Shown here: one piece after another, positions 1-64,000 of the stretch | Numbering within the stretch: the stretch's first letter is position 1 | How the letters are laid out: every line of letters starts with the position of its first letter | Assembly (NCBI GenBank): GCA_029834535.1 | Contig: JAQMWT010000238.1 | Span: 106,908-170,907 of the forward strand | DNA from: Chrysophaeum taylorii | Lineage: Eukaryota > Sar > Pelagophyceae > Pelagomonadales > Pelagomonadaceae | Direction of reading: 5' to 3' | DNA length: 64,000 nt | Translations under genes and position numbers: made by a program | The notes under the pieces: model-generated | The model's input: the letters and a program-made list of their open reading frames with translations, nothing else | What the model was told of the DNA's origin: nothing | Databases searched by the model: none

Positions 1-1437
1 CCGCCGCCGCCGCCGCCGTCGCCGTCAGAGAAGACTTCGGCTCGAAGAAGAAGAAGAAGAAGAAGAAGAAGAAGAGGAAGCCTCCTGTCGATTCGCGCGG
101 AGGTTTCTATCGACGAAAACGAAAGGCCGCTCGACGACGAAGAAGACCTCGCATTGGTGAGGATTCCGGCCGTCCACGAGGAGTACCCCGAAACGGCGCC
201 CGTCGAAGAGTCCTTGCTGAGCGCGACGGCCAGGGTCTGGGTGTCGTGCGGCGAGGCCCTAGACGCGACCGCGACGCTCGCGGCCCCCGCGTGGGTCTAC
301 TGCGAAGCCCCGGCGCGCGCGTGCCGGGTCGCCGGCACTCCGCGACTCGTCGAGATGGTCATGTACGCCACCGCAAAACCGCCGGCCTCGATGACGGCGC
401 GCGTCACGGCAACAGCGCCCCAGCGCGGCGTCGCTTCGACCTTTCGGCTCCCGTTAAACCTCGTTTGTAGGCTGCTGGTCCCGCCGACTCGCGAAGCCAA
501 ATACAAACTCACGCTCGACACCGATCGCGAGGCCGTATCCCTCGGGCTCCTGTTTGTCGACGCCTGCCGCCGCGCGAACCTCGACCCCGCCGACGCCGCG
601 ACTGCCGTGTCTTTCGAGTTCTGGTTCCGCGCGGAAAACGACAACGCCGCTAAGGCGACCGTCCTCGCGTCAAAGAAAAAGGGGAGTTATCGAGTCCAGG
701 CGACGGCCGTCCCGGCGCTCTGGCTCGTCGCCGACGAGCTCCGGAGACGCGTCGAAAACTACTGGGACGAGGTCCTCGTCTCGTTCAACGACGACCTCCC
801 GCTGACTGACGTTTACGCGGCCGTAGACGCCCACCACTCCGCCCGCGCTAGAGTCCGCGAGGCCGAATCCAGACTCAACGACGCGACCCACGAGCTCCGC
901 GTCCTCGAGAAGCGCATCTTGGTCCGCTTCAAGGACTCGCGCCCGGCGCCCCTCCACCACCTCGACACCCTCCTCGACCAATCCTCCCAGCGCGTCCTCC
1001 AATTGGCGACCAAAGTCCAGAAAGCGCAGGCCGACCGCGACCGGGCCGCCACAATCCTGAGCGCCTCGCTCGGGCTCTTCTTGTTGCTCTGCGACCTCCG
1101 TTTCTCCCTCGATCCCCGCCAGTCGGCCGTCCTCGCCTCCCACTTTAATCCCGACGTCGACGCCTGGAACAACACTGCCCTCGACGACTCTCGCGCCGGA
1201 TGGGAGGAACTCACGGACGCCTCCCTCACCTTCTTCCTCAAGACGGCCCTTTCCACAAAAAAAAACGTCGCTGCCCTCCAAGCGCCCCAGACCCTCGCCT
1301 TTCCCCCGACCACCGACAAGCTAAAAAAGCACATCGCCATGGTCTGTGACCGCCTCGAGCGCGGCGCGAGACCCAAGACCCACCACGACCAGACGCCCCA
1401 TGCAACAACAAAAGAAGATGACCAAAATATCCTATAG
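1..1437 (+). CDS. BBS9: BBS9 (PTHB1), BBSome subunit, 3' part
   Basis: The frame is open from base 1 to the TAG at 1435-1437 (478 codons), so the gene starts upstream of the window. The C-terminal half matches what I know of PTHB1/BBS9: a helical stretch, the block RFKDSRPAPLHHLDTLLD (about 917-980), then a GWEELTDASLTFFLKT block and a final LKKHIAMVCDRLERG block just before a short polar tail. The first codons encode proline and arginine/lysine runs, probably a linker. BBS9 is a core subunit of the BBSome, the coat complex that moves membrane proteins in and out of cilia with IFT, so the organism should build cilia or flagella. No intron is seen in this part. An internal TTG at 154 is not a real start. 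A ciliary NPHP4 gene follows on the same strand. Family assignment is strong; the N-terminal propeller is outside the window. Confidence 0.9.
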   Translation, partial: PPPPPPSPSEKTSARRRRRRRRRRRGSLLSIRAEVSIDENERPLDDEEDLALVRIPAVHEEYPETAPVEESLLSATARVWVSCGEALDATATLAAPAWVYCEAPARACRVAGTPRLVEMVMYATAKPPASMTARVTATAPQRGVASTFRLPLNLVCRLLVPPTREAKYKLTLDTDREAVSLGLLFVDACRRANLDPADAATAVSFEFWFRAENDNAAKATVLASKKKGSYRVQATAVPALWLVADELRRRVENYWDEVLVSFNDDLPLTDVYAAVDAHHSARARVREAESRLNDATHELRVLEKRILVRFKDSRPAPLHHLDTLLDQSSQRVLQLATKVQKAQADRDRAATILSASLGLFLLLCDLRFSLDPRQSAVLASHFNPDVDAWNNTALDDSRAGWEELTDASLTFFLKTALSTKKNVAALQAPQTLAFPPTTDKLKKHIAMVCDRLERGARPKTHHDQTPHATTKEDDQNIL

Positions 1438-1515
1438 GTGTTGTTCCAAAATCCGGGGATCCTTTTATTTTTGAAAAAGCTCCCGTCACCTTTAGGATTT
1501 TTGAAAGGGCGATCG

Positions 1516-3968
1516 ATGGGCGACGACCAAGGCATCGGGAGCAGAGGGACGTCCGAGTCGACCAGAAACACGCAGGCCAACCACGAGCGCATCTTCGGCA
1601 AGTTCTTGGCGTGGGCGGTGGAGCGCGGGCACTACGGCGAGGACTTGTGTACCGACATCGCGGCCATCGACGAGGCCAAAGCGACGGAACGGAGGTTATA
1701 CGTTAGCTGAATGCGAAGTACGTGGTGGATGATTACACTATCGAGCTGGGAAGAAAGAACGCGGGCCAGCGGCTCCGCATTGGCCCCGCGACCAAAATTA
1801 CCTCGGCGTCGTCGTCGCGAACTTCTTCTCCATCAAGTACGAGGCGATCGGCTCGGCGGAGACCTAGCTCTTCTTCACCTGCCTCGACCGCGACTCCAAC
1901 ACGGACTCTGCCATCTGGTGGCGGGGCGTTAGAACGAACGTCCGGCGCGAGATCTTCATCCGCACCATCGACTCCGGCGAGGAGCCAGATCAGTCCCCTG
2001 AGCCAGATCAGTCCCCTTCACCTCTGTCCCTCAGACGTCGAGGAGATCGTCGAGGCCTGCGCCAAGGCCGACACTGCCGAGGCTGCCAGGCGCATGTACA
2101 CGATCACCGTCGCCAACCAGGTTACCGGCCGCAGCGCCGAGGCCGCGACGATCAATGGCGACGGCCTCTCCTGGGACCCCCCGCGCTTGAAGATGTTGTT
2201 CGGCGACATCTGGCAAGTCAAGACGTCGAAGCTCGAGGTGTGCGCCTTGTTCGCCGGCAACGACCAGTACTGCGTCTTCTTCCTGAACTAGGGCGACAAC
2301 TTTGCGCTCTGAACCGCCCCGCTGCATCCGAGGACGACTGCGTCGGCTGGCTACTGCCCGAGCTGAAGGATGTCGACAAGCCAGGCGAGAAGATCGGGAG
2401 CTTCCTCGAGGCCCTTCTGCCTCGTCGTCGTGGTGGTGCCGCTGGCTACGCCGACTTCGCCATCGATACCCTCCCTAAAACGACATCTGCGCCGGTAGCT
2501 TCCGGCCCGGCGCCATCAACTTGCTCGCGTCGAAAATGCCCGAGTGCTTTGTCGCGCGCGTCGTGACGGGCCACGACAATACCAGTCTCAGCGCCCTTTA
2601 CAACTACCTCGACCCCGAGCGAGCCCTCCTCATGCCCGGCGTCGTCGTCATGGCTGGCTACGACGCGCAGCCGTGGACCAATCTCGGGAAAGGCCCCGTC
2701 CCCGCCGACTTCGAGCACCTCTGTGCGCTCGTCGACCGCGCGGACTTAGACCGCATGATTGACAAGCTCTTCTTCATCCACGATATCGTCGGCCCATACC
2801 ATCGAGGCGGTTCCCTTCGGCCAGCGATTGAGGCCGCGTTCGCAAGCATCATCATGTACTATGAGGACCGAGAGCGGCGCGGCGAGATGCGGCGAGTCGG
2901 CAGCAAGCTACGCGCCTGCTAAATTGCCACCTTCGACCACAGAGCCGCGGACCCGGAAGCCGACGCGACATTCCGTGACTGGAGCAAGCCCCTCCGCGGC
3001 AAGTTCCAGCAGTCCGACAACTTGCACCTCACGGCACGGGCGGCCTCGGGCGAGATTTGCAGCAGCCCATCGTCCAGGCCATAACCAGGCTAATGGGCGT
3101 TGTTGGGAGTCAGGAGCGGAAAATCGCCGACCTGCAGGATGCCTTGGCGACGTCGCGCCTGGAGATGGCGAACTTGAAGAACACGGTTTCGAACATATCC
3201 AAGTCAGTGGCGGCGGCGGAGGCGGCGGCGGCGGCGCCGGCAATATCGAGAGCGCATGCGGGCGCGGTGGCAGCGGACTCGCGGCTGGCGTGGATGCTGC
3301 AGGAGACAATGCCGATGCGCCCGTGCTCCCGCTCCGCATCGCCCGGCTTCAAATGTTCGACCGGTGACACCTCGCGCTTTTCTCATGCCCATGCGGGGGC
3401 CATCGACGGCGACAGTCGAGTCGATTGCGGGCGCGAGTACGCCCGAATTCTTCGTGCGCTGCGTGTGGCTTGGTGGCAGCATCCCAGCAAACTTGAAGAG
3501 CCAGGAGAAGTCCCGCGCACAGCAGGTGTTCAGCTGGTTCAATGACATGGCCACGTTAAAAGAAAGGGAGTCGCTGATGCGGACGATGGGCAATGACGAG
3601 GCGACTCGTCGAAGCTGGCTCTGGCGACAAAGCTCGACAGTCTCATCCAGGATCGTTTCGGGAGCGCGTATCGTCGAGACTTGGGCATTGATGTGCCGAC
3701 GCAACTTCTATTTTACGACAAGAAGGGCAAGAAGCGGAAGCGCCAGACCATATGGAGGTTGGCAGCATCTGCGAGCGGTTGGAGCAAAACGCTGAAAACG
3801 AGCTCGAGAGAGCGCGAGCTCAAAGACGCGTTAAATCTCGCGGACTTCCAGGACTTCCGGGCACAGGGCGCGCCGCGTCGCATGCTGGCTGCGCCCGCTC
3901 CAGAGCCGCGGCGCTCCCCTCAGCGTCTTCCCACGTCGGAGTCGAGCCCCTGTCCGAGCCCTTGCTAA
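1516..3968 (+). pseudogene. Decayed tyrosine recombinase, Crypton-like element
   Basis: Several short frames on the same strand read as one broken protein. 1516-1710 has an N-terminal core-binding-like stretch (STRNTQANHERIFGKFLAWA). 1722-2291 continues in other frames. 2479-2922 holds the catalytic C-terminal part: an Arg in GSFRPGAINLLA, then VVTGHDNTS and LYNYLD, matching the R...GH...Y layout of tyrosine recombinases. 3057-3545 looks like a coiled coil and 3681-3968 is a basic tail. Frame changes and stops (for example TAA at 2476-2478) show decay. The layout fits Crypton-type transposons, which encode only a tyrosine recombinase. I saw no terminal repeats, as expected for that class, so the element ends are unknown. 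A DIRS or Ngaro recombinase without its reverse transcriptase is the main alternative. Confidence 0.6.
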
Positions 3969-4095
3969 CCGTAATCGCGCGTTTAGTAAGAGGCGTTGGT
4001 TGCCTTGTCCGCGCACTTGCCCACCCGGTGTGGGCCGCCGAGCACGGGGGACTCGTGGAAATCTGGCGGAGCCCGAGCCCCGCCGCCGGCCGGGA

Positions 4096-4128
4096 GCCAA
4101 AAACCCGGGCTCCGTCCGGGTTTTTGGC
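4096..4128. repeat. 13-bp hairpin
   Basis: Arms GCCAAAAACCCGG (4096-4108) and CCGGGTTTTTGGC (4116-4128) are perfect reverse complements around a 7-base loop. It lies between the Crypton remnant and the NPHP4 start, 45 bp upstream of the ATG. It could be an element end or a structure in the 5' leader. Eukaryotic genes do not use such hairpins as terminators. Confidence 0.75.
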
Positions 4129-4173
4129 CGACCCCCGGGATGATTCATTTTCGGTTGTACGACAACAACCGAA

Positions 4174-6922
4174 ATGGCGGGTCTTCGTCGGACGACCGGG
4201 TTGACGAAGCGCAAGGTAAAGAGCGAGCGGCGGCGACGGCGATGGCAGGCGTTTTCGCGGCGGCGGCGGCGGGTCGCGGTCGAGGAGGGGCCGCACATCG
4301 CGACGCGGCTGATCCCTGTGTGCCTGAGGTTGCGGCGGAGTGAGGGCTGGTCCGCGCCTCCCGGCGTGAAGAAGCACATGATCTGCGTGTCGCTGAGCTT
4401 CTTCGACTGCGCGAGCCGGCGGTTCTTCGGCGGAACCTGGGTGAGCCGCATGGTCGAGCCAAAGGCGGAATTCGAGGAGTTGGCGTACTGGTGCACTCGG
4501 GTCGACGACCCGGCGTGCGTGCTGGTGGTGGAGCTCGTCGCCTGCGAGGTGGTCGAGGGGCGGTGCGCCGCGCAGTACGGGTGCGGCTGGACAATCCTCC
4601 GGTTATTTGGGGAGGGCAGCGACACGCGCGTCGACGCGGCGACGGACGACGAAAATACGAAAAAATTTATCGCGTGCGACGTTTTCGACGGAACTCCCCG
4701 ACGCCTCGCGACGGCCGCCGAGGCCTTGGGGGTGACGAGGTCGTTGCCAATGCCCTCGGCCCGGGAGCTCGCGGCCGCCGCCGGGAGCTCGCCCGCGTGT
4801 TCGATAGAGTATCGGCTGCGGCGGCACGACGAGCTAAGCCGCGTCGCTCATCTCCTCGCGGAAGACGAGGTCGTCGGGGCTAACGAAATGGTGCCCGGCC
4901 TCGCGACCGGCGTGCTCGGGCGGGTTGAGAGGCCCCCCAAGCTCGCGGCCTCGGTGGTCCTGGAGATCCGCGAGCTGCGCGTCAAGGTGCGCGACCGCGC
5001 GCGCCTCGAGCAGACGCTCGCGCGATACGCGGGATCCAAGATCGTCGCGCGGCGCGTCGCGGTCGGCCTCCACAACGGCCGCGCCCTCACGCTCCGGGAT
5101 CGGGCGGACGCCGTGGACGGCTGGAAGCGCATGGACTTGACGCGCGCCGATGGCGACGTGATGGCGATTTCTGAAGACGCGACGACAGAGCTTCCGGGTT
5201 TCGCTCGTCACCGGCTCGTCGCGCTCGTGGTCGCCCTCGAGTACGAGCTCGAGAGTGCGAAGAAGCGCGTCTTTCTCGGGGCCCAGGCCTACGTGCCCTT
5301 CGACGGCCGACGACTCAGGTTGCGGACGGGCAGGGATTTGAATTACGTCGAGCTAGAGTTAGAGCATCCTCGCGAAGATCTCGCCGCGGACGCTCTCGTC
5401 TTCCCGCCCCGCGACGCCGCGGGCGACGGCGACTTCGAGGGTCTCGAGGGAAAAAACAATTTGGGGCACAACACTCTCGTCGGCCTCCAGCTCCGGGCGC
5501 GCGATGGCGCCCGAAATCTCGACGACGAGACCCCCGACCGCGACTCGGACGACTCTTCTTCGGGCGACGACGAGTCTCCGTATCTCGACGACAATCTCGA
5601 GCCCGCCCCCAGCGAGGACAGCAGCGCCGTGGTGGATCCTTATCCAAGGAGACCGAGGCATCAATCTTCGACGACGAGGAGGAGGAGGGGTCAGCACAAT
5701 ATTCCCGCGGATGATGACGACTCGACGTCCACCTCGACGCCGCCGCCGCCCGAGCGGATCTCTCCTCCTCCTCCTCGTCGAGAAACAACAGAGACGATGA
5801 TGAGAGCCGGTCTCGGGAGCATCCGCCGCGAGACGGAGGAGAGGCTCTGGCCATCCCGGAGCTCGCTCCTCGCCCGCACGCTCGAGGCACCGATTCACCG
5901 CGCCGAGGGAGGCGGGGTCGTCGCGCCGAGATGCGACGACAACAACAACAACAACAAGGTTGTCGTCGTGGTCAAGAATACCGCGACGCCGTTGTCGCGG
6001 GCCGACCGCGCGAGGCTGTCGCGGCAGGGCGTCGCCAACGTCGACGAGACCCCGCACCCACAAAGCTACGATCTCAGTCTCGAGGCGACGGACCCCCTCG
6101 GACGCCACGAAATCACGATTCAGTTCGCGGCCCTTCGAAAGACGAGCGACGACGCACAGTTCCCGAGGTCCGTGTACTTCACCTACCAATTCTACACCCA
6201 CCCCCCCACGCGCACCGAGCGTCTCCGGGTGTTAAGGGGCGACGAATTGGTTGCACCGCTCGTCCGGTCTCGCGACGAGCCCGGCCTCGCGCTCAAGTAT
6301 GTCGTCGACACGACCAACGCTCGGCCCAACGAGGCCGAGCATTTGTTCGAGTACCTCGCTAAGAAGACCCTGCGCGTCGACGTCTGGGACGCCGAGAGCC
6401 GCCTCGGCCTCGGCCAGCTCAAAGTGCCCCTCGACGGACTCCTGCGCCAGCGAGCTCCGGTAGCCAAGGCCGCCCACGAGTATCCCGTCCTCCCGATCGA
6501 GGCTTCGGTGGACCAGCACCTCATCGACGGCGGATTGCGGACCGACCGCCTTGACTACCTCTACGTTCAGGTCGTCATGTGCAACTACGGCGAGCGCGGG
6601 CAGCGACGAGACGAAAAGGAGACCACCACGGTACAGGACGGCAAAGGAGACTACTCCGCGGACGACGACGACGACGACGACGACGACGTGTCCGGCTGGC
6701 GGAACAAGAGCCTCGACGCCGCCGAGCGCAGCAAGGCGATGTTGACGGCGCTCCAGGGCCGCGATAGCCACGGCCGACCACGGAACGACGCCGAAGCCCT
6801 GGGCGCCTTGGCCAAGGCACGCCAGCCCAAGCACCGCGTGAGGGCCAAGCCTCTGACGACGGCGTGCGAGACGTCGTCGACGCTGCTCGCGGCGTCGCGG
6901 AGGCCTGCCGTTTCCACTCCCG

Positions 6923-6953
<31 letters not shown>

Positions 6954-9900
6954 GGAGACGGCGGTGACGTACGACGAGGTGCAGCAGCTGGTCCGGCGGT
7001 TCCGCGACGAGCACGGGCGCGTCAAGTACAAGGGGCCACTCCTGGCGCTCCTGGAGGCGCCCGACGCGCGGGCGGTCGAAAGGCGGCTGATGCGCGTGGT
7101 GAAGCGCGCCGAGGAAAGCGGGACGCCACTCGAGCGCGTGTTCGGGTCGTTCGACACGAACCGCGACGGGACCGTGTCGCTCGCGGAGCTCGAGGAGGCG
7201 TTGCGGGGGCTCGGGTGCCCCGCCGGCGCGGCGGCCGGGCTGCTGCGGCGGTTCGACGCCGACGGCGACGGCCGCATCTCGCTAAAGGAGTTCGTGGCGC
7301 GCGTGAAGAGGGGGGAGCGGCAAAAGTCTTCTTCTTCCTCGCCGTCGTTGACGGCGTTCGAGGCACGCGTCAAGGCGATGCTCCTCAAGGCGGAGGAGCT
7401 CGGGGCGTCCGTGGTCGACGCGTTCCGGCAGTTCGACGCGGACGACGACGGGACGTTGACGGAGGCCGAGGTCGGCGCGGCCTTCCGGTCGCTCGACCAG
7501 AGGCTGTCGGCGTCGGAAGTGCGAAAACTCTTCAGGCACCTCGACAAGGACGGGAGCGGCGGCATCGAGGTCTCGGAGTTGCTCGCGTTCGCGGGCCGCG
7601 ACGCGACGGACCACCTCGAGATGAAGCTCCGGGTGCTCCTCCAAGCCGCGGAGCGCAAGGGGATCGCCGTGGCCGACGTGTTCGCGGCGTGGGATGCCGA
7701 CGGCTCGGGAACGCTCAGTCGCGTCGAGCTCGAGAGGGGACTCAAAGCGCTCTCTTCCACCAAAGGAGGAGGAGACCGCGAGAGCTTCGAGGCGTTGCTG
7801 AACCGGCTCGACGCCGACCGGTCGGGCGAGATCCAAGTCGAGGAGCTCTACGCGTTTGCAAAACTGGACTACGCTGCGTTTGTCGAGGCGCGGCTCCGGC
7901 AAATTCTGGTCGTCGCCGCGCGCGACTACGACGTGTCTCTGGACGCGGTTTTTCGCGAATGGGACTCGGACGGCTCGGGGACAATTTCGGCCGAAGAACT
8001 CGAGCGGGGATTGTTGTCGCTCAGGCCGTGGGGGCGCCTCGACGAGCGCGAGGTCGAGACGCTCCTCCGGCGCATCCACGTCACGACGCTCCGGGAATTC
8101 GTGGAATTCGCCGGCGGCGATTACTCGGCCCTCGTCGCCGAGCGGCTGCGGCGCGTGCTCGCGCGGGCCGAAACGAAGGGTACCTCTCTGGACGCGGCCT
8201 TCGCGCAGTGGGATGCCGACGACTCGGGGGAAATTTCGCGCTCGGAACTCGTGCAGGGCCTGCGCGCGCTCGGCTTCGACGACATTCTAGAAGAAGAAGA
8301 AGACGACGGCGGCGGCGTGATCGCCGAGAGGTACGCGCTCGGCGACCTCTACGCCTTCATGGGCCGCGACCCCGTGGTGGTGTTGGAAGCCAAGCTGCGG
8401 CGCGTGATCCACACCTCGGGGATCTCGGCGAGCGAGGCCTTCAAGCACTTCGACAAGAACGGCGACGGCGCGATCGCCGAGCCCGAGCTCGCCGCCGGGC
8501 TTCGAGAACTTCCCGGTTTCGACGGCGTCTCGGACGCCGAGGCCCGCAGCCTGGCGAGCTTGTTTGGAAAGGAGACCATCTCCGTGCAAGACTTCGAGAG
8601 GCAGGTCGGCACCAAGGCGACGGCCGACGCCGAGGCCGCCGCGCTCTCGTCGTTGAGGGAAGCGATGACGAGAGGAGGAGCCAAAAAAAAATTCGCGACG
8701 TTTCGGGGACTCGCGCGAGCGGTGAAACGGAGGTGTCCCGAGAATCTCGACGGCCTTACCCAGGTGTTCCGCGACGTGGGTGCCGAGCCGCCCGGGGACG
8801 AGGCAACCCTCGGGATTCTTAAGCTTCGATTCGAGAACTCGCCGAAAGCGTTTCTCGCGTTCTGCGAACGCGCCGGCGTCGCGACACCAAAGGAGATTGC
8901 CCAGTCGCGCGGCGAGCCCCAGCTCGAAGCGCCGTCGACTCCAGCGAGCGCCGCCCTCGCGCTCGACAAGCTACGGGGACTCGACGCCGACGCCTTCCGG
9001 GTTCTCGACGTCGACGGCAGCGGCGCGTTGAGCGCCGACGAGTTGCGCGAGGGGCTCGGCCTCACCAAGGCCGACGCCCGGCGCGTCGTCGAGGCCCTCG
9101 ACACCGATGGCAACGGCGCCGTCGACCTCGACGAGTTGCTGCGCTTCTCTTCGCCTCCTGACGATCCCTCTGAGAAAGTCGCCGCGAAGATTCGCCAAGT
9201 CCTCCGCCGAAAATTCTCCAATTCTTCTTCCTTTCGGGACTACTTAAATCAGCAGCACCGCGACGTCAATCTCGCGGCAGCCCTCGATGTTGCCACCGGC
9301 TTATTCCGCCACGTCTCGCGCGTCGACGTGGAAAAAGTGTTGCCCAGCACGCGAGAGGCCCTTTTCGATTTCCTCGACGGTAATAAATCATCATCATCAT
9401 CGATACGCCGCCTCGACGCGACCAAAGAGAAGCTCCGCGCGATCCTGCTCCGCGCCGAGGAGATGGGCACCTCGCTCGAGGAATGCTTCGGGACGCTCGA
9501 CGAAAACAAAGACGGCACCATCGCGGTGCCCGAATTGCGCCGCGGTCTCGAGCGTCTCGGCCTCGACTTCGACCAAGTTCGCGACCTCTGCGCTAGTTTT
9601 GACGGCCCCATCGATCTCCGCGAGTTCCTGCGCTTCGTGCGCGGCGAAGAAGAAGAAGACGAAGAAGAAGAAGAAGAAAAGGACGAGGAGCTAGTGCTGC
9701 CGCAGTACGAGTTCTCGCTCGACCCCGACGCGCGAGTCGTCGAGAAGAAGGTTCGACGAGCGGCGCGCCAACTCCAGGCTAGAGGCGTCGACGTGCGCGC
9801 GCTGCTCGCGCAATACGACCCCCAAGACGACGGCGCGATAGCGAGATCCGACTTCGTCCACGTCCTCATGCAGCTCGGCCTCTCGCTTCTCGAGGTCCAG

Positions 9901-11568
9901 CCCAAGATTCTTCTTGGAGACGAATGCTCGACGGTGCGAAGACGACAACTCGCGCAGCTCGCGAGGGTCAGGCGCGGTGGTGCCGCCGCGGCGCCGAGAC
10001 CTCTCGTCGCGCCTCCCCTCGATTACGGCAACAACAACAACGACGACGAACTGGCTCTGGTCAAGTGGTACCGCGAGGGCGCGAAACGCGACATGGTCAA
10101 GTCGATGCTGAGGAAGGCGATGGTTACGACGGTCACGATTCACCCGAGTTTCGGCGAGACTGCGTGGTTCGAGCACGCGGTCACGAATCCGCTCGACCAC
10201 GCCGAGCGCGTGCTCATCGAGATCGAGACCGACGTCGTCCTGAGTCAAGGCACGCTACGGGTTATCACGTCCTCCGAAGAGTGGGCCCGCTTGCGCCGAC
10301 TAAGATCCCCCGCGTGCGGCGACGTCGGCCGAAAAAATATCGAGCCAGACATGATCGACGCGACGGGCGAGGTGCCCAACATCATGCTCATGCCCGCGGA
10401 GACCGTTCGCGTGCCCTTCGCATTCCTGCTCCTCGAGCCACCCACGCCCGACGCGAGGTTCGGCCGCGACGACAAACCCTTCGGATCCGCGACCGCGCGC
10501 TTCGTTTCCGCCGCGGGCTTCGCGGTGTCCGTGCTTCGCGTCGAGACTCGCGTCCATCCGTGCGTCGTCGACCGCACGCTCCGGTTCTACCAGCCCGAGG
10601 GCGAGATCCTCAAGAGAGCTATAAGGGTTGCCGCGCCCCCCAGAGCAGCGCGACGCCGCCACCACCACCGCCGCGGAATGCTCGAGGCGGCGATCGGGCC
10701 GCAAATCATCGACGAAGAAGAAAACGGCGACGACCTGTTCGTGCACTGCGTCGCGCGAGGCGACACGACCGACGTCTCCGTCACGTGGCGCGCTCTGGAT
10801 CACGGCGGCGGCCACGAGGTGCTCGTAAAGTGCGACGGCGTCGCGCGCTTTCCCGCCGTCGGCGAGTTTTACGTTTTGTTGTTTCGAGACAGGTTCTGCG
10901 CGCGGCTCGCCGAGCTCTGGCACTGCGTCGTTCACTCTCGCTTGCGCGCCGACGCCAACGGCCTCGCCGGCCAGTCGATGGGCGTCGACCTCGTCGTCAA
11001 CGGCGACGCGGCACCGCGCACCGTCCGGGCGTACTGCGGCGACGCGACGGGCGGACCTCTCGAGGCTTTCACGACCTTCGACCCGCCGACCCATTTCCGC
11101 CTCGTGCCGCGCGCTCACAACAAGTTCGCCGTCCATTACCGCCCGACTATTCCGGGATCTGCCAAACTCCACGTCCACCTCGTCGACGTCGACACCAGAG
11201 ACCTCGTCGCCGCCTGGCTCCTGACGGCCGTCGCCGCCTCGCCCGCCATCACGAAAACCTACGACGTCGAGCTCCCCCTCGACAGACCCGCCACCAAGCG
11301 CATCCCCTACCGCAACCCCTGGAATAAACCCAAGGCCCTCGCGCTCGTCTCGTCCGACCCTGCCCTCGTCCGACCCCGCGTCCATCCCGCCGTCCACATT
11401 CCGCCCAACGGCCTCGAATACCTCCGCCTCTACTTCGCCCCCATCACCCGCCCGGGCCTCGTCCAGGCCTTCCTCTACCTCAACGACGCACAAACTGACC
11501 AGTCGGAGGCCGTCTTCCTCCTCCGCCTCCTCGCCTCCTCGAGGCAACAACAACCGTGCGATGCCTAG
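4174..11568 (+). CDS. NPHP4: Nephrocystin-4 with inserted EF-hand array
   Basis: Intronless frame of 2,464 codons; ATG 4174 follows an in-frame TGA at 4141. The N-terminus matches nephrocystin-4: LSFFDCASRRFFGGTW (about residues 73-88), GCGWTILRLFG, then RVAVGLHNG. A second conserved block lies near residues 630-790 (YFTYQFYTHPP, LRVDVWDAESRLG). The C-terminus from about residue 1960 also matches (VTIHPSFGETAWFEHAV, LHVHLVDVDTRDLVAAWLL, final FLYLNDAQTDQSEAVF). Between these blocks, after Asp and Gln runs (about 830 and 918), sit twelve canonical EF-hand loops and one near-canonical loop, from DTNRDGTVSLAE (about 993) to DPQDDGAIARSD (about 1882), with decayed ones between. Human NPHP4 is about 1,426 residues, so the insert accounts for the extra length. 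NPHP4 works at the ciliary transition zone with NPHP1 and RPGRIP1L. Calcium binding by this version is inferred from the loops. Confidence 0.93.
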
Positions 11569-12232
11569 TCAGTCTCCCCTGTGATTTCCTAGTCAATCAA
11601 TTCCAATCAATCAATCGTCGGCGTGAACACACTTGCGCTGCGTAGAATGCGCCACCTGCAGTTGGGGAGACGAAAATATACTTTAATTGGGAAATACATG
11701 TCGTCTGGCGCAGCATAGATCGATCTACGACCACAGCCTCTTCTGAGGCTGCTTCGAAACTTCTTATTGTTGCCTGCGACATCGCCGCCGCCGCCGCCGC
11801 CGCCTTGAGATGCTAAAAGGTGGTCAACCTCCTTTTTTCTTCCCAGAACGCCCTGGACCGGCGAACCTCTGGCCCGGAAGCGAAGCGAGCTAGGAGTCAG
11901 ACAGTCGATCAAAATCATTTTTCGCCCGATTGGTCGAGGGTGCCGCCGGGCGCGCACTGCTGCACGATACCTTCGTCGTGCGAGCATGGGCTATTTTTGT
12001 CGGTCACTTGAGTACGCACACGCGAAAATCCCTCGACCATGTCATAAAATATTCCACTTGTCGTTCAATGTCGGCCATTTACACCTTTCTTAATATATTG
12101 GCGCCGGGGCCCTCATCGTCGTCTGACTTCTTCGGATGATGATGATCTCTTCGAAGAGATAGATAGATACCTTCGACTTTGTAAAGTGTTATTATTATTG
12201 CCACCACCGCCATGGTCTTTAAATGTCGACTG
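11569..12232. other. Intergenic region between convergent genes
   Basis: 660 bp shared as 3' flank by NPHP4 (+) and the AAAP transporter (-). It holds a (GCC)n run near 11781-11806 and a short GATA run near 12160. I see no convincing coding frame. Confidence 0.6.
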
Positions 12233-13539
12233 CTAAGAGGGGGGTGTGGGGAGCATGAAGGATGTGGGTGGTTTGTGCGCCATGGTCTTCCACTTGAAAA
12301 GGTTAATTATTAGAGTCACCCTAGATCCGCAGTCGAAGGGGGGGCCGTGGTGCTCCCAATTGTCAACGATGTCGACGATAGCGCCGGCCGTGCCGGCGAG
12401 AACGATGAGAATAGTGAGGGCTATGTGAAAGTTGGCCTCCCGGCGGCGGTGTTCTTCCTTGGGGCGTGCGTGTTTGTAGAGGAGAGCCGGGATGGCGAAG
12501 TTGGGGGGGGCGGAGGCGAAGGCCCCGATCAGAGAGACGAGGTCGGGGAAGAACGGAACGGCATTGGCGACGAACCAGGCTGACGCCGTGATTGCGGACG
12601 TCAAGGCGAGCCAGCAGCGATTCGAGTCCTCGAGGTCGAGGTGGCTCTGGAGGGTTTTGGCGAGGGGCTGGAGGTTGATCGCGTAGGAAACGGATACGTG
12701 CGCGAAGAGGCACGCGCCCGCCCGCGGGTCTCCGTAGCCACTCGTCGCTGGAAATAGCGTCGAGGAGAAAGGCTGGTGGGCGGGGGACTGAGCGTCGGGA
12801 TCGCGCTGCTCGCGTCGCACGTTCAGGAGCAGTTTTTTTGCGTTCCCCATCGCGAAGACGCACGAGCCGACAGCCGCGCTCGCGCGGAGCGCCGCGCGCC
12901 ACCGGGGCGCGCCGAGGTGCGGCGGGAGCCAGGCGGGGTCGTAGGGCCAATGCCTCGCCGCCAGGCACGAGCCCAGCACGACGAAGACGCTCGAGATCGA
13001 CGCGAGGCTCGGCCACCTCAGCTTTGTCATCGTGCGGGTCGCTTGCGCGAGCGCGAGTACCGACGCCGCGGCAGCAAAGCTCGAGAGCGCCGTGCACGAG
13101 GCGCCGACGGCGAGCTCGAGGCCGTTTGACATGACGAGCGCGTACTGTCCCAGAACCAGAAACAAGTTCGAGTACCACGCCGCCAGGATGATCGCCTTGG
13201 TCGTCGCTCCGCACCCCGCGCCGAGCTCGCAAAAGTCGCGCGCACGTCCCCCTCGCGCGGCCTCGATCACCAGCGTGCCGGCGCTCAAGTTGAGCACAAA
13301 GTTCGTCACACCATCAACGCACCGAACCTCCCGATACCGAGGGTCCACGCGTCCCCCGGTAGCGCGAGGACACCAGTCCCCACGCAGTCCGCCACGAGCA
13401 GCACCGCACCGCCCAACACGCCGTAGCCCCCCCGAGACTCGGACACGAGAGCATACTCCGACATGACCACCTTCGAGTCTGGCGCGCACACATGGGACCA
13501 TCGCATCAATCCGGGTAAGGGAAACGTGGTTGGTCTCAT
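12233..13539 (-). CDS. AAAP-family amino-acid transporter, one frameshift
   Basis: The long frame (from ATG at 13573) reads as a multispan membrane protein only from about 13320 downward. The true N-terminus is in another frame: ATG at 13539 or 13464, with GGYGVLGGAVLLVADCVGTG then VLALPGDAWTLGIGRFGALM, the typical first helix of the amino acid/auxin permease family. It ends at a TGA just after the ALMV codons, where the second frame takes over with TNFVLNLSAGTLVIEAA. One missing base joins the two, so this is a recent frameshift or an assembly error. I tested short GT-AG introns here and none gave the right phase. About ten hydrophobic segments follow. Family function is proton- or sodium-coupled amino-acid transport; substrate and membrane are unknown. 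Confidence 0.72.
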
Positions 13540-13573
13540 CGGGGGCCAAAACACAAACGGGGACTAAAACCAT

Positions 13574-15830
13574 GCATTAAACGTCAACTTGGCTTTTGCT
13601 CCAAAAGTAAAGCGTCTCGGTACGCAACGTGGCGGCACTTTACATGTTGCATCATGATGTTGACGACGACGACGGGCTCTCTTTCTGCGGCAAGCGACTG
13701 GTCGTTCGGTATCCTATGGCTCTGATAAGTTGCGGGGATTCGGTGTAGGCACCAGGGCAGAAGAGGCGGCGATCTCGGGGCTCCTGTTTTGGCTTGTGGT
13801 CTACGAAACCGCGCTATAAAGCGAGCGCCAAGTTCCTGTCGTACGGCTCGAGCCTCGTTTCCAGGCACTCGGGCATCACCTCTGGCGCTTTACACCCGTC
13901 GATTCCAGCGTCCTACTCTATCGCTGCCGGAGTAGTACTTCGCCAAGTGTTCGGAACATGTCCTTATCATTCACAGACTCAGTGTCGCTTCTTTCGCGCG
14001 CTCCTTGCGCTCAATTTTAGCTCGAACCGAAAAGGCATGTACCCCATGTTCTTCTTCTTCTTCTTCTTCTTCATTTTCCTCTTCTTTCGAATCTCCACGC
14101 CCGTATCAAACAAACTCATCCTACTAATTAATGCCTAGACGATGGGTGCTATCTACAGAGTGCCGATGGCATTGTTATATGCCGAGAGCTCGTAGCTTCA
14201 CGCCGCTTTTGGGGGGCTCGTTTTTTGTTGTCGGGGTGGGAAGGGAGTGTTTACTCCCGTGTTGTTGCGGTCCTCGCCACCTCGCTGCGGTCAACGAAGC
14301 TCGGACCCTCCCCCTGACCTCTCCTATTGCCTCCTGTGTGCGCTTCTCGCCAGTTGTCTCTTTTTTGCTCTTCGATTTCTAGTGTGGGTGTCGAGATTCA
14401 ACGAAGTTGTTCAGTGGCCCCGATGATGATGACGACGACGACGCTGTGGGGGCGGCGGCTATACCGGAGATTGGGCGTGGTGGGGCTGGGCTATGAGGGT
14501 GGCAGGGCTGATTTCCATGCCGGGTTTCATGCAACTCTACGGTATGTGGAAGTTGGATGCCCCCCAGATTATGATTGCTCGCGTCTTCAAGTGGGACGAC
14601 AGAGATACGCGGGCAGTCCCCGACTGTTGGTGATGTATCGGAAGGGCGTGCTCCGAGCTGCGTCGCCTCGCCCCTTGCTCGTCATAGGCACCACGGCCGC
14701 CGAGTCCGCCCCGAGTAAATTCCTCCCCCCGAGGATGTCTGTCGGGGTAGGTGCCCACCAGGCTCGCCTGGATCAGGTAAAACTCGGCTCGAAATGCAGT
14801 AGGAATAGTAACGTTTAGAGTTGCGGAGAGAGGGGCCGATTGTGCTGACGACGATGATCGGTGGAGTGCTGTTTGCGTGCCTGGTGTGACGACGACACAA
14901 CGCGACTACGGTAGCTCGTCGGATGCGTATTTGCGTCAAATAGGACGGGGTCTAGAGGTGCAGCATGGGCTGGTGGTCAAGAGGCGGCTCAATGTTTGGT
15001 AATGCACGAGGAGGCGAATTGAACGGCGTTCCGTAATCAGACGATTTTTTTTTGCGCGGCTTCTCGTTGGTCGTACGGATTCAACCTTGAAAGTTGCTTG
15101 GCTGGGTAGAACTTGGTGAAAAGCCGAGTTTTGAGTTGGGACGAGTTTGGTGGGATTAGGGCCGGCGCGGCAGGGCTTTGGTTGGGAAAAAAAAAAAAAA
15201 AGTTAGAAAAGGGGGGGGGAGGAGCGCGGCTGGTAACTCCGACGAGCTCGTTTAGCTTCCCCTGCGACTCTCGCGGCATACGGCGTGGCGCAGACGATCA
15301 CTCTCGCGTTCGTCCTCGAGCGCGCCAATCGGGTCCTCGTCGCCGGCGTGCGCTTCTTCTAGACGATCATCACGCCGCTCTGCAATTGCAATACGCTTGG
15401 CCTCGCGTCGACGCTCGAGCAGCATCGCCGTATCCTCGTCGCTGGCGGCAAGAGCTTCACGACGAGCGGCTCGCAATCGCCCCATCTTGTCGCGACGGAC
15501 CGCATGTTCTTCGCGCTCGAGAAAAGCGATCGTCTCGAACACGCCACAAGCGCTTCCACGCATCAACAGCGCGCTTGTACACTTTCTCTTCGCCATTCCA
15601 CTCCTGGGCGAGGACACACTCGGAGTACCAGTTCCTTTTCAAAGGAACTTGCCCCTCTTTCGTTTTCCCGCACGATCTCCCGCCTCGCCGAGCGCCGGAC
15701 GGTTTGTCTCGTCATCCCGGGCCGCGCGGCGGTCCGCCGTCGCTCTCCACGATGGGGCGCGCCACGTGACGCACATTGAAGAACTCTTCCCGTGTATTGC
15801 GGTTCCAACCCTTAAACCCCAAAAAATAAG
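13574..15830. other. Intergenic region, no clear gene
   Basis: 2.2 kb with short frames only. A (TTC)n run is at about 14050-14073 and an A-run near 15188. On the minus strand, 15642-15252 holds two overlapping charged, helix-like frames (ERREAKRIAIAERRDDRLEE in one), possibly a decayed small gene. A plus-strand frame near 14490-14630 (FMQLYGMWKLDAPQIMIARV) looks protein-like but I do not recognise it. A perfect 9-bp inverted repeat (AGTTCCTTT / AAAGGAACT) is at 15630-15649. Confidence 0.5.
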
Positions 15831-16709
15831 ATGCTGAGGAAGGTGATCGCGTTGCGCGGCAATGATACCGTGAAGGTGCTGCAGTCGCTGTGCACAAACG
15901 ACGTGGCGGGGTGGGAGTCGGGGCTGCTCGCGACGGCGTTTCTCACCAACAAGGGTCGGGTGCTGTGCGACGCCATACTGTACCGGACAGAGGACTCGTC
16001 GGTGTTGGTGGACGTGGCCGCGGAGAGCTTTGGAGGGCTCGTGCGGCACCTGAAGATGTACAAGCTACGGGCGCAGGTGAGCATCGAGGCGACGGACCTC
16101 GCCGTGTCGCGCGAGCGCGTGGGCGAGGTGTTGGCGGGGGGTACCGATCCCCGGGTCTCGGGACTCGGGGAAAGGTTCGTGTCTTCGGAGCGAGGTCCGG
16201 CGCCCGAGGTGCGGTCGCGGCTCGCGGTGGGTGTGAGTGAGGGCCCCGAGATCGTGGGGAGGATCCCGCTCGAGTGCAACCTCGATGCGATCAACGCAAT
16301 CAGCTTCTCCAAGGGGTGCTACCTGGGCCAGGAGTTGACCGCGCGCGCGAAGCATCGCGGCGCCGTGCGGAAGCGGCTCATGCCCCTTGTTATGCGTCAC
16401 CAGGCCCTGCAGGTGATGGCCGAGATTCCACCGTGCGAGGAGGCGCCGCCGGGGAAGGGGGAGGACAAGGTGCTGGCGGCGGACGGCGCGACGATCGGTA
16501 CGGTCGTCGCCGCCGATTCTGGCGTCGTCCTGGCCTTGCTCCGCCTCGACGCTGCCTTCGCGCCCGAGCCCCACTTTTCTATCAATGGCCGCCCGGCTTC
16601 GCCCTACCTCCCGCCCTGGTGGCTCGACGCGCACCTGGCGGCGCGAGAAGACGGTAGGATGGTGCTCCAGCCCGGAGGAGAGGGGGGCACGCCATCTTCA
16701 TCTTCTTAA
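15831..16709 (+). CDS. IBA57: IBA57-like iron-sulfur cluster assembly factor
   Basis: 292 codons from ATG 15831. The signature KGCYLGQELTAR (from residue 161, Cys163) is the hallmark of the YgfZ/IBA57 branch of the GcvT-like folate-binding fold. The N-terminal QSLCTNDV and FLTNKGRVLCDAILYR blocks also fit. In other eukaryotes IBA57 works in mitochondria with ISCA1/ISCA2 in maturing 4Fe-4S proteins such as aconitase and lipoyl synthase. The predicted protein starts very close to the conserved domain and lacks an obvious targeting peptide, so an upstream exon or start is possible. Its stop codon lies 2 bp from the stop of the convergent CH-domain gene. The C-terminus is a low-complexity Gly/Ser tail. 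Confidence 0.9.
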   Translation: MLRKVIALRGNDTVKVLQSLCTNDVAGWESGLLATAFLTNKGRVLCDAILYRTEDSSVLVDVAAESFGGLVRHLKMYKLRAQVSIEATDLAVSRERVGEVLAGGTDPRVSGLGERFVSSERGPAPEVRSRLAVGVSEGPEIVGRIPLECNLDAINAISFSKGCYLGQELTARAKHRGAVRKRLMPLVMRHQALQVMAEIPPCEEAPPGKGEDKVLAADGATIGTVVAADSGVVLALLRLDAAFAPEPHFSINGRPASPYLPPWWLDAHLAAREDGRMVLQPGGEGGTPSSSS

Positions 16710-16711
16710 TC

Positions 16712-18295
16712 TTAGACGTCGGCGATGCGGATGAGTTCGTGCAGAAAGGAAGTCCTGCTGCGCTTACGACGAGGTGGTGGTGGTGGTGGTGGTGGTGTTT
16801 CGACGATTTGCGGCGGCGACGTGGACTTTTTTCGGATGCCGACCTCGTAGGTGACGGGGATGTCGAAGGCCGGCGGCGGCACGCCAGCGAGTTTCGTACC
16901 ATCATCATCATCATCATCATCATCAAAGGGGGGCGACAGTTTGGTCGTCGTCGTCGTCTTCTTCTTGGCGGGGATGGCATAAAAATCGTAAGTCTCTCGG
17001 GCCGTCACGGGAACTAGTTCGTCGAAGGCGATGTCGTAGTCGCCGTCGTCGTCCGCGAGGGCAGAGGCCGGCGGCACTTCGTCGAAGGCTATCTCAGTGG
17101 TGAGGGCCTCGGGAATGTCCGAGGAGACGGAGGCGAGGGCGTCGAGGGCGAAGAAGCCGAGATCGAGCTCGCCGAGGGGCTGGGGGAGGTCGGTGGAAAT
17201 AACGAGGAGCGAAGGGTCGATCGCTGTGCAGCGGCAGAGGAGGGCGTCGTTGGGGACGAGAGGCGGAAGGACGGCGATACGAGCGTTGCCGTCGCGGCGC
17301 GCGAGGATGGACGACTCGTGAATGACGCACCGGCCGTAGGGTTCGTCATCGGTGCCGCCGAACCAGCCTATTTTCGATCTGACGAGGTGAATGACGATGT
17401 CGGAGTTGGCGTCGCCCGTCTCGACGACGACGTCCTCGTCCCACCCCACTTCCCCGCGCAGCGGGGTCGCCGGGCGCGTCCGGCCGCTGGTCGACCGGGG
17501 CGTGGTCGCGCAGCAGTAGAGCGGGTCGTTCCCGACAGCCCCCTTGACCCTTCGGAGCGTGAGAATGATCTTGGAGGCGCGGGGTCGCCGGGCGCGCCTG
17601 TACTCGAGGAGCCACGCGACCGCCGCCTGTTCGTCCGACGGGTCGCGGACGAGCGGAGGGACGCCGAAGGACCTCTCGGCAGCGCGCAGGGCCGTATCGA
17701 GGGGGGGGTGGTCCTCCCCGAAACGCGCGAGACCGTCGACCGCGACGAGAGCCAGAAAGGCGCTTCCGTCGCGAAACTTCGGCTGGAGCTCGGAAAGCTT
17801 TGAAATCCCGAGGACTCTGCCCGCGCGCGCGAGGACCCACGCGTAGAGCTCGTCCTTGATGGCCGCGTACGAGGCGGGGGGGCGTCCCAGACTCGTCATG
17901 AGGGTCCATATGAGTCCGAAGATACACGTCAAATTGCCGTCGTGAACGTCCGAGGGACTGATGTTCACGAGCGAAACGCCCAGCTCCTCGAGGGCGGAGA
18001 ACAGCACGCTCAGCTTCTCGAGCTGGTGGATTTTTGTTGGTCTCGTGTCGAACACCACGTCGGTCACGCGCTTTTTGAGGGACCCGCGGCTCAGGACCTC
18101 GATCAAGTTGAACAACACCACGCCGTTCACGAGATCGCGCCGCAGGTTCTCTACCTTGGGGACGTGCCGGCCCCGAAGCACGCCGTTGATCCACATGCAG
18201 TACAACCGTTCCTGCCGCTTGAGCCAACTCGCGCTGTCGCTGCGACGGAGCTGGGGGGGCTTGCGCCCGCTCCAGTCGCGCTCGTAGAGGCCCAT
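16712..18295 (-). CDS. Tandem calponin-homology domain protein
   Basis: The frame extends to 18586 on the minus strand, but the first Met that fits is at 18295 (MGLYERDWSGRK), giving 527 codons; the upstream part overlaps the divergent gene and looks non-coding. Residues about 20-125 form a CH domain (ERLYCMWINGVL, DLVNGVVLFNLIEVLS, KIHQLEKLSVLFSALEELGV), followed by a second, weaker CH domain to about 250 (IKDELYAWVLARAG, FRDGSAFLALV). Tandem CH domains of this type usually bind F-actin. The rest is low-complexity, acidic and proline-rich, with Asp, Thr and Pro runs and a short basic patch near the end. No spectrin repeats or EF-hands follow, so it is not alpha-actinin. The role is probably in the actin cytoskeleton; I do not recognise an orthologue. 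Confidence 0.85.
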   Translation of the reverse strand: MGLYERDWSGRKPPQLRRSDSASWLKRQERLYCMWINGVLRGRHVPKVENLRRDLVNGVVLFNLIEVLSRGSLKKRVTDVVFDTRPTKIHQLEKLSVLFSALEELGVSLVNISPSDVHDGNLTCIFGLIWTLMTSLGRPPASYAAIKDELYAWVLARAGRVLGISKLSELQPKFRDGSAFLALVAVDGLARFGEDHPPLDTALRAAERSFGVPPLVRDPSDEQAAVAWLLEYRRARRPRASKIILTLRRVKGAVGNDPLYCCATTPRSTSGRTRPATPLRGEVGWDEDVVVETGDANSDIVIHLVRSKIGWFGGTDDEPYGRCVIHESSILARRDGNARIAVLPPLVPNDALLCRCTAIDPSLLVISTDLPQPLGELDLGFFALDALASVSSDIPEALTTEIAFDEVPPASALADDDGDYDIAFDELVPVTARETYDFYAIPAKKKTTTTTKLSPPFDDDDDDDDGTKLAGVPPPAFDIPVTYEVGIRKKSTSPPQIVETPPPPPPPPRRKRSRTSFLHELIRIADV

Positions 18296-18358
18296 ATTTA
18301 TGACAACAACAAGAAGAAGAAGAATACAACAACCCCATTCACCACCATCATCACCCAA

Positions 18359-18367
18359 TATAAAAAA
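18359..18367 (+). promoter_or_regulatory. TATA-like box in a divergent promoter
   Basis: TATAAAAAA lies 34 bp upstream of the membrane-protein ATG (18401), inside the 105-bp gap that separates it from the CH-domain gene start (18295). The gap must carry promoter elements for both genes. The core motif is seen; its function is inferred. Confidence 0.5.
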
Positions 18368-18400
18368 GTTCTGGCGCCGGCGCAAGCGTTGTGTCAAAAA

Positions 18401-19312
18401 ATGTCGTCCACGTTTCATCCCACGATGATGCCAACACCCGTCCCGACCGAGCTGAGCGAGTCGACGACCAGCACGAGCGGCGGGCTGGGGCTCGGGACCG
18501 TGGCCGTCGCCCTGATCGGCCTCGCGATCGCAGTCGTCTTGTTCATCCCTGTCGCCAAGTTCATCCGCGTCAACTGCTCCAAGCACCCACCCGACCTCGG
18601 AGCCCTCGGGAGCTCGGCGAAATACGACGAGTGCAGGGGCCAGTCCTACGGCTTCATCTTCTTCGCGACCGTCTTCAACGCGACAGCCCTCGTCGCCGCC
18701 GTTCTCGCGGCTTCGGAAGACGTCGACGTCGTCGCGGAATTCGCCGTCGCTTACGTCTATACCAAAAAAGGAGACCTCGCCGTCGGCTTGCTCGGGTACG
18801 TTTTCGTCGACAGCGACGACAACCCCCAGGAATTTTACGCCTTTGACGACTCCCTCCCGAGGGACGACGAAATCGACTACGACTACGACTGGCGCGGCGA
18901 CTGCGACGACGCCGGCGCTGCCGCCTACGGCATGCTCGTCCCCATCATTCTCGTCAAACTCCTCTCCTGCTTTCTCGTCTACAAGAGGGTCGACCCCGCG
19001 GCCGATGCGGCCTGCTACAAGTGGCTCGCCGTCGTCGTCGACGCCGCGGGTGCCGTCCTCATTCTCGCCATGCTCCTCGACTTCAGCATGTCCTGCCTCT
19101 CCAAACTTCCATCAAAGGGCGATTCCATCTTTCTCCCGGTCGACGACGATGCCACCCTGATCGACGACATCTCCACCCGCGACGTCTCCCGATCCCTACC
19201 CTTCGTCTGCTTCTACCTCCTCATCTTCGCCGGCATCCTCAACATCCTCACCGCCTTCATCCACCTCCGCATACCCACCTGGGGCGCCGAGCTCTACTCC
19301 GACGTCTACTGA
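18401..19312 (+). CDS. Multispan membrane protein of unknown function
   Basis: 303 codons from ATG 18401, preceded by an A-run and a TATA-like box. The same frame is open upstream to 17942, but that part lies over the CH gene and is a shadow. At least five hydrophobic segments: VAVALIGLAIAVVLFIPVA (about 30-50), SYGFIFFATVFNATALVAA (about 83-105), MLVPIILVKLLSCFLVY (about 180-197), LAVVVDAAGAVLILAMLLDF (about 208-228) and FVCFYLLIFAGILNILTAF (about 268-287). An acidic loop rich in Asp and Tyr separates segments two and three. The pattern resembles small four- or five-helix membrane proteins of protists, but I do not recognise a family. Confidence 0.75.
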   Translation: MSSTFHPTMMPTPVPTELSESTTSTSGGLGLGTVAVALIGLAIAVVLFIPVAKFIRVNCSKHPPDLGALGSSAKYDECRGQSYGFIFFATVFNATALVAAVLAASEDVDVVAEFAVAYVYTKKGDLAVGLLGYVFVDSDDNPQEFYAFDDSLPRDDEIDYDYDWRGDCDDAGAAAYGMLVPIILVKLLSCFLVYKRVDPAADAACYKWLAVVVDAAGAVLILAMLLDFSMSCLSKLPSKGDSIFLPVDDDATLIDDISTRDVSRSLPFVCFYLLIFAGILNILTAFIHLRIPTWGAELYSDVY

Positions 19313-19465
19313 CGACGACGGCGACGGCCCAGTTTTTTGTTTTGTTGTGTTGTTGGGAGTGGTGGGGTTTTTTTTTTTTTTTTTTTAACGAACGAACTAC
19401 TCGATAATAATAATAAATAAATAAACCCTGCCACACGCGTTACTCCTTTTACAACGCCGCCCGCG

Positions 19466-20722
19466 ATGGTGTCGCTCGAGGAAGCGGCGAGGGAGGTCGC
19501 CGAGGGCGACGTGCTGGAGGATGTCGAGGAGGAAGAGGAGGAGGAGCCAGAGCTGGAGGACTCGGAACTCGCCGAACTGCGTCCGATGGACGCGATGCAG
19601 CTTCGCACAGAGGAACTCGTTGCTGAAATGGAGCGTCGACACCTGCACCCCAAGGGGTTCCTCTCCGACGACGCGAGGGAGTTGCAGAAGTACTTCGACA
19701 TGGAGTACGAGCAAGACCTCGAGAAGATCCGTGCCGAGAAGCGCGAGCAGCGCAAGCAGGAGCGCGCCAAGGCGCAGTTGCACAAGAAGCGCGTGCAGCT
19801 CGAAAAGCAGCTCAAGGAGGAGCAGGCCGCCGTCGAGGCCGACGACCAGGTCGCAACCTGGCTGGCCGTACTCCGCACCGACCAGACGCGCGACACGGCG
19901 CGGATGCGGTGCGACTCGATCACCGTCCGCACCATCGCCAAGGCGCTCTGGACGAATCGCTCGCTGACCGCTATCGATCTCTCGCGGAACGGCCTCAGCG
20001 ACTTCGCGGGTTCGCAGGTGGCCCGCGTGCTCAAGCGGAACCGCCACCTCCGAAAGATCGAGCTCAACGAAAACTCCCTTGGCCCGCGGACCTGCCTCGC
20101 CTTCGGCGTCAGCCTCAAGCTCAATTCGACGCTCGAGTGCCTCGAGCTCGAATCCAACCCCCTCGCCAAGGACGGGGCCGACGCCTCGGGGGTCGTTGCT
20201 CTCGCGAAGGCCCTCGAAACCAACACGGCCCTCACGGCCATATCTTTGTGGCGTTGCAACGTCGGCCACGCCGCCGGAGCCGACCTCGCGAAAGCCCTCC
20301 TCGATAACGACTCCATCACCTCGCTCGACGTCGGCAACAACGGCTTCTACGGCTCGGACCTCCGCATCATCGCCGACAAGCTCGAGGCCAACCGCCAACG
20401 CGCGGACGACATCCAACGCGAGTGGCAGCGACAGCAGGACGAGATCGCCGACCAAGAGGCAAAGCGAAAGGCCCAGGCCGAGGCCGAGCAGAAGCAGCGC
20501 GACCTCGAGGCCTGGATGGACGCACAGCAAGACGCGCGCGCGGCCGAGCGCATCGCCCAGGCCGACGCCAGGCGCGCCGACCGCAGGGAACTCGAGCAAA
20601 AGCAGGCCGAGGCCGACGCTAAACTGCGCGAAGAAAAGCGGGCCAAGGACGACGCGGCCAAGAAGAAGAAAAAGAAGAAAAAGAAAAACGACGACAAAAA
20701 AACTACAAAAAAGAACAAGTAG
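19466..20722 (+). CDS. LRR (ribonuclease-inhibitor type) coiled-coil protein
   Basis: 418 codons from ATG 19466. Order: acidic N-terminus with a Glu run, charged coiled coil (about 60-130), five or so RNI-like leucine-rich repeats (about 145-310; LTAIDLSRNGLSDFAGSQVA, LRKIELNENSLG, LECLELESNPLA, ITSLDVGNNGF), then a second Lys/Glu/Arg/Ala-rich helix ending in a polylysine tail. The build resembles axonemal or cytoskeletal LRR proteins of flagellates, which would suit the ciliary genes nearby, but that is inference. No introns. The 60 bp upstream are AT-rich (AATAAATAAATAAA). Confidence 0.8.
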   Translation: MVSLEEAAREVAEGDVLEDVEEEEEEEPELEDSELAELRPMDAMQLRTEELVAEMERRHLHPKGFLSDDARELQKYFDMEYEQDLEKIRAEKREQRKQERAKAQLHKKRVQLEKQLKEEQAAVEADDQVATWLAVLRTDQTRDTARMRCDSITVRTIAKALWTNRSLTAIDLSRNGLSDFAGSQVARVLKRNRHLRKIELNENSLGPRTCLAFGVSLKLNSTLECLELESNPLAKDGADASGVVALAKALETNTALTAISLWRCNVGHAAGADLAKALLDNDSITSLDVGNNGFYGSDLRIIADKLEANRQRADDIQREWQRQQDEIADQEAKRKAQAEAEQKQRDLEAWMDAQQDARAAERIAQADARRADRRELEQKQAEADAKLREEKRAKDDAAKKKKKKKKKNDDKKTTKKNK

Positions 20723-20756
20723 GAAAAATTGTGCCTTATTATTTAATAATAACAAG

Positions 20757-21075
20757 TGCAGGCCAGTAAGTTCACCTAGTCCCAATCTCTAACCCCAGTA
20801 AGTTCACCTGGTCCCAGTAAGTTTCATATAAGTTCACCTGGTCAGTAAGTTGACCTAGCTCACACCAACTCCTTTGAGCTCGTCGCTCTCGCCTCCGCCA
20901 ATCTAAGCTGCTTTGATCCGCACGCGCCGCCAACCTTTGAGTTTACTCTAAAAACCCTTTACTCTAAAAACCCCAGTATGTTCACCTGGTCCCGGTTTCA
21001 CCTGGTCACTCAGTTCACCTAGTCCCAATCTCAAACCCCAGTAAGTTCACCTGGTCCCAGTAAGTTCACCTATAG
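20757..21075. repeat. Interspersed CAGTAAGTTCACCTGGTCC repeats
   Basis: At least eight full or partial copies of a 19-bp word (CAGTAAGTTCACCTGGTCC and variants) occur in two clusters, 20757-20855 and 20975-21075, sometimes back to back. They sit directly downstream of the LRR gene and abut the Helitron helicase fragment. They may be subterminal repeats of a mobile element. Confidence 0.7.
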
Positions 21076-21079
21076 TGCG

Positions 21080-21474
21080 CGTGTAGACGCCGGTAGGGGG
21101 CTTATCGGTATTGCGCAGCACGTGTGGGGTAGGTTGGAGTCGTCGACCCAGATGAGTATATCCTCGGGGATGCCGATCGACAGAGAGCCACGTAGAGATG
21201 GATGTGGCAGAAGACGGGCTTGGGAAAGAGGACGCCGACCTCGCGGGGCGTCTGGCCCTGGCTCTTGTTGATCGTTTGGCGTAGGCGGGCCTTAAGCGAT
21301 ACAGGTTGGAGGAGCCTCGGTGACAACGACACGATCGATCATGTCCGCGGTCATGCGCGCGTTGTCAGCATCGACAACATCGTTTCGACGGGGCGTGAGA
21401 ATGGCGCGCTGAAAGAGCCGCCGCGGCTCGTGGAAATAGTCTGCGAGGTCGCCGTAGACGGCTTGGAGGATCAC
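21080..21474 (-). pseudogene. Helitron/PIF1-type helicase fragment
   Basis: The minus strand encodes two adjacent pieces of a Helitron-type PIF1 helicase C-terminus. First is VYGDLADYFHE...RAILTPRRNDVVDADNA (21474-21292). Then, in a different frame, TINKSQGQTPREVGVLFPKP with VFCHIHLYVALCRSAS (about 21290-21140). TINKSQGQT and the LYVALSR-like block are conserved helicase motifs. About 100 residues that normally lie between the pieces are missing, so the copy is internally deleted and inactive. The Rep domain is absent. Helitron ends were not found. Confidence 0.7.
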
Positions 21475-21546
21475 TGTCTGGCTCTCTCACGCCTACCTGA
21501 TCCTTACTCTCGCGCCTACCTGATCCTTACCCTAAATCGAGGGACA

Positions 21547-21547
21547 A

Positions 21548-21582
<35 letters not shown>

Positions 21583-21585
21583 AAC
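21547..21585. repeat. (GACA)n microsatellite
   Basis: A run of GACA/AACA units about 110 bp upstream of the next gene. Confidence 0.85.
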
Positions 21586-21697
21586 ATCTGTCGATTAGTA
21601 GTTAGGATAACACAGTTGAAAGAAAAAGAATAATAAGAACTTTGAAAGAAAAAGAATATAATAAGAACTAATTTTTGGTTCTTCCTTTTGTGTGGAG

Positions 21698-22489
21698 ATG
21701 GTGGATCGCTTCAGGAAAGCGGCGGTCGACGTGTGCGAAACCTTGCCCGAGCCGGCCGCGGGCATCGTCTCCTGGGTCGGCTGCGGCCCCGTCGTGTACG
21801 TTGGGAGTCTCTACCTTGTCCACGAGGTGCAGCTCTGGGTGCGAAGGCTGGAAGGGGTGTACGACAAGGACCATGACGGCAAGATCGACGAGGACACGCG
21901 CGTGGGTCGCGCACTCGCGCGATGGGAGGTCCGCCTCTTGATCTGGGCAACGGTCATGTTCGCGCCGCTGGTGTCGCTCGACGGCGCCGGCACGGCGCTC
22001 CAAAGATACGTCGAAGATATTTCCGGGCGCGCGGACCTCGTCGTCACGCTCTTTGGCTCAGTCCTCAAGGTGCGACGCACCTACATGGTGACGCTGCAGG
22101 CGATCTCTTACGCGCTCAAGGGCGTCTTGCGGACAATCTCATCCAAGTCGCCACTCGCTACTTGGCTGGCCATCTTCCCGGCCACCGCGAGACCTATGGG
22201 ACTCGTCAATCCAAGACTCGTCGACGTCGTCGTTGGTCTCGCCACCAACCCCTCGCGAGAGTTGAGCCGTCTTTTTGGTTCCCTCCGCGCTCGCGACGAA
22301 AAACAGCAACCATCGCCGCCTCCGGGATCTATCCCGTTCGGCGCTTCCCTTGCCATCTTGCTCGCGTGGCTCCTCGTCGGTGTCCTTCTCAACGTCGATG
22401 TCACAATCTCCCTTCAGGACACTATTAAGTCGGCCATCAAAACCCTTTTTGTCAAGAGTGCCATCGACGCGGCGATTCCCGACCTTTGA
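21698..22489 (+). CDS. Membrane protein with one EF-hand-like loop
   Basis: 263 codons from ATG 21698. Hydrophobic stretches at about 22-45 (VSWVGCGPVVYVGSLYLV), about 78-95 (LLIWATVMFAPLVSL) and near the C-terminus (PFGASLAILLAWLLVGVLL, about 210-232). Between the first two lies a canonical EF-hand loop, DKDHDGKIDEDT (residues 56-67), although only one hand is visible. The end is short and helical. This could be a calcium-responsive membrane protein; no family is recognised. A Helitron fragment and a microsatellite lie upstream. Confidence 0.75.
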   Translation: MVDRFRKAAVDVCETLPEPAAGIVSWVGCGPVVYVGSLYLVHEVQLWVRRLEGVYDKDHDGKIDEDTRVGRALARWEVRLLIWATVMFAPLVSLDGAGTALQRYVEDISGRADLVVTLFGSVLKVRRTYMVTLQAISYALKGVLRTISSKSPLATWLAIFPATARPMGLVNPRLVDVVVGLATNPSRELSRLFGSLRARDEKQQPSPPPGSIPFGASLAILLAWLLVGVLLNVDVTISLQDTIKSAIKTLFVKSAIDAAIPDL

Positions 22490-22918
22490 GTGCGCGCCAT
22501 CTGCTTTTTATTGTATTCATGATGCTGCCATTATTACCTTAGAGTGGAGCGGACCTCATCCCACCGCCCTGGGGCCGACCACCCCCTAGAAGGAGGGCAC
22601 GCGTCCGCGGTGGATGGTGTTTGAGAAAGACGTGTCGCGCAACTTTGCTGAAAGTAGTGAACATCATCAACGACGAGCGCCGCCAGCTGTTTTTTTGGCC
22701 CCCCTCATCAATGGCATCATGGCGGGGACTTATTAGTGCGAACTACAGGAACAAACAACAACTTCTGATTACGCTTTGGAATTCTATTAGGATATTCTTT
22801 ACTTGGAAATTACGACGACGTAGTAGTTAGTAGCAGCCCGAGGTAACGCGACCTACTTGTTTTCGTAGATTACTGCAACTTATCATCATTAGCAAGCAAA
22901 AAACAGGTTCAACACCTT
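22490..22918. other. Intergenic region
   Basis: 430 bp between two same-strand genes. AT-rich patches near 22740-22890; no coding frame or repeat that I can support. Confidence 0.5.
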
Positions 22919-23452
22919 ATGTCGCTTGAACACCTCCTTCGCGCCCTCCGTCTCGCCCTTCGCGGCGGTGCCCCCGCAAATCCTCGCGCGCTCGAGAACG
23001 CAGCAACAGTCGACGAGGCATTTATCCAAGTTCTGCGGCTCGTCGCCCCACACTTCGTCGCTCGGGCGAAGAAGCTCTTCCTGTTCGTACCCAAGGCCAT
23101 CGCCCCAGAGGATGGTGCCTGCGCGGACACTCCCGACGAGCCGAACGACGAGTCCAGCTCCAACGCGGAGGATATTGAGTGCTGGGACTGCGAAGTCGCA
23201 ACCAAGGGCTGCGTCGATGGAACCCGAGTCGTTTGCCCGCGCTGCAACCGCGTCCTCCTCTTCCAACCTGTAGTCGAGAAGACCGCGGTCAAGCCGTCCG
23301 CAGTCGAGAAACAGAAAGTCATCGTGCAAGGCTTTTGGGGGGCGTGCTTCGACTTCATCGACCAGCTTTTGGGTCCGCCAGACGACGACGACGACGTCTT
23401 CTGCGTCGCTTCCCACGACGTCCAACGCATCGCTCAGCGCGAAGATTACTGA
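22919..23452 (+). CDS. Small zinc-ribbon protein
   Basis: 177 codons from ATG 22919. Helical N-terminal half (LEHLLRALRLALRG, VLRLVAPHFVARAKKLFLFV), then a four-cysteine zinc ribbon: Cys88-x2-Cys91 (ECWDCEVA) and Cys106-x2-Cys109 (VVCPRCNRVLLF). The C-terminus is a short helix, an Asp run and a polar tail. Such ribbons bind one zinc ion and often mediate protein or nucleic-acid contacts. I do not recognise the family. Intronless. Confidence 0.72.
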   Translation: MSLEHLLRALRLALRGGAPANPRALENAATVDEAFIQVLRLVAPHFVARAKKLFLFVPKAIAPEDGACADTPDEPNDESSSNAEDIECWDCEVATKGCVDGTRVVCPRCNRVLLFQPVVEKTAVKPSAVEKQKVIVQGFWGACFDFIDQLLGPPDDDDDVFCVASHDVQRIAQREDY

Positions 23453-24823
23453 CTATGCTACGATGGCGGACATGTCTATATTTCACGCGCCACGACGGCC
23501 CGTCCGTCGTAAAACCAACTTCTGGCTCCTCTGGGGAGTTGCTTGCCGTAATAATTACAATAATGTGGGGTGGGGCCACAGATGATCGGAGGGGATGGGC
23601 CTTGCTCGCGGGCTAGAAGCAAGCAAGATGATTTCGACGTCAACCTCGGCGCCAGGATGACTCAAAGCAAACTCCGCAATTTATGCTGGCGGCCAGACTA
23701 ACGTTGATTATTTAGCGGGGCCCAACGGGTGCTGCTAACAGGACAACTACGCTCGACATCAACAAACAACAACCTAAGCGTGAACCACGTGGGAGTGTCG
23801 TGCTGACACGAACAAAAAAACGCCCGACGACGGAAGCCGCCGAAGCAAGCAGCGAGTTGTGCACATAGGATCCGTTCGTGGCGAAAATTGTAATGAGCTT
23901 GCCTTGTAATAAGGTCCAATTCGGCAGCGCCTCGCCCACAGACAGACTAGAGGTCCTTCGATCGCGCCGACCCGAACCTCCCCGTTAATCGACGAACCCG
24001 AGCGCACTCAATACGACGAGAGTGGTGCGGCCTCGTTCGACGAGCGTGACCTGCAACGATTAGTCCACGTGATGCACCAGCGACATCATTCCAAAAGTGC
24101 CATGCGTGCCCAAGCACTTGCCCTCTCGCGTGCTAATGTGCGATGCCGGCCCACACGCCCGTCCGGCGATTATCACCAGCTTCTGCCCGGAAGCAGGTAC
24201 TTGTCCTCTGTGTGAACGCAATTTATTTTTCGGGGTGACGACGACGCTTTGTGGTGTCGTACAGTAACGTCAACAAACTTTCATACGCGACCCATTTGTT
24301 GGTTTTTGGCGATTTTGAAATGATGAGGTTCAATATTTTCTGACGGCTGGCTCGCGTTCGACCTACACGGCTACGAACGCGTCCGGTCCTTTTCAAGACT
24401 CGTGCAAACCAGTCGAAATTTGGCACTCATCTCCAGGCGAGCTCAAATTGGAGGATCGCAAGAAAAGACAAGAAGAAAACAGAGCCAAAAGACCACTGAG
24501 AACGATGATGGCAGAAGCACGAAGAATATCTCAATAAGAGACTACTTCGCTGGGCGGGCGGGCGAGGTGAGCAGCACTCACAAATGGCAGCTCTGTGTAC
24601 ACCACCTCACCTTGGAGGGCTCATTGGGACCTCCGTAGTCGCTTTTGTACGTGACGGGGTGGGACGTTGATCAGAAGGTCACCGGCCGCGCACCGGAAAG
24701 GTACGGTCCGATCCATCATCAATAGGTTGGTTGACCGGCGCAAGAAGTACAAAACTGCACGTACCAACAACGCGATCAAAGTAAAGAAAAATGGTCCGTG
24801 GCCCGTGTGTTATCGCGCGCGAC
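23453..24823. other. Intergenic region, no clear gene
   Basis: 1.37 kb with only short frames on either strand. No RNA gene, terminal repeat or recognisable protein fragment. It ends at the TTA microsatellite that borders the first MULE. Confidence 0.5.

Positions 24824-24913
<90 letters not shown>
24824..24913. repeat. (TTA)30 microsatellite
   Basis: Thirty uninterrupted TTA units directly against the GGGATCC terminus of MULE copy A. The same trinucleotide sits at the A/B junction and beyond the right end of copy B. Confidence 0.97.
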
Positions 24914-27402
24914 GGGATCCGTCAAGTTTGGTCAAAAAGTTTGGTGAATTTCTTTCATGTTTGCTCGATTTTGATGTATGATTAAGGAAAAACTCACATG
25001 TGTGGTCACTTTCCATAGAAGTTAGGTCAGTTAAGTTTGGTCACTCCGAAGTTGCATTAAGTTTGATCAATCAACCCTAAAAGTTTGATTAATTTCCTTG
25101 TAAGTTTGGTCAACAAGTTTGATCACTACTCCTCAAACTTCCACAGTATTGACCAAACTTCGGCTTTTTAAATCAAACTTAAGGAGGCTTTTTAAGGGGG
25201 CGCGTGAGCGCTTTTGGTGCGAAAATGCTTTAAAAACGAGAGCTAGGTGCTGCAGCTACGCAGAATCTACCGTGGCGTTACACGCGCGGCATGGACACCC
25301 CCCCATGACCGCCTTAGAAGGAGGAGGTCCGTCCTAAGACAGCACGGCGATACGCAAGGAGAGCGGGCAGCGACACGCGGCCCCGAGAGCAGATTCCCAC
25401 GGCTTGGCGTACTTAAGCTGGGCCCATTCTCGTACCTTCCATCGTTCGTAGAAGCCACCCAAACCGCGACTCACCACGGTGGTGTTGCCGTGGTCGTGCG
25501 TCATTCTTCAACAACAAGCGGACATAGGACACCAGACTTACACGGTCTGCGTGAGACGGATCACCCCATTCTGCATCCCAAAACTCGAGAGGGAGCGCGT
25601 CTTTGATAATCGACTCGGGGTTGAGAACGCGAAACTCGACGACCTCGAGAAACTGCGCGAGCAACGCCCCTCGAGCACCCAAAGATTGTAGTCCCACACT
25701 TGTGCGGGACCGTACAGGACCACGTTCAGGAGTTCCTCACCGTCGCGTACCCGATCCGGAGTTAGCTGTCCAGCTTGATCATGGGACGGCAACGCGAGCA
25801 CGTGCCGTTACGCCAGCATAAACAACTCGCACGACCGTAAGAGAACACCTCCTTATCCTCCTCCTCCTCGCGCATCTCGACAACCCCGCCCTGCCGCAAG
25901 ATCTCCCCGGGAGCTGCTGCTGCACCGTCGAGCACTGTACGAGAAAGTCGGCAAATACAAGCTGCGGCGCGAAGGGATGTCAAGACGTCGACAGCCTCGT
26001 TCCGGAAGATCGCCGACACCACCCCTGTAATTCTAACCCAGTCATCAGTACGAGTCTAAAATATGACAAGTTTGATGTGATTGTTCGAAATTTGATCACA
26101 CCAAATTGAATGCCTCCAAGTTTGACCATACACACGCATCAACATGCGAACACTCGCAGAACAACACATACAAACAAGGCCTGCGCAAGACAACGCTGAT
26201 ACCACGCTGTTTCGTCGCCCAAGATTATTCGGATGCGCCTTATTAGTTCGATGTTTATGACAGACTACAGCGAACGATCCCGGTTCGTCATCTCGTGCCT
26301 TTAGCGGATGACACTGTTGCAGATGTATATCAAACGCATATGCCGAGAAGAGCCGCCTGACAGACTGAATAACTAACTAACTAACTTCAGACCTCTCCCG
26401 AGCATGGGAGCCAGGCCGGACCGGCAGGAGCCGGTGCGGAATCACAGAGGCAAATCACGCAGTTGTGGGGCAGAGGCGAGGGACGAGGACGGACTCGTTG
26501 ATGGTGGACCGCCACTGCGCGGTCTTGTGCGAGGTCGTGCAAAAGCGTCGCAGGCCGCGGACGTGTTGGTCCACGAACAATCGACCTGTCCGTCGCGCTC
26601 TGCCCAACCGAGCGAACCCCATCCCAACACGGACTTTCCGGGTGCTAACCGGCCAGCGAGCCGCCTGACGACTTGCCCTCCATAAAGCCCTTGATGAGGA
26701 CCGACACGGCCTCGCAGAAGTGTGCTTCGCGCGATAGCTGGATCTTTGTCGGCAAGAAGGTTCGGAGCAGGTGTGCCTTTTAGCACATGTGACGGTATTG
26801 TCTACTTGCACATCACAACGACCAGCACGCACATAAACGCTGCATCTTACATATAGCACTTGAACGACGGCGCTGTCGCGCTGTAGACCATGATGTTGTA
26901 CGCGCCGTCAACTTGCCGCCCGTGTCGAACATCATCTGCTGCAAGTCGGCCTCGAGAACACACCTGCTGAACTTGGCATCTTGGTCAGATCGAGTAAAGT
27001 GGAGCCTCGTATTTGCGCGCTCTGAGCTGCGACAGCGTACTCGGCGATCTCTCGTAGTCGTTTACCTTCGTCTGGGCACGTGACTTCTTGTTTTCTTTCT
27101 CGGCGTCGTGGTCAACCGACGTCGGCGTAATACCACCACGCTCCCGCTCGACCTGAGCGAAGCCCGCATCGATACCGTGTTCGTTTCGAAGTCGAAGGAC
27201 GATCCGGAGTCACAGCGCGACGTGCAGAACCGCTGAAAGCTTGATCACGGCGGGCCTTGTTTTGTCATCGAACCGTATGTTTGCTCTCTAAGAGTACAAG
27301 TTTAGTCAACCAAGAGACGGATTGACCAAACTTAAGTGACCAAACTTGTTGAAGGTTTACGGTGACCAAACTTATATGGTGGTTGGAAACTTGACTTTTC
27401 CC
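24914..27402 (-). mobile_element. MULE copy A, inverted deletion derivative
   Basis: Starts GGGATCCGTCAAGTTTGG after the (TTA)30 and ends with the reverse complement of GGGAAAAGTCAAGTTTCC before (TTA)9. Its left ~730 bp is an inverted copy of the right ~720 bp of copy B (about 31535-32258). Its right ~300 bp is an inverted copy of the left end of B (27430-27730). Around 26690-26720 it still matches, in inverted sense, the B sequence near 28105-28170. The catalytic transposase exons of B are absent. It is therefore a diverged, non-autonomous relative lying head-to-head with B. It carries many AAGTTTGGTCA-like words at its ends and the R95 repeat in its interior. Confidence 0.82.
26368..26459 (+). 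repeat. R95 repeat, copy inside MULE A
   Basis: An AACT microsatellite followed by CTTCAGACCTCTCCCGAGCA and about 70 further bases that recur almost unchanged at 58111-58212 and 61855-61960 in the tandem array. The shared block ends at AAATCACG. Confidence 0.85.
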
Positions 27403-27429
27403 TTATTATTATTATTATTATTATTATTA
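27403..27429. repeat. (TTA)9 at the junction of MULE A and B
   Basis: Nine TTA units between the CCC end of A and the GGG start of B. The flanking ~100 bp on both sides are inverted copies of each other, so the whole locus is a long palindrome with TTA repeats at its centre. Confidence 0.95.
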
Positions 27430-27608
27430 GGGAAAAGTCAAGTTTCCAACCACCATGTATGTTTGGTCACCGTAAATCCCCAACAAGTTTGGTCACTTAA
27501 GTTTAGTCAATCCGTATCTTGGCTGACTAAACTTATGCTTGAGGAAAGCAAGGATAGGGCTCGCTGACAAAACAAGGCCCGCTGTGATCAAGCATTTGGA
27601 GGTTCTGC

Positions 27609-28240
27609 ATGTCGCGTCGTGACTCCGGAGCGTCCTTCGACTTCGACACGGATGACGAGGAGGTCGATATCGACGAGGGCTTCGCTCAGGTCGAGCGGGA
27701 CCGTGCTGGTATCACGCTGACGTCGGGCGACGACGACACCAAGAACGGCAAGCGTGGCCTGACGAAGGTTAACGATTGTGACAGATCGCCGCGTACGCTG
27801 TCGCAGCTCAGAATGTTCAAGCACCACGTTTCGCTGCTTTCACGCTACCCGACGAAATCCGAATTTAGTATGTGCGTTCGGGAAGAGGCCGAGTTGCAGC
27901 AGAAGATGGTCGACACGGGGGGGAAGCAACAGCGTGCATAACATGATCAATACCGCGACGGCGTTGTCGTTCAAGTGTAAAGTAGAGGGCTGCGACTTCT
28001 TTAAGCGCGCTGCTCGTCGTGATGGGCTTATAGACTTCGTCGTCACGCATGATGAAAACCTCACACAGGAGTTTTTACACCGACGAAAACCCAGCCCAAG
28101 TCGAACTACCGCGCAGAGCACTTCTTACAGGCCGTGACGACCATCATCAAGAAGGGCTCTATGGAGAGCAAGTCAGGAGGCACTACTCGGAAAGACGTCT
28201 GGTAGATGTCCACAACAACGTCATCAAGGAAAGGCTCAAT
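27609..28240 (+). pseudogene. MULE transposase N-terminal region, frameshifted
   Basis: From ATG 27609 an acidic N-terminus (FDTDDEEVDIDEGFAQVE) leads to a helical stretch ending near 27917. There a G-run carries one base too many, and the frame continues as FKCKVEGCDFFKRAARRDGL with FVVTHDEN (27967-28060), a Cys-x4-Cys...His zinc-finger-like block as seen at the start of MuDR/FAR1-type transposases. A third frame near 28090-28185 (YRAEHFLQAVTTIIKKGS) follows. Three frames in 600 bp mean real frameshifts, unseen short introns or homopolymer errors. Joined to the downstream core it would complete a typical MULE transposase. Confidence 0.6.
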
Positions 28241-28389
28241 GAGATGACGAACCGTGAGCATACACTCTCATCCGTCGAGAACATCTAGCTCAAGTCATCC
28301 TAGCGCTCTTGGGAAACGAGGAGAGGAACGCGGTATCAGCGGTGTCTTGCGCAGGTCTTGTTTGTGGCTGTTGTCCTGCGAGGAGGTGC

Positions 28390-28612
28390 ATGTGTGTGAT
28401 CAAACTTGTAATGTTCTGACCAAACTTTGTGACAAAACTTGTGACTGTATGACCAAACGTGTGACTTTATGACCAAACTTTTGACTTGGTGACCAAACTT
28501 GTGACTTAATGATCAAACTTATAATCGTGTGATCAAACTTTGTGATTAAACTTGTAGCTTTCTGATCAAACTCTTTTGGTTTCGTGACCACACTTGAAAA
28601 TCGTAGCTTAGT
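28390..28612. repeat. Array of TGACCAAACTTGTGACTT units
   Basis: About eleven degenerate copies of a 17-20 bp unit (TGACCAAACTT plus a GTGACTT-like spacer) in tandem. They lie between the N-terminal transposase region and the splice acceptor of the core (CATTCTCTTAG, ending 28680), so probably within an intron. The core word is the same as in the subterminal zones of both MULEs. Confidence 0.85.
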
Positions 28613-28680
28613 GTGTTAGTATACTTCGCCACATCTACATTCACGTGTGTGCATCAAAGTCACACTTGTCATTCTCTTAG

Positions 28681-30392
28681 GCGGAGTTGCACGCTTGCCA
28701 GCGCGCGTTGCGAGCCCACGGTCATGCGGTTAAGTTGTATGGCGCGAAACAAGGAGATCTCCTGAAGGTATTCATGAAGAGGCTCAAGTCTGAGCACAAG
28801 TCGGAACAAGAGTTCAGGCATGGCTCCGACAGGAGCCGGTACAAGAGCTTAGACCTCAACGACTACAAGATCCCTGAAACGCTGCAGTCACCTGCCTTGG
28901 CTGATAGGAAGTTCTTCTTAGGTTATGTCGTCGTGTCGAAACCCGCCATACGCATGATGAATGCGGGCCTCCTGCGCCGGCAGGCGTTTATTGACGGCGT
29001 TCACTGCCTCGACAACCAGGTGATGATTTCTGTGACCGGCCGTGATGCCAACAACCACCTCGTGATGATATCCACTTCGTGGTGGAACATGACCGAGTCT
29101 GCGGAATCGATCCGCAAGGTCATTAAACTGACCGTCGAGAACATCCCGCACAGAAACTGTCAGGGATTCGTCATAGTACAGGACTTCCAAAAGGGAAGCC
29201 TCATAGCGCACGTCACCGTGAGTGACCTCGCTAGCACCATTTGATTCCTCGTCTAATTCCGATTCCTGCGCAGCATACGCCCGAGGCCGACGCCTTCTCG
29301 TACAGTAAGTCTTTGATGAACTGTTTACTCTTCGTGAATACGTCCTATTCACAGTGAACCACGGCAGCGAGAACATCGCAAAGATCGCGGAATCCGGGGA
29401 TGCCGCTATCTTTCGTCGCTTTGTTGAGGCGCCTACGAAGGCGGCCAGCGACGCTTTTCATGCCGAACTTTCTCCCAAGGCCCAGCGTTGGGAGTCATAA
29501 TCTCCTCGTGGCATTGAGTTTTCTGGCACTACAGGTTGCCAGTCATCGCGAATATGCGCGAAAGCATCTGAACGATCAGGAAGCAGACACCGTCACAGTG
29601 TTAGACGGGCCCAGGGCACTCTTTGGCACGAGTACGAACAACCCGGCGGAGGCTTTCAACAAGAAGCACATCAACGCGAGGTTATGCAACGGACCCAAGT
29701 CCCTCCAGACCTTGTTCGCTGAGCAGGCAACGACCTACGCGGATACGAGCGCAGCGGCCATCCGGTGCGCAAAAACCGGCGAGAGGCTCACGTGAGTGTT
29801 CCTCGTGTTCGGATGCAAATTGTTGCGTCATTAGTTTCGTCTTGTCTTCGATCAAAATGGCGTGTTTTCGGCCAATAATCTCAAGGGTCTCAACCATCTC
29901 AAATACGTACGGGCCTACGGGCCTTTGTCTTTTCAGATCACACTCCCGTTGCTATGTTCACACTTGTCGGGTTGTTCTATGTGATATCTAAGCGTGAACC
30001 GTAGGCCCAACTACAATAATGATGCCCAAGTCAAGGTTGCAAAAAGCAAGACCCGGATAACAAGAGTTCAGCCTTACGGCGGCGGCGCTGGCGCCAATAA
30101 GGGGACGTTCTTGGTGTATGTCAAAGGTGACAACAATCAGCAACTTACGTCCGTCGTTGTTATCGGGCAGAAGGGATACGTGAATTTTGAAGATTCGGAG
30201 CAACTCGACGTACTTTCCTGTAGCTGTGGCAACTACGCGTTCTCTCGCTTGCCGTGCGTTTGCATGATTGGAGCTCAGATAGCTCGCGGTGAGCATGCTG
30301 AGGATCTCTATCCACTTTGGACCACGACGCAGCGTTGGGAAAATCAATATCGGGTCGGGGGTGTTTCCGATTCTCAACGCAACGGAAATTGA
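28681..30392 (+). CDS. MULE transposase catalytic core, spliced
   Basis: Five exons join in one frame with GT-AG introns: 28681-29217, 29274-29304, 29355-29493, 29543-29791 and 30005 to about 30360 (introns 56, 50, 49 and 213 nt). Exon 1 holds the MULE signature FIDGVHCLDNQ with D1 at 28993 and VTGRDANNH, then VIVQDFQKGS with D2 at 29182. Exon 4 has TSTNNPAEAFNKKHINAR with the candidate catalytic Glu at 29649. Exon 5 has a SWIM-type motif, SCSCGNYAFSRLPCVCMIG, with Cys in place of the usual last His. The protein should cut and rejoin DNA at element ends. Near 30355 a G-run shifts the frame into the next segment. The conserved splice frame suggests the core decayed little or recently. Confidence 0.82.
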
Positions 30393-31206
30393 GTCGGCGC
30401 AAGGAGAAATTGAAGCCGAATGCAAAGAAGCTGGTGAGGAGTTTGAGCCTTGGCTGCCATCCGCGATCGGGCCCCGACGGACAGGCAGGCCAAAGACCGA
30501 CCAATGCCAAGAATCCTCGCTGCGGAAGAATACGGGGTCGGGGTCAAAGAAGGACCGGAAGCGAGCACGAAAAGAAATGGCCAAGACGTTCGCCGGGTTG
30601 GACCCAGAAGGAACTGCAGCCCGGGTCGCCAGTAAAAAGCGGAGGAAAGGAGGCCGCAAAGCAACCGAGCCTCCCGAGCCTACCGAGCCTCCCGCGTCTA
30701 CCGAGCCTCCCGCGTCTACCAAGCCTACCGAGCCTCCCGCGTCTCCCGCGTATACCGAGCCTCCCGCGTCGACCGAGCCCCCAAACAAGCAGCAGAAAGA
30801 GTCGTCTACAAGCTCGTTTCCTCCCTGGTGGCCAACAGACAAAGAAGCGTGGGACCGTGCGCGCGCCGAGCTCACCACCACCCTCAATATGCTTACGGCG
30901 CGCGGAAGGAGTTTCAAATCAGTCCGGGTGATGGCTTCGGATGTGCCATATCCCGCTGCGCAGCCTAAACACTACGTTCCTGGAACAGTCACCTACGCCA
31001 GAAACAAGTTCGCCGTCACGTACGACAACGGGGACGATACGGAGCGATATGATGCGAACGACGAAGACAAGGGAATCCTTGCCGAGCTGAGTATGGGGTA
31101 CTTCTTACCTTTCGAGAACGATTCGGTGCGATATTTGAAGCCGAGTTCAATGATGTGTGTTTTTATGGGAGTGTCCAAGAATGTTTGTAGCAGCGAGCTC
31201 GTGTGA
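30363..31206 (+). CDS. MULE transposase C-terminal segment with Tudor-like domain
   Basis: After a one-base shift in the G-run at about 30355, this frame continues the transposase: WLPSAIGPRRTGRPK, a common tail of SWIM transposases, then a basic region (KKDRKRARKEMAK). Next come proline-rich repeats of TEPPAS type (about 30660-30785). Last is a small domain with VPGTVTYARNKFAVTYDNGD (about 30980-31040) that looks like a Tudor or Agenet barrel. Such barrels read methylated lysine or arginine, so the tail may guide the transposase to chromatin. This is inferred from pattern alone. Stop at 31204-31206. Confidence 0.6.
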
Positions 31207-32315
31207 CCCCACGGTCCTATCGGGCATGTACACCCAGCGCACTCGACACGGAAACAACTGGCTTCGTGCAGGAATCCAATCAATCAGGACGGCCTACGCG
31301 TGCTCCACCGGCCGGAAAGCCTCGCTCCAAGAAAAGGACCCAGTGCGCCATGTTCTCCGCTCGTTCAACAAGGCTCACAGGTGACTTGTGTATTTCCAAG
31401 CTCCCGCGTCGACTTCAAATCCATGGTTCATTAACGCCCGGGGGGCACTTCGACATAGCCGTGTGGTTGCCTCGACAAGACCGCCGACGACAACCTCCAC
31501 AACACTATCAAGAGGCACCCTCCTTAGAACCTCTGATGCGCGCTCTCGACCCTGAATCGATTCGCAAAGACGCTCTCCCTCTCGGATTTTGGGATCCAGA
31601 ATGGGGTGATCCGTGTCACGCTGACCATTTACCTTTGTCATTTGGCGTCTGCCTCTTGCCGAAGAAGAATGGCGGACGACCACGGCAACAGCACCATGGT
31701 GAGTCGCGGTATGGGATGCTCCTACGATGGAAGGTGCGAGAATGGGTCCAGCTTAACCGCGTCAAGCCGTGGGAAACTGCTGGCGAGGCCGCGCGTCGCT
31801 GCCCTCAATATGCGAAGCTCCTTGCGTATCGCCGCGCTGCCTTAGGATCTCCTTCTAAGGCGGTCATGGGGGGGTGTCCATGCCGCGCGTGTAACGCCAC
31901 GGTAGATTCTGCGTAGCTGCAGCACCTAGCTTTCGTTTTAAAAGCATTTTCGCACCAAAAGCGCTCACGCGCCCCCTTAAAAAGCCTCCTTAAGTTTGAT
32001 TTAAAAGGCCGAAGTTTGGTCAATACTGTGGAAGTTTGAGGAGTAGTGACCAAACTTGTTGACCAAACTTACAAGGAAATTAGTCAAACTTGAAGGGTTG
32101 ATTGATCAAACTTAATGCAACTTCGGAGTGACCAAACTTAACTGACCTAACTTCTATGGAAAGTGACCACACATGTGAGTTTTTCCTTAATCATACATCA
32201 AAATCGAGCAAACATGAGAGAAATTCACCAAACTTTTTGACCAAACTTGACGGATCCCTTATTATTATTATAGAAAAAACCCTCCGAGTGCGAAATACAT
32301 GAATTTGCGGACGGA

Positions 32316-33020
32316 TTACGCGCTGCTGGTGGAATCTCGGGGTCTTTTTTTGCCGATAATAGTGTTCGCCGCGGGCCTGGACGAGGGTGTCCCGGAATCG
32401 TCCTCCATGATCTCGCCGTCGTCCGCGACGACGGGCTCGGGTCGGGGGGGAAGATCGCGAGTGAGGTCGCGAAGACACTCAAAGAGCAATGCGTGGTTCT
32501 TGGCGGCTCGATCGAGGTTAGCGTCGGCGACGGCAGCGTTGGTCGCAGCGACGGCGAGGTCAGCCTCGAGACGATCGACCTCGGCCATCGACGTACGCAC
32601 AGCGGGAAGCTTGACGACCTCAGCAGCGAGTGCCTCGCACTCATCTTTACACCGTCGAATTTCACGCTCGATCGAGAGATTTTCTCGGAGGCGCGCGATC
32701 TCTGCTTTCGCTTCTTCGATCTTTCGCGCCGTCGAGGCCTCCTCGGCATCGGCGTCCCGCAGCTCGCGCCTCCACGCCATCACACTCAGGCCCGTCTTCT
32801 TCACCTCGAGCCCGAACAGGCGCAGTTCGCACCGCATAGATTCGAACGCTGTGCGACGCTCTTCCTCTTCCTTCTCGTCGAAGACGCTCGACCCCCACAC
32901 GTAGTACTTCTGGACCACTTTCTTTGCCGACCGACCGAGAAATACCGTCTCCCGCGTCAACAGCCGCTCCTTCATTATAGCAGTCTCATCGTCCACCCAG
33001 CTTTTCGTGCTGCTCATCAT
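32316..33020 (-). CDS. THOC7: THO complex subunit 7 (THOC7)
   Basis: 234 codons from ATG 33020 (minus). The N-terminus VDDETAIMKERLLTRE with KKVVQKYYVWGSS matches the opening of THOC7. The middle is a long coiled coil (AWRRELRDADAEEASTARKI, RLRENLSIEREIRRCKDECE, EVDRLEADLAVA), as expected. The C-terminus is a polar tail with a basic patch (GKKRPRDS), possibly a nuclear signal. THOC7 is part of the THO/TREX complex that couples transcription to mRNA export. The MULE copy B ends only ~60 bp past the stop codon, so it sits in or next to the 3' UTR. Intronless. Confidence 0.82.
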   Translation of the reverse strand: MMSSTKSWVDDETAIMKERLLTRETVFLGRSAKKVVQKYYVWGSSVFDEKEEEERRTAFESMRCELRLFGLEVKKTGLSVMAWRRELRDADAEEASTARKIEEAKAEIARLRENLSIEREIRRCKDECEALAAEVVKLPAVRTSMAEVDRLEADLAVAATNAAVADANLDRAAKNHALLFECLRDLTRDLPPRPEPVVADDGEIMEDDSGTPSSRPAANTIIGKKRPRDSTSSA

Positions 33021-36000
33021 TGTCGGTATTTGCCTTACTTACCCTTAACCGTTTCTTCGAAGGAAAGGGGGGGGGGGGAATCTAATCCGCCTTCTTTATT
33101 CGCGCGTTATTGTGTCTACCACCGCCTACCCTTAGACTCAACTCGCTTACCCTTCCGTTGCCGCCTTAATATGGACACGTCGGTGGACTCGACGCCGATC
33201 GGTGTGCGCGTCGATCAGCCTCCTGTTTTATTGGCTGCTACGGGAGGTCTTGAAATCTATCTATATCGCCGAGACAACAGCTCGTATATTCCCCGACACC
33301 GGTCGTCTTGAATTTCCTTCCCCGAGTTCAATAATGCTCACGTCTCGCTTGGCTCCAGTCTTGTTTACAACGGCGAGTCTGTGCTCGACGATGCGCACTG
33401 TCCATATTTTATGACGCTCGAGGATACTCTGACATGTTGCAGAGAAATCTGCTGCTGCCTCTTACCCTTATCCGTCCGTTGAGAACGTGATCTCTTCCTT
33501 ACCCTTATTCTTCCTTTCTACACAGGCAATTAATTAGTCCTCTGATTTTTTGTGCTCAAGCTCATCATCATGGTCTAGCGCGTCCCGAGGTATGTAGCGC
33601 TATACACTTAACCTTTCTCGTGTAGTTCTAGATGCCGCCTGTCGTGTTCTGAGGATATAGGGAACATAACCTTTCATTCCCCGAATTAAATACTTCCAGA
33701 CGTTCATGATGAGACGGGATGGTTTCCCAGGTGATTTACCACTGCATGCTAAATGCTCTGCACACGTCGGACTCCTTGATGTAGAGATGGAAAATTCCAT
33801 CTAGGGTTTTCTCCCTATCCTAGCTATCCTAGCTTTATCCCCACACACACCCAAAACAAGAAAATCACGTTTTCTACACTGCCGTGCTGCTCTTTTTTTG
33901 TCTCTTCAGAGACAGGATGTAAAGGGCGGGACTACCGCCGCCATTCTCTACCGCCCTGAGGACTCGGTGATTTTTTTTACTGCCCCTATGATGTCAAGCA
34001 TCGACCTTACCCAGGGACGTCTTGGTATCAATAGTCAAGTCGCCACCTTCAGAATGAAGAAGGCCTCTCAGTTCAGTTCAGTTCAGTTCATAATCGACGT
34101 CTGCTCTGGACATTGGGTTTCAAGACCTTTCTGCCTTTTAATTCTCGTATCAGGGGCCAGCCGTAAGGCGAAGTTACAAAAAAGAATCGCAGAAGCCGCG
34201 TCCTCTGCTTGATGGAGACGCTGCTGAGACCTTTTTAGCCATCAATCCAGCGATTCCTTCCATGAGCATTCCGGGAAAACGAACGTCCCGTCGTGCGAGC
34301 GGCAACGACAATTTAGACTAGTCCTTCAAATCAGCAGTTTTAATATTCTGGTCGTGCTTCTTCCCAGTGGGCCATCCTTCTTCAAGCTCGGAGAAGCGGT
34401 CAACTTTCGTTGTTGGGTAAGTCAAGTCCCTAGGTTCCAAATCGAATCGCTGCCATCAACTGCTCGCACCGTCCTTGCTAGTTACCAAAATATTTCCAAT
34501 CGTGCTAATCCGAACATCGTAGAGAATTTTTTATTATAAGCTTGGACTGACTGAAGGAACTGCCATCTCAACTGCAGATGTTGTGTGACTGATTCCCATA
34601 GTATGACGCGCGCTGCGATCACCCGTCTGCTCGCAAATGTCACATTCTATGTCGTCAGTGCTTGACAAGATTGAGCGCGGGACGATCGGCATCTTCATCT
34701 ATCTTGATTCAGCATGTCTCAAAATGTCGTGATCTTCTAGCTATCGCCAAGTTTGTGTAATTCGCGAGGTCGGGACCCGATCAGCCGGGATGTGGTGTAG
34801 AGGTATGTCGCACGCGCGATCTTTTATCTGTGGGAAGGGATGGCGAACTCAATTTTGCTGGCCGTATCGATGTCCACGTCAAGTTACGCGGACGCCGGAT
34901 CGAGCTAGGAGAACATCGCTTCACGCCCGTGTTGTGGGTTTGATCGAATGTGCGCTTTTTTCGAGTTGACGTCGGCATGGAACCATACACTTGGATTTTC
35001 AGTTAATGGTCGACTGCGAAGAGGGGGGGTGCGAAAGTGAGGACGCAGGTGCGTGGACAGTGGGTAACTTACGCCGCCCCCACAACGAGGACATGGAGGC
35101 ATGCCGCTTCTGAGCTTGCGACGAACGCTGCCTGCCAACTGGGTACCTTCAATCATCATCATAGGTTCCGAGCTCATCCAAGGAGATGACGGTAGCACGA
35201 GTAGGTGCAGACGTGACTGGGTGCTCTGAGACGCCTTTCTTCGAGCTTGGGGCGAAGCCGCTGTTCGCCGTACGGCTCAGCGCTGTTGTTGCAAAACTCG
35301 CGACAAGTGCGCACTTCTATCATGGGGCGATGACGACGTAACGCTGGGAAGGTTACCGCGTTCTCCGAATCTAGCTGAGCTGGCACAGTGGGGCAACCTA
35401 TTCTTGGCAGAGCGAGCTCTCTGTTGGTGTTGTCGCTTGTCTGATCGTCTCCGCCGTCTTCATCGTGCCCGCGTCGCCACCGTCTTCATTGTAACCGCAT
35501 GGATCGGCAACGTGGCGATTTTAGCAATCCCAGCATATAGGTTGTGGCGTTTCTTGCATGGGGCCGCTGGCGTACGTGTATCATCCTCAACTTCTTGATA
35601 CCCTGACGCTCCCGCTTTCGACGGTCCTTGGAGTGGTCGTATTTCTCGAGTCTTCCAATGGCGGCAATTGAGCACATAGTCGTATTCGTGGAGCGACGCC
35701 GTTTCTCGTTGCTCATGTAAGTGGCACAGGGGAGTTTGGTGGTGCGGCGGATGGATTCGGGGTGGTCGCAGCGTACTCTGGAGGAGCTCGAGGGACATCA
35801 AAGTGACGTCGGAAAGGATGTCAACACGAGTTCACCCAGACGGATATCGGAAGAAATTCGCACGCGGTGTGAGCGACAACCGGTACTCTACTGCGCGAGG
35901 ACAGCGCACTTGCCGTCAACAACAACAGCCACGTCAACCGGCAATCGAGAGAGGCTAGTGCGCAGAGACCAAAGCGCGGCCTGTACAGCGTAGATACCCA

Positions 36001-38210
36001 GGGCCTCGGTGCGGAGCTGGCCAGGCCCGCTAGTAGCTTGTGCGGCAAAAATTTGTCCCCTTGAGGCGCGCATCGGAGAAGGTTTTTTTCTTGATACCGC
36101 AGTGCCCAGATCAACCTTAGGTTCGGGCACTTGATTCTTGCATGCAAGCGAGTCTGGTTTTCAGCGACGTGCCACTCAAGTCGCGACAACGACAAGCTAC
36201 AAGGGCCACGACATAGGCTTTGCGAGCCAAACGAAACTGGAAGTTTCACTCGCGAGGAGATGTTCTCGCGATGTATATGGCCGTATTTCACCGTTCTGTA
36301 ACTTTTTTTGATTGGACCAGTCGAGCTACTTTCTAAGGAAGCTCACGAATGTTTGGTTACCTGTATCCCCAGCATGTCCGCATCCGCTACGGAGCCGCGA
36401 TTGCAGCCCGCATCCGCTGTGTAACCGCACTCTGGGATGTTACTAAGGCCTGGCATTTAGCTGTGTTACCTCTATCAGCGTCAAAAAAAAAAAGGGCATC
36501 CGCGCCTGCAGGTGCTCCGACTCAGCAGGGTGTCCGCACTTTCAGGGGATAATTGCAGGCAACTTCAAGTCAATGGCGCTCGTACCACGATGCAGCCAAG
36601 TAAGCGACCGTGCCCTTGTCCGCTTCATCGGGAGTCTGTTCATTTTGCGCGGCGCGCGATTATTGAGTCTACTGGGAGCCAGGAGACGGGAGCCACGAGG
36701 GCAGGGCGAGCCGGGAGAGGCCCTCGAGAGAAGTGTTGGGCTCAAAGCTCAGGCCTGCGACATGAACAGGTCCGAAGCTGCGACGAATAGGAATGGCGAC
36801 AAGAGCACGGCACAAGGCAGAGAGAGAGCGGCCTAGGAGAAGATGGCCTTGAAGCCAGGGGGCGGGAATTGGTATTCGGTCGAGGAGAGAACGTCCGCGC
36901 GGGCCGCAGGAAGCGGAGAGATGTAAGAGACGGCGAAAACAAGAGGAGCGGCGTCGTTAAGGGCCGAGCGCGAGGACGTCCAGAGTAGTAGAGGACTGCA
37001 GGCGATCGAATGTCTTCGGCGCCGGACTCTTCATCATCGACTTCGGTGTCTTATTTGGGATTGTTGTCCTCACCAGTGGTGTCTGGCGTCTCTTTGAACA
37101 AATTTTGTCAAATATAGTCGATGTCGCCATCAAGTTTCTTCTTCCAGATGGGGAAGCTATGTTTTATGATTATGAAGGCCTTGAGCTAACCCGGCCGTAG
37201 GCGATAGCGAAGCGGCATGTTGTTAAGCTTCGTGAAGTATCCGCTCCACTTGAGCTTCAGTGATCTGTGCGCGGCCCTTGCTCTCAAACAGCATTTTCGC
37301 AGTCGGCTGTTTGTCTTGAATTGCAGAGTTCGCATTCATCTTTTTCATATCGAGACGTGAGCTCAATCGTCGACGATGAAGTGTTGGTGTGTGTCCTTAG
37401 TCATCGCCCGGAACTTGGCCACAGTGGTTTTCTGCCGCGTAGCGACTGGCTCATCTGTTGATTTGTCACTTTCGGTTAGCGCCATCGCACATTGTTGAGT
37501 ATCGGAGAGGCGACGCCTCCCACACATCCGCAATTCGCAGGTGGCTGCGTCTGCTGAGTGTCTCCATGTGCTGGCTATCCGCGTCCGCTGGTTCGGCTGG
37601 TTGTTCGTATCCGGGGCGTTCTGCATTCGTAGGTCCGCTGGTCGCGGATACTCGCGATCACGGTCCAAGATCCGCGGTGAGCTTTCCTACTACCTTCATA
37701 GCTTGGTTCCATCACGACCTCGCAGCGTAGAATAATAATTATTATATTTGCGACGCGCGACGGAGCAAAACTAAGGCAACCATAGGGCGAACGCCCTACG
37801 TGTTCACGTTCATACTCCCCCCTTTGCAGCCGACCTTTCATAGCAACCACGGCGAGGGGAGCGGCCGCGCTGCCGATGGAAGTAGGTAGGCAACAGTCTT
37901 GGAGATAGTCAGGGGCACATATCGCAGCCAGGCACGCGAAACGCCAGGCTATGCGTTGCGCGACTTGGGGCGGCCGGCATCACGAAGAGCTGAAGAGCTG
38001 CCTCGAGGGTCACAGTGAATACATGCCGAAGGGCGATTGCACGTTGGAGGTCGTGTCGCCCTACGCGGGCGGTGCGCACCATGTGTTCGAGGCGCCTTGG
38101 CACGGGCGCAAAACACATACATGTGAGGCGTCTTTTAAGTTGTTGTTACCCGCCTGGCTGTGCGAAGACCGCTTCCAGGGGGAGTGGGGGCTTGGGGGGC
38201 GCGAGGACAC
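33021..38210. other. Gene-poor region, 5.2 kb
   Basis: Visibly lower GC than the gene-dense part and only short frames on both strands. A GTTCA run lies near 34072-34092 and an A-run near 36484. 37951-38235 reads as a protein-like stretch (HSEYMPKGDCTLEVVSPYAG) that I cannot place. No tRNA, rRNA or known transposon protein was recognised. It may be old transposon debris. Confidence 0.5.
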
Positions 38211-38525
38211 TGTGGCGGCAACTCCCACCTCCTAAGGCTTACCCCTCATTTAGCCACCCCCCCTTATCAGGGGCATCCTACTCCGATCTGATGATGTCAG
38301 TTTTCTCTATGACATCATCTTCCCTGATTTCTGTGATTCAAGTGTTCTTAATCATAAAGCAACAGCCGATCCTCAAGTTGTGAGGACCAGGCACGGAAGT
38401 TGTTTGTGGTTGTGTGGCGAGAGAACGGCCTTCCTCGTCCAGTGACTCCATCAAGGGCACGGACGCGAGCGGCGAGCCTAGATTCGAAGGTGCGCCAGGT
38501 AGGCATAATTTCTCCTAACGCCACA
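38211..38525 (+). repeat. 5' LTR of the Gypsy element
   Basis: 315 bp, TGTGGCG...CGCCACA, with perfect 7-bp inverted termini. It aligns with 47629-47971 over its length. Shared landmarks include CTCCTAAGGCTTACCCCT, GATGATGTCAGTTTTCTCTA and AAGTTGTGAGGACCAGG. The pair differs in a C-run length and a ~25-bp indel near the middle. Confidence 0.93.
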
Positions 38526-39048
38526 GGTGGCGGAGGAATACGAGATTCGAGCGACAATATCGGTCGCAGCGGACGAGTGCATCTTGCGTTCTCTACACGG
38601 TCCGGGAGAGCCGTGCGCGCCCTGATCAAGCGCGCCGACGAAGAGTTCAAGAACAGACGGGCGCATTCGACGTGGCCGATCGCAGACGCCACGTAAGAGG
38701 GACCATCGCCGTGGGAAAGTCCCCCGACCGGATACGTTAGTCGTCGGAGGTGACGACGCGCGAATCGGCTCGAGCCGACGCGCAACCCGGGTGCCGCTGC
38801 CGCAGGCGAGCGGAGTGAGATCGCAACTCACTGAGGCATTGATTGCCGGGCAGAGACGAATTCTGCCGCCCACCGGAACTGATAAATCTGTCGGTGGAAG
38901 ACGCACGCGGCGACGATATTACGCGTGTCGTAGACGAGTAGAAGTCCCAGAGTCGAAGGAACACGAGAACGACGACGACTCAACCATTCGGGACCCGTTC
39001 TGATTTTGGCCGACTGATTTTGGCCGATTAGAGCGAGCCGGAGCCGAT

Positions 39049-39638
39049 ATGGAGGAAGATGATGCTGCTGACGAGCAGATACGAGAACCTGAACCTTCAA
39101 GTCGTCCCGAGGGGACGAACGAACGGCATGATATTGACGATGATGATACTGATGATGATGATGAGGAAGAAGAGCTGAACTACAGCGGCGATGAACCGCC
39201 GAGGGCGCCGCCGGCGAGACAACCCGCAGCCCATCCATAACGTGTGCGAGATGATGAACCACCGAACGTTGCAGAGATTTACGAAGCCTATTTACACGAA
39301 ATACGCCGAGAAAATAAGCGCGCACAAGAGATCCTCATCGAGCTGATAGAAGAAGAGAAGATGCGGCGTGAATGGCTACACCAGAAGAAGATAGAAATAA
39401 TGCAAGAGCAACTGCGGACGAACACGCTCGATTAGATGAGATACACGAGCGATTAGATGAGATACACGAGCAAGTACGATGGTTGACCCGCGAGAGGGAT
39501 GAATTGCGTACGCCGAGTCGCTCGAGGCGAACGAGCAGTCTTGAGGGAGAATTCCGACCCTCAGAGGAACCGCCGCCTAGCGAACGCGCGCGAAAGTTAG
39601 GACGACGCGCGACGACGACGACGAGTCGTCCGAGATGA
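39049..39638 (+). pseudogene. Gypsy gag N-terminal remnants
   Basis: An acidic frame from ATG 39049 (DIDDDDTDDDDEEEELNYSG) stops at TAA 39238. The same frame resumes as a charged coiled coil (HEIRRENKRAQEILIELIEE) to 39435. A second frame, 39372-39638, holds a heptad-like repeat (LDEIHERLDEIHEQV) and a basic tail. These fit a decayed gag start; no CCHC knuckle is seen. Confidence 0.5.
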
Positions 39639-41386
39639 CCGAAACGTCGTTAAACTACGAGCAAGAGCAATCCAAGTCGAAGGAGCTCACCCAAACCAAA
39701 ATCCCCACAGAATCGGAGAATCTGACCGAAACGTCGTTAAACTACGGGCCGAAGCCAACAACCGCTTCTGACCCGGTGTCACCGTTGGTGGCACGATATG
39801 ATTTGTCGTCAGCTGACACAACCCTTGGTTTTGACGACGCGCCGGAGTTATGTTTGAATCCGATTTACGAGCCCCGTGCAGCCGATGACGCCCAAAGTAA
39901 TGGACCCGCCGCTGCTACGCTCGATGCTATGAGTCTACCTCCGGACATTCAAGTGGACGACACTTCGTCTCCACGATCGATCGACGATGCGTCGCAGAGG
40001 ATTATCTCGAATGATAAGCGCGCACATGTTTGCACGCCCATCGAACGTCACGTGCCCTTTGGTGGCCATTTCTTGACAGATATGACGTCGGGGACGACGC
40101 CTTCTTCTTTTGCAGGGCCCCCCGACGAACCGATTGCAGACGTTTTTGCAGACGTTTTTGCAGATGTTTTGTTCTTTTTGACGATGGCAGACATTTCGTG
40201 TGCCGACATTTTTAGTGACGAGGCGATTGCCGATATTCGAAGCGATGGAGTGGATGATAGGCTGAGTGAAACGGCCGAGAAAATGGATACGAAGGCGGAA
40301 GAGGTGAAGAACCTTATAACGCATGAACCGCCTTTGGAGCTCTGCGAAAGCCCCGGCGTATTACTCACGAACGAAGAGTCGAGCGATGAACTCGAAGCTC
40401 CGCGATACTGGGAGGGCGATTCGGACTCGGAAGACGAAGAAGCTACACCTTGTGAACCAGTGTCCGCGATTACGTTACTTGACGAGTCGTCCACGGACGA
40501 CCCACCGTTTGTTTTTGACGAGGAAGCCCTTGACGCTATCGGCTTATCTTTGGACCCTCCAGAGACGACCTTTGGCGACCCGACTGGCTGTGAGCCAGAC
40601 ATGGATTTCTGCAGCGATGGCACGGATGATCACTCGACGGATGAGACGATGACCATCGCGAGTGATGCAGACGACGATCTTACGTTTGAGTTGACGTCGG
40701 GGACGACGCCATCTCTTCCTGCCGACCCCCCCGAAACGGTTTCGGTTACGACGGATCGAGCCATGGATACTCCGCCGGAAAAAAAGGATACGAAATCGCA
40801 TAATGCGTCGGACGAGAAGCTACGTGCACGGTCCGAAGACGAAAGGGGCGCTTCTCCAATTGAGCAATGCCTGGAAGTGTCACCGCCAAGAGAAGAGAGC
40901 AGTGACGGCGTTGCCGGAGTCGAGCCGAACCCGACCGAAGAAGATGGATGTAAGAAGAAGATTAGCAGCGTTCTCGATTGGGGCGAAGATGAGCCGACGT
41001 GGAACCTGCAGGATTGGTCGACGAGAACTCGGAACTTCTTGCTAAAGAAGCCACCAGAACCGCCGCTCAGCTACGGAAGCGAAGCCGCAGCCGACACGGA
41101 ACCGATCGGCACCGACTGTGACGATCAACCGAAGACGAATGAATCTACGGATGCATTATGGAAAGGCGAAAAGAACGAGTTATGGGAGAGGTCCTTTGCT
41201 TCCGAGAACGCCAAAGACCGGGATCCCCTACCAGCATTGATTCCCTCCGAGATTGTCATGGAGGAAGAGCGGAAGCCACCAGATAAAGAGGCTGCCGTGA
41301 ACGCCGCGTCGATGACGCCGACGATAGATGATACGAGAGCTCAAGCCACGGTGTCGATGCCCAACCCCGGCGACGAGCGAGTCTGA
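39635..41386 (+). CDS. Acidic gag-like region of the Gypsy element
   Basis: 583 codons, very acidic and low in structure, with repeats such as ETSLNY (twice), MTSGTTPSSFAGPP / LTSGTTPSLPADPP, and IADVFADVFADV. No CCHC zinc knuckle and no clear capsid fold by eye. Its frame is the same as that of the protease, methyltransferase, RT and integrase; the TGA at 41384-41386 ends it just before the protease. It may be a gag product or an element-specific accessory region. Function is unknown. Confidence 0.55.
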   Translation: MTETSLNYEQEQSKSKELTQTKIPTESENLTETSLNYGPKPTTASDPVSPLVARYDLSSADTTLGFDDAPELCLNPIYEPRAADDAQSNGPAAATLDAMSLPPDIQVDDTSSPRSIDDASQRIISNDKRAHVCTPIERHVPFGGHFLTDMTSGTTPSSFAGPPDEPIADVFADVFADVLFFLTMADISCADIFSDEAIADIRSDGVDDRLSETAEKMDTKAEEVKNLITHEPPLELCESPGVLLTNEESSDELEAPRYWEGDSDSEDEEATPCEPVSAITLLDESSTDDPPFVFDEEALDAIGLSLDPPETTFGDPTGCEPDMDFCSDGTDDHSTDETMTIASDADDDLTFELTSGTTPSLPADPPETVSVTTDRAMDTPPEKKDTKSHNASDEKLRARSEDERGASPIEQCLEVSPPREESSDGVAGVEPNPTEEDGCKKKISSVLDWGEDEPTWNLQDWSTRTRNFLLKKPPEPPLSYGSEAAADTEPIGTDCDDQPKTNESTDALWKGEKNELWERSFASENAKDRDPLPALIPSEIVMEEERKPPDKEAAVNAASMTPTIDDTRAQATVSMPNPGDERV

Positions 41387-43942
41387 GCCCAATGTTCTCA
41401 CACTTCGCTGACGCCGCGAGATGGCAAAACTATCGAAGATGATTTGGTTACCCTCAGTTGTTTGGATACGGGTACTCTTACGTTTATGGCCTGTCACATC
41501 TACAGGAATCGTGACGGACCGAAATTCTCGACGGCCATCGGTGTCGATGGAATGGCAGATGTTTCATAAATTTGCCGGGAAATAGTCAGAAAGTTGGCCA
41601 AAGACAAGTTGATTTTTGATGAAGGCGGGCTTCCGATTATGCGCAAGCTGTACGGATCGGGGTTGAATACGACGACGATCTATCGCTGGATCGCGATTCG
41701 GGTCGCTCTCGCCGACGACTTCGCTGCCCCCATTGTCGCTATTGTGGCCGACACCAACTATCTGTTCCTGTTGGGAGGGCGCGATATCCGAGTTTTAGGA
41801 GCCGTCGTGGACTACCCCCACGATCGGATCTGCTTTTATCGACCCCATGTCGTCTACGGACGCAAGAAGATTAAAGTCAAGGGTGAACAAGTCGATGCAC
41901 CCATTGTGACCTTTCGATCTGTTTACGATCGAGACCCGAAAACCGTGCCGATTTACAATCATCAGCACGACGCCATTCGGCAGAGTTTCGACCTGGTCAA
42001 GACTCGAGTCTACGCTCGTTTGAGCACGATTAAAGATCTCCGCAATCCGCCGCCGGAACGAGCGGTAGCCTTGGCGACGCGGGGACATTCTACGACCAAA
42101 TTCTCCCCAGCTCCGGCAGAAGCCGCGCGGGAAGTAGTTGCTTACGCTGCGCGCACGCTTCAAATCGAGCCCGGTCGAACTTACAATTTACCGGTTATTT
42201 TGTCGAAGCCTATGGAAAAAGGACAGGTTTTCGTCGCTACGTTTGCTGAAAACGAGCAGCTGGGAGTTGTCGAAGGGATGTGTTCTTCTTGCGAAGAGCA
42301 CGACAGGTCAGCTGCTCGCGTGGCGGTTACTTCCGCGGAAGAAGTGCCAACGGTCATCACTCAAGGCGAGGTTCTCGCAATTGGCGACATCGTTCGGTAC
42401 GAAGATGAGTTGAACGTTTCTACGATCAACGAGCTTACGAAAGAATGTGAAGAAGGATACAACAAGGGAAGCCTTTCTTTCACCGTTTCCGTCGCTAGTC
42501 ACTTGACGCACTGCGACGAATCTCCCCCGCCGATGTTGCTGAGCACGGCGCAGAAGGAAGCTACAGCCGCTGCTGTGGACGAGTCCTCCCTCAAACGACC
42601 CAAGCGAGACGACGATTTCGCTCGACGGTCTGAAGAAGATGAAAAGAAGTGCCGCGTGATCACCGAAGCAGAGATCCGCCGCCGATACGAAAAGGTTCAA
42701 TGGCTTCCAATCACTTATCGCAAGGTGGTGATGCTGTTCAGTGGAGCCGGAGGCAGCACTTTAGGTCTCCAACGAGCCAACGAAATGTGTGGGACGTCGT
42801 TTCGAGTCGTGTTAGCGCTCGATGCGTCGGACACCGCCATCAAGATCCACCACAAGAACTTTCCGAATATTCCTGTGGTGCAGCACACACTGTGTGGTCG
42901 CTATGTTACAACCTTACGTTTGATCGAATCTTATTTACCTTACGCGGGATGGTCGTCGTCGATGTGTATCGCGTCGCCACCCTGCGTCCACTCCGCTCTG
43001 TGCAACTTGACTTCCAGAGATGTTGGGAAGGGAGCCGCTACCCACTGGACGATGAAACTGTGCAAGATGGCTGGTTTCTTCATGTGGTTGATAGAGCAGG
43101 AGGCCTCTATTATTTCTTACATTGCGCGCTTGCACCCTTACGTGTACGTCGTCAATTTTTACGACATAACGCCCAGCTTGATGAGCTGTCGCGTGCGGTT
43201 GTTGGTTTCCAGCCATCCACTCCATTTGCGCGCAGCTCCCAAGACTTGCAAGAATATGCAACAAGAGTTCGCCGCTGCGCTTGGCTACGCCGACGAACGA
43301 CATTTACTTCAGATGAACAATTTAGGATCATCACGAACCGAGACAGACGCAGCTTATACCGTTACGCGTGTCCCGCTTCGTGTAGGACCGCACCGTTCCG
43401 ATTACAGATCTCTGAATCTGAAAGTGACTTCGGAGTTGCTGACGATGCCTCTTGATTTTGATTGGGCCGGCTTCTCCAAGACGACCTCGTTGAAACACTT
43501 GGCGTCCGTCGTGCCACCAGACACGATGGCCTTATTAGTACTCGATCTGCACAACTCTGTGACCAAGGATTTTCACTTGAGCGGCGAGGCCTTGCCATCC
43601 GCGTTGAGTCCTGCAGACCGACCGTTTGATTATTATTTGCAAATCGACGAAACCACCCTTCGTCACGTACAAGTTCCGCTGTTAAACACGCGCACACGTG
43701 CCGTAAGATGGGTGTGGACTGATGATCTCCAAGATCGCACCAAATGGAAACCTCCCGAGGTGCCGTTAATTCCGCCTGCAACAGATGAGCCGGGGACGTC
43801 TCATGCTTCTACTGCTGCCCCCCCCCGACAACCAAATTTGGACGTTCCGCCAGATCCTGAGCGAGATCGGGAACCGAAGATCAAGAGCGAGCCGAGTGTT
43901 CGTGTCAAAGGCGAAAGGATCAACAAAGCCACCCGGAAGTGA
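41387..43942 (+). CDS. Retrotransposon protease plus DNA cytosine-5-methyltransferase-like domain
   Basis: The frame continues in phase from gag. The aspartic protease active site is in LSCLDTGTLTFMA (DTG at 41465-41473), and the protease C-terminal block is YLFLLGGRDIRVLGAVVDY (about 41759-41815). A TAA at 41567-41569 breaks it. After a linker comes a methyltransferase-like fold: motif I VMLFSGAGGSTLGLQ (42728-42772), motif II VLALDASD (about 42815), motif IV CIASPPC with the catalytic Cys codon at 42983-42985, an Arg-x-Arg block CRVRLLV (43187-43207) and a late LTMPLDFDW (about 43437). The usual ENV of motif VI is not evident (EQEAS sits nearby), so activity is uncertain. A C5-MTase transfers a methyl group from AdoMet to cytosine in DNA. 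Stop TGA at 43940-43942, followed by CTA. Confidence 0.85.
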
Positions 43943-45082
43943 CTAAAATATGAGAAGAAATTCGATGTGCCATGGAAAGATGCGCCGCGCGATGCTGATT
44001 GTGCACCGCTGCCGCAAATTCCCGAGCATGTCAAGGGTAACGAAGCGATGAAAGTGAAAATTCCTGCGAAGGAAGAAGTCGACAAGGTTGTTGAGGAGCT
44101 TGGAATTCCTGACAATCCGCACTTAGATGACGATGCGAAACTGATGCTCCGTCACTGTGTGCAATACTCCTGGGCCTTTTTCGACCCGATTATGAGACCT
44201 GTGGACTCGCCTCCTGTGTCTCTACGATTCAAAGACGCGAATCCGCGACCGATTAAGATGACGCCCTACCGATTGACGCCTGCGAAGCTCGATTGCCTCC
44301 GCAAGCAGACCAGCGAGTGGTGCCGGGTTGGAGTCATTCGTCCGACCAACTCACCTTGGGGCTTTCCTGTGTTGATGCTTCCGAAGAAAGGAGCTGAGAT
44401 TGGAACGTCAAACGCGTTCCGTGCTGCAGTTGACTTACGTCAGCTCAACGATCAATTGGTCAATGACAGTTGGCCGAACATTTGGCAAGATGATGCTTTA
44501 GCTTTTCTCGCTATGCGACGATGGCGGGCATGCATTGATATTAGATGGGGATACCACAACCTTCGTCTGGATCCGGCAGCGCAAGACGCTGTCACGATGG
44601 TTAGTCCACTTGGTGCTCATAGTTTCTTGCGATTACCTCTAGGTGTGAAGACGGCCGGAGCTCTTTTCTGCAAGCAAATGGCGAGCGACCTTTCGAAATG
44701 GATGTATCGAGACTTGGTTGCGTTTGTTGACGATATTATGATGGGATCCAACGATCTTCATCGACATTTACAAGTTATGATCGAAGTGACGTGTCATTTG
44801 GCACAGAGAGGGTACAGCGGTCGAACCGCGAAGTTCCACCTTCTCGAGGATGATATAGAATTTCTGGGACACATTTCGACCCCAGACGGCTTAAAGCCGA
44901 ATCCGAAGACGCTGGAAGCACTGCAGAAGATGCCGATTCCAGGTACTTTACCGAATACTTCTCCGAAGACCCAGATACGCTCTTTCATCGGCATGAGTAA
45001 CTACTGCCGGCAATATGTGAAGGGCGACTCGAAGATCGTGGAACCGCTGAGACGGTTATGTCTCGAAGGCGTGAAGTTCTAG
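43943..45082 (+). CDS. Gypsy reverse transcriptase
   Basis: In phase with the preceding segment; first Met at 43967. RT blocks seen: MTPYRLTPAKLDCLRKQ, GVIRPTNSPWGFPVLMLPKK, FRAAVDLRQLND, then the palm motif AFVDDIMMGS with the catalytic Asp pair at 44729-44734, and FHLLEDDIEFLGH. The thumb/connection IRSFIGMSNYCRQYV follows. The frame ends at TAG 45080-45082, directly before the WTPEC block that normally continues the protein, so this stop probably replaced a sense codon. RT copies the element RNA into DNA. Confidence 0.93.
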   Translation, partial: LKYEKKFDVPWKDAPRDADCAPLPQIPEHVKGNEAMKVKIPAKEEVDKVVEELGIPDNPHLDDDAKLMLRHCVQYSWAFFDPIMRPVDSPPVSLRFKDANPRPIKMTPYRLTPAKLDCLRKQTSEWCRVGVIRPTNSPWGFPVLMLPKKGAEIGTSNAFRAAVDLRQLNDQLVNDSWPNIWQDDALAFLAMRRWRACIDIRWGYHNLRLDPAAQDAVTMVSPLGAHSFLRLPLGVKTAGALFCKQMASDLSKWMYRDLVAFVDDIMMGSNDLHRHLQVMIEVTCHLAQRGYSGRTAKFHLLEDDIEFLGHISTPDGLKPNPKTLEALQKMPIPGTLPNTSPKTQIRSFIGMSNYCRQYVKGDSKIVEPLRRLCLEGVKF

Positions 45083-46726
45083 TGGACACCCGAGTGTCAG
45101 ATAGCTTGGGATACGATTATCGAAGCTTTGGTTGATCCCAGAGGAGTTTACCACCCCGATTATGATCTGCCTTTTCAGATCCGATCCGATGCTTCCAAGG
45201 ATGGACTTGGAGCATATTTCTCCCAGATTGTCGAAGTTAAGGACGATGCCGGGAGAGTGACTCGAGAAGAACGAGTGATTGAATATTGGAGCCGAGCCGT
45301 GCCGAAGGAGATGCGCAATTATGAGCCCCGTCGGTTAGAGCTGCTGGCAGTTATACTTTCTCTAGAGCACTTTCGAGCCTACATCGAAGGGCACCGGACT
45401 GCTTTTGAGACCGATCACCGAAATTTGACGTTTTTACGTAAGGCGACGCACTCATCTGGGCAGCTTGCTCGTTGGGCGATGCGCCTCGCCAATTTTGACC
45501 CTGAACTTGGTTACAAGCCGGGAAAGTCACCGGGAATGAGTATCCCTGACTGTCTCTCCCGCAATCCGATAGATCATGTCATCGAGACTGACGAGTTTGG
45601 AGAACCTTTGAACCACGCTTATTTGGTGTTCCAAGAGCTTCCCCGACCTGTTGATGACCAAGGAATTCCCGCCTCCGGCTGCCACTTCATAATGTCGTTT
45701 GTTACGACCGAACTGCCGGAAGACGAGGAAGAAGATCCTGAAAAGGATCCGATAAAATTGGCTACGTCTCATGCTACGAGACAACGTCGGAAGAACCGTG
45801 CGCGCGATGAGACACAGGTCTTCAAGGACGCAGCCGCTTACAAAGATTTTATCGATAAGATACCTGATAATATAACGCTCGCTGAGATCGCACGTGAGCA
45901 AGAATCTGATGCTACTTGCGAGGATATTCGCTACCGAATGGCCCAAGGTCAGAAGCCGCGACGTTCCCGAGCGAACGAACGATACGAAGTCGTTAAAGAC
46001 GATCTTTACCGCATTTCTGCTGATTTGCACCCGATGATTGTTGCACCTGCTACGTTGCGCAAGCGCATTATTCGACTCTACCATGACACTCCGGTTAACG
46101 GTGGTCATATGGGACGTCACAGTACTGTCCAGGCTATCCAAGAACGATTTTGGTGGCCCCACATGTCGAACGAAGTTGGAGTCTTCATTGCTGAATGTTT
46201 AGTTTGCAAGAAAGCTCGTACGCCTGAGCCGAAACGAGCTGGACTCTTGCAACAGCCCGTCCACGATGGTGATGGCGCTGTTCTCTGCATGGATTTATTT
46301 GAACGCTTGCCCAGCGCTGGTCCCGAGACGTATCTTCTAATATTTTTTGATCCGTTCTCGCATTTCTTGATTCTGGATGTTTTGAACGATAAGACTGCTG
46401 AGTCCGTCCTCGAGTCTTTTGTCATTAACATCCTCCTCAAGGGCTACTTGCCCCAGATGATTCGTACCGACAACGGTAAAGAGTTCGTGAACAAGTTGAT
46501 GCGCGAGTTTCGCCATCTCTTCAACACACGATACCAACTACGATTCCTTGTCATGCCCAGTCGAACCCGGCTGAGCGCGTTAACCGACTTATCAAGGCCT
46601 TCCTCCGTGCTTGCCTTCAGGGCCGGAACATCACGGATTGGCCCGACTTTGCCCATTATATTGCGTTTTGTTACAACCGCAAGTTTATTCCAGGCACACA
46701 GACATCTCCCTTTATGCTGCGCCTGA
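45083..46726 (+). CDS. Gypsy RNase H and integrase core
   Basis: Still in the same frame. RNase H: FQIRSDASKDGLGAYFSQ, YEPRRLELLAVILSLEHF, FETDHRNLTFL and the end PDCLSRNP, with the Asp-Glu-Asp residues present. Integrase: HHCC zinc domain (HDTPVNGGHMG, CLVCKKA, about 46083-46220), catalytic Asp in CMDLFERL (about 46290) and in IRTDNGKEFVN (about 46470). Near 46553 a frameshift moves the reading frame before the third catalytic residue; the remaining frame to 46726 is spurious. Integrase inserts the DNA copy into the genome. Confidence 0.9.
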   Translation, partial: WTPECQIAWDTIIEALVDPRGVYHPDYDLPFQIRSDASKDGLGAYFSQIVEVKDDAGRVTREERVIEYWSRAVPKEMRNYEPRRLELLAVILSLEHFRAYIEGHRTAFETDHRNLTFLRKATHSSGQLARWAMRLANFDPELGYKPGKSPGMSIPDCLSRNPIDHVIETDEFGEPLNHAYLVFQELPRPVDDQGIPASGCHFIMSFVTTELPEDEEEDPEKDPIKLATSHATRQRRKNRARDETQVFKDAAAYKDFIDKIPDNITLAEIAREQESDATCEDIRYRMAQGQKPRRSRANERYEVVKDDLYRISADLHPMIVAPATLRKRIIRLYHDTPVNGGHMGRHSTVQAIQERFWWPHMSNEVGVFIAECLVCKKARTPEPKRAGLLQQPVHDGDGAVLCMDLFERLPSAGPETYLLIFFDPFSHFLILDVLNDKTAESVLESFVINILLKGYLPQMIRTDNGKEFVNKLMREFRHLFNTRYQLRFLVMPSRTRLSALTDLSRPSSVLAFRAGTSRIGPTLPIILRFVTTASLFQAHRHLPLCCA

Positions 46727-47582
46727 ACCGTCAGCCGATGCTGCCTACTGAGTACACGCTTATGGACTTTGATACGCGATTGTTGCCGAAGACTCGCTCT
46801 GATGCAGTCGCCGAAACTCGTGAACGATTGAAGTAGTATACGAAGATCGTGCGCGAAGCTCGTGATAAAGCTTTGAAGAAACAACGACTGGCTTACAATG
46901 CTGATCATTTGATGTTGAATATAAGGAAGGATCGCACGTTTTGCTCTATATTCCTTTCCTTCAGAACAAACTTCGACCGGAATGGCGCGGCCCGTTTATT
47001 ATCAAGGAACGCCTTTCCCCGGTCACCTATAGGATTGAGTCTCTCGACTCGCCGCCCGAAGAACGACGTGTTCATGTTAGTCCGATCACGCCTGTGATGG
47101 TACCTCCGATCGTTGATCAAACCATCCGCAAACCCGAAGAAACCTTCCGTGATGATTATCAGCACGGTAAGTTTGTTGTTTTCCGGATTCCTGACCGGAA
47201 GCGCTCTGATTGGCGCAAGAAGATTTATGTTGCCGAAGTTTACGAGCCGTACGATTACCAGAATGATCGTGTTGCTCTACATTTCTATTCTGATTTGGGT
47301 CCGAACGATGATGTCGCTTATTTCAAGCCGACCTCTCACCTTTCGCACCGCAAGCTCAAACCCGAGTTCAAGGACATTGAATGTCGCAGTTTCACCGACA
47401 AGTCCAGAATCTCATCCAACACAACTCCTTGTGTCACGGATTTCGCTCCGCACGAGGTCGATGTGTTGATCCCCAAGTTTACTTTACGCAGTGGCCGAGT
47501 TCCTGAACCGGTCATCACCCGCGTTTACCAAAAGATTCGTTCACGAGATGATCGTAAGGCGAAGCCGCGCTCCTCGCGCTAG
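46554..47582 (+). pseudogene. Integrase C-terminal part and tail domain
   Basis: After the frameshift, CHAQSNPAERVNRLIKAF (about 46552-46605) restores the block with the catalytic Glu. A TAG at 46834-46836 and another frame change near 46920 follow. Then KEGSHVLLYIPFLQNKLRPE and WRGPFIIKERLSPVTYRIE (about 46935-47035) give the GPY/F-type module. The last segment to TAG 47580-47582 contains GKFVVFRIPDR, KKIYVAEVYEP and VALHFYSDLG, a possible small beta-barrel reader, not a classical chromodomain. The frame breaks mean this copy cannot make full integrase. Confidence 0.75.
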
Positions 47583-47628
47583 CACCTCGCTGGGGCAGCT
47601 CGAATTTTAATTCTTACCAGGGGAGTCC

Positions 47629-47971
47629 TGTGGCGGCAACTCCCGCCTCCTAAGGCTTACCCCTCTTTAGCCCCCCCCCCCCCCCCCTTATCAGGGGCAC
47701 CCTACTCCGTCATGATGATGTCAGTTTTCTCTATGACATCATCTCCTTTTTCCGTGACATGTGTCACCCTGATTTCTGTATTTCGATAATATCTTAATCA
47801 TAAAGCAACAGCCGATCCTCAAGTTGTGAGGACCAGGTACGGAAGTTGTTTGTGGTTGTGTGGCGGGAGAGCGGCCATCCTCGTCCAGTGACTCCATCAA
47901 GGGCACGGACGCGAGCGGCGAGCCAGGATTCGAAGGCACGCCAGGTAGGCCTAAATTCTCCTTACGCCACA
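47629..47971 (+). repeat. 3' LTR of the Gypsy element
   Basis: 343 bp starting TGTGGCGGCAAC and ending CGCCACA. A purine-rich stretch (AGGGGAG, within 47619-47625) just upstream is a plausible polypurine tract. Compared with the 5' LTR it has a longer C-run and an extra segment with CCGTGACATGTGTCACC, which is itself palindromic. Confidence 0.93.
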
Positions 47972-48870
47972 ACAGTCTCTGTAGCGGAAAAACCCCTGCT
48001 TCTTAGGGTTTACCCTACCTCTTTCGCCAAACCCTATAGTCGGATTGCGTTAACGCCCTTCCTTCTACCCACCACTATTCTCCTTTCCGCTCGACGCTCG
48101 GACTCCCGCCAATTTAATTTGCACGCTCCGCCCTTTATCCTTTGGGTTGACTCCTAAACCCTTGTTAGTGACGGCTACGTTACACCGTCACGATGAGCAT
48201 CTTCTTATCATAAGTGATATCCCAGCCTCATGTGAGAGGTTTGTTGGCGACTCCGTATATGAGGCGACGAGCGGGGTCTACCCCCCTCCTAGGTTGACTA
48301 CCTCGAGTATACGAGGGCGTAGGCGTGTCTAGATGAATCCTCAGAGCTAAGCCTCGTTTCGTTCCGCCATAGTCTCTACTCGTCAAGCTACAGATCAGCA
48401 GGGCATTTGGGGCTGGATGGAGGGTTGTGGGGTGCGACGGTAACCACGAAGAAGCCCCACGGGTGGTCTTCGAGTGCTCGGGATCACCGAAGTCCCGCTT
48501 CGGCCTTGGGCATGTGTAGTGGTTTTCTCAGATACCCGCCCCTCTTGGCCAGGCCAGAGGCCTCAACAACCCTTTCTCCCAACCCGAACCGCGGGTGAAA
48601 CCACCACACGCCCGATCTCAGCGTAAACTCTCACGCCATTCACGAAAATCGGACAATCAAATGAGGGTAATAGCAAGAAGACAGCAAGAAAGCAATACAA
48701 ATGCCTGGTACATTGGGTTCAGTGGAAGCGCAGGTGAGGATGTCAAGATGACACCCCCCCCCCCATAATTGCAAGGTCAGTACCAGGGCAACAATCAGGG
48801 TAAGTCAGGTGGCAGGCAGGCAAGTGGGGGGAATGGGCGTTACTGCCACACATGCCCGTCATGAATCGCG
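47972..48870. other. LTR-like sequence and debris downstream of the Gypsy element
   Basis: Begins with TGTAGCGGAAAAACCCCTGC (47980 on), which resembles the start of the adjacent LTR (TGTGGCGG...CTTACCCCT) and could be an old relative. No matching end was found. A C-run lies near 48753. No coding frame is convincing before 48871. Confidence 0.4.
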
Positions 48871-49113
48871 GCGGATATTCGCATCCATGAAACTGAAGTA
48901 AGTAAGCGGTCCGAGCCGAAAACAGGTCGCATTCAGTACCTCGTGAAGTACTACGGCTTGGAGTCGCGCGTTTGGCTTCGGCACAGTGATCTCTTTGCAG
49001 CGGCGCTCCCTCTGATCCGAGCCTTTAACTCCCGTGCCCGAGAAGAGCGCGAGGCTCTCAGAGGCGCTCCCCCTCGGCAGAGCCGCCGAGCCCCAATTAG
49101 CGGCGGTCCGTAG
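48871..49113 (+). pseudogene. Chromodomain fragment of a Gypsy chromovirus
   Basis: The frame 48871-49113 includes TGRIQYLVKYYGLESRVWLR and HSDLFAAALPLIRAFNSR, matching the chromodomain pattern (YLVKW.GY...W.....L..A..LI..F) found at the end of chromovirus integrases. The expected Trp-Glu-Pro is replaced by Trp-Leu-Arg. No integrase precedes it, so it is a scrap of another element. Stop TAG at 49111. Confidence 0.6.
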
Positions 49114-49538
49114 AATGGTAGCTCTGAAGATCGCCTGGCAAGCAAGGCAAGTTGACTCTCGCGTATGAGACCTCCTCGCGACTAGCGAGGGCTACAGACC
49201 GGCGCGCATCGTAGGTGCGCGCTCCTATTGTGTGCGTGCGGCCAGGAGACCCCCTCCTCCCCAGCTTGAAATTTTAGCGCTGGGGGGTCGCAGACCTCCC
49301 CCCAGCACGAACCTTTAGCACTGGGGGGTCGCGACCCCCCTCCCCCCGCCCAGCATCTCGTTATGCTCGCGCGCCCCACCTTCTTTTGACCCCCTACCCC
49401 TGAAGCGGTCTCGCACAGGCTGCCACAGCCCCAGAGTAGTGCCCTGCTTTCTGGAAAGAGCTCGGGAATTTCGAATGCGTGAGCTTGGCGCTTTTCTGGC
49501 CATTTCTGGGAATACCCCGCGCAAGTCTTGCCGTAGGT
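49114..49538. other. Intergenic region
   Basis: GC-rich, with two similar GCTGGGGGGTCGC-type stretches near 49280 and 49320. No frame that I can support. Confidence 0.5.
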
Positions 49539-49668
49539 GCAAACTTGTGACAAATTTTTGTTTTACCGCAGGCGGTTTCCTCGGCTTTCAAGGAACAATA
49601 CAAGCAAACTTGTGACAAATTTTTGTTTTACCGCAGGCGGTTTCCTCGGCTTTCGGGGAACAATACAA
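49539..49668. repeat. 65-bp tandem duplication upstream of the secreted-protein gene
   Basis: 49539-49603 and 49604-49668 are two copies starting GCAAACTTGTGACAAATTTT and differing at about two bases (TTTCAAGG versus TTTCGGGG). It ends 65 bp before the ATG at 49734, so it lies in the promoter or 5' leader. Confidence 0.95.
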
Positions 49669-49733
49669 GCTTTGACATCGAACTCTAAAGGAAGGAAACC
49701 CAACACGATCCTGGAATCTCGCCATAACAAAAG

Positions 49734-51110
49734 ATGATGTTTGTCGCGATGTTGAGCGTGGCGTCCGCGCTGCGGCGCGAGGAGATCGAGGTCGAAACCA
49801 TCATGAAGGGGCTCGCACTCATCCAGGACGACGAGGAGCATCGCGAGCTGTTGTACACGAGAGAGAACGTGTCGAGCGAGCTGATGACCACGGGGTCCTC
49901 CCTCGTGCAGACCGACGACGACCCGTTGTGCTTTGGGTCGAACTATTCGGGGACGATCGTTCCAACGACTTACACGTTCACTGGCGATTGCACGGGGTCC
50001 CGGTTGAGGAGCGCGATGTTCTCGAAGTGCCGGTACCTCTTTCCCGACATCTCGTACCTCGACGAGCTATGTGCGGCCGCCAAGCTCGCGACCGACTACG
50101 CGAACGGCCGCGACCTCGAGTACCTCCTGGGGATGAGCTCGCAAGATCTCATGCTTCACTTCGACGGCCACGGGAACTACAACGTTCGCACGGAGGAGAC
50201 TTTGACGGGCAAACACGACCTGACTGCGGAGACCGACTTTATGGAGGACGTGATGACTCATTTCGCCGAACCAGGTGGCCACATCTTTTGGCCAACGCAG
50301 CACCAGATGAATTCCGGCACCGCGGGAGTGACGTACCCTCAGTTCGAGTGCGACGCGACCAAGTGCGAAAACGGATGCTGCAGCAGCTGCGAAGATGGGT
50401 ACTCGCCGATCGCGATCAACGGCACTTCGTGCGGCTCGGGCCCAAAGTACGAGTGCTGCAAGCCACCGGCGATCGAGGATCTTTCGTATCCGTCTTGCGA
50501 GTTGAACGCGGTGATGTGCTGCTTTTCGCGCGACCGCTCGGCGAACAACAATCAGGGCTCGTGCAGGGAACCCTACGATACTAGATGTTTTGACGAGGAC
50601 CCCGCCGACAACACTGACCTCTGCCACGTCAACTTCACGCGCGGTGCGGCCTCCTCGCATCTCCGGGGAGGTATGGCCTATTTCGACGGCGATATCGAGG
50701 GACCCACCCATTGCCACGGCACGGCGTGGTCCGACGATGTTCTACACTCCAGCCACCGCTACTTGGGGACCAATCTTTTCTACATCGCCTTCTACGACCA
50801 CCTCCGCGAACGCGGCTACGTCCAGAACATCCCGGGCGCGCCCATGTGTGGCTGTATCGAGGAAATGCCCACCGTCTCGCGTTCCGACTGCACCGAGATC
50901 GTCCTCACGGAGTCCTGGGAGTTCGTTATTCGCAACGACGCCTTCCACCGCCTCCGCCGCACCGACGCCGATGTCAGATTTATCTCCTGCCGCGGCGTCA
51001 ATGGCACCCGGAACGACCTTGAGTCCTACTTTCTAACGGACACCATCGCCGGTCTCGAGGGTGAAGACGCCATCCGTCCCTACCTCGCTAGCACCTGCCC
51101 CAATCTCTAA
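49734..51110 (+). CDS. Secreted cysteine-rich protein of unknown function
   Basis: 458 codons from ATG 49734. A short hydrophobic start (MMFVAMLSVASAL) looks like a signal peptide, followed by a charged pro-region. The mature part has many cysteines in pairs (CENGCCSSCEDGY, YECCKPP, AVMCCFSRDRSANNNQGSC) and N-glycosylation sites (NYSG, NGTS, NFTR, NGTR). Later comes MAYFDGDIEGPTHCHGTAWS. No membrane segment or GPI signal is evident. I recall similar secreted proteins in marine microalgae, with unknown function. An AATAAA (51145-51150) about 35 bp after the stop may be the polyadenylation signal. The 65-bp duplication lies in its upstream region. Confidence 0.8.
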   Translation: MMFVAMLSVASALRREEIEVETIMKGLALIQDDEEHRELLYTRENVSSELMTTGSSLVQTDDDPLCFGSNYSGTIVPTTYTFTGDCTGSRLRSAMFSKCRYLFPDISYLDELCAAAKLATDYANGRDLEYLLGMSSQDLMLHFDGHGNYNVRTEETLTGKHDLTAETDFMEDVMTHFAEPGGHIFWPTQHQMNSGTAGVTYPQFECDATKCENGCCSSCEDGYSPIAINGTSCGSGPKYECCKPPAIEDLSYPSCELNAVMCCFSRDRSANNNQGSCREPYDTRCFDEDPADNTDLCHVNFTRGAASSHLRGGMAYFDGDIEGPTHCHGTAWSDDVLHSSHRYLGTNLFYIAFYDHLRERGYVQNIPGAPMCGCIEEMPTVSRSDCTEIVLTESWEFVIRNDAFHRLRRTDADVRFISCRGVNGTRNDLESYFLTDTIAGLEGEDAIRPYLASTCPNL

Positions 51111-51179
51111 CCGATTTTCCCCCCATAATTTTAATTAACTTGGCAATAAAGGCGCTGTGCTCGCACATTCTGGCCTCTC

Positions 51180-52430
51180 GCAGCGCGTGCCCATCATATC
51201 AGCGATATTTGGGATGAGATTGCGCACTTCACTCCACGCTTAACGACACATTTTGGTTCATTTGACCTCGAGTGGGGGCGCGAGGACACCCGGAACGTCG
51301 CACATCTTCTTCCCAGTTCACTTTTGTCGAGTCTCTCCAACATCTTGCTGATGGCCTTGCGGCGCGTGGCCGGTGTGGAGCGGGTGCGCATGACCCTTCT
51401 CTCACGCATTTCTGCCGTGGCCGACGTTGGTTTGTCTCCTTCCAGCGGCGCCGTCTGTTTGATGGGGTTTGTTCCACTTTGCCGACGCAGCTTGGCATTG
51501 CGCGCCTTCGCGCTTATGAGCCTGCCGACGTCCGTCCTCTCAATTTGCTCTTACGGACATTTTTTATCGGCCCGTGCAAGTCATTCATGACGCGTGCCAT
51601 GCAGGTTAAGTTCCTCATGGCGCAATTAGCCACCCGACAGCGCTCTGCTGCTGCCTGGGGATTTGTTGTTGTCCCTGATCACACGTGTCGCTGTTGTCGC
51701 CGCCCTGGTTCTTCCGAGTCCCTTCACCATCTTCTGACTAATTGCCCACATCCCACTTTGACGACGGCGAGACAGAGTTATGTGGTTTCTCTCCAGCTCG
51801 ATCCGCTTCTACTTGCCAGCTCGACTTTACAGGACTGGTAGTCTTTACGTCTCTCTGCTTCCCACACTTCTCTTGTGCTTGATCTACGACCACGATGTTC
51901 GTCTGCCCTATCCTTCGCATATGGCACCGACGCTGCTTATGACTTCGTGCGCGGTCGTTTGCCGGCGGCGCTCATTGACATCCTTGTTGCTCGTGAAGTC
52001 GATGCTGATGACGTGTGGTTATCTCGTCTTCTCGCGACACAAATTTGGCCGCCTCGCCCGGACCAAATTATGGAGGCCTGTTTGGGAGGTCTGGGATCAT
52101 GCTGCAACTGTCGCTTAGCGTCGTCTCCTCGTGTCTATTTTATTTATCTTTTTTTTTTATTTAAGCATTTATTTTCATCACCACGCCTGCCGCTACTCTC
52201 TATTCTTCTTTCCCGACTCGCCCTCTTTGAGCTCCTTGCGTCCCACTCCTTCTTGCCTTGCTCCCTTCTTCGTGCCTTTGCCTCTGATGAGAATGTGTGT
52301 TCTTGCTTCATCCGTCTTCCCCTCCGCGCGCATATCCTTTGTATTTTTGGTGCTTCCTTGTTTCCTTGCGCTCATCCATTCTGGCTCTTTGAGCCTGGGA
52401 GTTGCAAACCACAAAAAAAAAAAAATAAAT
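51180..52430 (+). mobile_element. 5'-truncated LINE, ORF2 tail and poly(A)
   Basis: The plus frame from about 51272 encodes a reverse-transcriptase-downstream tail with TCRCCRRPGSSESLHHLLTN then CPHP, a Cys-x2-Cys...His-x4-Cys motif usual near the end of LINE ORF2 proteins. A TAG at 51839 breaks it, and the same frame continues as YGTDAAYDFVRGRLPAALID. A T-rich, non-coding 3' part ends in an A-run with AATAAATAAA (52412-52431). The RT and endonuclease domains are absent, as expected for 5' truncation. Confidence 0.6.
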
Positions 52431-52500
52431 AAACTGGGTTTGTCAAGTGTCTTAAAAGACCAAGAAGCTACAACACTAGTACTCACTAAGGAGGGGGGGA

Positions 52501-52818
52501 TGTCATAAGATGTGTCTCAAAGTTAACTTTCGGCCGTGGTCTCAACAAGCTTCTCCGCAAATGCAACCTTCTGACAACGACCTGGTACTCCCCCGCTCAA
52601 AACCGTGACAACTGGCGACAAATACTCAACTCGTCCTCAATCCCCCTTTCTTCTACGCCCCCGGTCTCATCGCTCAGTGACTCTGATCCCACTCGCCATA
52701 TGGCGCTACGCCCCATACATCGAGCTGGCCTCTACTCACAAGTTACAACTTAAAGTAGTCAAAACACCACAGTACATCAAGAAGTACTCATTTATATTGT
52801 TCGTCGTCGAAACATACA
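52501..52818. repeat. Possible solo LTR with polypurine tract
   Basis: AAGGAGGGGGGGA (ending 52500) looks like a polypurine tract and is followed by TGTCATAAGATG; a TGT...ACA pair would end at 52818. No second copy is present in the window, so this is a pattern match only. Confidence 0.3.
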
Positions 52819-52951
52819 TCCTTTAAAATTGAATGATTGGGAATTCGAAGAAACTATCCAGAAGAATGTTCCATAAAGAACATCGATCGTTGTGGGATCG
52901 GGATCCGAACATCACAAGGCATAAGCAGAAGAACACTAAGGCAGCAAAGCG

Positions 52952-53566
52952 ATGGTGAAGAAGGTGAACGTGACGATAACGTCCGACTTGATGTGTCCGT
53001 GGTGCTGGGTCGGGCTGCGGAAGCTCCAAGATGCTATGACGAGGTTCGAGGGCGTGGTTGAGATTCGATGGAAGCCGTTTCAGCTCATGCCCGGTGCCCC
53101 CGAGCAGGGCGTGCCCAAGGGCGGCACGCCCGCGAGTCGCGTTGGCGCGCGGCTCGCCGCTGCGGGAAAGGCTGTCGACATCAACTTCACGGGGCTTACA
53201 GATCGCACGCCGAACACGACGCTCTTCCACGCTACAATGGAGGCGTTGCATGGCGAAACTCAGACCAAGTTCCAGGAGGCGTGCTTCGAGGCCTACTTCA
53301 CTCGCGGCGTCTTCCCCGACGAACGCGGGTTGCTCGACGCGGCGGCAACCGTTGGCCTTGAGGACGTTGTTGCGAAGATCCTCGACGACGAGACCGCGCT
53401 GGCCGAGCACAAGCGCCGCGCCGTCGACGAGGCCCGCGCGGCCGCGCGCCGCGGCGTCACTGGCGTCCCTTTCTTCGAGTTCAACGGCGTCCCCGCCTTC
53501 TCCGGCGCTCAGGACCCTTCCACCTTTCTCCACTACCTCAACAAGGCCGCGGCGACGACTCCATAG
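52952..53566 (+). CDS. DsbA/FrnE-like thioredoxin-fold oxidoreductase
   Basis: 204 codons from ATG 52952. The N-terminal VNVTITSDLMCPWCWVGL carries the CPWC redox motif (Cys15, Cys18) in the FrnE/DsbA-like layout. An all-helical insert follows (FQEACFEAYFTRGVFPDERG), then the cis-proline loop GVTGVPFFEFNG and the closing SGAQDPSTFLHYL. These are hallmarks of the DSBA-like family that includes FrnE and 2-hydroxychromene-2-carboxylate isomerases. It probably acts as a soluble disulfide oxidoreductase or glutathione-linked enzyme. No signal peptide, so cytosolic. Intronless. Confidence 0.9.
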   Translation: MVKKVNVTITSDLMCPWCWVGLRKLQDAMTRFEGVVEIRWKPFQLMPGAPEQGVPKGGTPASRVGARLAAAGKAVDINFTGLTDRTPNTTLFHATMEALHGETQTKFQEACFEAYFTRGVFPDERGLLDAAATVGLEDVVAKILDDETALAEHKRRAVDEARAAARRGVTGVPFFEFNGVPAFSGAQDPSTFLHYLNKAAATTP

Positions 53567-54688
53567 GTTTAGTTTTGTTTTTTAAACTGTGTGTTGCACC
53601 ACGTCAAGAACCCGCACAATGCTCAAGAGTCATGAGGGCGAAAAAGCACTAGTCGTTGCCCCGCGTCGCGCACTCGCGGCTGGGTCTCTCGTTGCTCGAA
53701 TCCCGAGCGCGCGCGCTCGTTGAAGTCGCGGGCCTGTCGGCATTTGAGTCGCTCGGCGCATTACTAGCAAAGCCCCTCTCCAGAGACTGTGCGTGCTCCT
53801 CACCGTCGGCTGCAAAAGCGCGCTCCCTCCTCACACTCGAGGAGGTATACCGTATTGCTGTAGGCAGGCCCGACGACCTCGAACCCCGAGACCAATGCCC
53901 GCATTAGATTTCATTCGGCCAGGGTTTTTTTGCATGAAATCCTAGTTAGTTATAACGGACCGTCGTTGGCCACAAAACTTCACTTTCAGGGTTAAAGATT
54001 TGTGCCAGGGTACGAAAATGATTTGGCCGGGAAGGACTTGGGAGGCAATGCCGTGGAGGCAAGGTCCTTCAAGGACGCCGCGGGGCCTGCCAACAGAGCC
54101 AACGACTGTAGTTGGTTGACGTACATGGTTGGTGCGTCCCTTGAAGCGCTCAATCAGCTCTGGGGATCGCGGGCAAGATTGTCGGCCTCGGTGTCGGTCA
54201 ACGTGGCGACAACGACTGCGGCGGGGGAACCTGCGACGATGGGCCCATCTCTCGAAGGAGGGGTATGGCGTGGGAGGTAGATTCTGTTGTACTCGGGGTG
54301 TATCGCCGCGTGTGGCTTGAGCAACTCTAGCAGCTCAGGGACGTTCGGGTGCCCTTCCGACCGCTTTTTGATGGGCGCGCGTAATATCGCGCGACACGTT
54401 ACGGACATCGAGCTCGGCCTGGACTTTTGCAGTGTTATTGAACCAAGTTAAGCGGGAGTCGTTTGTGAGGTTCGGCGAGACGACGGGCTCATCGGTCGGC
54501 ACTGGGAGATTCTCGAACCTATCGCGGCGGCGACTGCGTGGGCGGTCGGACAAAGGTTGTCGAAACTCGGCGACTCGCGCTGCTCGACGCTTCCTTTCGT
54601 TCGCCGTCGGCCCAGGTTCGGTTGTGCGGCTCGGGTAGTGACTCGACCTACACGGTAGCATCGGCTTCTTGGCGATGCACTTCGCTGA
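53567..54688. other. Intergenic region with minus-strand protein-like fragments
   Basis: No complete gene. On the minus strand, 54480-54154 carries fragments in two frames (WFNNTAKVQAELDVRNVS; EGHPNVPELLELLKPHAAIH) that may be debris of a mobile-element protein, possibly a Helitron N-terminus; I cannot confirm this. The homology of the tandem array starts at about 54689. Confidence 0.4.
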
Positions 54689-55173
54689 TATACTGGTTTG
54701 AAGCCAGGCCGTCGCGCGTGCGCGTTGCGACTTCAGACCGCGAGCACCACTGACTGCGACGTTCGCCGCCAAGGGACGTACGATGGCAGCGCGGCTTTCT
54801 CGCGCAAACTTTACTACGGCCCCGATGATCGATCCTTCGAACGTGAATGCTGTGCACCCCACCACTGCGTTTTGCGGCAAGGCCATGAGCGACAGTGTTC
54901 TCGTGCAACTTCGAGAATAGGAAGTCGGCGCTCTCGTGGACGTTGATCACGATGACAAGAGGCGCGCGGGCGGAGGCGCCCGGATACAGTGGGCAAGAAT
55001 CGCGAGCAGCAAATGCGCACGGCGGCGTCTGATGTTTTCCCGCGCCGTACCTGCCTGGCGAACGCGCTCGCAGGTGACAACGGTCCGGCGCGGCGAGCGC
55101 TCGACGAGCAAAATAAAGGCCTGATGCGTAAAGGAGCCTGGTTGCATGGCGCCGCCACGCTGGGTGCGATATT

Positions 55174-55545
55174 GTGCGCGAACGCGTCTCGCCATGGCCA
55201 TTGGCCCGCCGCGATGCACTCGAAGCCTCGACATTCTTCATGACGAGCGACGAGATGAGATCCTGGCTGACAAAGCTGCGCAGAAAAGAAAGCTGCGCAG
55301 AAAAGGAAGTGCGCCGGACGCGCGTCTTGAGCGACGACAACGCCGTGGTCGATGTGGAGAGCACGAACACGCACTTCGTATGTGACGAGTGCTTCGCTGG
55401 CCTGCCCGCGCACAAGAGCCTGCGCACGAATGACGCGCGAGCGGGACAGAGGCGGAATGAGATGGTACCATGCGGACACAGGGGTGTCGTCGCACGTGCC
55501 CCGGGGCGCGTTTGCGGCGTACTACGCCAAGCAGCAGCTAGCTGA
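55174..55545 (+). pseudogene. RING-like remnant, unit 1
   Basis: Plus-strand frame with STFFMTSDEMRSWLTKLRRK, then THFVCDECFAGLPAHKS and NEMVPCGH, which looks like part of a RING or related zinc motif. The next part (HVPRGAFAAYYAKQQLAERR, about 55485-55555) is in another frame. In unit 2 the same region has a different indel pattern, so the frame is not kept. Probably a decayed gene. Confidence 0.35.
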
Positions 55546-55925
55546 GCGGAGGATTGTGGCCGAGCTCGAAACGAGGTTCTTGATAGGCGCGTCCAGGCAG
55601 AAGCTCAGCGGACCGCGGTGCTGCACAACAGAACCTGGCGGGAGACTGCAGGCTTGATGGGCCAGTGCGGACGGCAGCAGCTGCCCGAGCCTGGCGCGCA
55701 GACCGGCCGCTCAGTCTCAGACATCTCTCCTTTTCTGACTAGGCAACTAGAGACCCCCACAGACACAGACACAGACACAGACATTTCGCTGAGTCGCTTA
55801 TTAAGTAAGATTCACGCCGACGTGCAGTTTGCGTCGAATGCGCGAGCTCGGGACTGCTCAGCAGAACCCGGCGGTGTGTGTGTGTGTGTGTGTGCTTTGC
55901 TCGTTGTTTTTGTTTGTTTCCGACG

Positions 55926-56792
55926 CTATCGGCGAGGGGGTGCGACGGGGAAGAGGGCATCGAGTGGCTTCTCGGTTGTGACGAGATCAGACTCCACGTC
56001 GTTGTCGATCGCCGCCTCGCCCGATGGCGATTCGGCGACGAGCGGCTCGCGTTGGATACCGTCTCGTCGGTGGCATCGGCCGTCTGGCGCGTCCGTCGCC
56101 TCGGGTGCGCGTGTCGCGGCTGTGCGTTGCGCTGAGATGCTGACCGTCATCTCGGCGAAGAAGGTTTCGTCATCTTCGTCCGTGAGGATCCTCTGCTGCA
56201 CGCAACACGGGCAAACGTAGGTATTGCCCTCGCGCGGGTCGCAGAGGCACGAAAGGCAGAGGGCCGCTTCGCAGCACGTCGGGCGACGCGCCGACTCGTC
56301 GAGGTCATCAAAGCAGATGGCGCATTTCAGAGGTTCGTCGGCCGAATCTTCGGCGTAGGCGGTCGTCGCCTCGACGGGCGGCGCAACCATCTCGCAGCTC
56401 GTGTGGCCGAGCGTCGCGCGCATCTCTTCGATCTGAGCTCGGGTATCGGCGAGCGCGGCCTCGGCTTGGAGGCACGATTCCGTCTTTCGGTCGACCTCCT
56501 CCTCGAGGCGAACGAGGTCCTCCATCAGTTGGTCGTTCTTTTTTTGCTGGCCGCGGGCGTGCTCCTCGGCGTCGCGCAGGAGCTGCTTGAGATGCGCGTT
56601 TTCTTCTTTGAGAGCGCGCACGTCCGCGTCGTCGACGCCGTAGTCGTCCGAGACAAGTGGCACGAAGACTCCGAGGCCGGCGCGGTCGCCGTTCTCGAAG
56701 CGGACCGGAGAACGGCGCTTGCGCTGCTGGCGGATCGCAGCGGCGTCCTTGGTGGTACCGAAGCGCGCGATGAGTTCCGAGACGTTCGGCAT
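55926..56792 (-). CDS. Coiled-coil RING-finger protein, copy 1
   Basis: 288 codons from ATG 56792 (MPNVSELIARFGTTKDAAAI). The frame is open further upstream but this Met fits best. A basic segment (RQQRKRRSPVRFENGD) leads to a coiled coil (about 65-130; VRALKEENAHLKQLLRDAEE, EDLVRLEEEVDRKTE). A Cys-rich RING-type domain follows: Cys157-x2-Cys160, Cys173/174, Cys179, Cys182, Cys184, Cys194 and Cys197 (LKCAICFDDLDE ... YVCPCC). The usual His is not visible; Cys takes its place. RING domains usually act as E3 ubiquitin ligases. The C-terminal part is acidic and polar. Copies 2 and 3 of the tandem array carry the same gene. Confidence 0.8.
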   Translation of the reverse strand: MPNVSELIARFGTTKDAAAIRQQRKRRSPVRFENGDRAGLGVFVPLVSDDYGVDDADVRALKEENAHLKQLLRDAEEHARGQQKKNDQLMEDLVRLEEEVDRKTESCLQAEAALADTRAQIEEMRATLGHTSCEMVAPPVEATTAYAEDSADEPLKCAICFDDLDESARRPTCCEAALCLSCLCDPREGNTYVCPCCVQQRILTDEDDETFFAEMTVSISAQRTAATRAPEATDAPDGRCHRRDGIQREPLVAESPSGEAAIDNDVESDLVTTEKPLDALFPVAPPRR

Positions 56793-57130
56793 GGTTTTGC
56801 GCGGGATCTGGCTGTTGTTGTTTTTGTTTCGACTACCTAGTGTAGTTGCCTTGACGTCAAAGAAGAAGTTTACGAACATACTGCCTTGCATACAAAGTAA
56901 TATAGGATTTCTCGTAACACTAGCACTTCGGAACATTGAACATCCCTGTTCCAGAAAGTCCTGCGTCCAACGGATCGAACATCTCTCTCGTCCGTGCTTC
57001 TTTGGGCTTGGTCGATGGCGCGCGCCAGGCGCCGCTTAGGCCAAGCGCCACATAGGCCAAGCGCCCTGCCGCGGGCTATCTTAAAACATAAATATGTTGT
57101 CTGAGAGATGTTGGCATTCCGCGCGGTGTG

Positions 57131-57568
57131 ATGTTGAGAGATATGACTCGGACGGCGGGCGCGGCCGACACTCGGCGATGCCTTTTCGAGCGGTTCGTCG
57201 AAGTGCGTCCCTGGCCACAAGAAGTTCGACTCGGGTTCTCTGCGTCGGTCCACGAGCTTTGGGACGTCGCTGTTCGCTGTTCCGAGTCCTTGTGCCCAGA
57301 TTTGTCCTGGGATTCGTCGAGCTTTCGATTTGGACGCGTCGCGATAGAGGACATGGACGCGCGAGGCGCTCGTTGCTGGGAACTCTGCGCCCTCGAGGCG
57401 CTCGAGGCTCTAGTCCGCGACGCCTTGATCAATGGAGAACCATTTGCCCACGAGAGTCGGGCTTTGAGGCCGCGCACCTCGTCGACGCGCGCTCTCCCCC
57501 GATTCGAACGATCATCGCGGAGATCGGGACGATCGAGCGCAAGCGCCGAGCACGATGCTCGATGGTAG
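57131..57568 (+). CDS. Hypothetical protein, array copy 1
   Basis: Plus frame from ATG 57131, divergent from the RING gene. The first ~105 residues look protein-like (RRCLFERFVEVRPWPQEVRL, LWDVAVRCSESLCPDLSWDS, LCALEALEALVRDALINGEP). After about 57490 the frame differs between copies because of a 7-bp indel, so the end is uncertain. A later frame (57924-58121, PRLHRECVESLFRRDETLAD) might be a further exon. No family recognised. Confidence 0.4.
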   Translation: MLRDMTRTAGAADTRRCLFERFVEVRPWPQEVRLGFSASVHELWDVAVRCSESLCPDLSWDSSSFRFGRVAIEDMDARGARCWELCALEALEALVRDALINGEPFAHESRALRPRTSSTRALPRFERSSRRSGRSSASAEHDARW

Positions 57569-59676
57569 AATTCTGGAAACAGACACGCTCAAGACCTGAT
57601 CGATCGGTCTGCTCGTCGGCGGTGGAGGCAGCTTTATGTCGAGGCTGCGACCGCTTAAACTCGATTCGTCGATCGAAGCGCGCGGCCGCTTCGGAATGTG
57701 CAGGTGCTCGATTAAAAAAAACAATTTGGCGACTCGTGGGGTTTCGCTGTCCAGGCGTTGCTTTGCACTCTGGCCCCTTCTTCCACACGCTCTGCAGCCT
57801 GCTGCGGCCTGCGCCGTTGCTGTTTCAATGCTTCCACACGACGCGCCAGAGCCCAATTGTCGGAGAAGACGTCGTGCGCCCGCGATTGACGACGACGACT
57901 GCTAGACCAAGCCTGCGATCTCGGTGCTCACGGAGATACCTCGCTTGCACCGAGAGTGCGTCGAGTCGCTCTTTCGCAGAGACGAGACTCTGGCGGACGA
58001 GTCCCATGGGCACTTTGACGACTACCTCTGCGTCCCACTCTCGAGTCCGCAACACGATAGCGCGTGGCTACTTAGCTTCGTAGCTAGATGTGACCTACCG
58101 CGCGCTACGATAACTAACTAACTAACTAACGAACTGACTTCAGACCTCTCCCGAGCATGGGAGCCAGGCCGGACAGGCAGGTGCCGATCCGGAATCACAG
58201 AGGAAAATCACGATAACTGATACTAAAACGTGGCTAGGCATAAGCGCAGGTCGGTCTGACGCCGCTATCCTGGCACATACGAATTTCATTTCCGTCGGCC
58301 GAGAGTCGAAGATTGGCGGCGGCCGTCGGTTGTCTGCCAGTGGCCCAGCTCTTTGGGGACTCGAGCGACCGACGTACAGTGCCCGGAGGCCACCTACTCT
58401 TGGGCACCCCGCGGGAGAGTCGACCGAAGAAACGGCACAGAACAGAACTCCGTGGCAAGATTGCATCCAGGTCGTCGCGCGTGAGCGACCTGGATTCAGA
58501 CCGCGAGCACCACTGACTGCAACGTTCGCCCAAAGGGACGTACGATGGCAGCGCGGCTTCTTTCTCGCGCAAACGTGACTGCGACGACCCTGATGATCGA
58601 TCCTCCGAACACCCAACCACTGCGCATTGCGGCAAGGCCATGAACGACAGTGTTCTCGTGCAACTTCGAGAAGAGAAAAAGTCGACGCTCTCGTGGACGT
58701 TGATCACGATGACAAGAGGCGCGCGGGTAGAGGCGCCCGGATACAGCGGACCAGAATCGCGAGCACAAGCGCACGGCGGCGTCTGATGTTTTCCCGCGCC
58801 GTACCTGCCTGGCGAACGCGCTCGCAGGTGACAACGGCACGGCGTGGCGCGCGCTCGACGAGCAAAATAAAGGCTTGATGCGCCAAGGAGCTTGACTGCA
58901 TGGCGCCGCCACGCTGGGTGCGATATTGTGCGCGAACGCGTCTCCCCGCCGCGATGCACTCAAAGCCTCGACATTCTTCATGACGAGCGACGAGATGAGA
59001 TCCTGGCTGACAAAGCTGCGCAGAAAAGGAAGTGCACCGGACGCGCGTCTTGAGCGACGACAACGCCGTGGTCGATGTGGAGAGCACGAACACGCACTTC
59101 TTATGCGACGAGTGCGTCGCTGGCCTGCCCGCGCACAAGAGCCTGCGCACGAATGACGCGCGAGCGGGACAGAGGCGGAATGAGATGGTACCATGCGGAC
59201 ACAGGGGTGTCGTCGCACGTGCCCCGGGGCGCGTTTGCGGCGTACTACGCCAAGCAGCAGCGCGTACTACGTCAAGCAGCAGCTAGCTGAGCGCGGAGGA
59301 TTGTGGCCGAGCTCGAAACGAGGTTCTTGATAGGCGCGTCCAGGCAGAAGCTCAGCGGACCGCGGTGCTGCACAACAGAACCTGGCGGGAGACTGCAGGC
59401 TTGATGGGCCAGTGCGGACGGCAGCTGCTGCCCGAGCCTGGCGCGCAGACCGGCCGCTCAGTCTCAGACATCTCTCCTTTTCTGACTAGGCAACTAGAGA
59501 CCCCCACAGACACAGACACAGACACAGACACAGACATTTCGCTGAGTCGCTTATTAAGTAAGATTCACGCCGACGTGCAGTTTGCGTCGAATGCGTGAGC
59601 TCGGGACTGCTCAGCAGAACCCGGCGGTGTGTGTGTGTGTGTGTGGTTTGCTCGTTGTTTTTGTTTGTTTCCGACG

Positions 59677-60543
59677 CTATCGGCGAGGGGTTGCGACGGG
59701 GAAGAGGGCATCGAGTGGCTTCTCGGTTGTGACGAGATCAGACTCCACGTCGTTGTCGATCGCCGCCTCGCCCGATGGCGATTCGGCGACGAGCGGCTCG
59801 CGTTGGATACCGTCTCGTCGGTGGCATCGGCCGTCTGGCGCGTCCGTCGCCTCGGGTGCGCGTGTCGCGGCTGTGCGTTGCGCTGAGATGCTGACCGTCA
59901 TCTCGGCGAAGAAGGTTTCGTCATCTTCGTCCGTGAGGATCCTCTGCTGCACGCAACACGGGCAAACGTAGGTATTGCCCTCGCGCGGGTCGCAGAGGCA
60001 CGAAAGGCAGAGGGCCGCTTCGCAGCACGTCGGGCGACGCGCCGACTCGTCGAGGTCATCAAAGCAGATGGCGCATTTCAGAGGTTCGTCGGCCGAATCT
60101 TCGGCGTAGGCGGTCGTCGCCTCGACGGGCGGCGCAACCATCTCGCAGCTCGTGTGGCCGAGCGTCGCGCGCATCTCTTCGATCTGAGCTCGGGTATCGG
60201 CGAGCGCGGCCTCGGCTTGGAGGCACGATTCCGTCTTTCGGTCGACCTCCTCCTCGAGGCGAACGAGGTCCTCCATCAGTTGGTCGTTCTTTTTTTGCTG
60301 GCCGCGGGCGTGCTCCTCGGCGTCGCGCAGGAGCTGCTTGAGATGCGCGTTTTCTTCTTTGAGAGCGCGCACGTCCGCGTCGTCGACGCCGTAGTCGTCC
60401 GAGACAAGTGGCACGAAGACTCCGAGGCCGGCGCGGTCGCCGTTCTCGAAGCGGACCGGAGAACGGCGCTTGCTCTGCTGGCGGATCGCAGCGGCGTCCT
60501 TGGTGGTACCGAAGCGCGCGATGAGTTCCGAGACGTTCGGCAT
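59677..60543 (-). CDS. Coiled-coil RING-finger protein, copy 2
   Basis: Same length (288 codons) and almost the same protein as copy 1; one visible change is RQQSKRR for RQQRKRR. ATG at 60543. The frame is open upstream to 60996, but that part overlaps the divergent hypothetical ORF and is not needed. All the RING-region cysteines of copy 1 are kept, which suggests selection or very recent duplication. Confidence 0.8.
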   Translation of the reverse strand: MPNVSELIARFGTTKDAAAIRQQSKRRSPVRFENGDRAGLGVFVPLVSDDYGVDDADVRALKEENAHLKQLLRDAEEHARGQQKKNDQLMEDLVRLEEEVDRKTESCLQAEAALADTRAQIEEMRATLGHTSCEMVAPPVEATTAYAEDSADEPLKCAICFDDLDESARRPTCCEAALCLSCLCDPREGNTYVCPCCVQQRILTDEDDETFFAEMTVSISAQRTAATRAPEATDAPDGRCHRRDGIQREPLVAESPSGEAAIDNDVESDLVTTEKPLDALFPVATPRR

Positions 60544-60724
60544 GGTTTTGCGCGGGATCTGGCTGTTGTTGTTTTTGTTTGGACTACCTAGTGTAGTTGC
60601 CTTGACGTCAAAGAAGAAGTTTACGAACATACTGCCTTCCATACAAAGTAATATAGGATTTCTCGTAACACTAGCACTTCGGAACATTGAACATCCCTGT
60701 TCCAGAAAGTCCTGCGTCCAACGG

Positions 60725-60759
60725 ATCGACCAAGCCCAAAGACTTTGGGCTTGGTCGAT
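60725..60759. repeat. Perfect 17-bp palindrome, unit 2 only
   Basis: ATCGACCAAGCCCAAAG (60725-60741), a single A, then its exact reverse complement (60743-60759). Unit 1 has an unrelated stretch in place of the left arm. It lies between the divergent RING and hypothetical genes and is followed by two TAGGCCAAGCGCC direct repeats. Confidence 0.95.
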
Positions 60760-60873
60760 GGCGCGCGCCAGGCGCCGCGTAGGCCAAGCGCCACATAGGC
60801 CAAGCGCCCTTGCGCGGGCTATCTTAAAACATAAATATGTTGTCTGAGAGATGTTGGCATTCCGCGCGGTGTG

Positions 60874-61335
60874 ATGTTGAGAGATATGACTCGGACGGCG
60901 GGCGCGGCCGACACTCGGCGATGCCTTTTCGAGCGGTTCGTCGAAGTGCGTCCCTGGCCACAAGAAGTTCGACTCGGGTTCTCTGCGTCGGTCCACGAGC
61001 TTTGGGACGTCGCTGTTCGCTGTTCCGAGTCCTTGTGCCCAGATTTGTCCTGGGATTCGTCGAGCTTTCGATTTGGACGCGTCGCGATAGAGGACATGGA
61101 CGCGCGAGGCGCTCGTTGCTGGGAACTCTGCGCCCTCGAGGCGCTCGAGGGTCTAGTCCGCGACGCCTTGATCAATGGAGAACCATTTGCCCACGAGAGT
61201 CGGGCTTTGAGGCCGCGCACCTCGTCGACGCGCGCTCTCCCGAACGATCATCGCGGAGATCGGGACGATCGAGCGCAAGCGCCGAGCACGATGCTCGATG
61301 GTAGAATTCTGGAAACAGACGCGCTCAAGACCTGA
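60874..61335 (+). CDS. Hypothetical protein, array copy 2
   Basis: Counterpart of 57131-57568; the first ~120 residues are the same apart from one change (EALEALV to EALEGLV). A 7-bp deletion near 61240 changes the frame, giving a different C-terminus and a later stop (61335). This shows the end of the ORF is not conserved. Confidence 0.4.
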   Translation: MLRDMTRTAGAADTRRCLFERFVEVRPWPQEVRLGFSASVHELWDVAVRCSESLCPDLSWDSSSFRFGRVAIEDMDARGARCWELCALEALEGLVRDALINGEPFAHESRALRPRTSSTRALPNDHRGDRDDRAQAPSTMLDGRILETDALKT

Positions 61336-61885
61336 TCGATCGGTCTGCTCGTCGGCGGTGGAGGCAGCTTTATGTCGAGGCTGCGACCGCTTAAACTCGA
61401 TTCGTCGATCGAAGCGCGCGGCCGCTTCGGAATGTGCAGGTGCTCGATTAAAAAAAACAATTTGGCGACGTCGCGACTCGTGGGGTTTCGCTGTCCAGGC
61501 GTTGCTTTGCACTCTGGCCCCTTCTTCCACACGCTCTGCAGCCTGCTGCGGCCTGCGCCGTTGCTGTTTCAATGCTTCCACACGACGCGCCAGAGCCCAA
61601 TTGTCGGAGAAGACGTCGTGCGCCCGCGATTGACGACGACGACTGCTAGACCAAGCCTGCGATCTCGGTGCTCACGGAGATACCTCGCTTGCACCGAGAG
61701 TGCGTCGAGTCGCTCTTTCACAGAGACGAGACTCTGGCGGACGAGTCCCATGGGCATTTTGACGACTACCTCTGCGTCCCACTCTCGAGTCCGCAACACG
61801 ATAGCGCGTGGCTACTTAGCTTCGTAGCTAGATGTGACCTACCACGCGCTACGATAACTAACTAGCTAACTATCTAACTAACTAA

Positions 61886-63976
61886 CTTCAGACCTCTCCC
61901 GAGCATGGGAGCCAGGCCGGACAGGCAGATGCCGATCCGGAATCACAGAGGAAAATCACGCTATGATAACTGATACTAAAACGTGGCTAGGCATAAGCGC
62001 AGGTCGGTCTGACGCCGCTATCCTGGCACATACGAATTTCATTTCCGTCGGCCGAGAGTCGAAGATTGGCGGCGGCCGTCGGTTGTCTTCCAGTGGCCCA
62101 GCTCTTTGGGGACTCGAGCGACCGACGTACAGTGCCCGGAGGACGTACAGTGCCCGGAGGCCACCTACTCTTGGGCACCCCGCGGGAGAGTCGACCGAAG
62201 AAACGGCACAGAACAGAACTCCGTGGCAAGATTGCATCCTGGTCGTCGCGCGTGCGCGCGGCGACCTGGATTCAGACCGCGAGCACCACTGACTGCGACG
62301 TTCGCCGCAAAGGGACGTACGATGGCAGCGCGGCTTCTTTCTCGCGCAAACGTGACTGCGACGACCCTGATGATCGATCCTCCGAACACCCAACCACTGC
62401 GCATTGCGGCAAGGCCATGAACGACAGTGTTCTCGTGCAACTTCGAGAAGAGAAAAAGTCGACGCTCTCGTGGACGTTGATCACGATGACAAGAGGCGCG
62501 CGGGCGGAGGCGCCCGGATACAGCGGACCAGAATCGCGAGCACAAGCGCACGGCGGCGTCTGATGTTTTCCCGCGCCGTACCTGCCCGGCGAACGCGCTC
62601 GCAGGTGACAACGGCACGGCGCGGCGAGCGCTCGACGAGCAAAATAAAGGCTTGATGCGCCAAGGAGCTTGACTGCATGGCGCCGCCACGCTGGGTGCGA
62701 TATTGTGCGCGAACGCGTCTCGCCATGGCCATTGGCCCGCCGCGATGCACTCGAAGCCTCGACATTCTTCATGGCGAGCGACGAGATGAGATCCTGGCTG
62801 ACAAAGCTGCGCAGAAAAGGAAGTGCGCCGGACGCGCGTCTTGAGCGACGACAACGCCGTGGTCGATGTGGAGAACACGAACACGCACTTCTTATGCGAC
62901 GAGTGCGTCGCTGGCCTGCCCGCGCACAAGAGCCTGCGCACGAATGACGCGCGAGCGGGACAGAGTGTGTGTGTGTGGTTTGCTCGTTGTTTTTGTTTGT
63001 TTCCGACGCTATCGGCGAGGGGGGGCGACGGGGAAGAGGGCATCGAGTGGCTTCTCGGTTGTGACGAGTTCAGACTCCACGTCGTTGTCGATCGCCGCCT
63101 CGCCCGATGGCGATTCGGCGACGAGCGGCTCGCGTTGGATACCGTCTCGTCGGTGGCATCGGCCGTCTGGCGCGTCCGTCGCCTCGGGTGCGCGTGTGCG
63201 CGTTGCGCTGAGATGCTGACCGTCATCTCGGCGAAGAAGGTTTCGTCATCGTCGTCCGTGAGGATCCTCTGCTGCACGCAACACGGGCAAACGTAGGTAT
63301 TGCCCTCGCGCGGGTCGCAGAGGCACGAAAGGCAGAGGGCCGCTTCGCAGCACGTCGGGCGACGCGCCGACTCGTCGAGGTCATCAAAGCAGACGGCGCA
63401 TTTCAGAGGTTCGTCGGCCGCATCTTCGGCGTAGGCGGTCGTCGCCTCGACGGGCGGCGCAACCATCTCGCAGCACGTGTGGCCGAGCGTCGCGCGCATC
63501 TCTTCGATCTGAGCTCGGGTATCGGCGAGCGCGGCCTCGGCTTGGAGGCACGATTCCGTCTTTCGGTCGACCTCCTCCTCGAGGCGAACGAGGTCCTCCA
63601 TCAGTTGGTCGTTCTTTTTTGCTGGCCGCGGGCGTGCTCCTCGGCGTCGCGCAGGAGCTGCTTGAGATGCGCGTTTTCTTTGAGAGCGCGCACGTCCGCG
63701 TCGTCGACGCCGTAGTCGTCCGAGACAAGTGGCACGAAGACTCCGAGGCCGGCGCGGTCGCCGTTCTCGAAGCGGACCGGAGAACGGCGCTTGCGCTGCT
63801 GGCGGATCGCAGCGGCGTCCTTGGTGGTACCGAAGCGCGCGATGAGTTCCGAGACGTTCGGCATGGTTTTGCGCGGGATCTGGCTGTTGTTGTTTTTGTT
63901 TGGACTACCTAGTGTAGTTGCCTTGACGTCAAAGAAGAAGTTTACGAACATACTGCCTTCCATACAAAGTAATATA
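61886..63976. repeat. Tandem array unit 3, internally deleted and cut off
   Basis: Follows unit 2 from R95. About 455 bp (equivalent to 59175-59630) are missing, with the join at GAG/TGTG next to the GT microsatellite. Homology with units 1 and 2 ends at about 63976, where AATATAGGATTTC is replaced by AATATAGAGCAAT. The remaining 24 bases of the window are unrelated. Confidence 0.9.
63009..63864 (-). pseudogene. Coiled-coil RING-finger protein, copy 3, broken
   Basis: Counterpart of copies 1 and 2 starting at ATG 63864. A T-run near 63615 is one base shorter (6 versus 7), which shifts the frame inside the coiled coil. A 3-bp deletion lies near 63680 and a 7-bp deletion near 63200 shifts the frame again after the RING domain. 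The RING cysteines remain encoded but out of frame with the start. Confidence 0.85.
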
Positions 63977-64000
63977 GAGCAATACGTAACTGAACGAAGT

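Follow-up and report, generated by a model that had tools for sequence, protein, structure and literature searches.

A Ty3/Gypsy LTR retrotransposon family of the ochrophyte Chrysophaeum taylorii carries, between the protease and the reverse transcriptase (RT) of its Pol polyprotein, a domain that motifs, profile matches and alignment predict to be a C5-cytosine methyltransferase (MTase), divergent in sequence yet complete. The anatomy of this arrangement and the fixation of the MTase in the element are close to certain. The explanation that best accounts for the whole, and that we place slightly on the probable side, is that the MTase is a lasting part of Pol which would methylate the element's own cDNA, with a transient benefit for the element.

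The family was identified from the window, the whole stretch of 64,000 nucleotides that was analysed (positions 106908-170907 of contig C238), within a surveyed genome assembly of 70.8 Mb and 697 contigs. The copy in the window, 9.8 kb in length, is old and broken and belongs to a Ty3/Gypsy LTR retrotransposon of high copy number. Its features, with the evidence used for each, are as follows:

38211..47971, + strand: whole but broken Ty3/Gypsy LTR retrotransposon copy (LTR pair and Pol domains)
38211..38525, + strand: 5' LTR, TGTGGCGGCAAC...CGCCACA (pairwise comparison with the 3' LTR)
38528..38550, + strand: candidate primer binding site, starting with TGG, 2 bases past the 5' LTR (sequence)
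39635..41386, + strand: ORF1, in the Gag position, without Pfam match (related stretches in relatives)
41465..41788, + strand: presumed protease, from DTG (41465-41473) to LLGGRDI (41768-41788), with a stop inside at 41567 (motifs)
41789..42610, + strand: linker region from protease to MTase, without Pfam match (translation, Pfam scan)
42725..43530, + strand: predicted C5-cytosine methyltransferase domain (motifs, HMM matches, alignment)
42737-42754, + strand: MTase motif I, FSGAGG (translation)
42815-42829, + strand: MTase motif II, ALDAS (translation)
42974-42985, + strand: MTase motif IV, SPPC, with the Cys codon at 42983-42985 (translation)
43088-43099, + strand: MTase motif VI, LIEQ (translation, alignment)
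43187-43201, + strand: MTase motif VIII, CRVRL (translation)
43418-43450, + strand: MTase motif IX (alignment)
43493-43519, + strand: MTase motif X (alignment)
43940..43942, + strand: stop codon between MTase and RT in the window copy (translation)
43967..45082, + strand: reverse transcriptase PF00078, FVDD at 44723-44734 (Pfam)
45128..46726, + strand: RNase H, integrase zinc-binding and integrase core domains, PF17917, PF17921 and PF00665 (Pfam)
46941..47582, + strand: integrase C-terminal part PF22938, in another frame (Pfam)
47629..47971, + strand: 3' LTR (pairing with the 5' LTR)

The two LTRs are direct repeats with TG..CA ends and share 91.1% identity over 315 aligned bases with 28 gap columns (K2P 0.095), indicating that the insertion is not recent; no matching target-site duplication was found in the flanks of this copy. 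The stretch from DTG to LLGGRDI, which has no Pfam match, is taken to be the protease on the basis of its motifs. Together with the LTR pair, the Pol order protease - RT - RNase H - integrase places the element in Ty3/Gypsy, and the same order was obtained by Pfam in an unbroken relative, the protease being assigned by motif only. The last ~63 residues of the RNase H-integrase ORF align in a different frame in six relatives (L021, L022, L024, L027, L028 and L029), which places a frame break near the end of this ORF in the window copy. A preliminary description of this DNA had put protease, MTase and RT in one frame. The three do share a frame, but 41387-43942 is not one open frame, since it is interrupted by the stop at 41567 and ends in the stop at 43940, and FVDD lies in the next ORF.

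Several other features were recorded in the window and in the genome. PTHB1 domains, which we take to be of the BBS9 type, are encoded at 154-1437 (+) and suggest a flagellated or ciliated host cell, and an intron-free ORF of 2464 aa with many EF-hands occupies 4174-11568 (+). A perfect TTA x30 microsatellite (24824-24913) and a tandem array of 20-bp period (28424-28549) lie where GC is lower than in the window's first 20 kb. At 49539-49670 a 65-bp unit occurs twice (97% alike), just 5' of a 458-aa ORF (49734-51110) for which no Pfam match was obtained at E<=0.01. Genome-wide, the light-harvesting domain PF00504 gave 84 matches; the one light-harvesting protein tested had its best PDB matches among fucoxanthin-chlorophyll proteins, first 7vd6, presumably a diatom entry (E 7.8e-80, 270.6 bits), the best peridinin-type match reaching 103.9 bits. 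These matches suggest a photosynthetic ochrophyte as host.

The preliminary description had named the motifs DTG, FSGAGG, ALDAS, SPPC and CRVRL and a catalytic Cys at 42983, and translation and coordinates bear out every one of them. The C5-MTase motifs I, IV, VI, VIII, IX and X were found in order and at canonical spacing, with deviations: Val replaces Gln after the catalytic Cys (PCV for PCQ), EQE stands for ENV, and AS for GN in motif X. In a MAFFT alignment, the Gypsy motifs I, II, IV, VI, VIII, IX and X fall beneath their counterparts in reference MTases. The distance from Cys to Glu is 38 residues in 11 of the 17 aligned Gypsy copies and 37 in one, the window copy, while five have a changed residue or pattern and could not be measured; of the 11 reference MTases that allowed the measurement, 8 likewise have 38 residues. 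The real sequence has the motif IV-VI-VIII arrangement (Cys - Glu - Arg-x-Arg) at canonical spacing, 3' of motif I, and none of 200,000 shuffles has it, with a pattern that was written after viewing the sequence.

Profile searches gave matches of differing strength. The Pfam profile PF00145 (DNA_methylase, cut-off 22 bits) matched the MTase stretch of the window with E=7.7e-6 and 26.0 bits and the whole window ORF with 23.6 bits, and fell below cut-off in longer frames (18.4 bits in the 3063-aa frame of L021, 19.2 in L030). It matched all 17 aligned Gypsy copies at E<=0.1 (best 3.1e-6), covering chiefly motifs I-II, and NCBIfam dcm matched 16 of the 17 at the same threshold, far under its own cut-off. 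With a home-made HMM whose 12 references were ten annotated phage C5-MTases, the host DNMT2 and the host DNMT5, 17/17 Gypsy copies outscored every one of 600 shuffles, but the weakest copy did so barely (7.8 bits vs 7.6 for the best shuffle). A single-sequence AlphaFold2 model of the domain had a mean pLDDT of 33. The claim that a C5-MTase lies between protease and RT of a Gypsy Pol thus came through the HMM searches, in which C5-MTase similarity was detected with both PF00145 and dcm, and it is supported by the motifs and by the other copies.

Searching the genome with the window MTase and with one divergent copy as queries located the Gypsy MTase in at least 143 distinct places on 125 contigs, among the matches listed, which form subfamilies A (window-like) and B (~75% identical to A). 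The segment is therefore not the one-off insertion that the preliminary description had considered. In all ten Gypsy copies read at ~10 kb, the MTase lies directly 5' of the RT; among these ten, no match was obtained to the protease query in L024, to the ORF1 query in L030 or to the RNase H-integrase query in L023. Two Gypsy copies outside the window retain unbroken Gag-Pol frames, of 3063 and 3067 aa.

Out of 110 listed RT copies, 57 had an MTase listed just upstream and 53 had none, and a subfamily of Gypsy elements free of MTase was suspected from this count. The one copy read among the 53 (C122) does carry an MTase, frame-shifted, in DNA that is 97.7% identical to L021 over 706 aligned bases. 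Moreover, when listed protease rows were paired with listed RT copies (101 of 132 rows, giving 50 pairs), the gap between protease and RT was 1477-1521 bp (~1.48 kb) in 46 of the 50 pairs and 454, 1332, 1365 and 1848 bp in the others. On the evidence of this one copy and these 50 pairs, the MTase-free subfamily was rejected; loss of the segment occurs, as in the one pair with the 454-bp gap, but is rare among the pairs listed. The same data bear on the idea that the segment is a one-off insertion, a chimaera or a chance similarity. The modest Pfam match, chiefly over motifs I-II, and the 53 RT copies without a listed MTase could be read in that way, but the number of places, the constant gap, the frame-shifted MTase of C122 and the purifying selection described next make it a negligible prospect.

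Selection was estimated by Nei-Gojobori dN/dS between subfamilies A and B, where dS is near saturation and the ratios are consequently rough: dN/dS was 0.087 for the MTase (dN 0.157, dS 1.81, 72 pairs), 0.029 for the RT (8 pairs) and 0.148 for the protease-linker stretch (9 pairs). By these ratios, purifying selection acts on the Gypsy MTase between subfamilies. Within subfamilies the MTase gave 0.22 (A) and 0.28 (B) and the RT 0.19 (A), as expected for a mixture with neutral decay. Along the MTase, dN was lowest in motifs I-VIII (0.084), followed by the stretch VIII-IX (0.129), the C-terminal tail (0.174), IX-X (0.230) and the N-terminal linker (0.311), indicating that the core is best kept and that the IX-X part is under less constraint than the core. 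The catalytic Cys is kept in 15 of the 17 aligned copies, the losses including L049, with a PLC-type change upstream of it, and L054, with Arg in its place; R231 and R233 are invariant in all 17. This conservation, together with the low dN of the catalytic core, weighs against a domain that has lost catalysis and is retained in Pol for its structure or for binding nucleic acids, a reading for which the departures of motifs IV, VI and X from the common pattern and the missing CpG footprint (see below) would speak, and which we regard as unlikely. The Gypsy MTase is, in our judgement, probably an active enzyme.

A footprint of methylation was looked for as an excess of CpG transitions in four sets of copies, all of them small. 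None was found in Gypsy A (8 copies, L023 and L026 being left out; 30/4453 CpG vs 78/9448 other C/G sites, p 0.41), in Gypsy B (8 copies, p 0.28) or in two sets of the Ty1/Copia elements described below (p 1 with 5 copies, p 0.58 with 4). The observed/expected CpG ratio was 1.31 in the coding stretch of the window copy; other Gypsy copies gave 1.19-1.35, and host stretches 1.3-1.5. These results speak against simple self-silencing and against resident copies having been heavily methylated at CpG over long periods, and suggest that methylation, if there is any, is transient, falls in another context or is rarely mutagenic here. They also bear on an action of the MTase chiefly in trans, on host DNA, by which host methylation would be shifted to the advantage of the element. 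Such an action would suit the high copy number and is discussed for Symbiodinium in a passage of PMC5890265; with element copies free of a CpG footprint, and the host side looked at by observed/expected CpG, we judge it improbable.

A genome-wide PF00145 search, in which 123 of 474 candidates were scored, returned 57 hits, the Gypsy family of the window not being among them. These hits, at least 57 in number, comprised one DNMT2, one DNMT5, 48 that overlap the list of a second element-borne MTase, four more with the same LPCQ stretch (L005, L013, L015 and L016) and three that were not read. The second MTase belongs to Ty1/Copia elements. Among the matches listed it occupies at least 115 places, spread over 94 contigs, and two of the elements have PF00145 and RVT_2 in one frame:

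L032, 3097-8952, + strand: Ty1/Copia MTase element (PF00145 and RVT_2 in one frame)
L033, 704-6307, - strand: Ty1/Copia MTase element (PF00145 and RVT_2 in one frame)

In the 1952-aa frame of L032, PF00145 covers residues 349-475, rve 1016-1110 (a weak match, E 0.006, below cut-off) and RVT_2 1686-1933; in L033, PF00145 covers 355-492 and RVT_2 1686-1848, rve not being listed. The MTase thus lies upstream of integrase and RVT_2, and RVT_2 follows the integrase, with the MTase in the same frame, as in Ty1/Copia. In L032 it begins ~230 residues after a DGGAS motif, which is taken as protease-like from its sequence. Its motifs include TLPCQHLS, ENV and a motif VIII of the KTRY type. All 11 aligned Copia copies are matched by PF00145 and stand clearly above shuffles with the reference HMM (30.6 bits or more), and dN/dS over 36 pairs was 0.14. 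The Gypsy and Copia MTases did not resemble each other significantly in profile comparison (E 0.07, probability 0.8%), and a shared origin of the two was neither supported nor rejected in the tree (AU p 0.34). Dissimilar MTases in two LTR superfamilies, both 3' of the protease, look like repeated capture at one site. As a separate observation, the coding stretches of four Copia elements (L032, L033, L036 and L037) have observed/expected CpG near 1.0 and TpG/CpA of 1.12-1.19, the CpG ratio of Gypsy copies and host being ~1.2-1.5.

The two host MTases are DNMT2 (L040), with best PDB match 1g55, and DNMT5 (L031, 3468-9725, +), an intron-free single frame of 2086 aa with MTase and SNF2 domains that matches PDB 7r76, which we take to be Cryptococcus Dnmt5. 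Both are single host genes outside elements, unlike the Gypsy MTase; DNMT5 shares with it the Val after the catalytic Cys, and DNMT2 the SPPC. No significant similarity to the host genes was obtained for the Gypsy MTase by hhalign, the E values of 0.004 for DNMT2 and 0.26 for DNMT5 both being weak, and in a profile search of the PDB, DNMT2 appeared at a non-significant E of 0.86-0.93. The best tree, which was built without a DNMT3 row, joins the Gypsy MTase with DNMT2 at a support of 54/27, a placement prone to long-branch effects. In tree tests, none of the groupings Gypsy with DNMT5 (p 0.27), Copia with DNMT5 (p 0.26) and Copia with DNMT2 (p 0.33) was rejected, and an origin from host DNMT2 or DNMT5 is neither supported nor rejected by the tree. 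The FSGAGG and SPPCV of the Gypsy MTase are unlike the usual DNMT3 pattern. For a viral or prokaryotic source, motif patterns gave 18 and 87 hits in viral contigs and 17 and 130 in genome contigs, among which no relative was confirmed. A protein search of the 8000 candidates sharing most words with each of three queries gave none that passed. Both kinds of search rely on short exact words, by which distant relatives can be missed.

DNMT2 is a tRNA enzyme, and the outside resemblances of the Gypsy domain (hhalign, PDB search, SPPC and tree) all point to DNMT2. A domain acting as an RNA methyltransferase on the genomic RNA of the element or on its tRNA primer, as DNMT2 does on tRNA, would fit them. 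These signals are all weak and prone to long-branch effects, and DNMT5 is not rejected as a relative, so that we hold an RNA substrate to be unlikely, if a shade less so than loss of catalysis. As for methylation of DNA, the element's own cDNA has in our estimate an even chance of being the main substrate.

Retrotransposons that have captured C5-MTases have a precedent, as the preliminary description had pointed out: passages of PMC5890265 report them in LINE and DIRS elements of Symbiodinium and in a Gypsy element of the charophyte Klebsormidium nitens. The latter, KnitGypsy-Dnmt3, resembles the present element in having an MTase inside the Gypsy Pol polyprotein, several copies and purifying selection (Ka/Ks < 0.2 there; PMC5890265), and a C5-MTase within the Gypsy Pol frame, multiple copies and purifying selection were likewise found here. 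It differs, in the same passages, by an MTase of the DNMT3 clade, where the tree used here had no DNMT3 row, by repeats described as DIRS-like in place of ordinary direct LTRs with TG..CA ends, and by a charophyte host with several copies in place of an ochrophyte with at least 143 places (PMC5890265). SymbioDIRS-Dnmt3 and SymbioLINE-Dnmt offer the parallel of two kinds of retroelement with C5-MTases at high copy number in one genome, and the orphan clade formed by the SymbioLINE MTases is a further likeness; the carriers are DIRS and LINE elements there and LTR elements, Gypsy and Copia, here, and the Symbiodinium Copia elements are described in that part of the paper as without DNMT (PMC5890265). 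DIRS elements with a Dam-like adenine methyltransferase share the retroelement-borne DNA methyltransferase, but the base is another and the enzyme structurally unrelated (PMC5890265).

As to the lineage, which the preliminary description had thought possibly new, this stands for the variant but not for the kind. A Gypsy Pol with an MTase is already published (PMC5890265), and a passage of PMC6338049 lists Stramenopiles as one of the groups in which Gypsy and DIRS elements encode Dam and Dcm, the two enzymes being treated together, so that the lineage may not be wholly new. For streptophytes and dinoflagellates, a passage of PMC12344493 names 'LTR Copia and DIRS', with reference to the 2018 paper PMC5890265, where the element is called Gypsy. 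In titles and abstract openings of the open-licence literature, no report was found of a genome whose Gypsy elements and Copia elements both carry C5-MTases. What is new is thus that Gypsy and Copia elements of one genome carry MTases that match nothing in word-limited searches; the kind itself is known.

The MTase lies beside RT and integrase, has persisted and is under selection, all of which suggests that it takes part in the replication of the element. In the mechanism that we favour, the MTase would be made as part of the Gypsy Pol, would travel together with RT and integrase and would methylate cytosines of the newly made cDNA. The gain, transient and before or at integration, could lie in a cDNA that resembles host DNA, in shielding, or in shaping the chromatin of the new insertion. 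Methylation of cDNA has been proposed for DIRS elements, and de novo CG methylation in yeast is shown for two SymbioDIRS MTases in passages of PMC5890265, where the SymbioLINE and KnitGypsy MTases had no activity in yeast, a result that its authors call inconclusive.

A wider possibility concerns the host. C. neoformans is without de novo methylation and its marks are kept by DNMT5, as stated in a passage of PMC10538959, and DNMT5a is present in diatoms, pelagophytes and others according to part of PMC9998398. In C. taylorii the recognised host MTases are DNMT5 and DNMT2 only, among the 123 of 474 PF00145 candidates scored, the other classified hits being Copia MTases, to which the Gypsy family adds its at least 143 places. 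This raises the speculative and rather doubtful idea that the host may leave de novo cytosine methylation to retrotransposons, the element MTases of two superfamilies writing marks that DNMT5 would keep. If true, parasites would seed the host epigenome through the MTases that they encode.

Taken together, a C5-MTase kept by retroelements under long selection suggests that an element can itself benefit from cytosine methylation, which is usually regarded only as a means of silencing elements; here, the elements may apply the mark themselves. The presence of dissimilar MTases in two superfamilies makes methylation of the cDNA, its sequence context and its upkeep by the host DNMT5 testable, and a genome of 70.8 Mb in which unbroken copies exist would lend itself well to such work.
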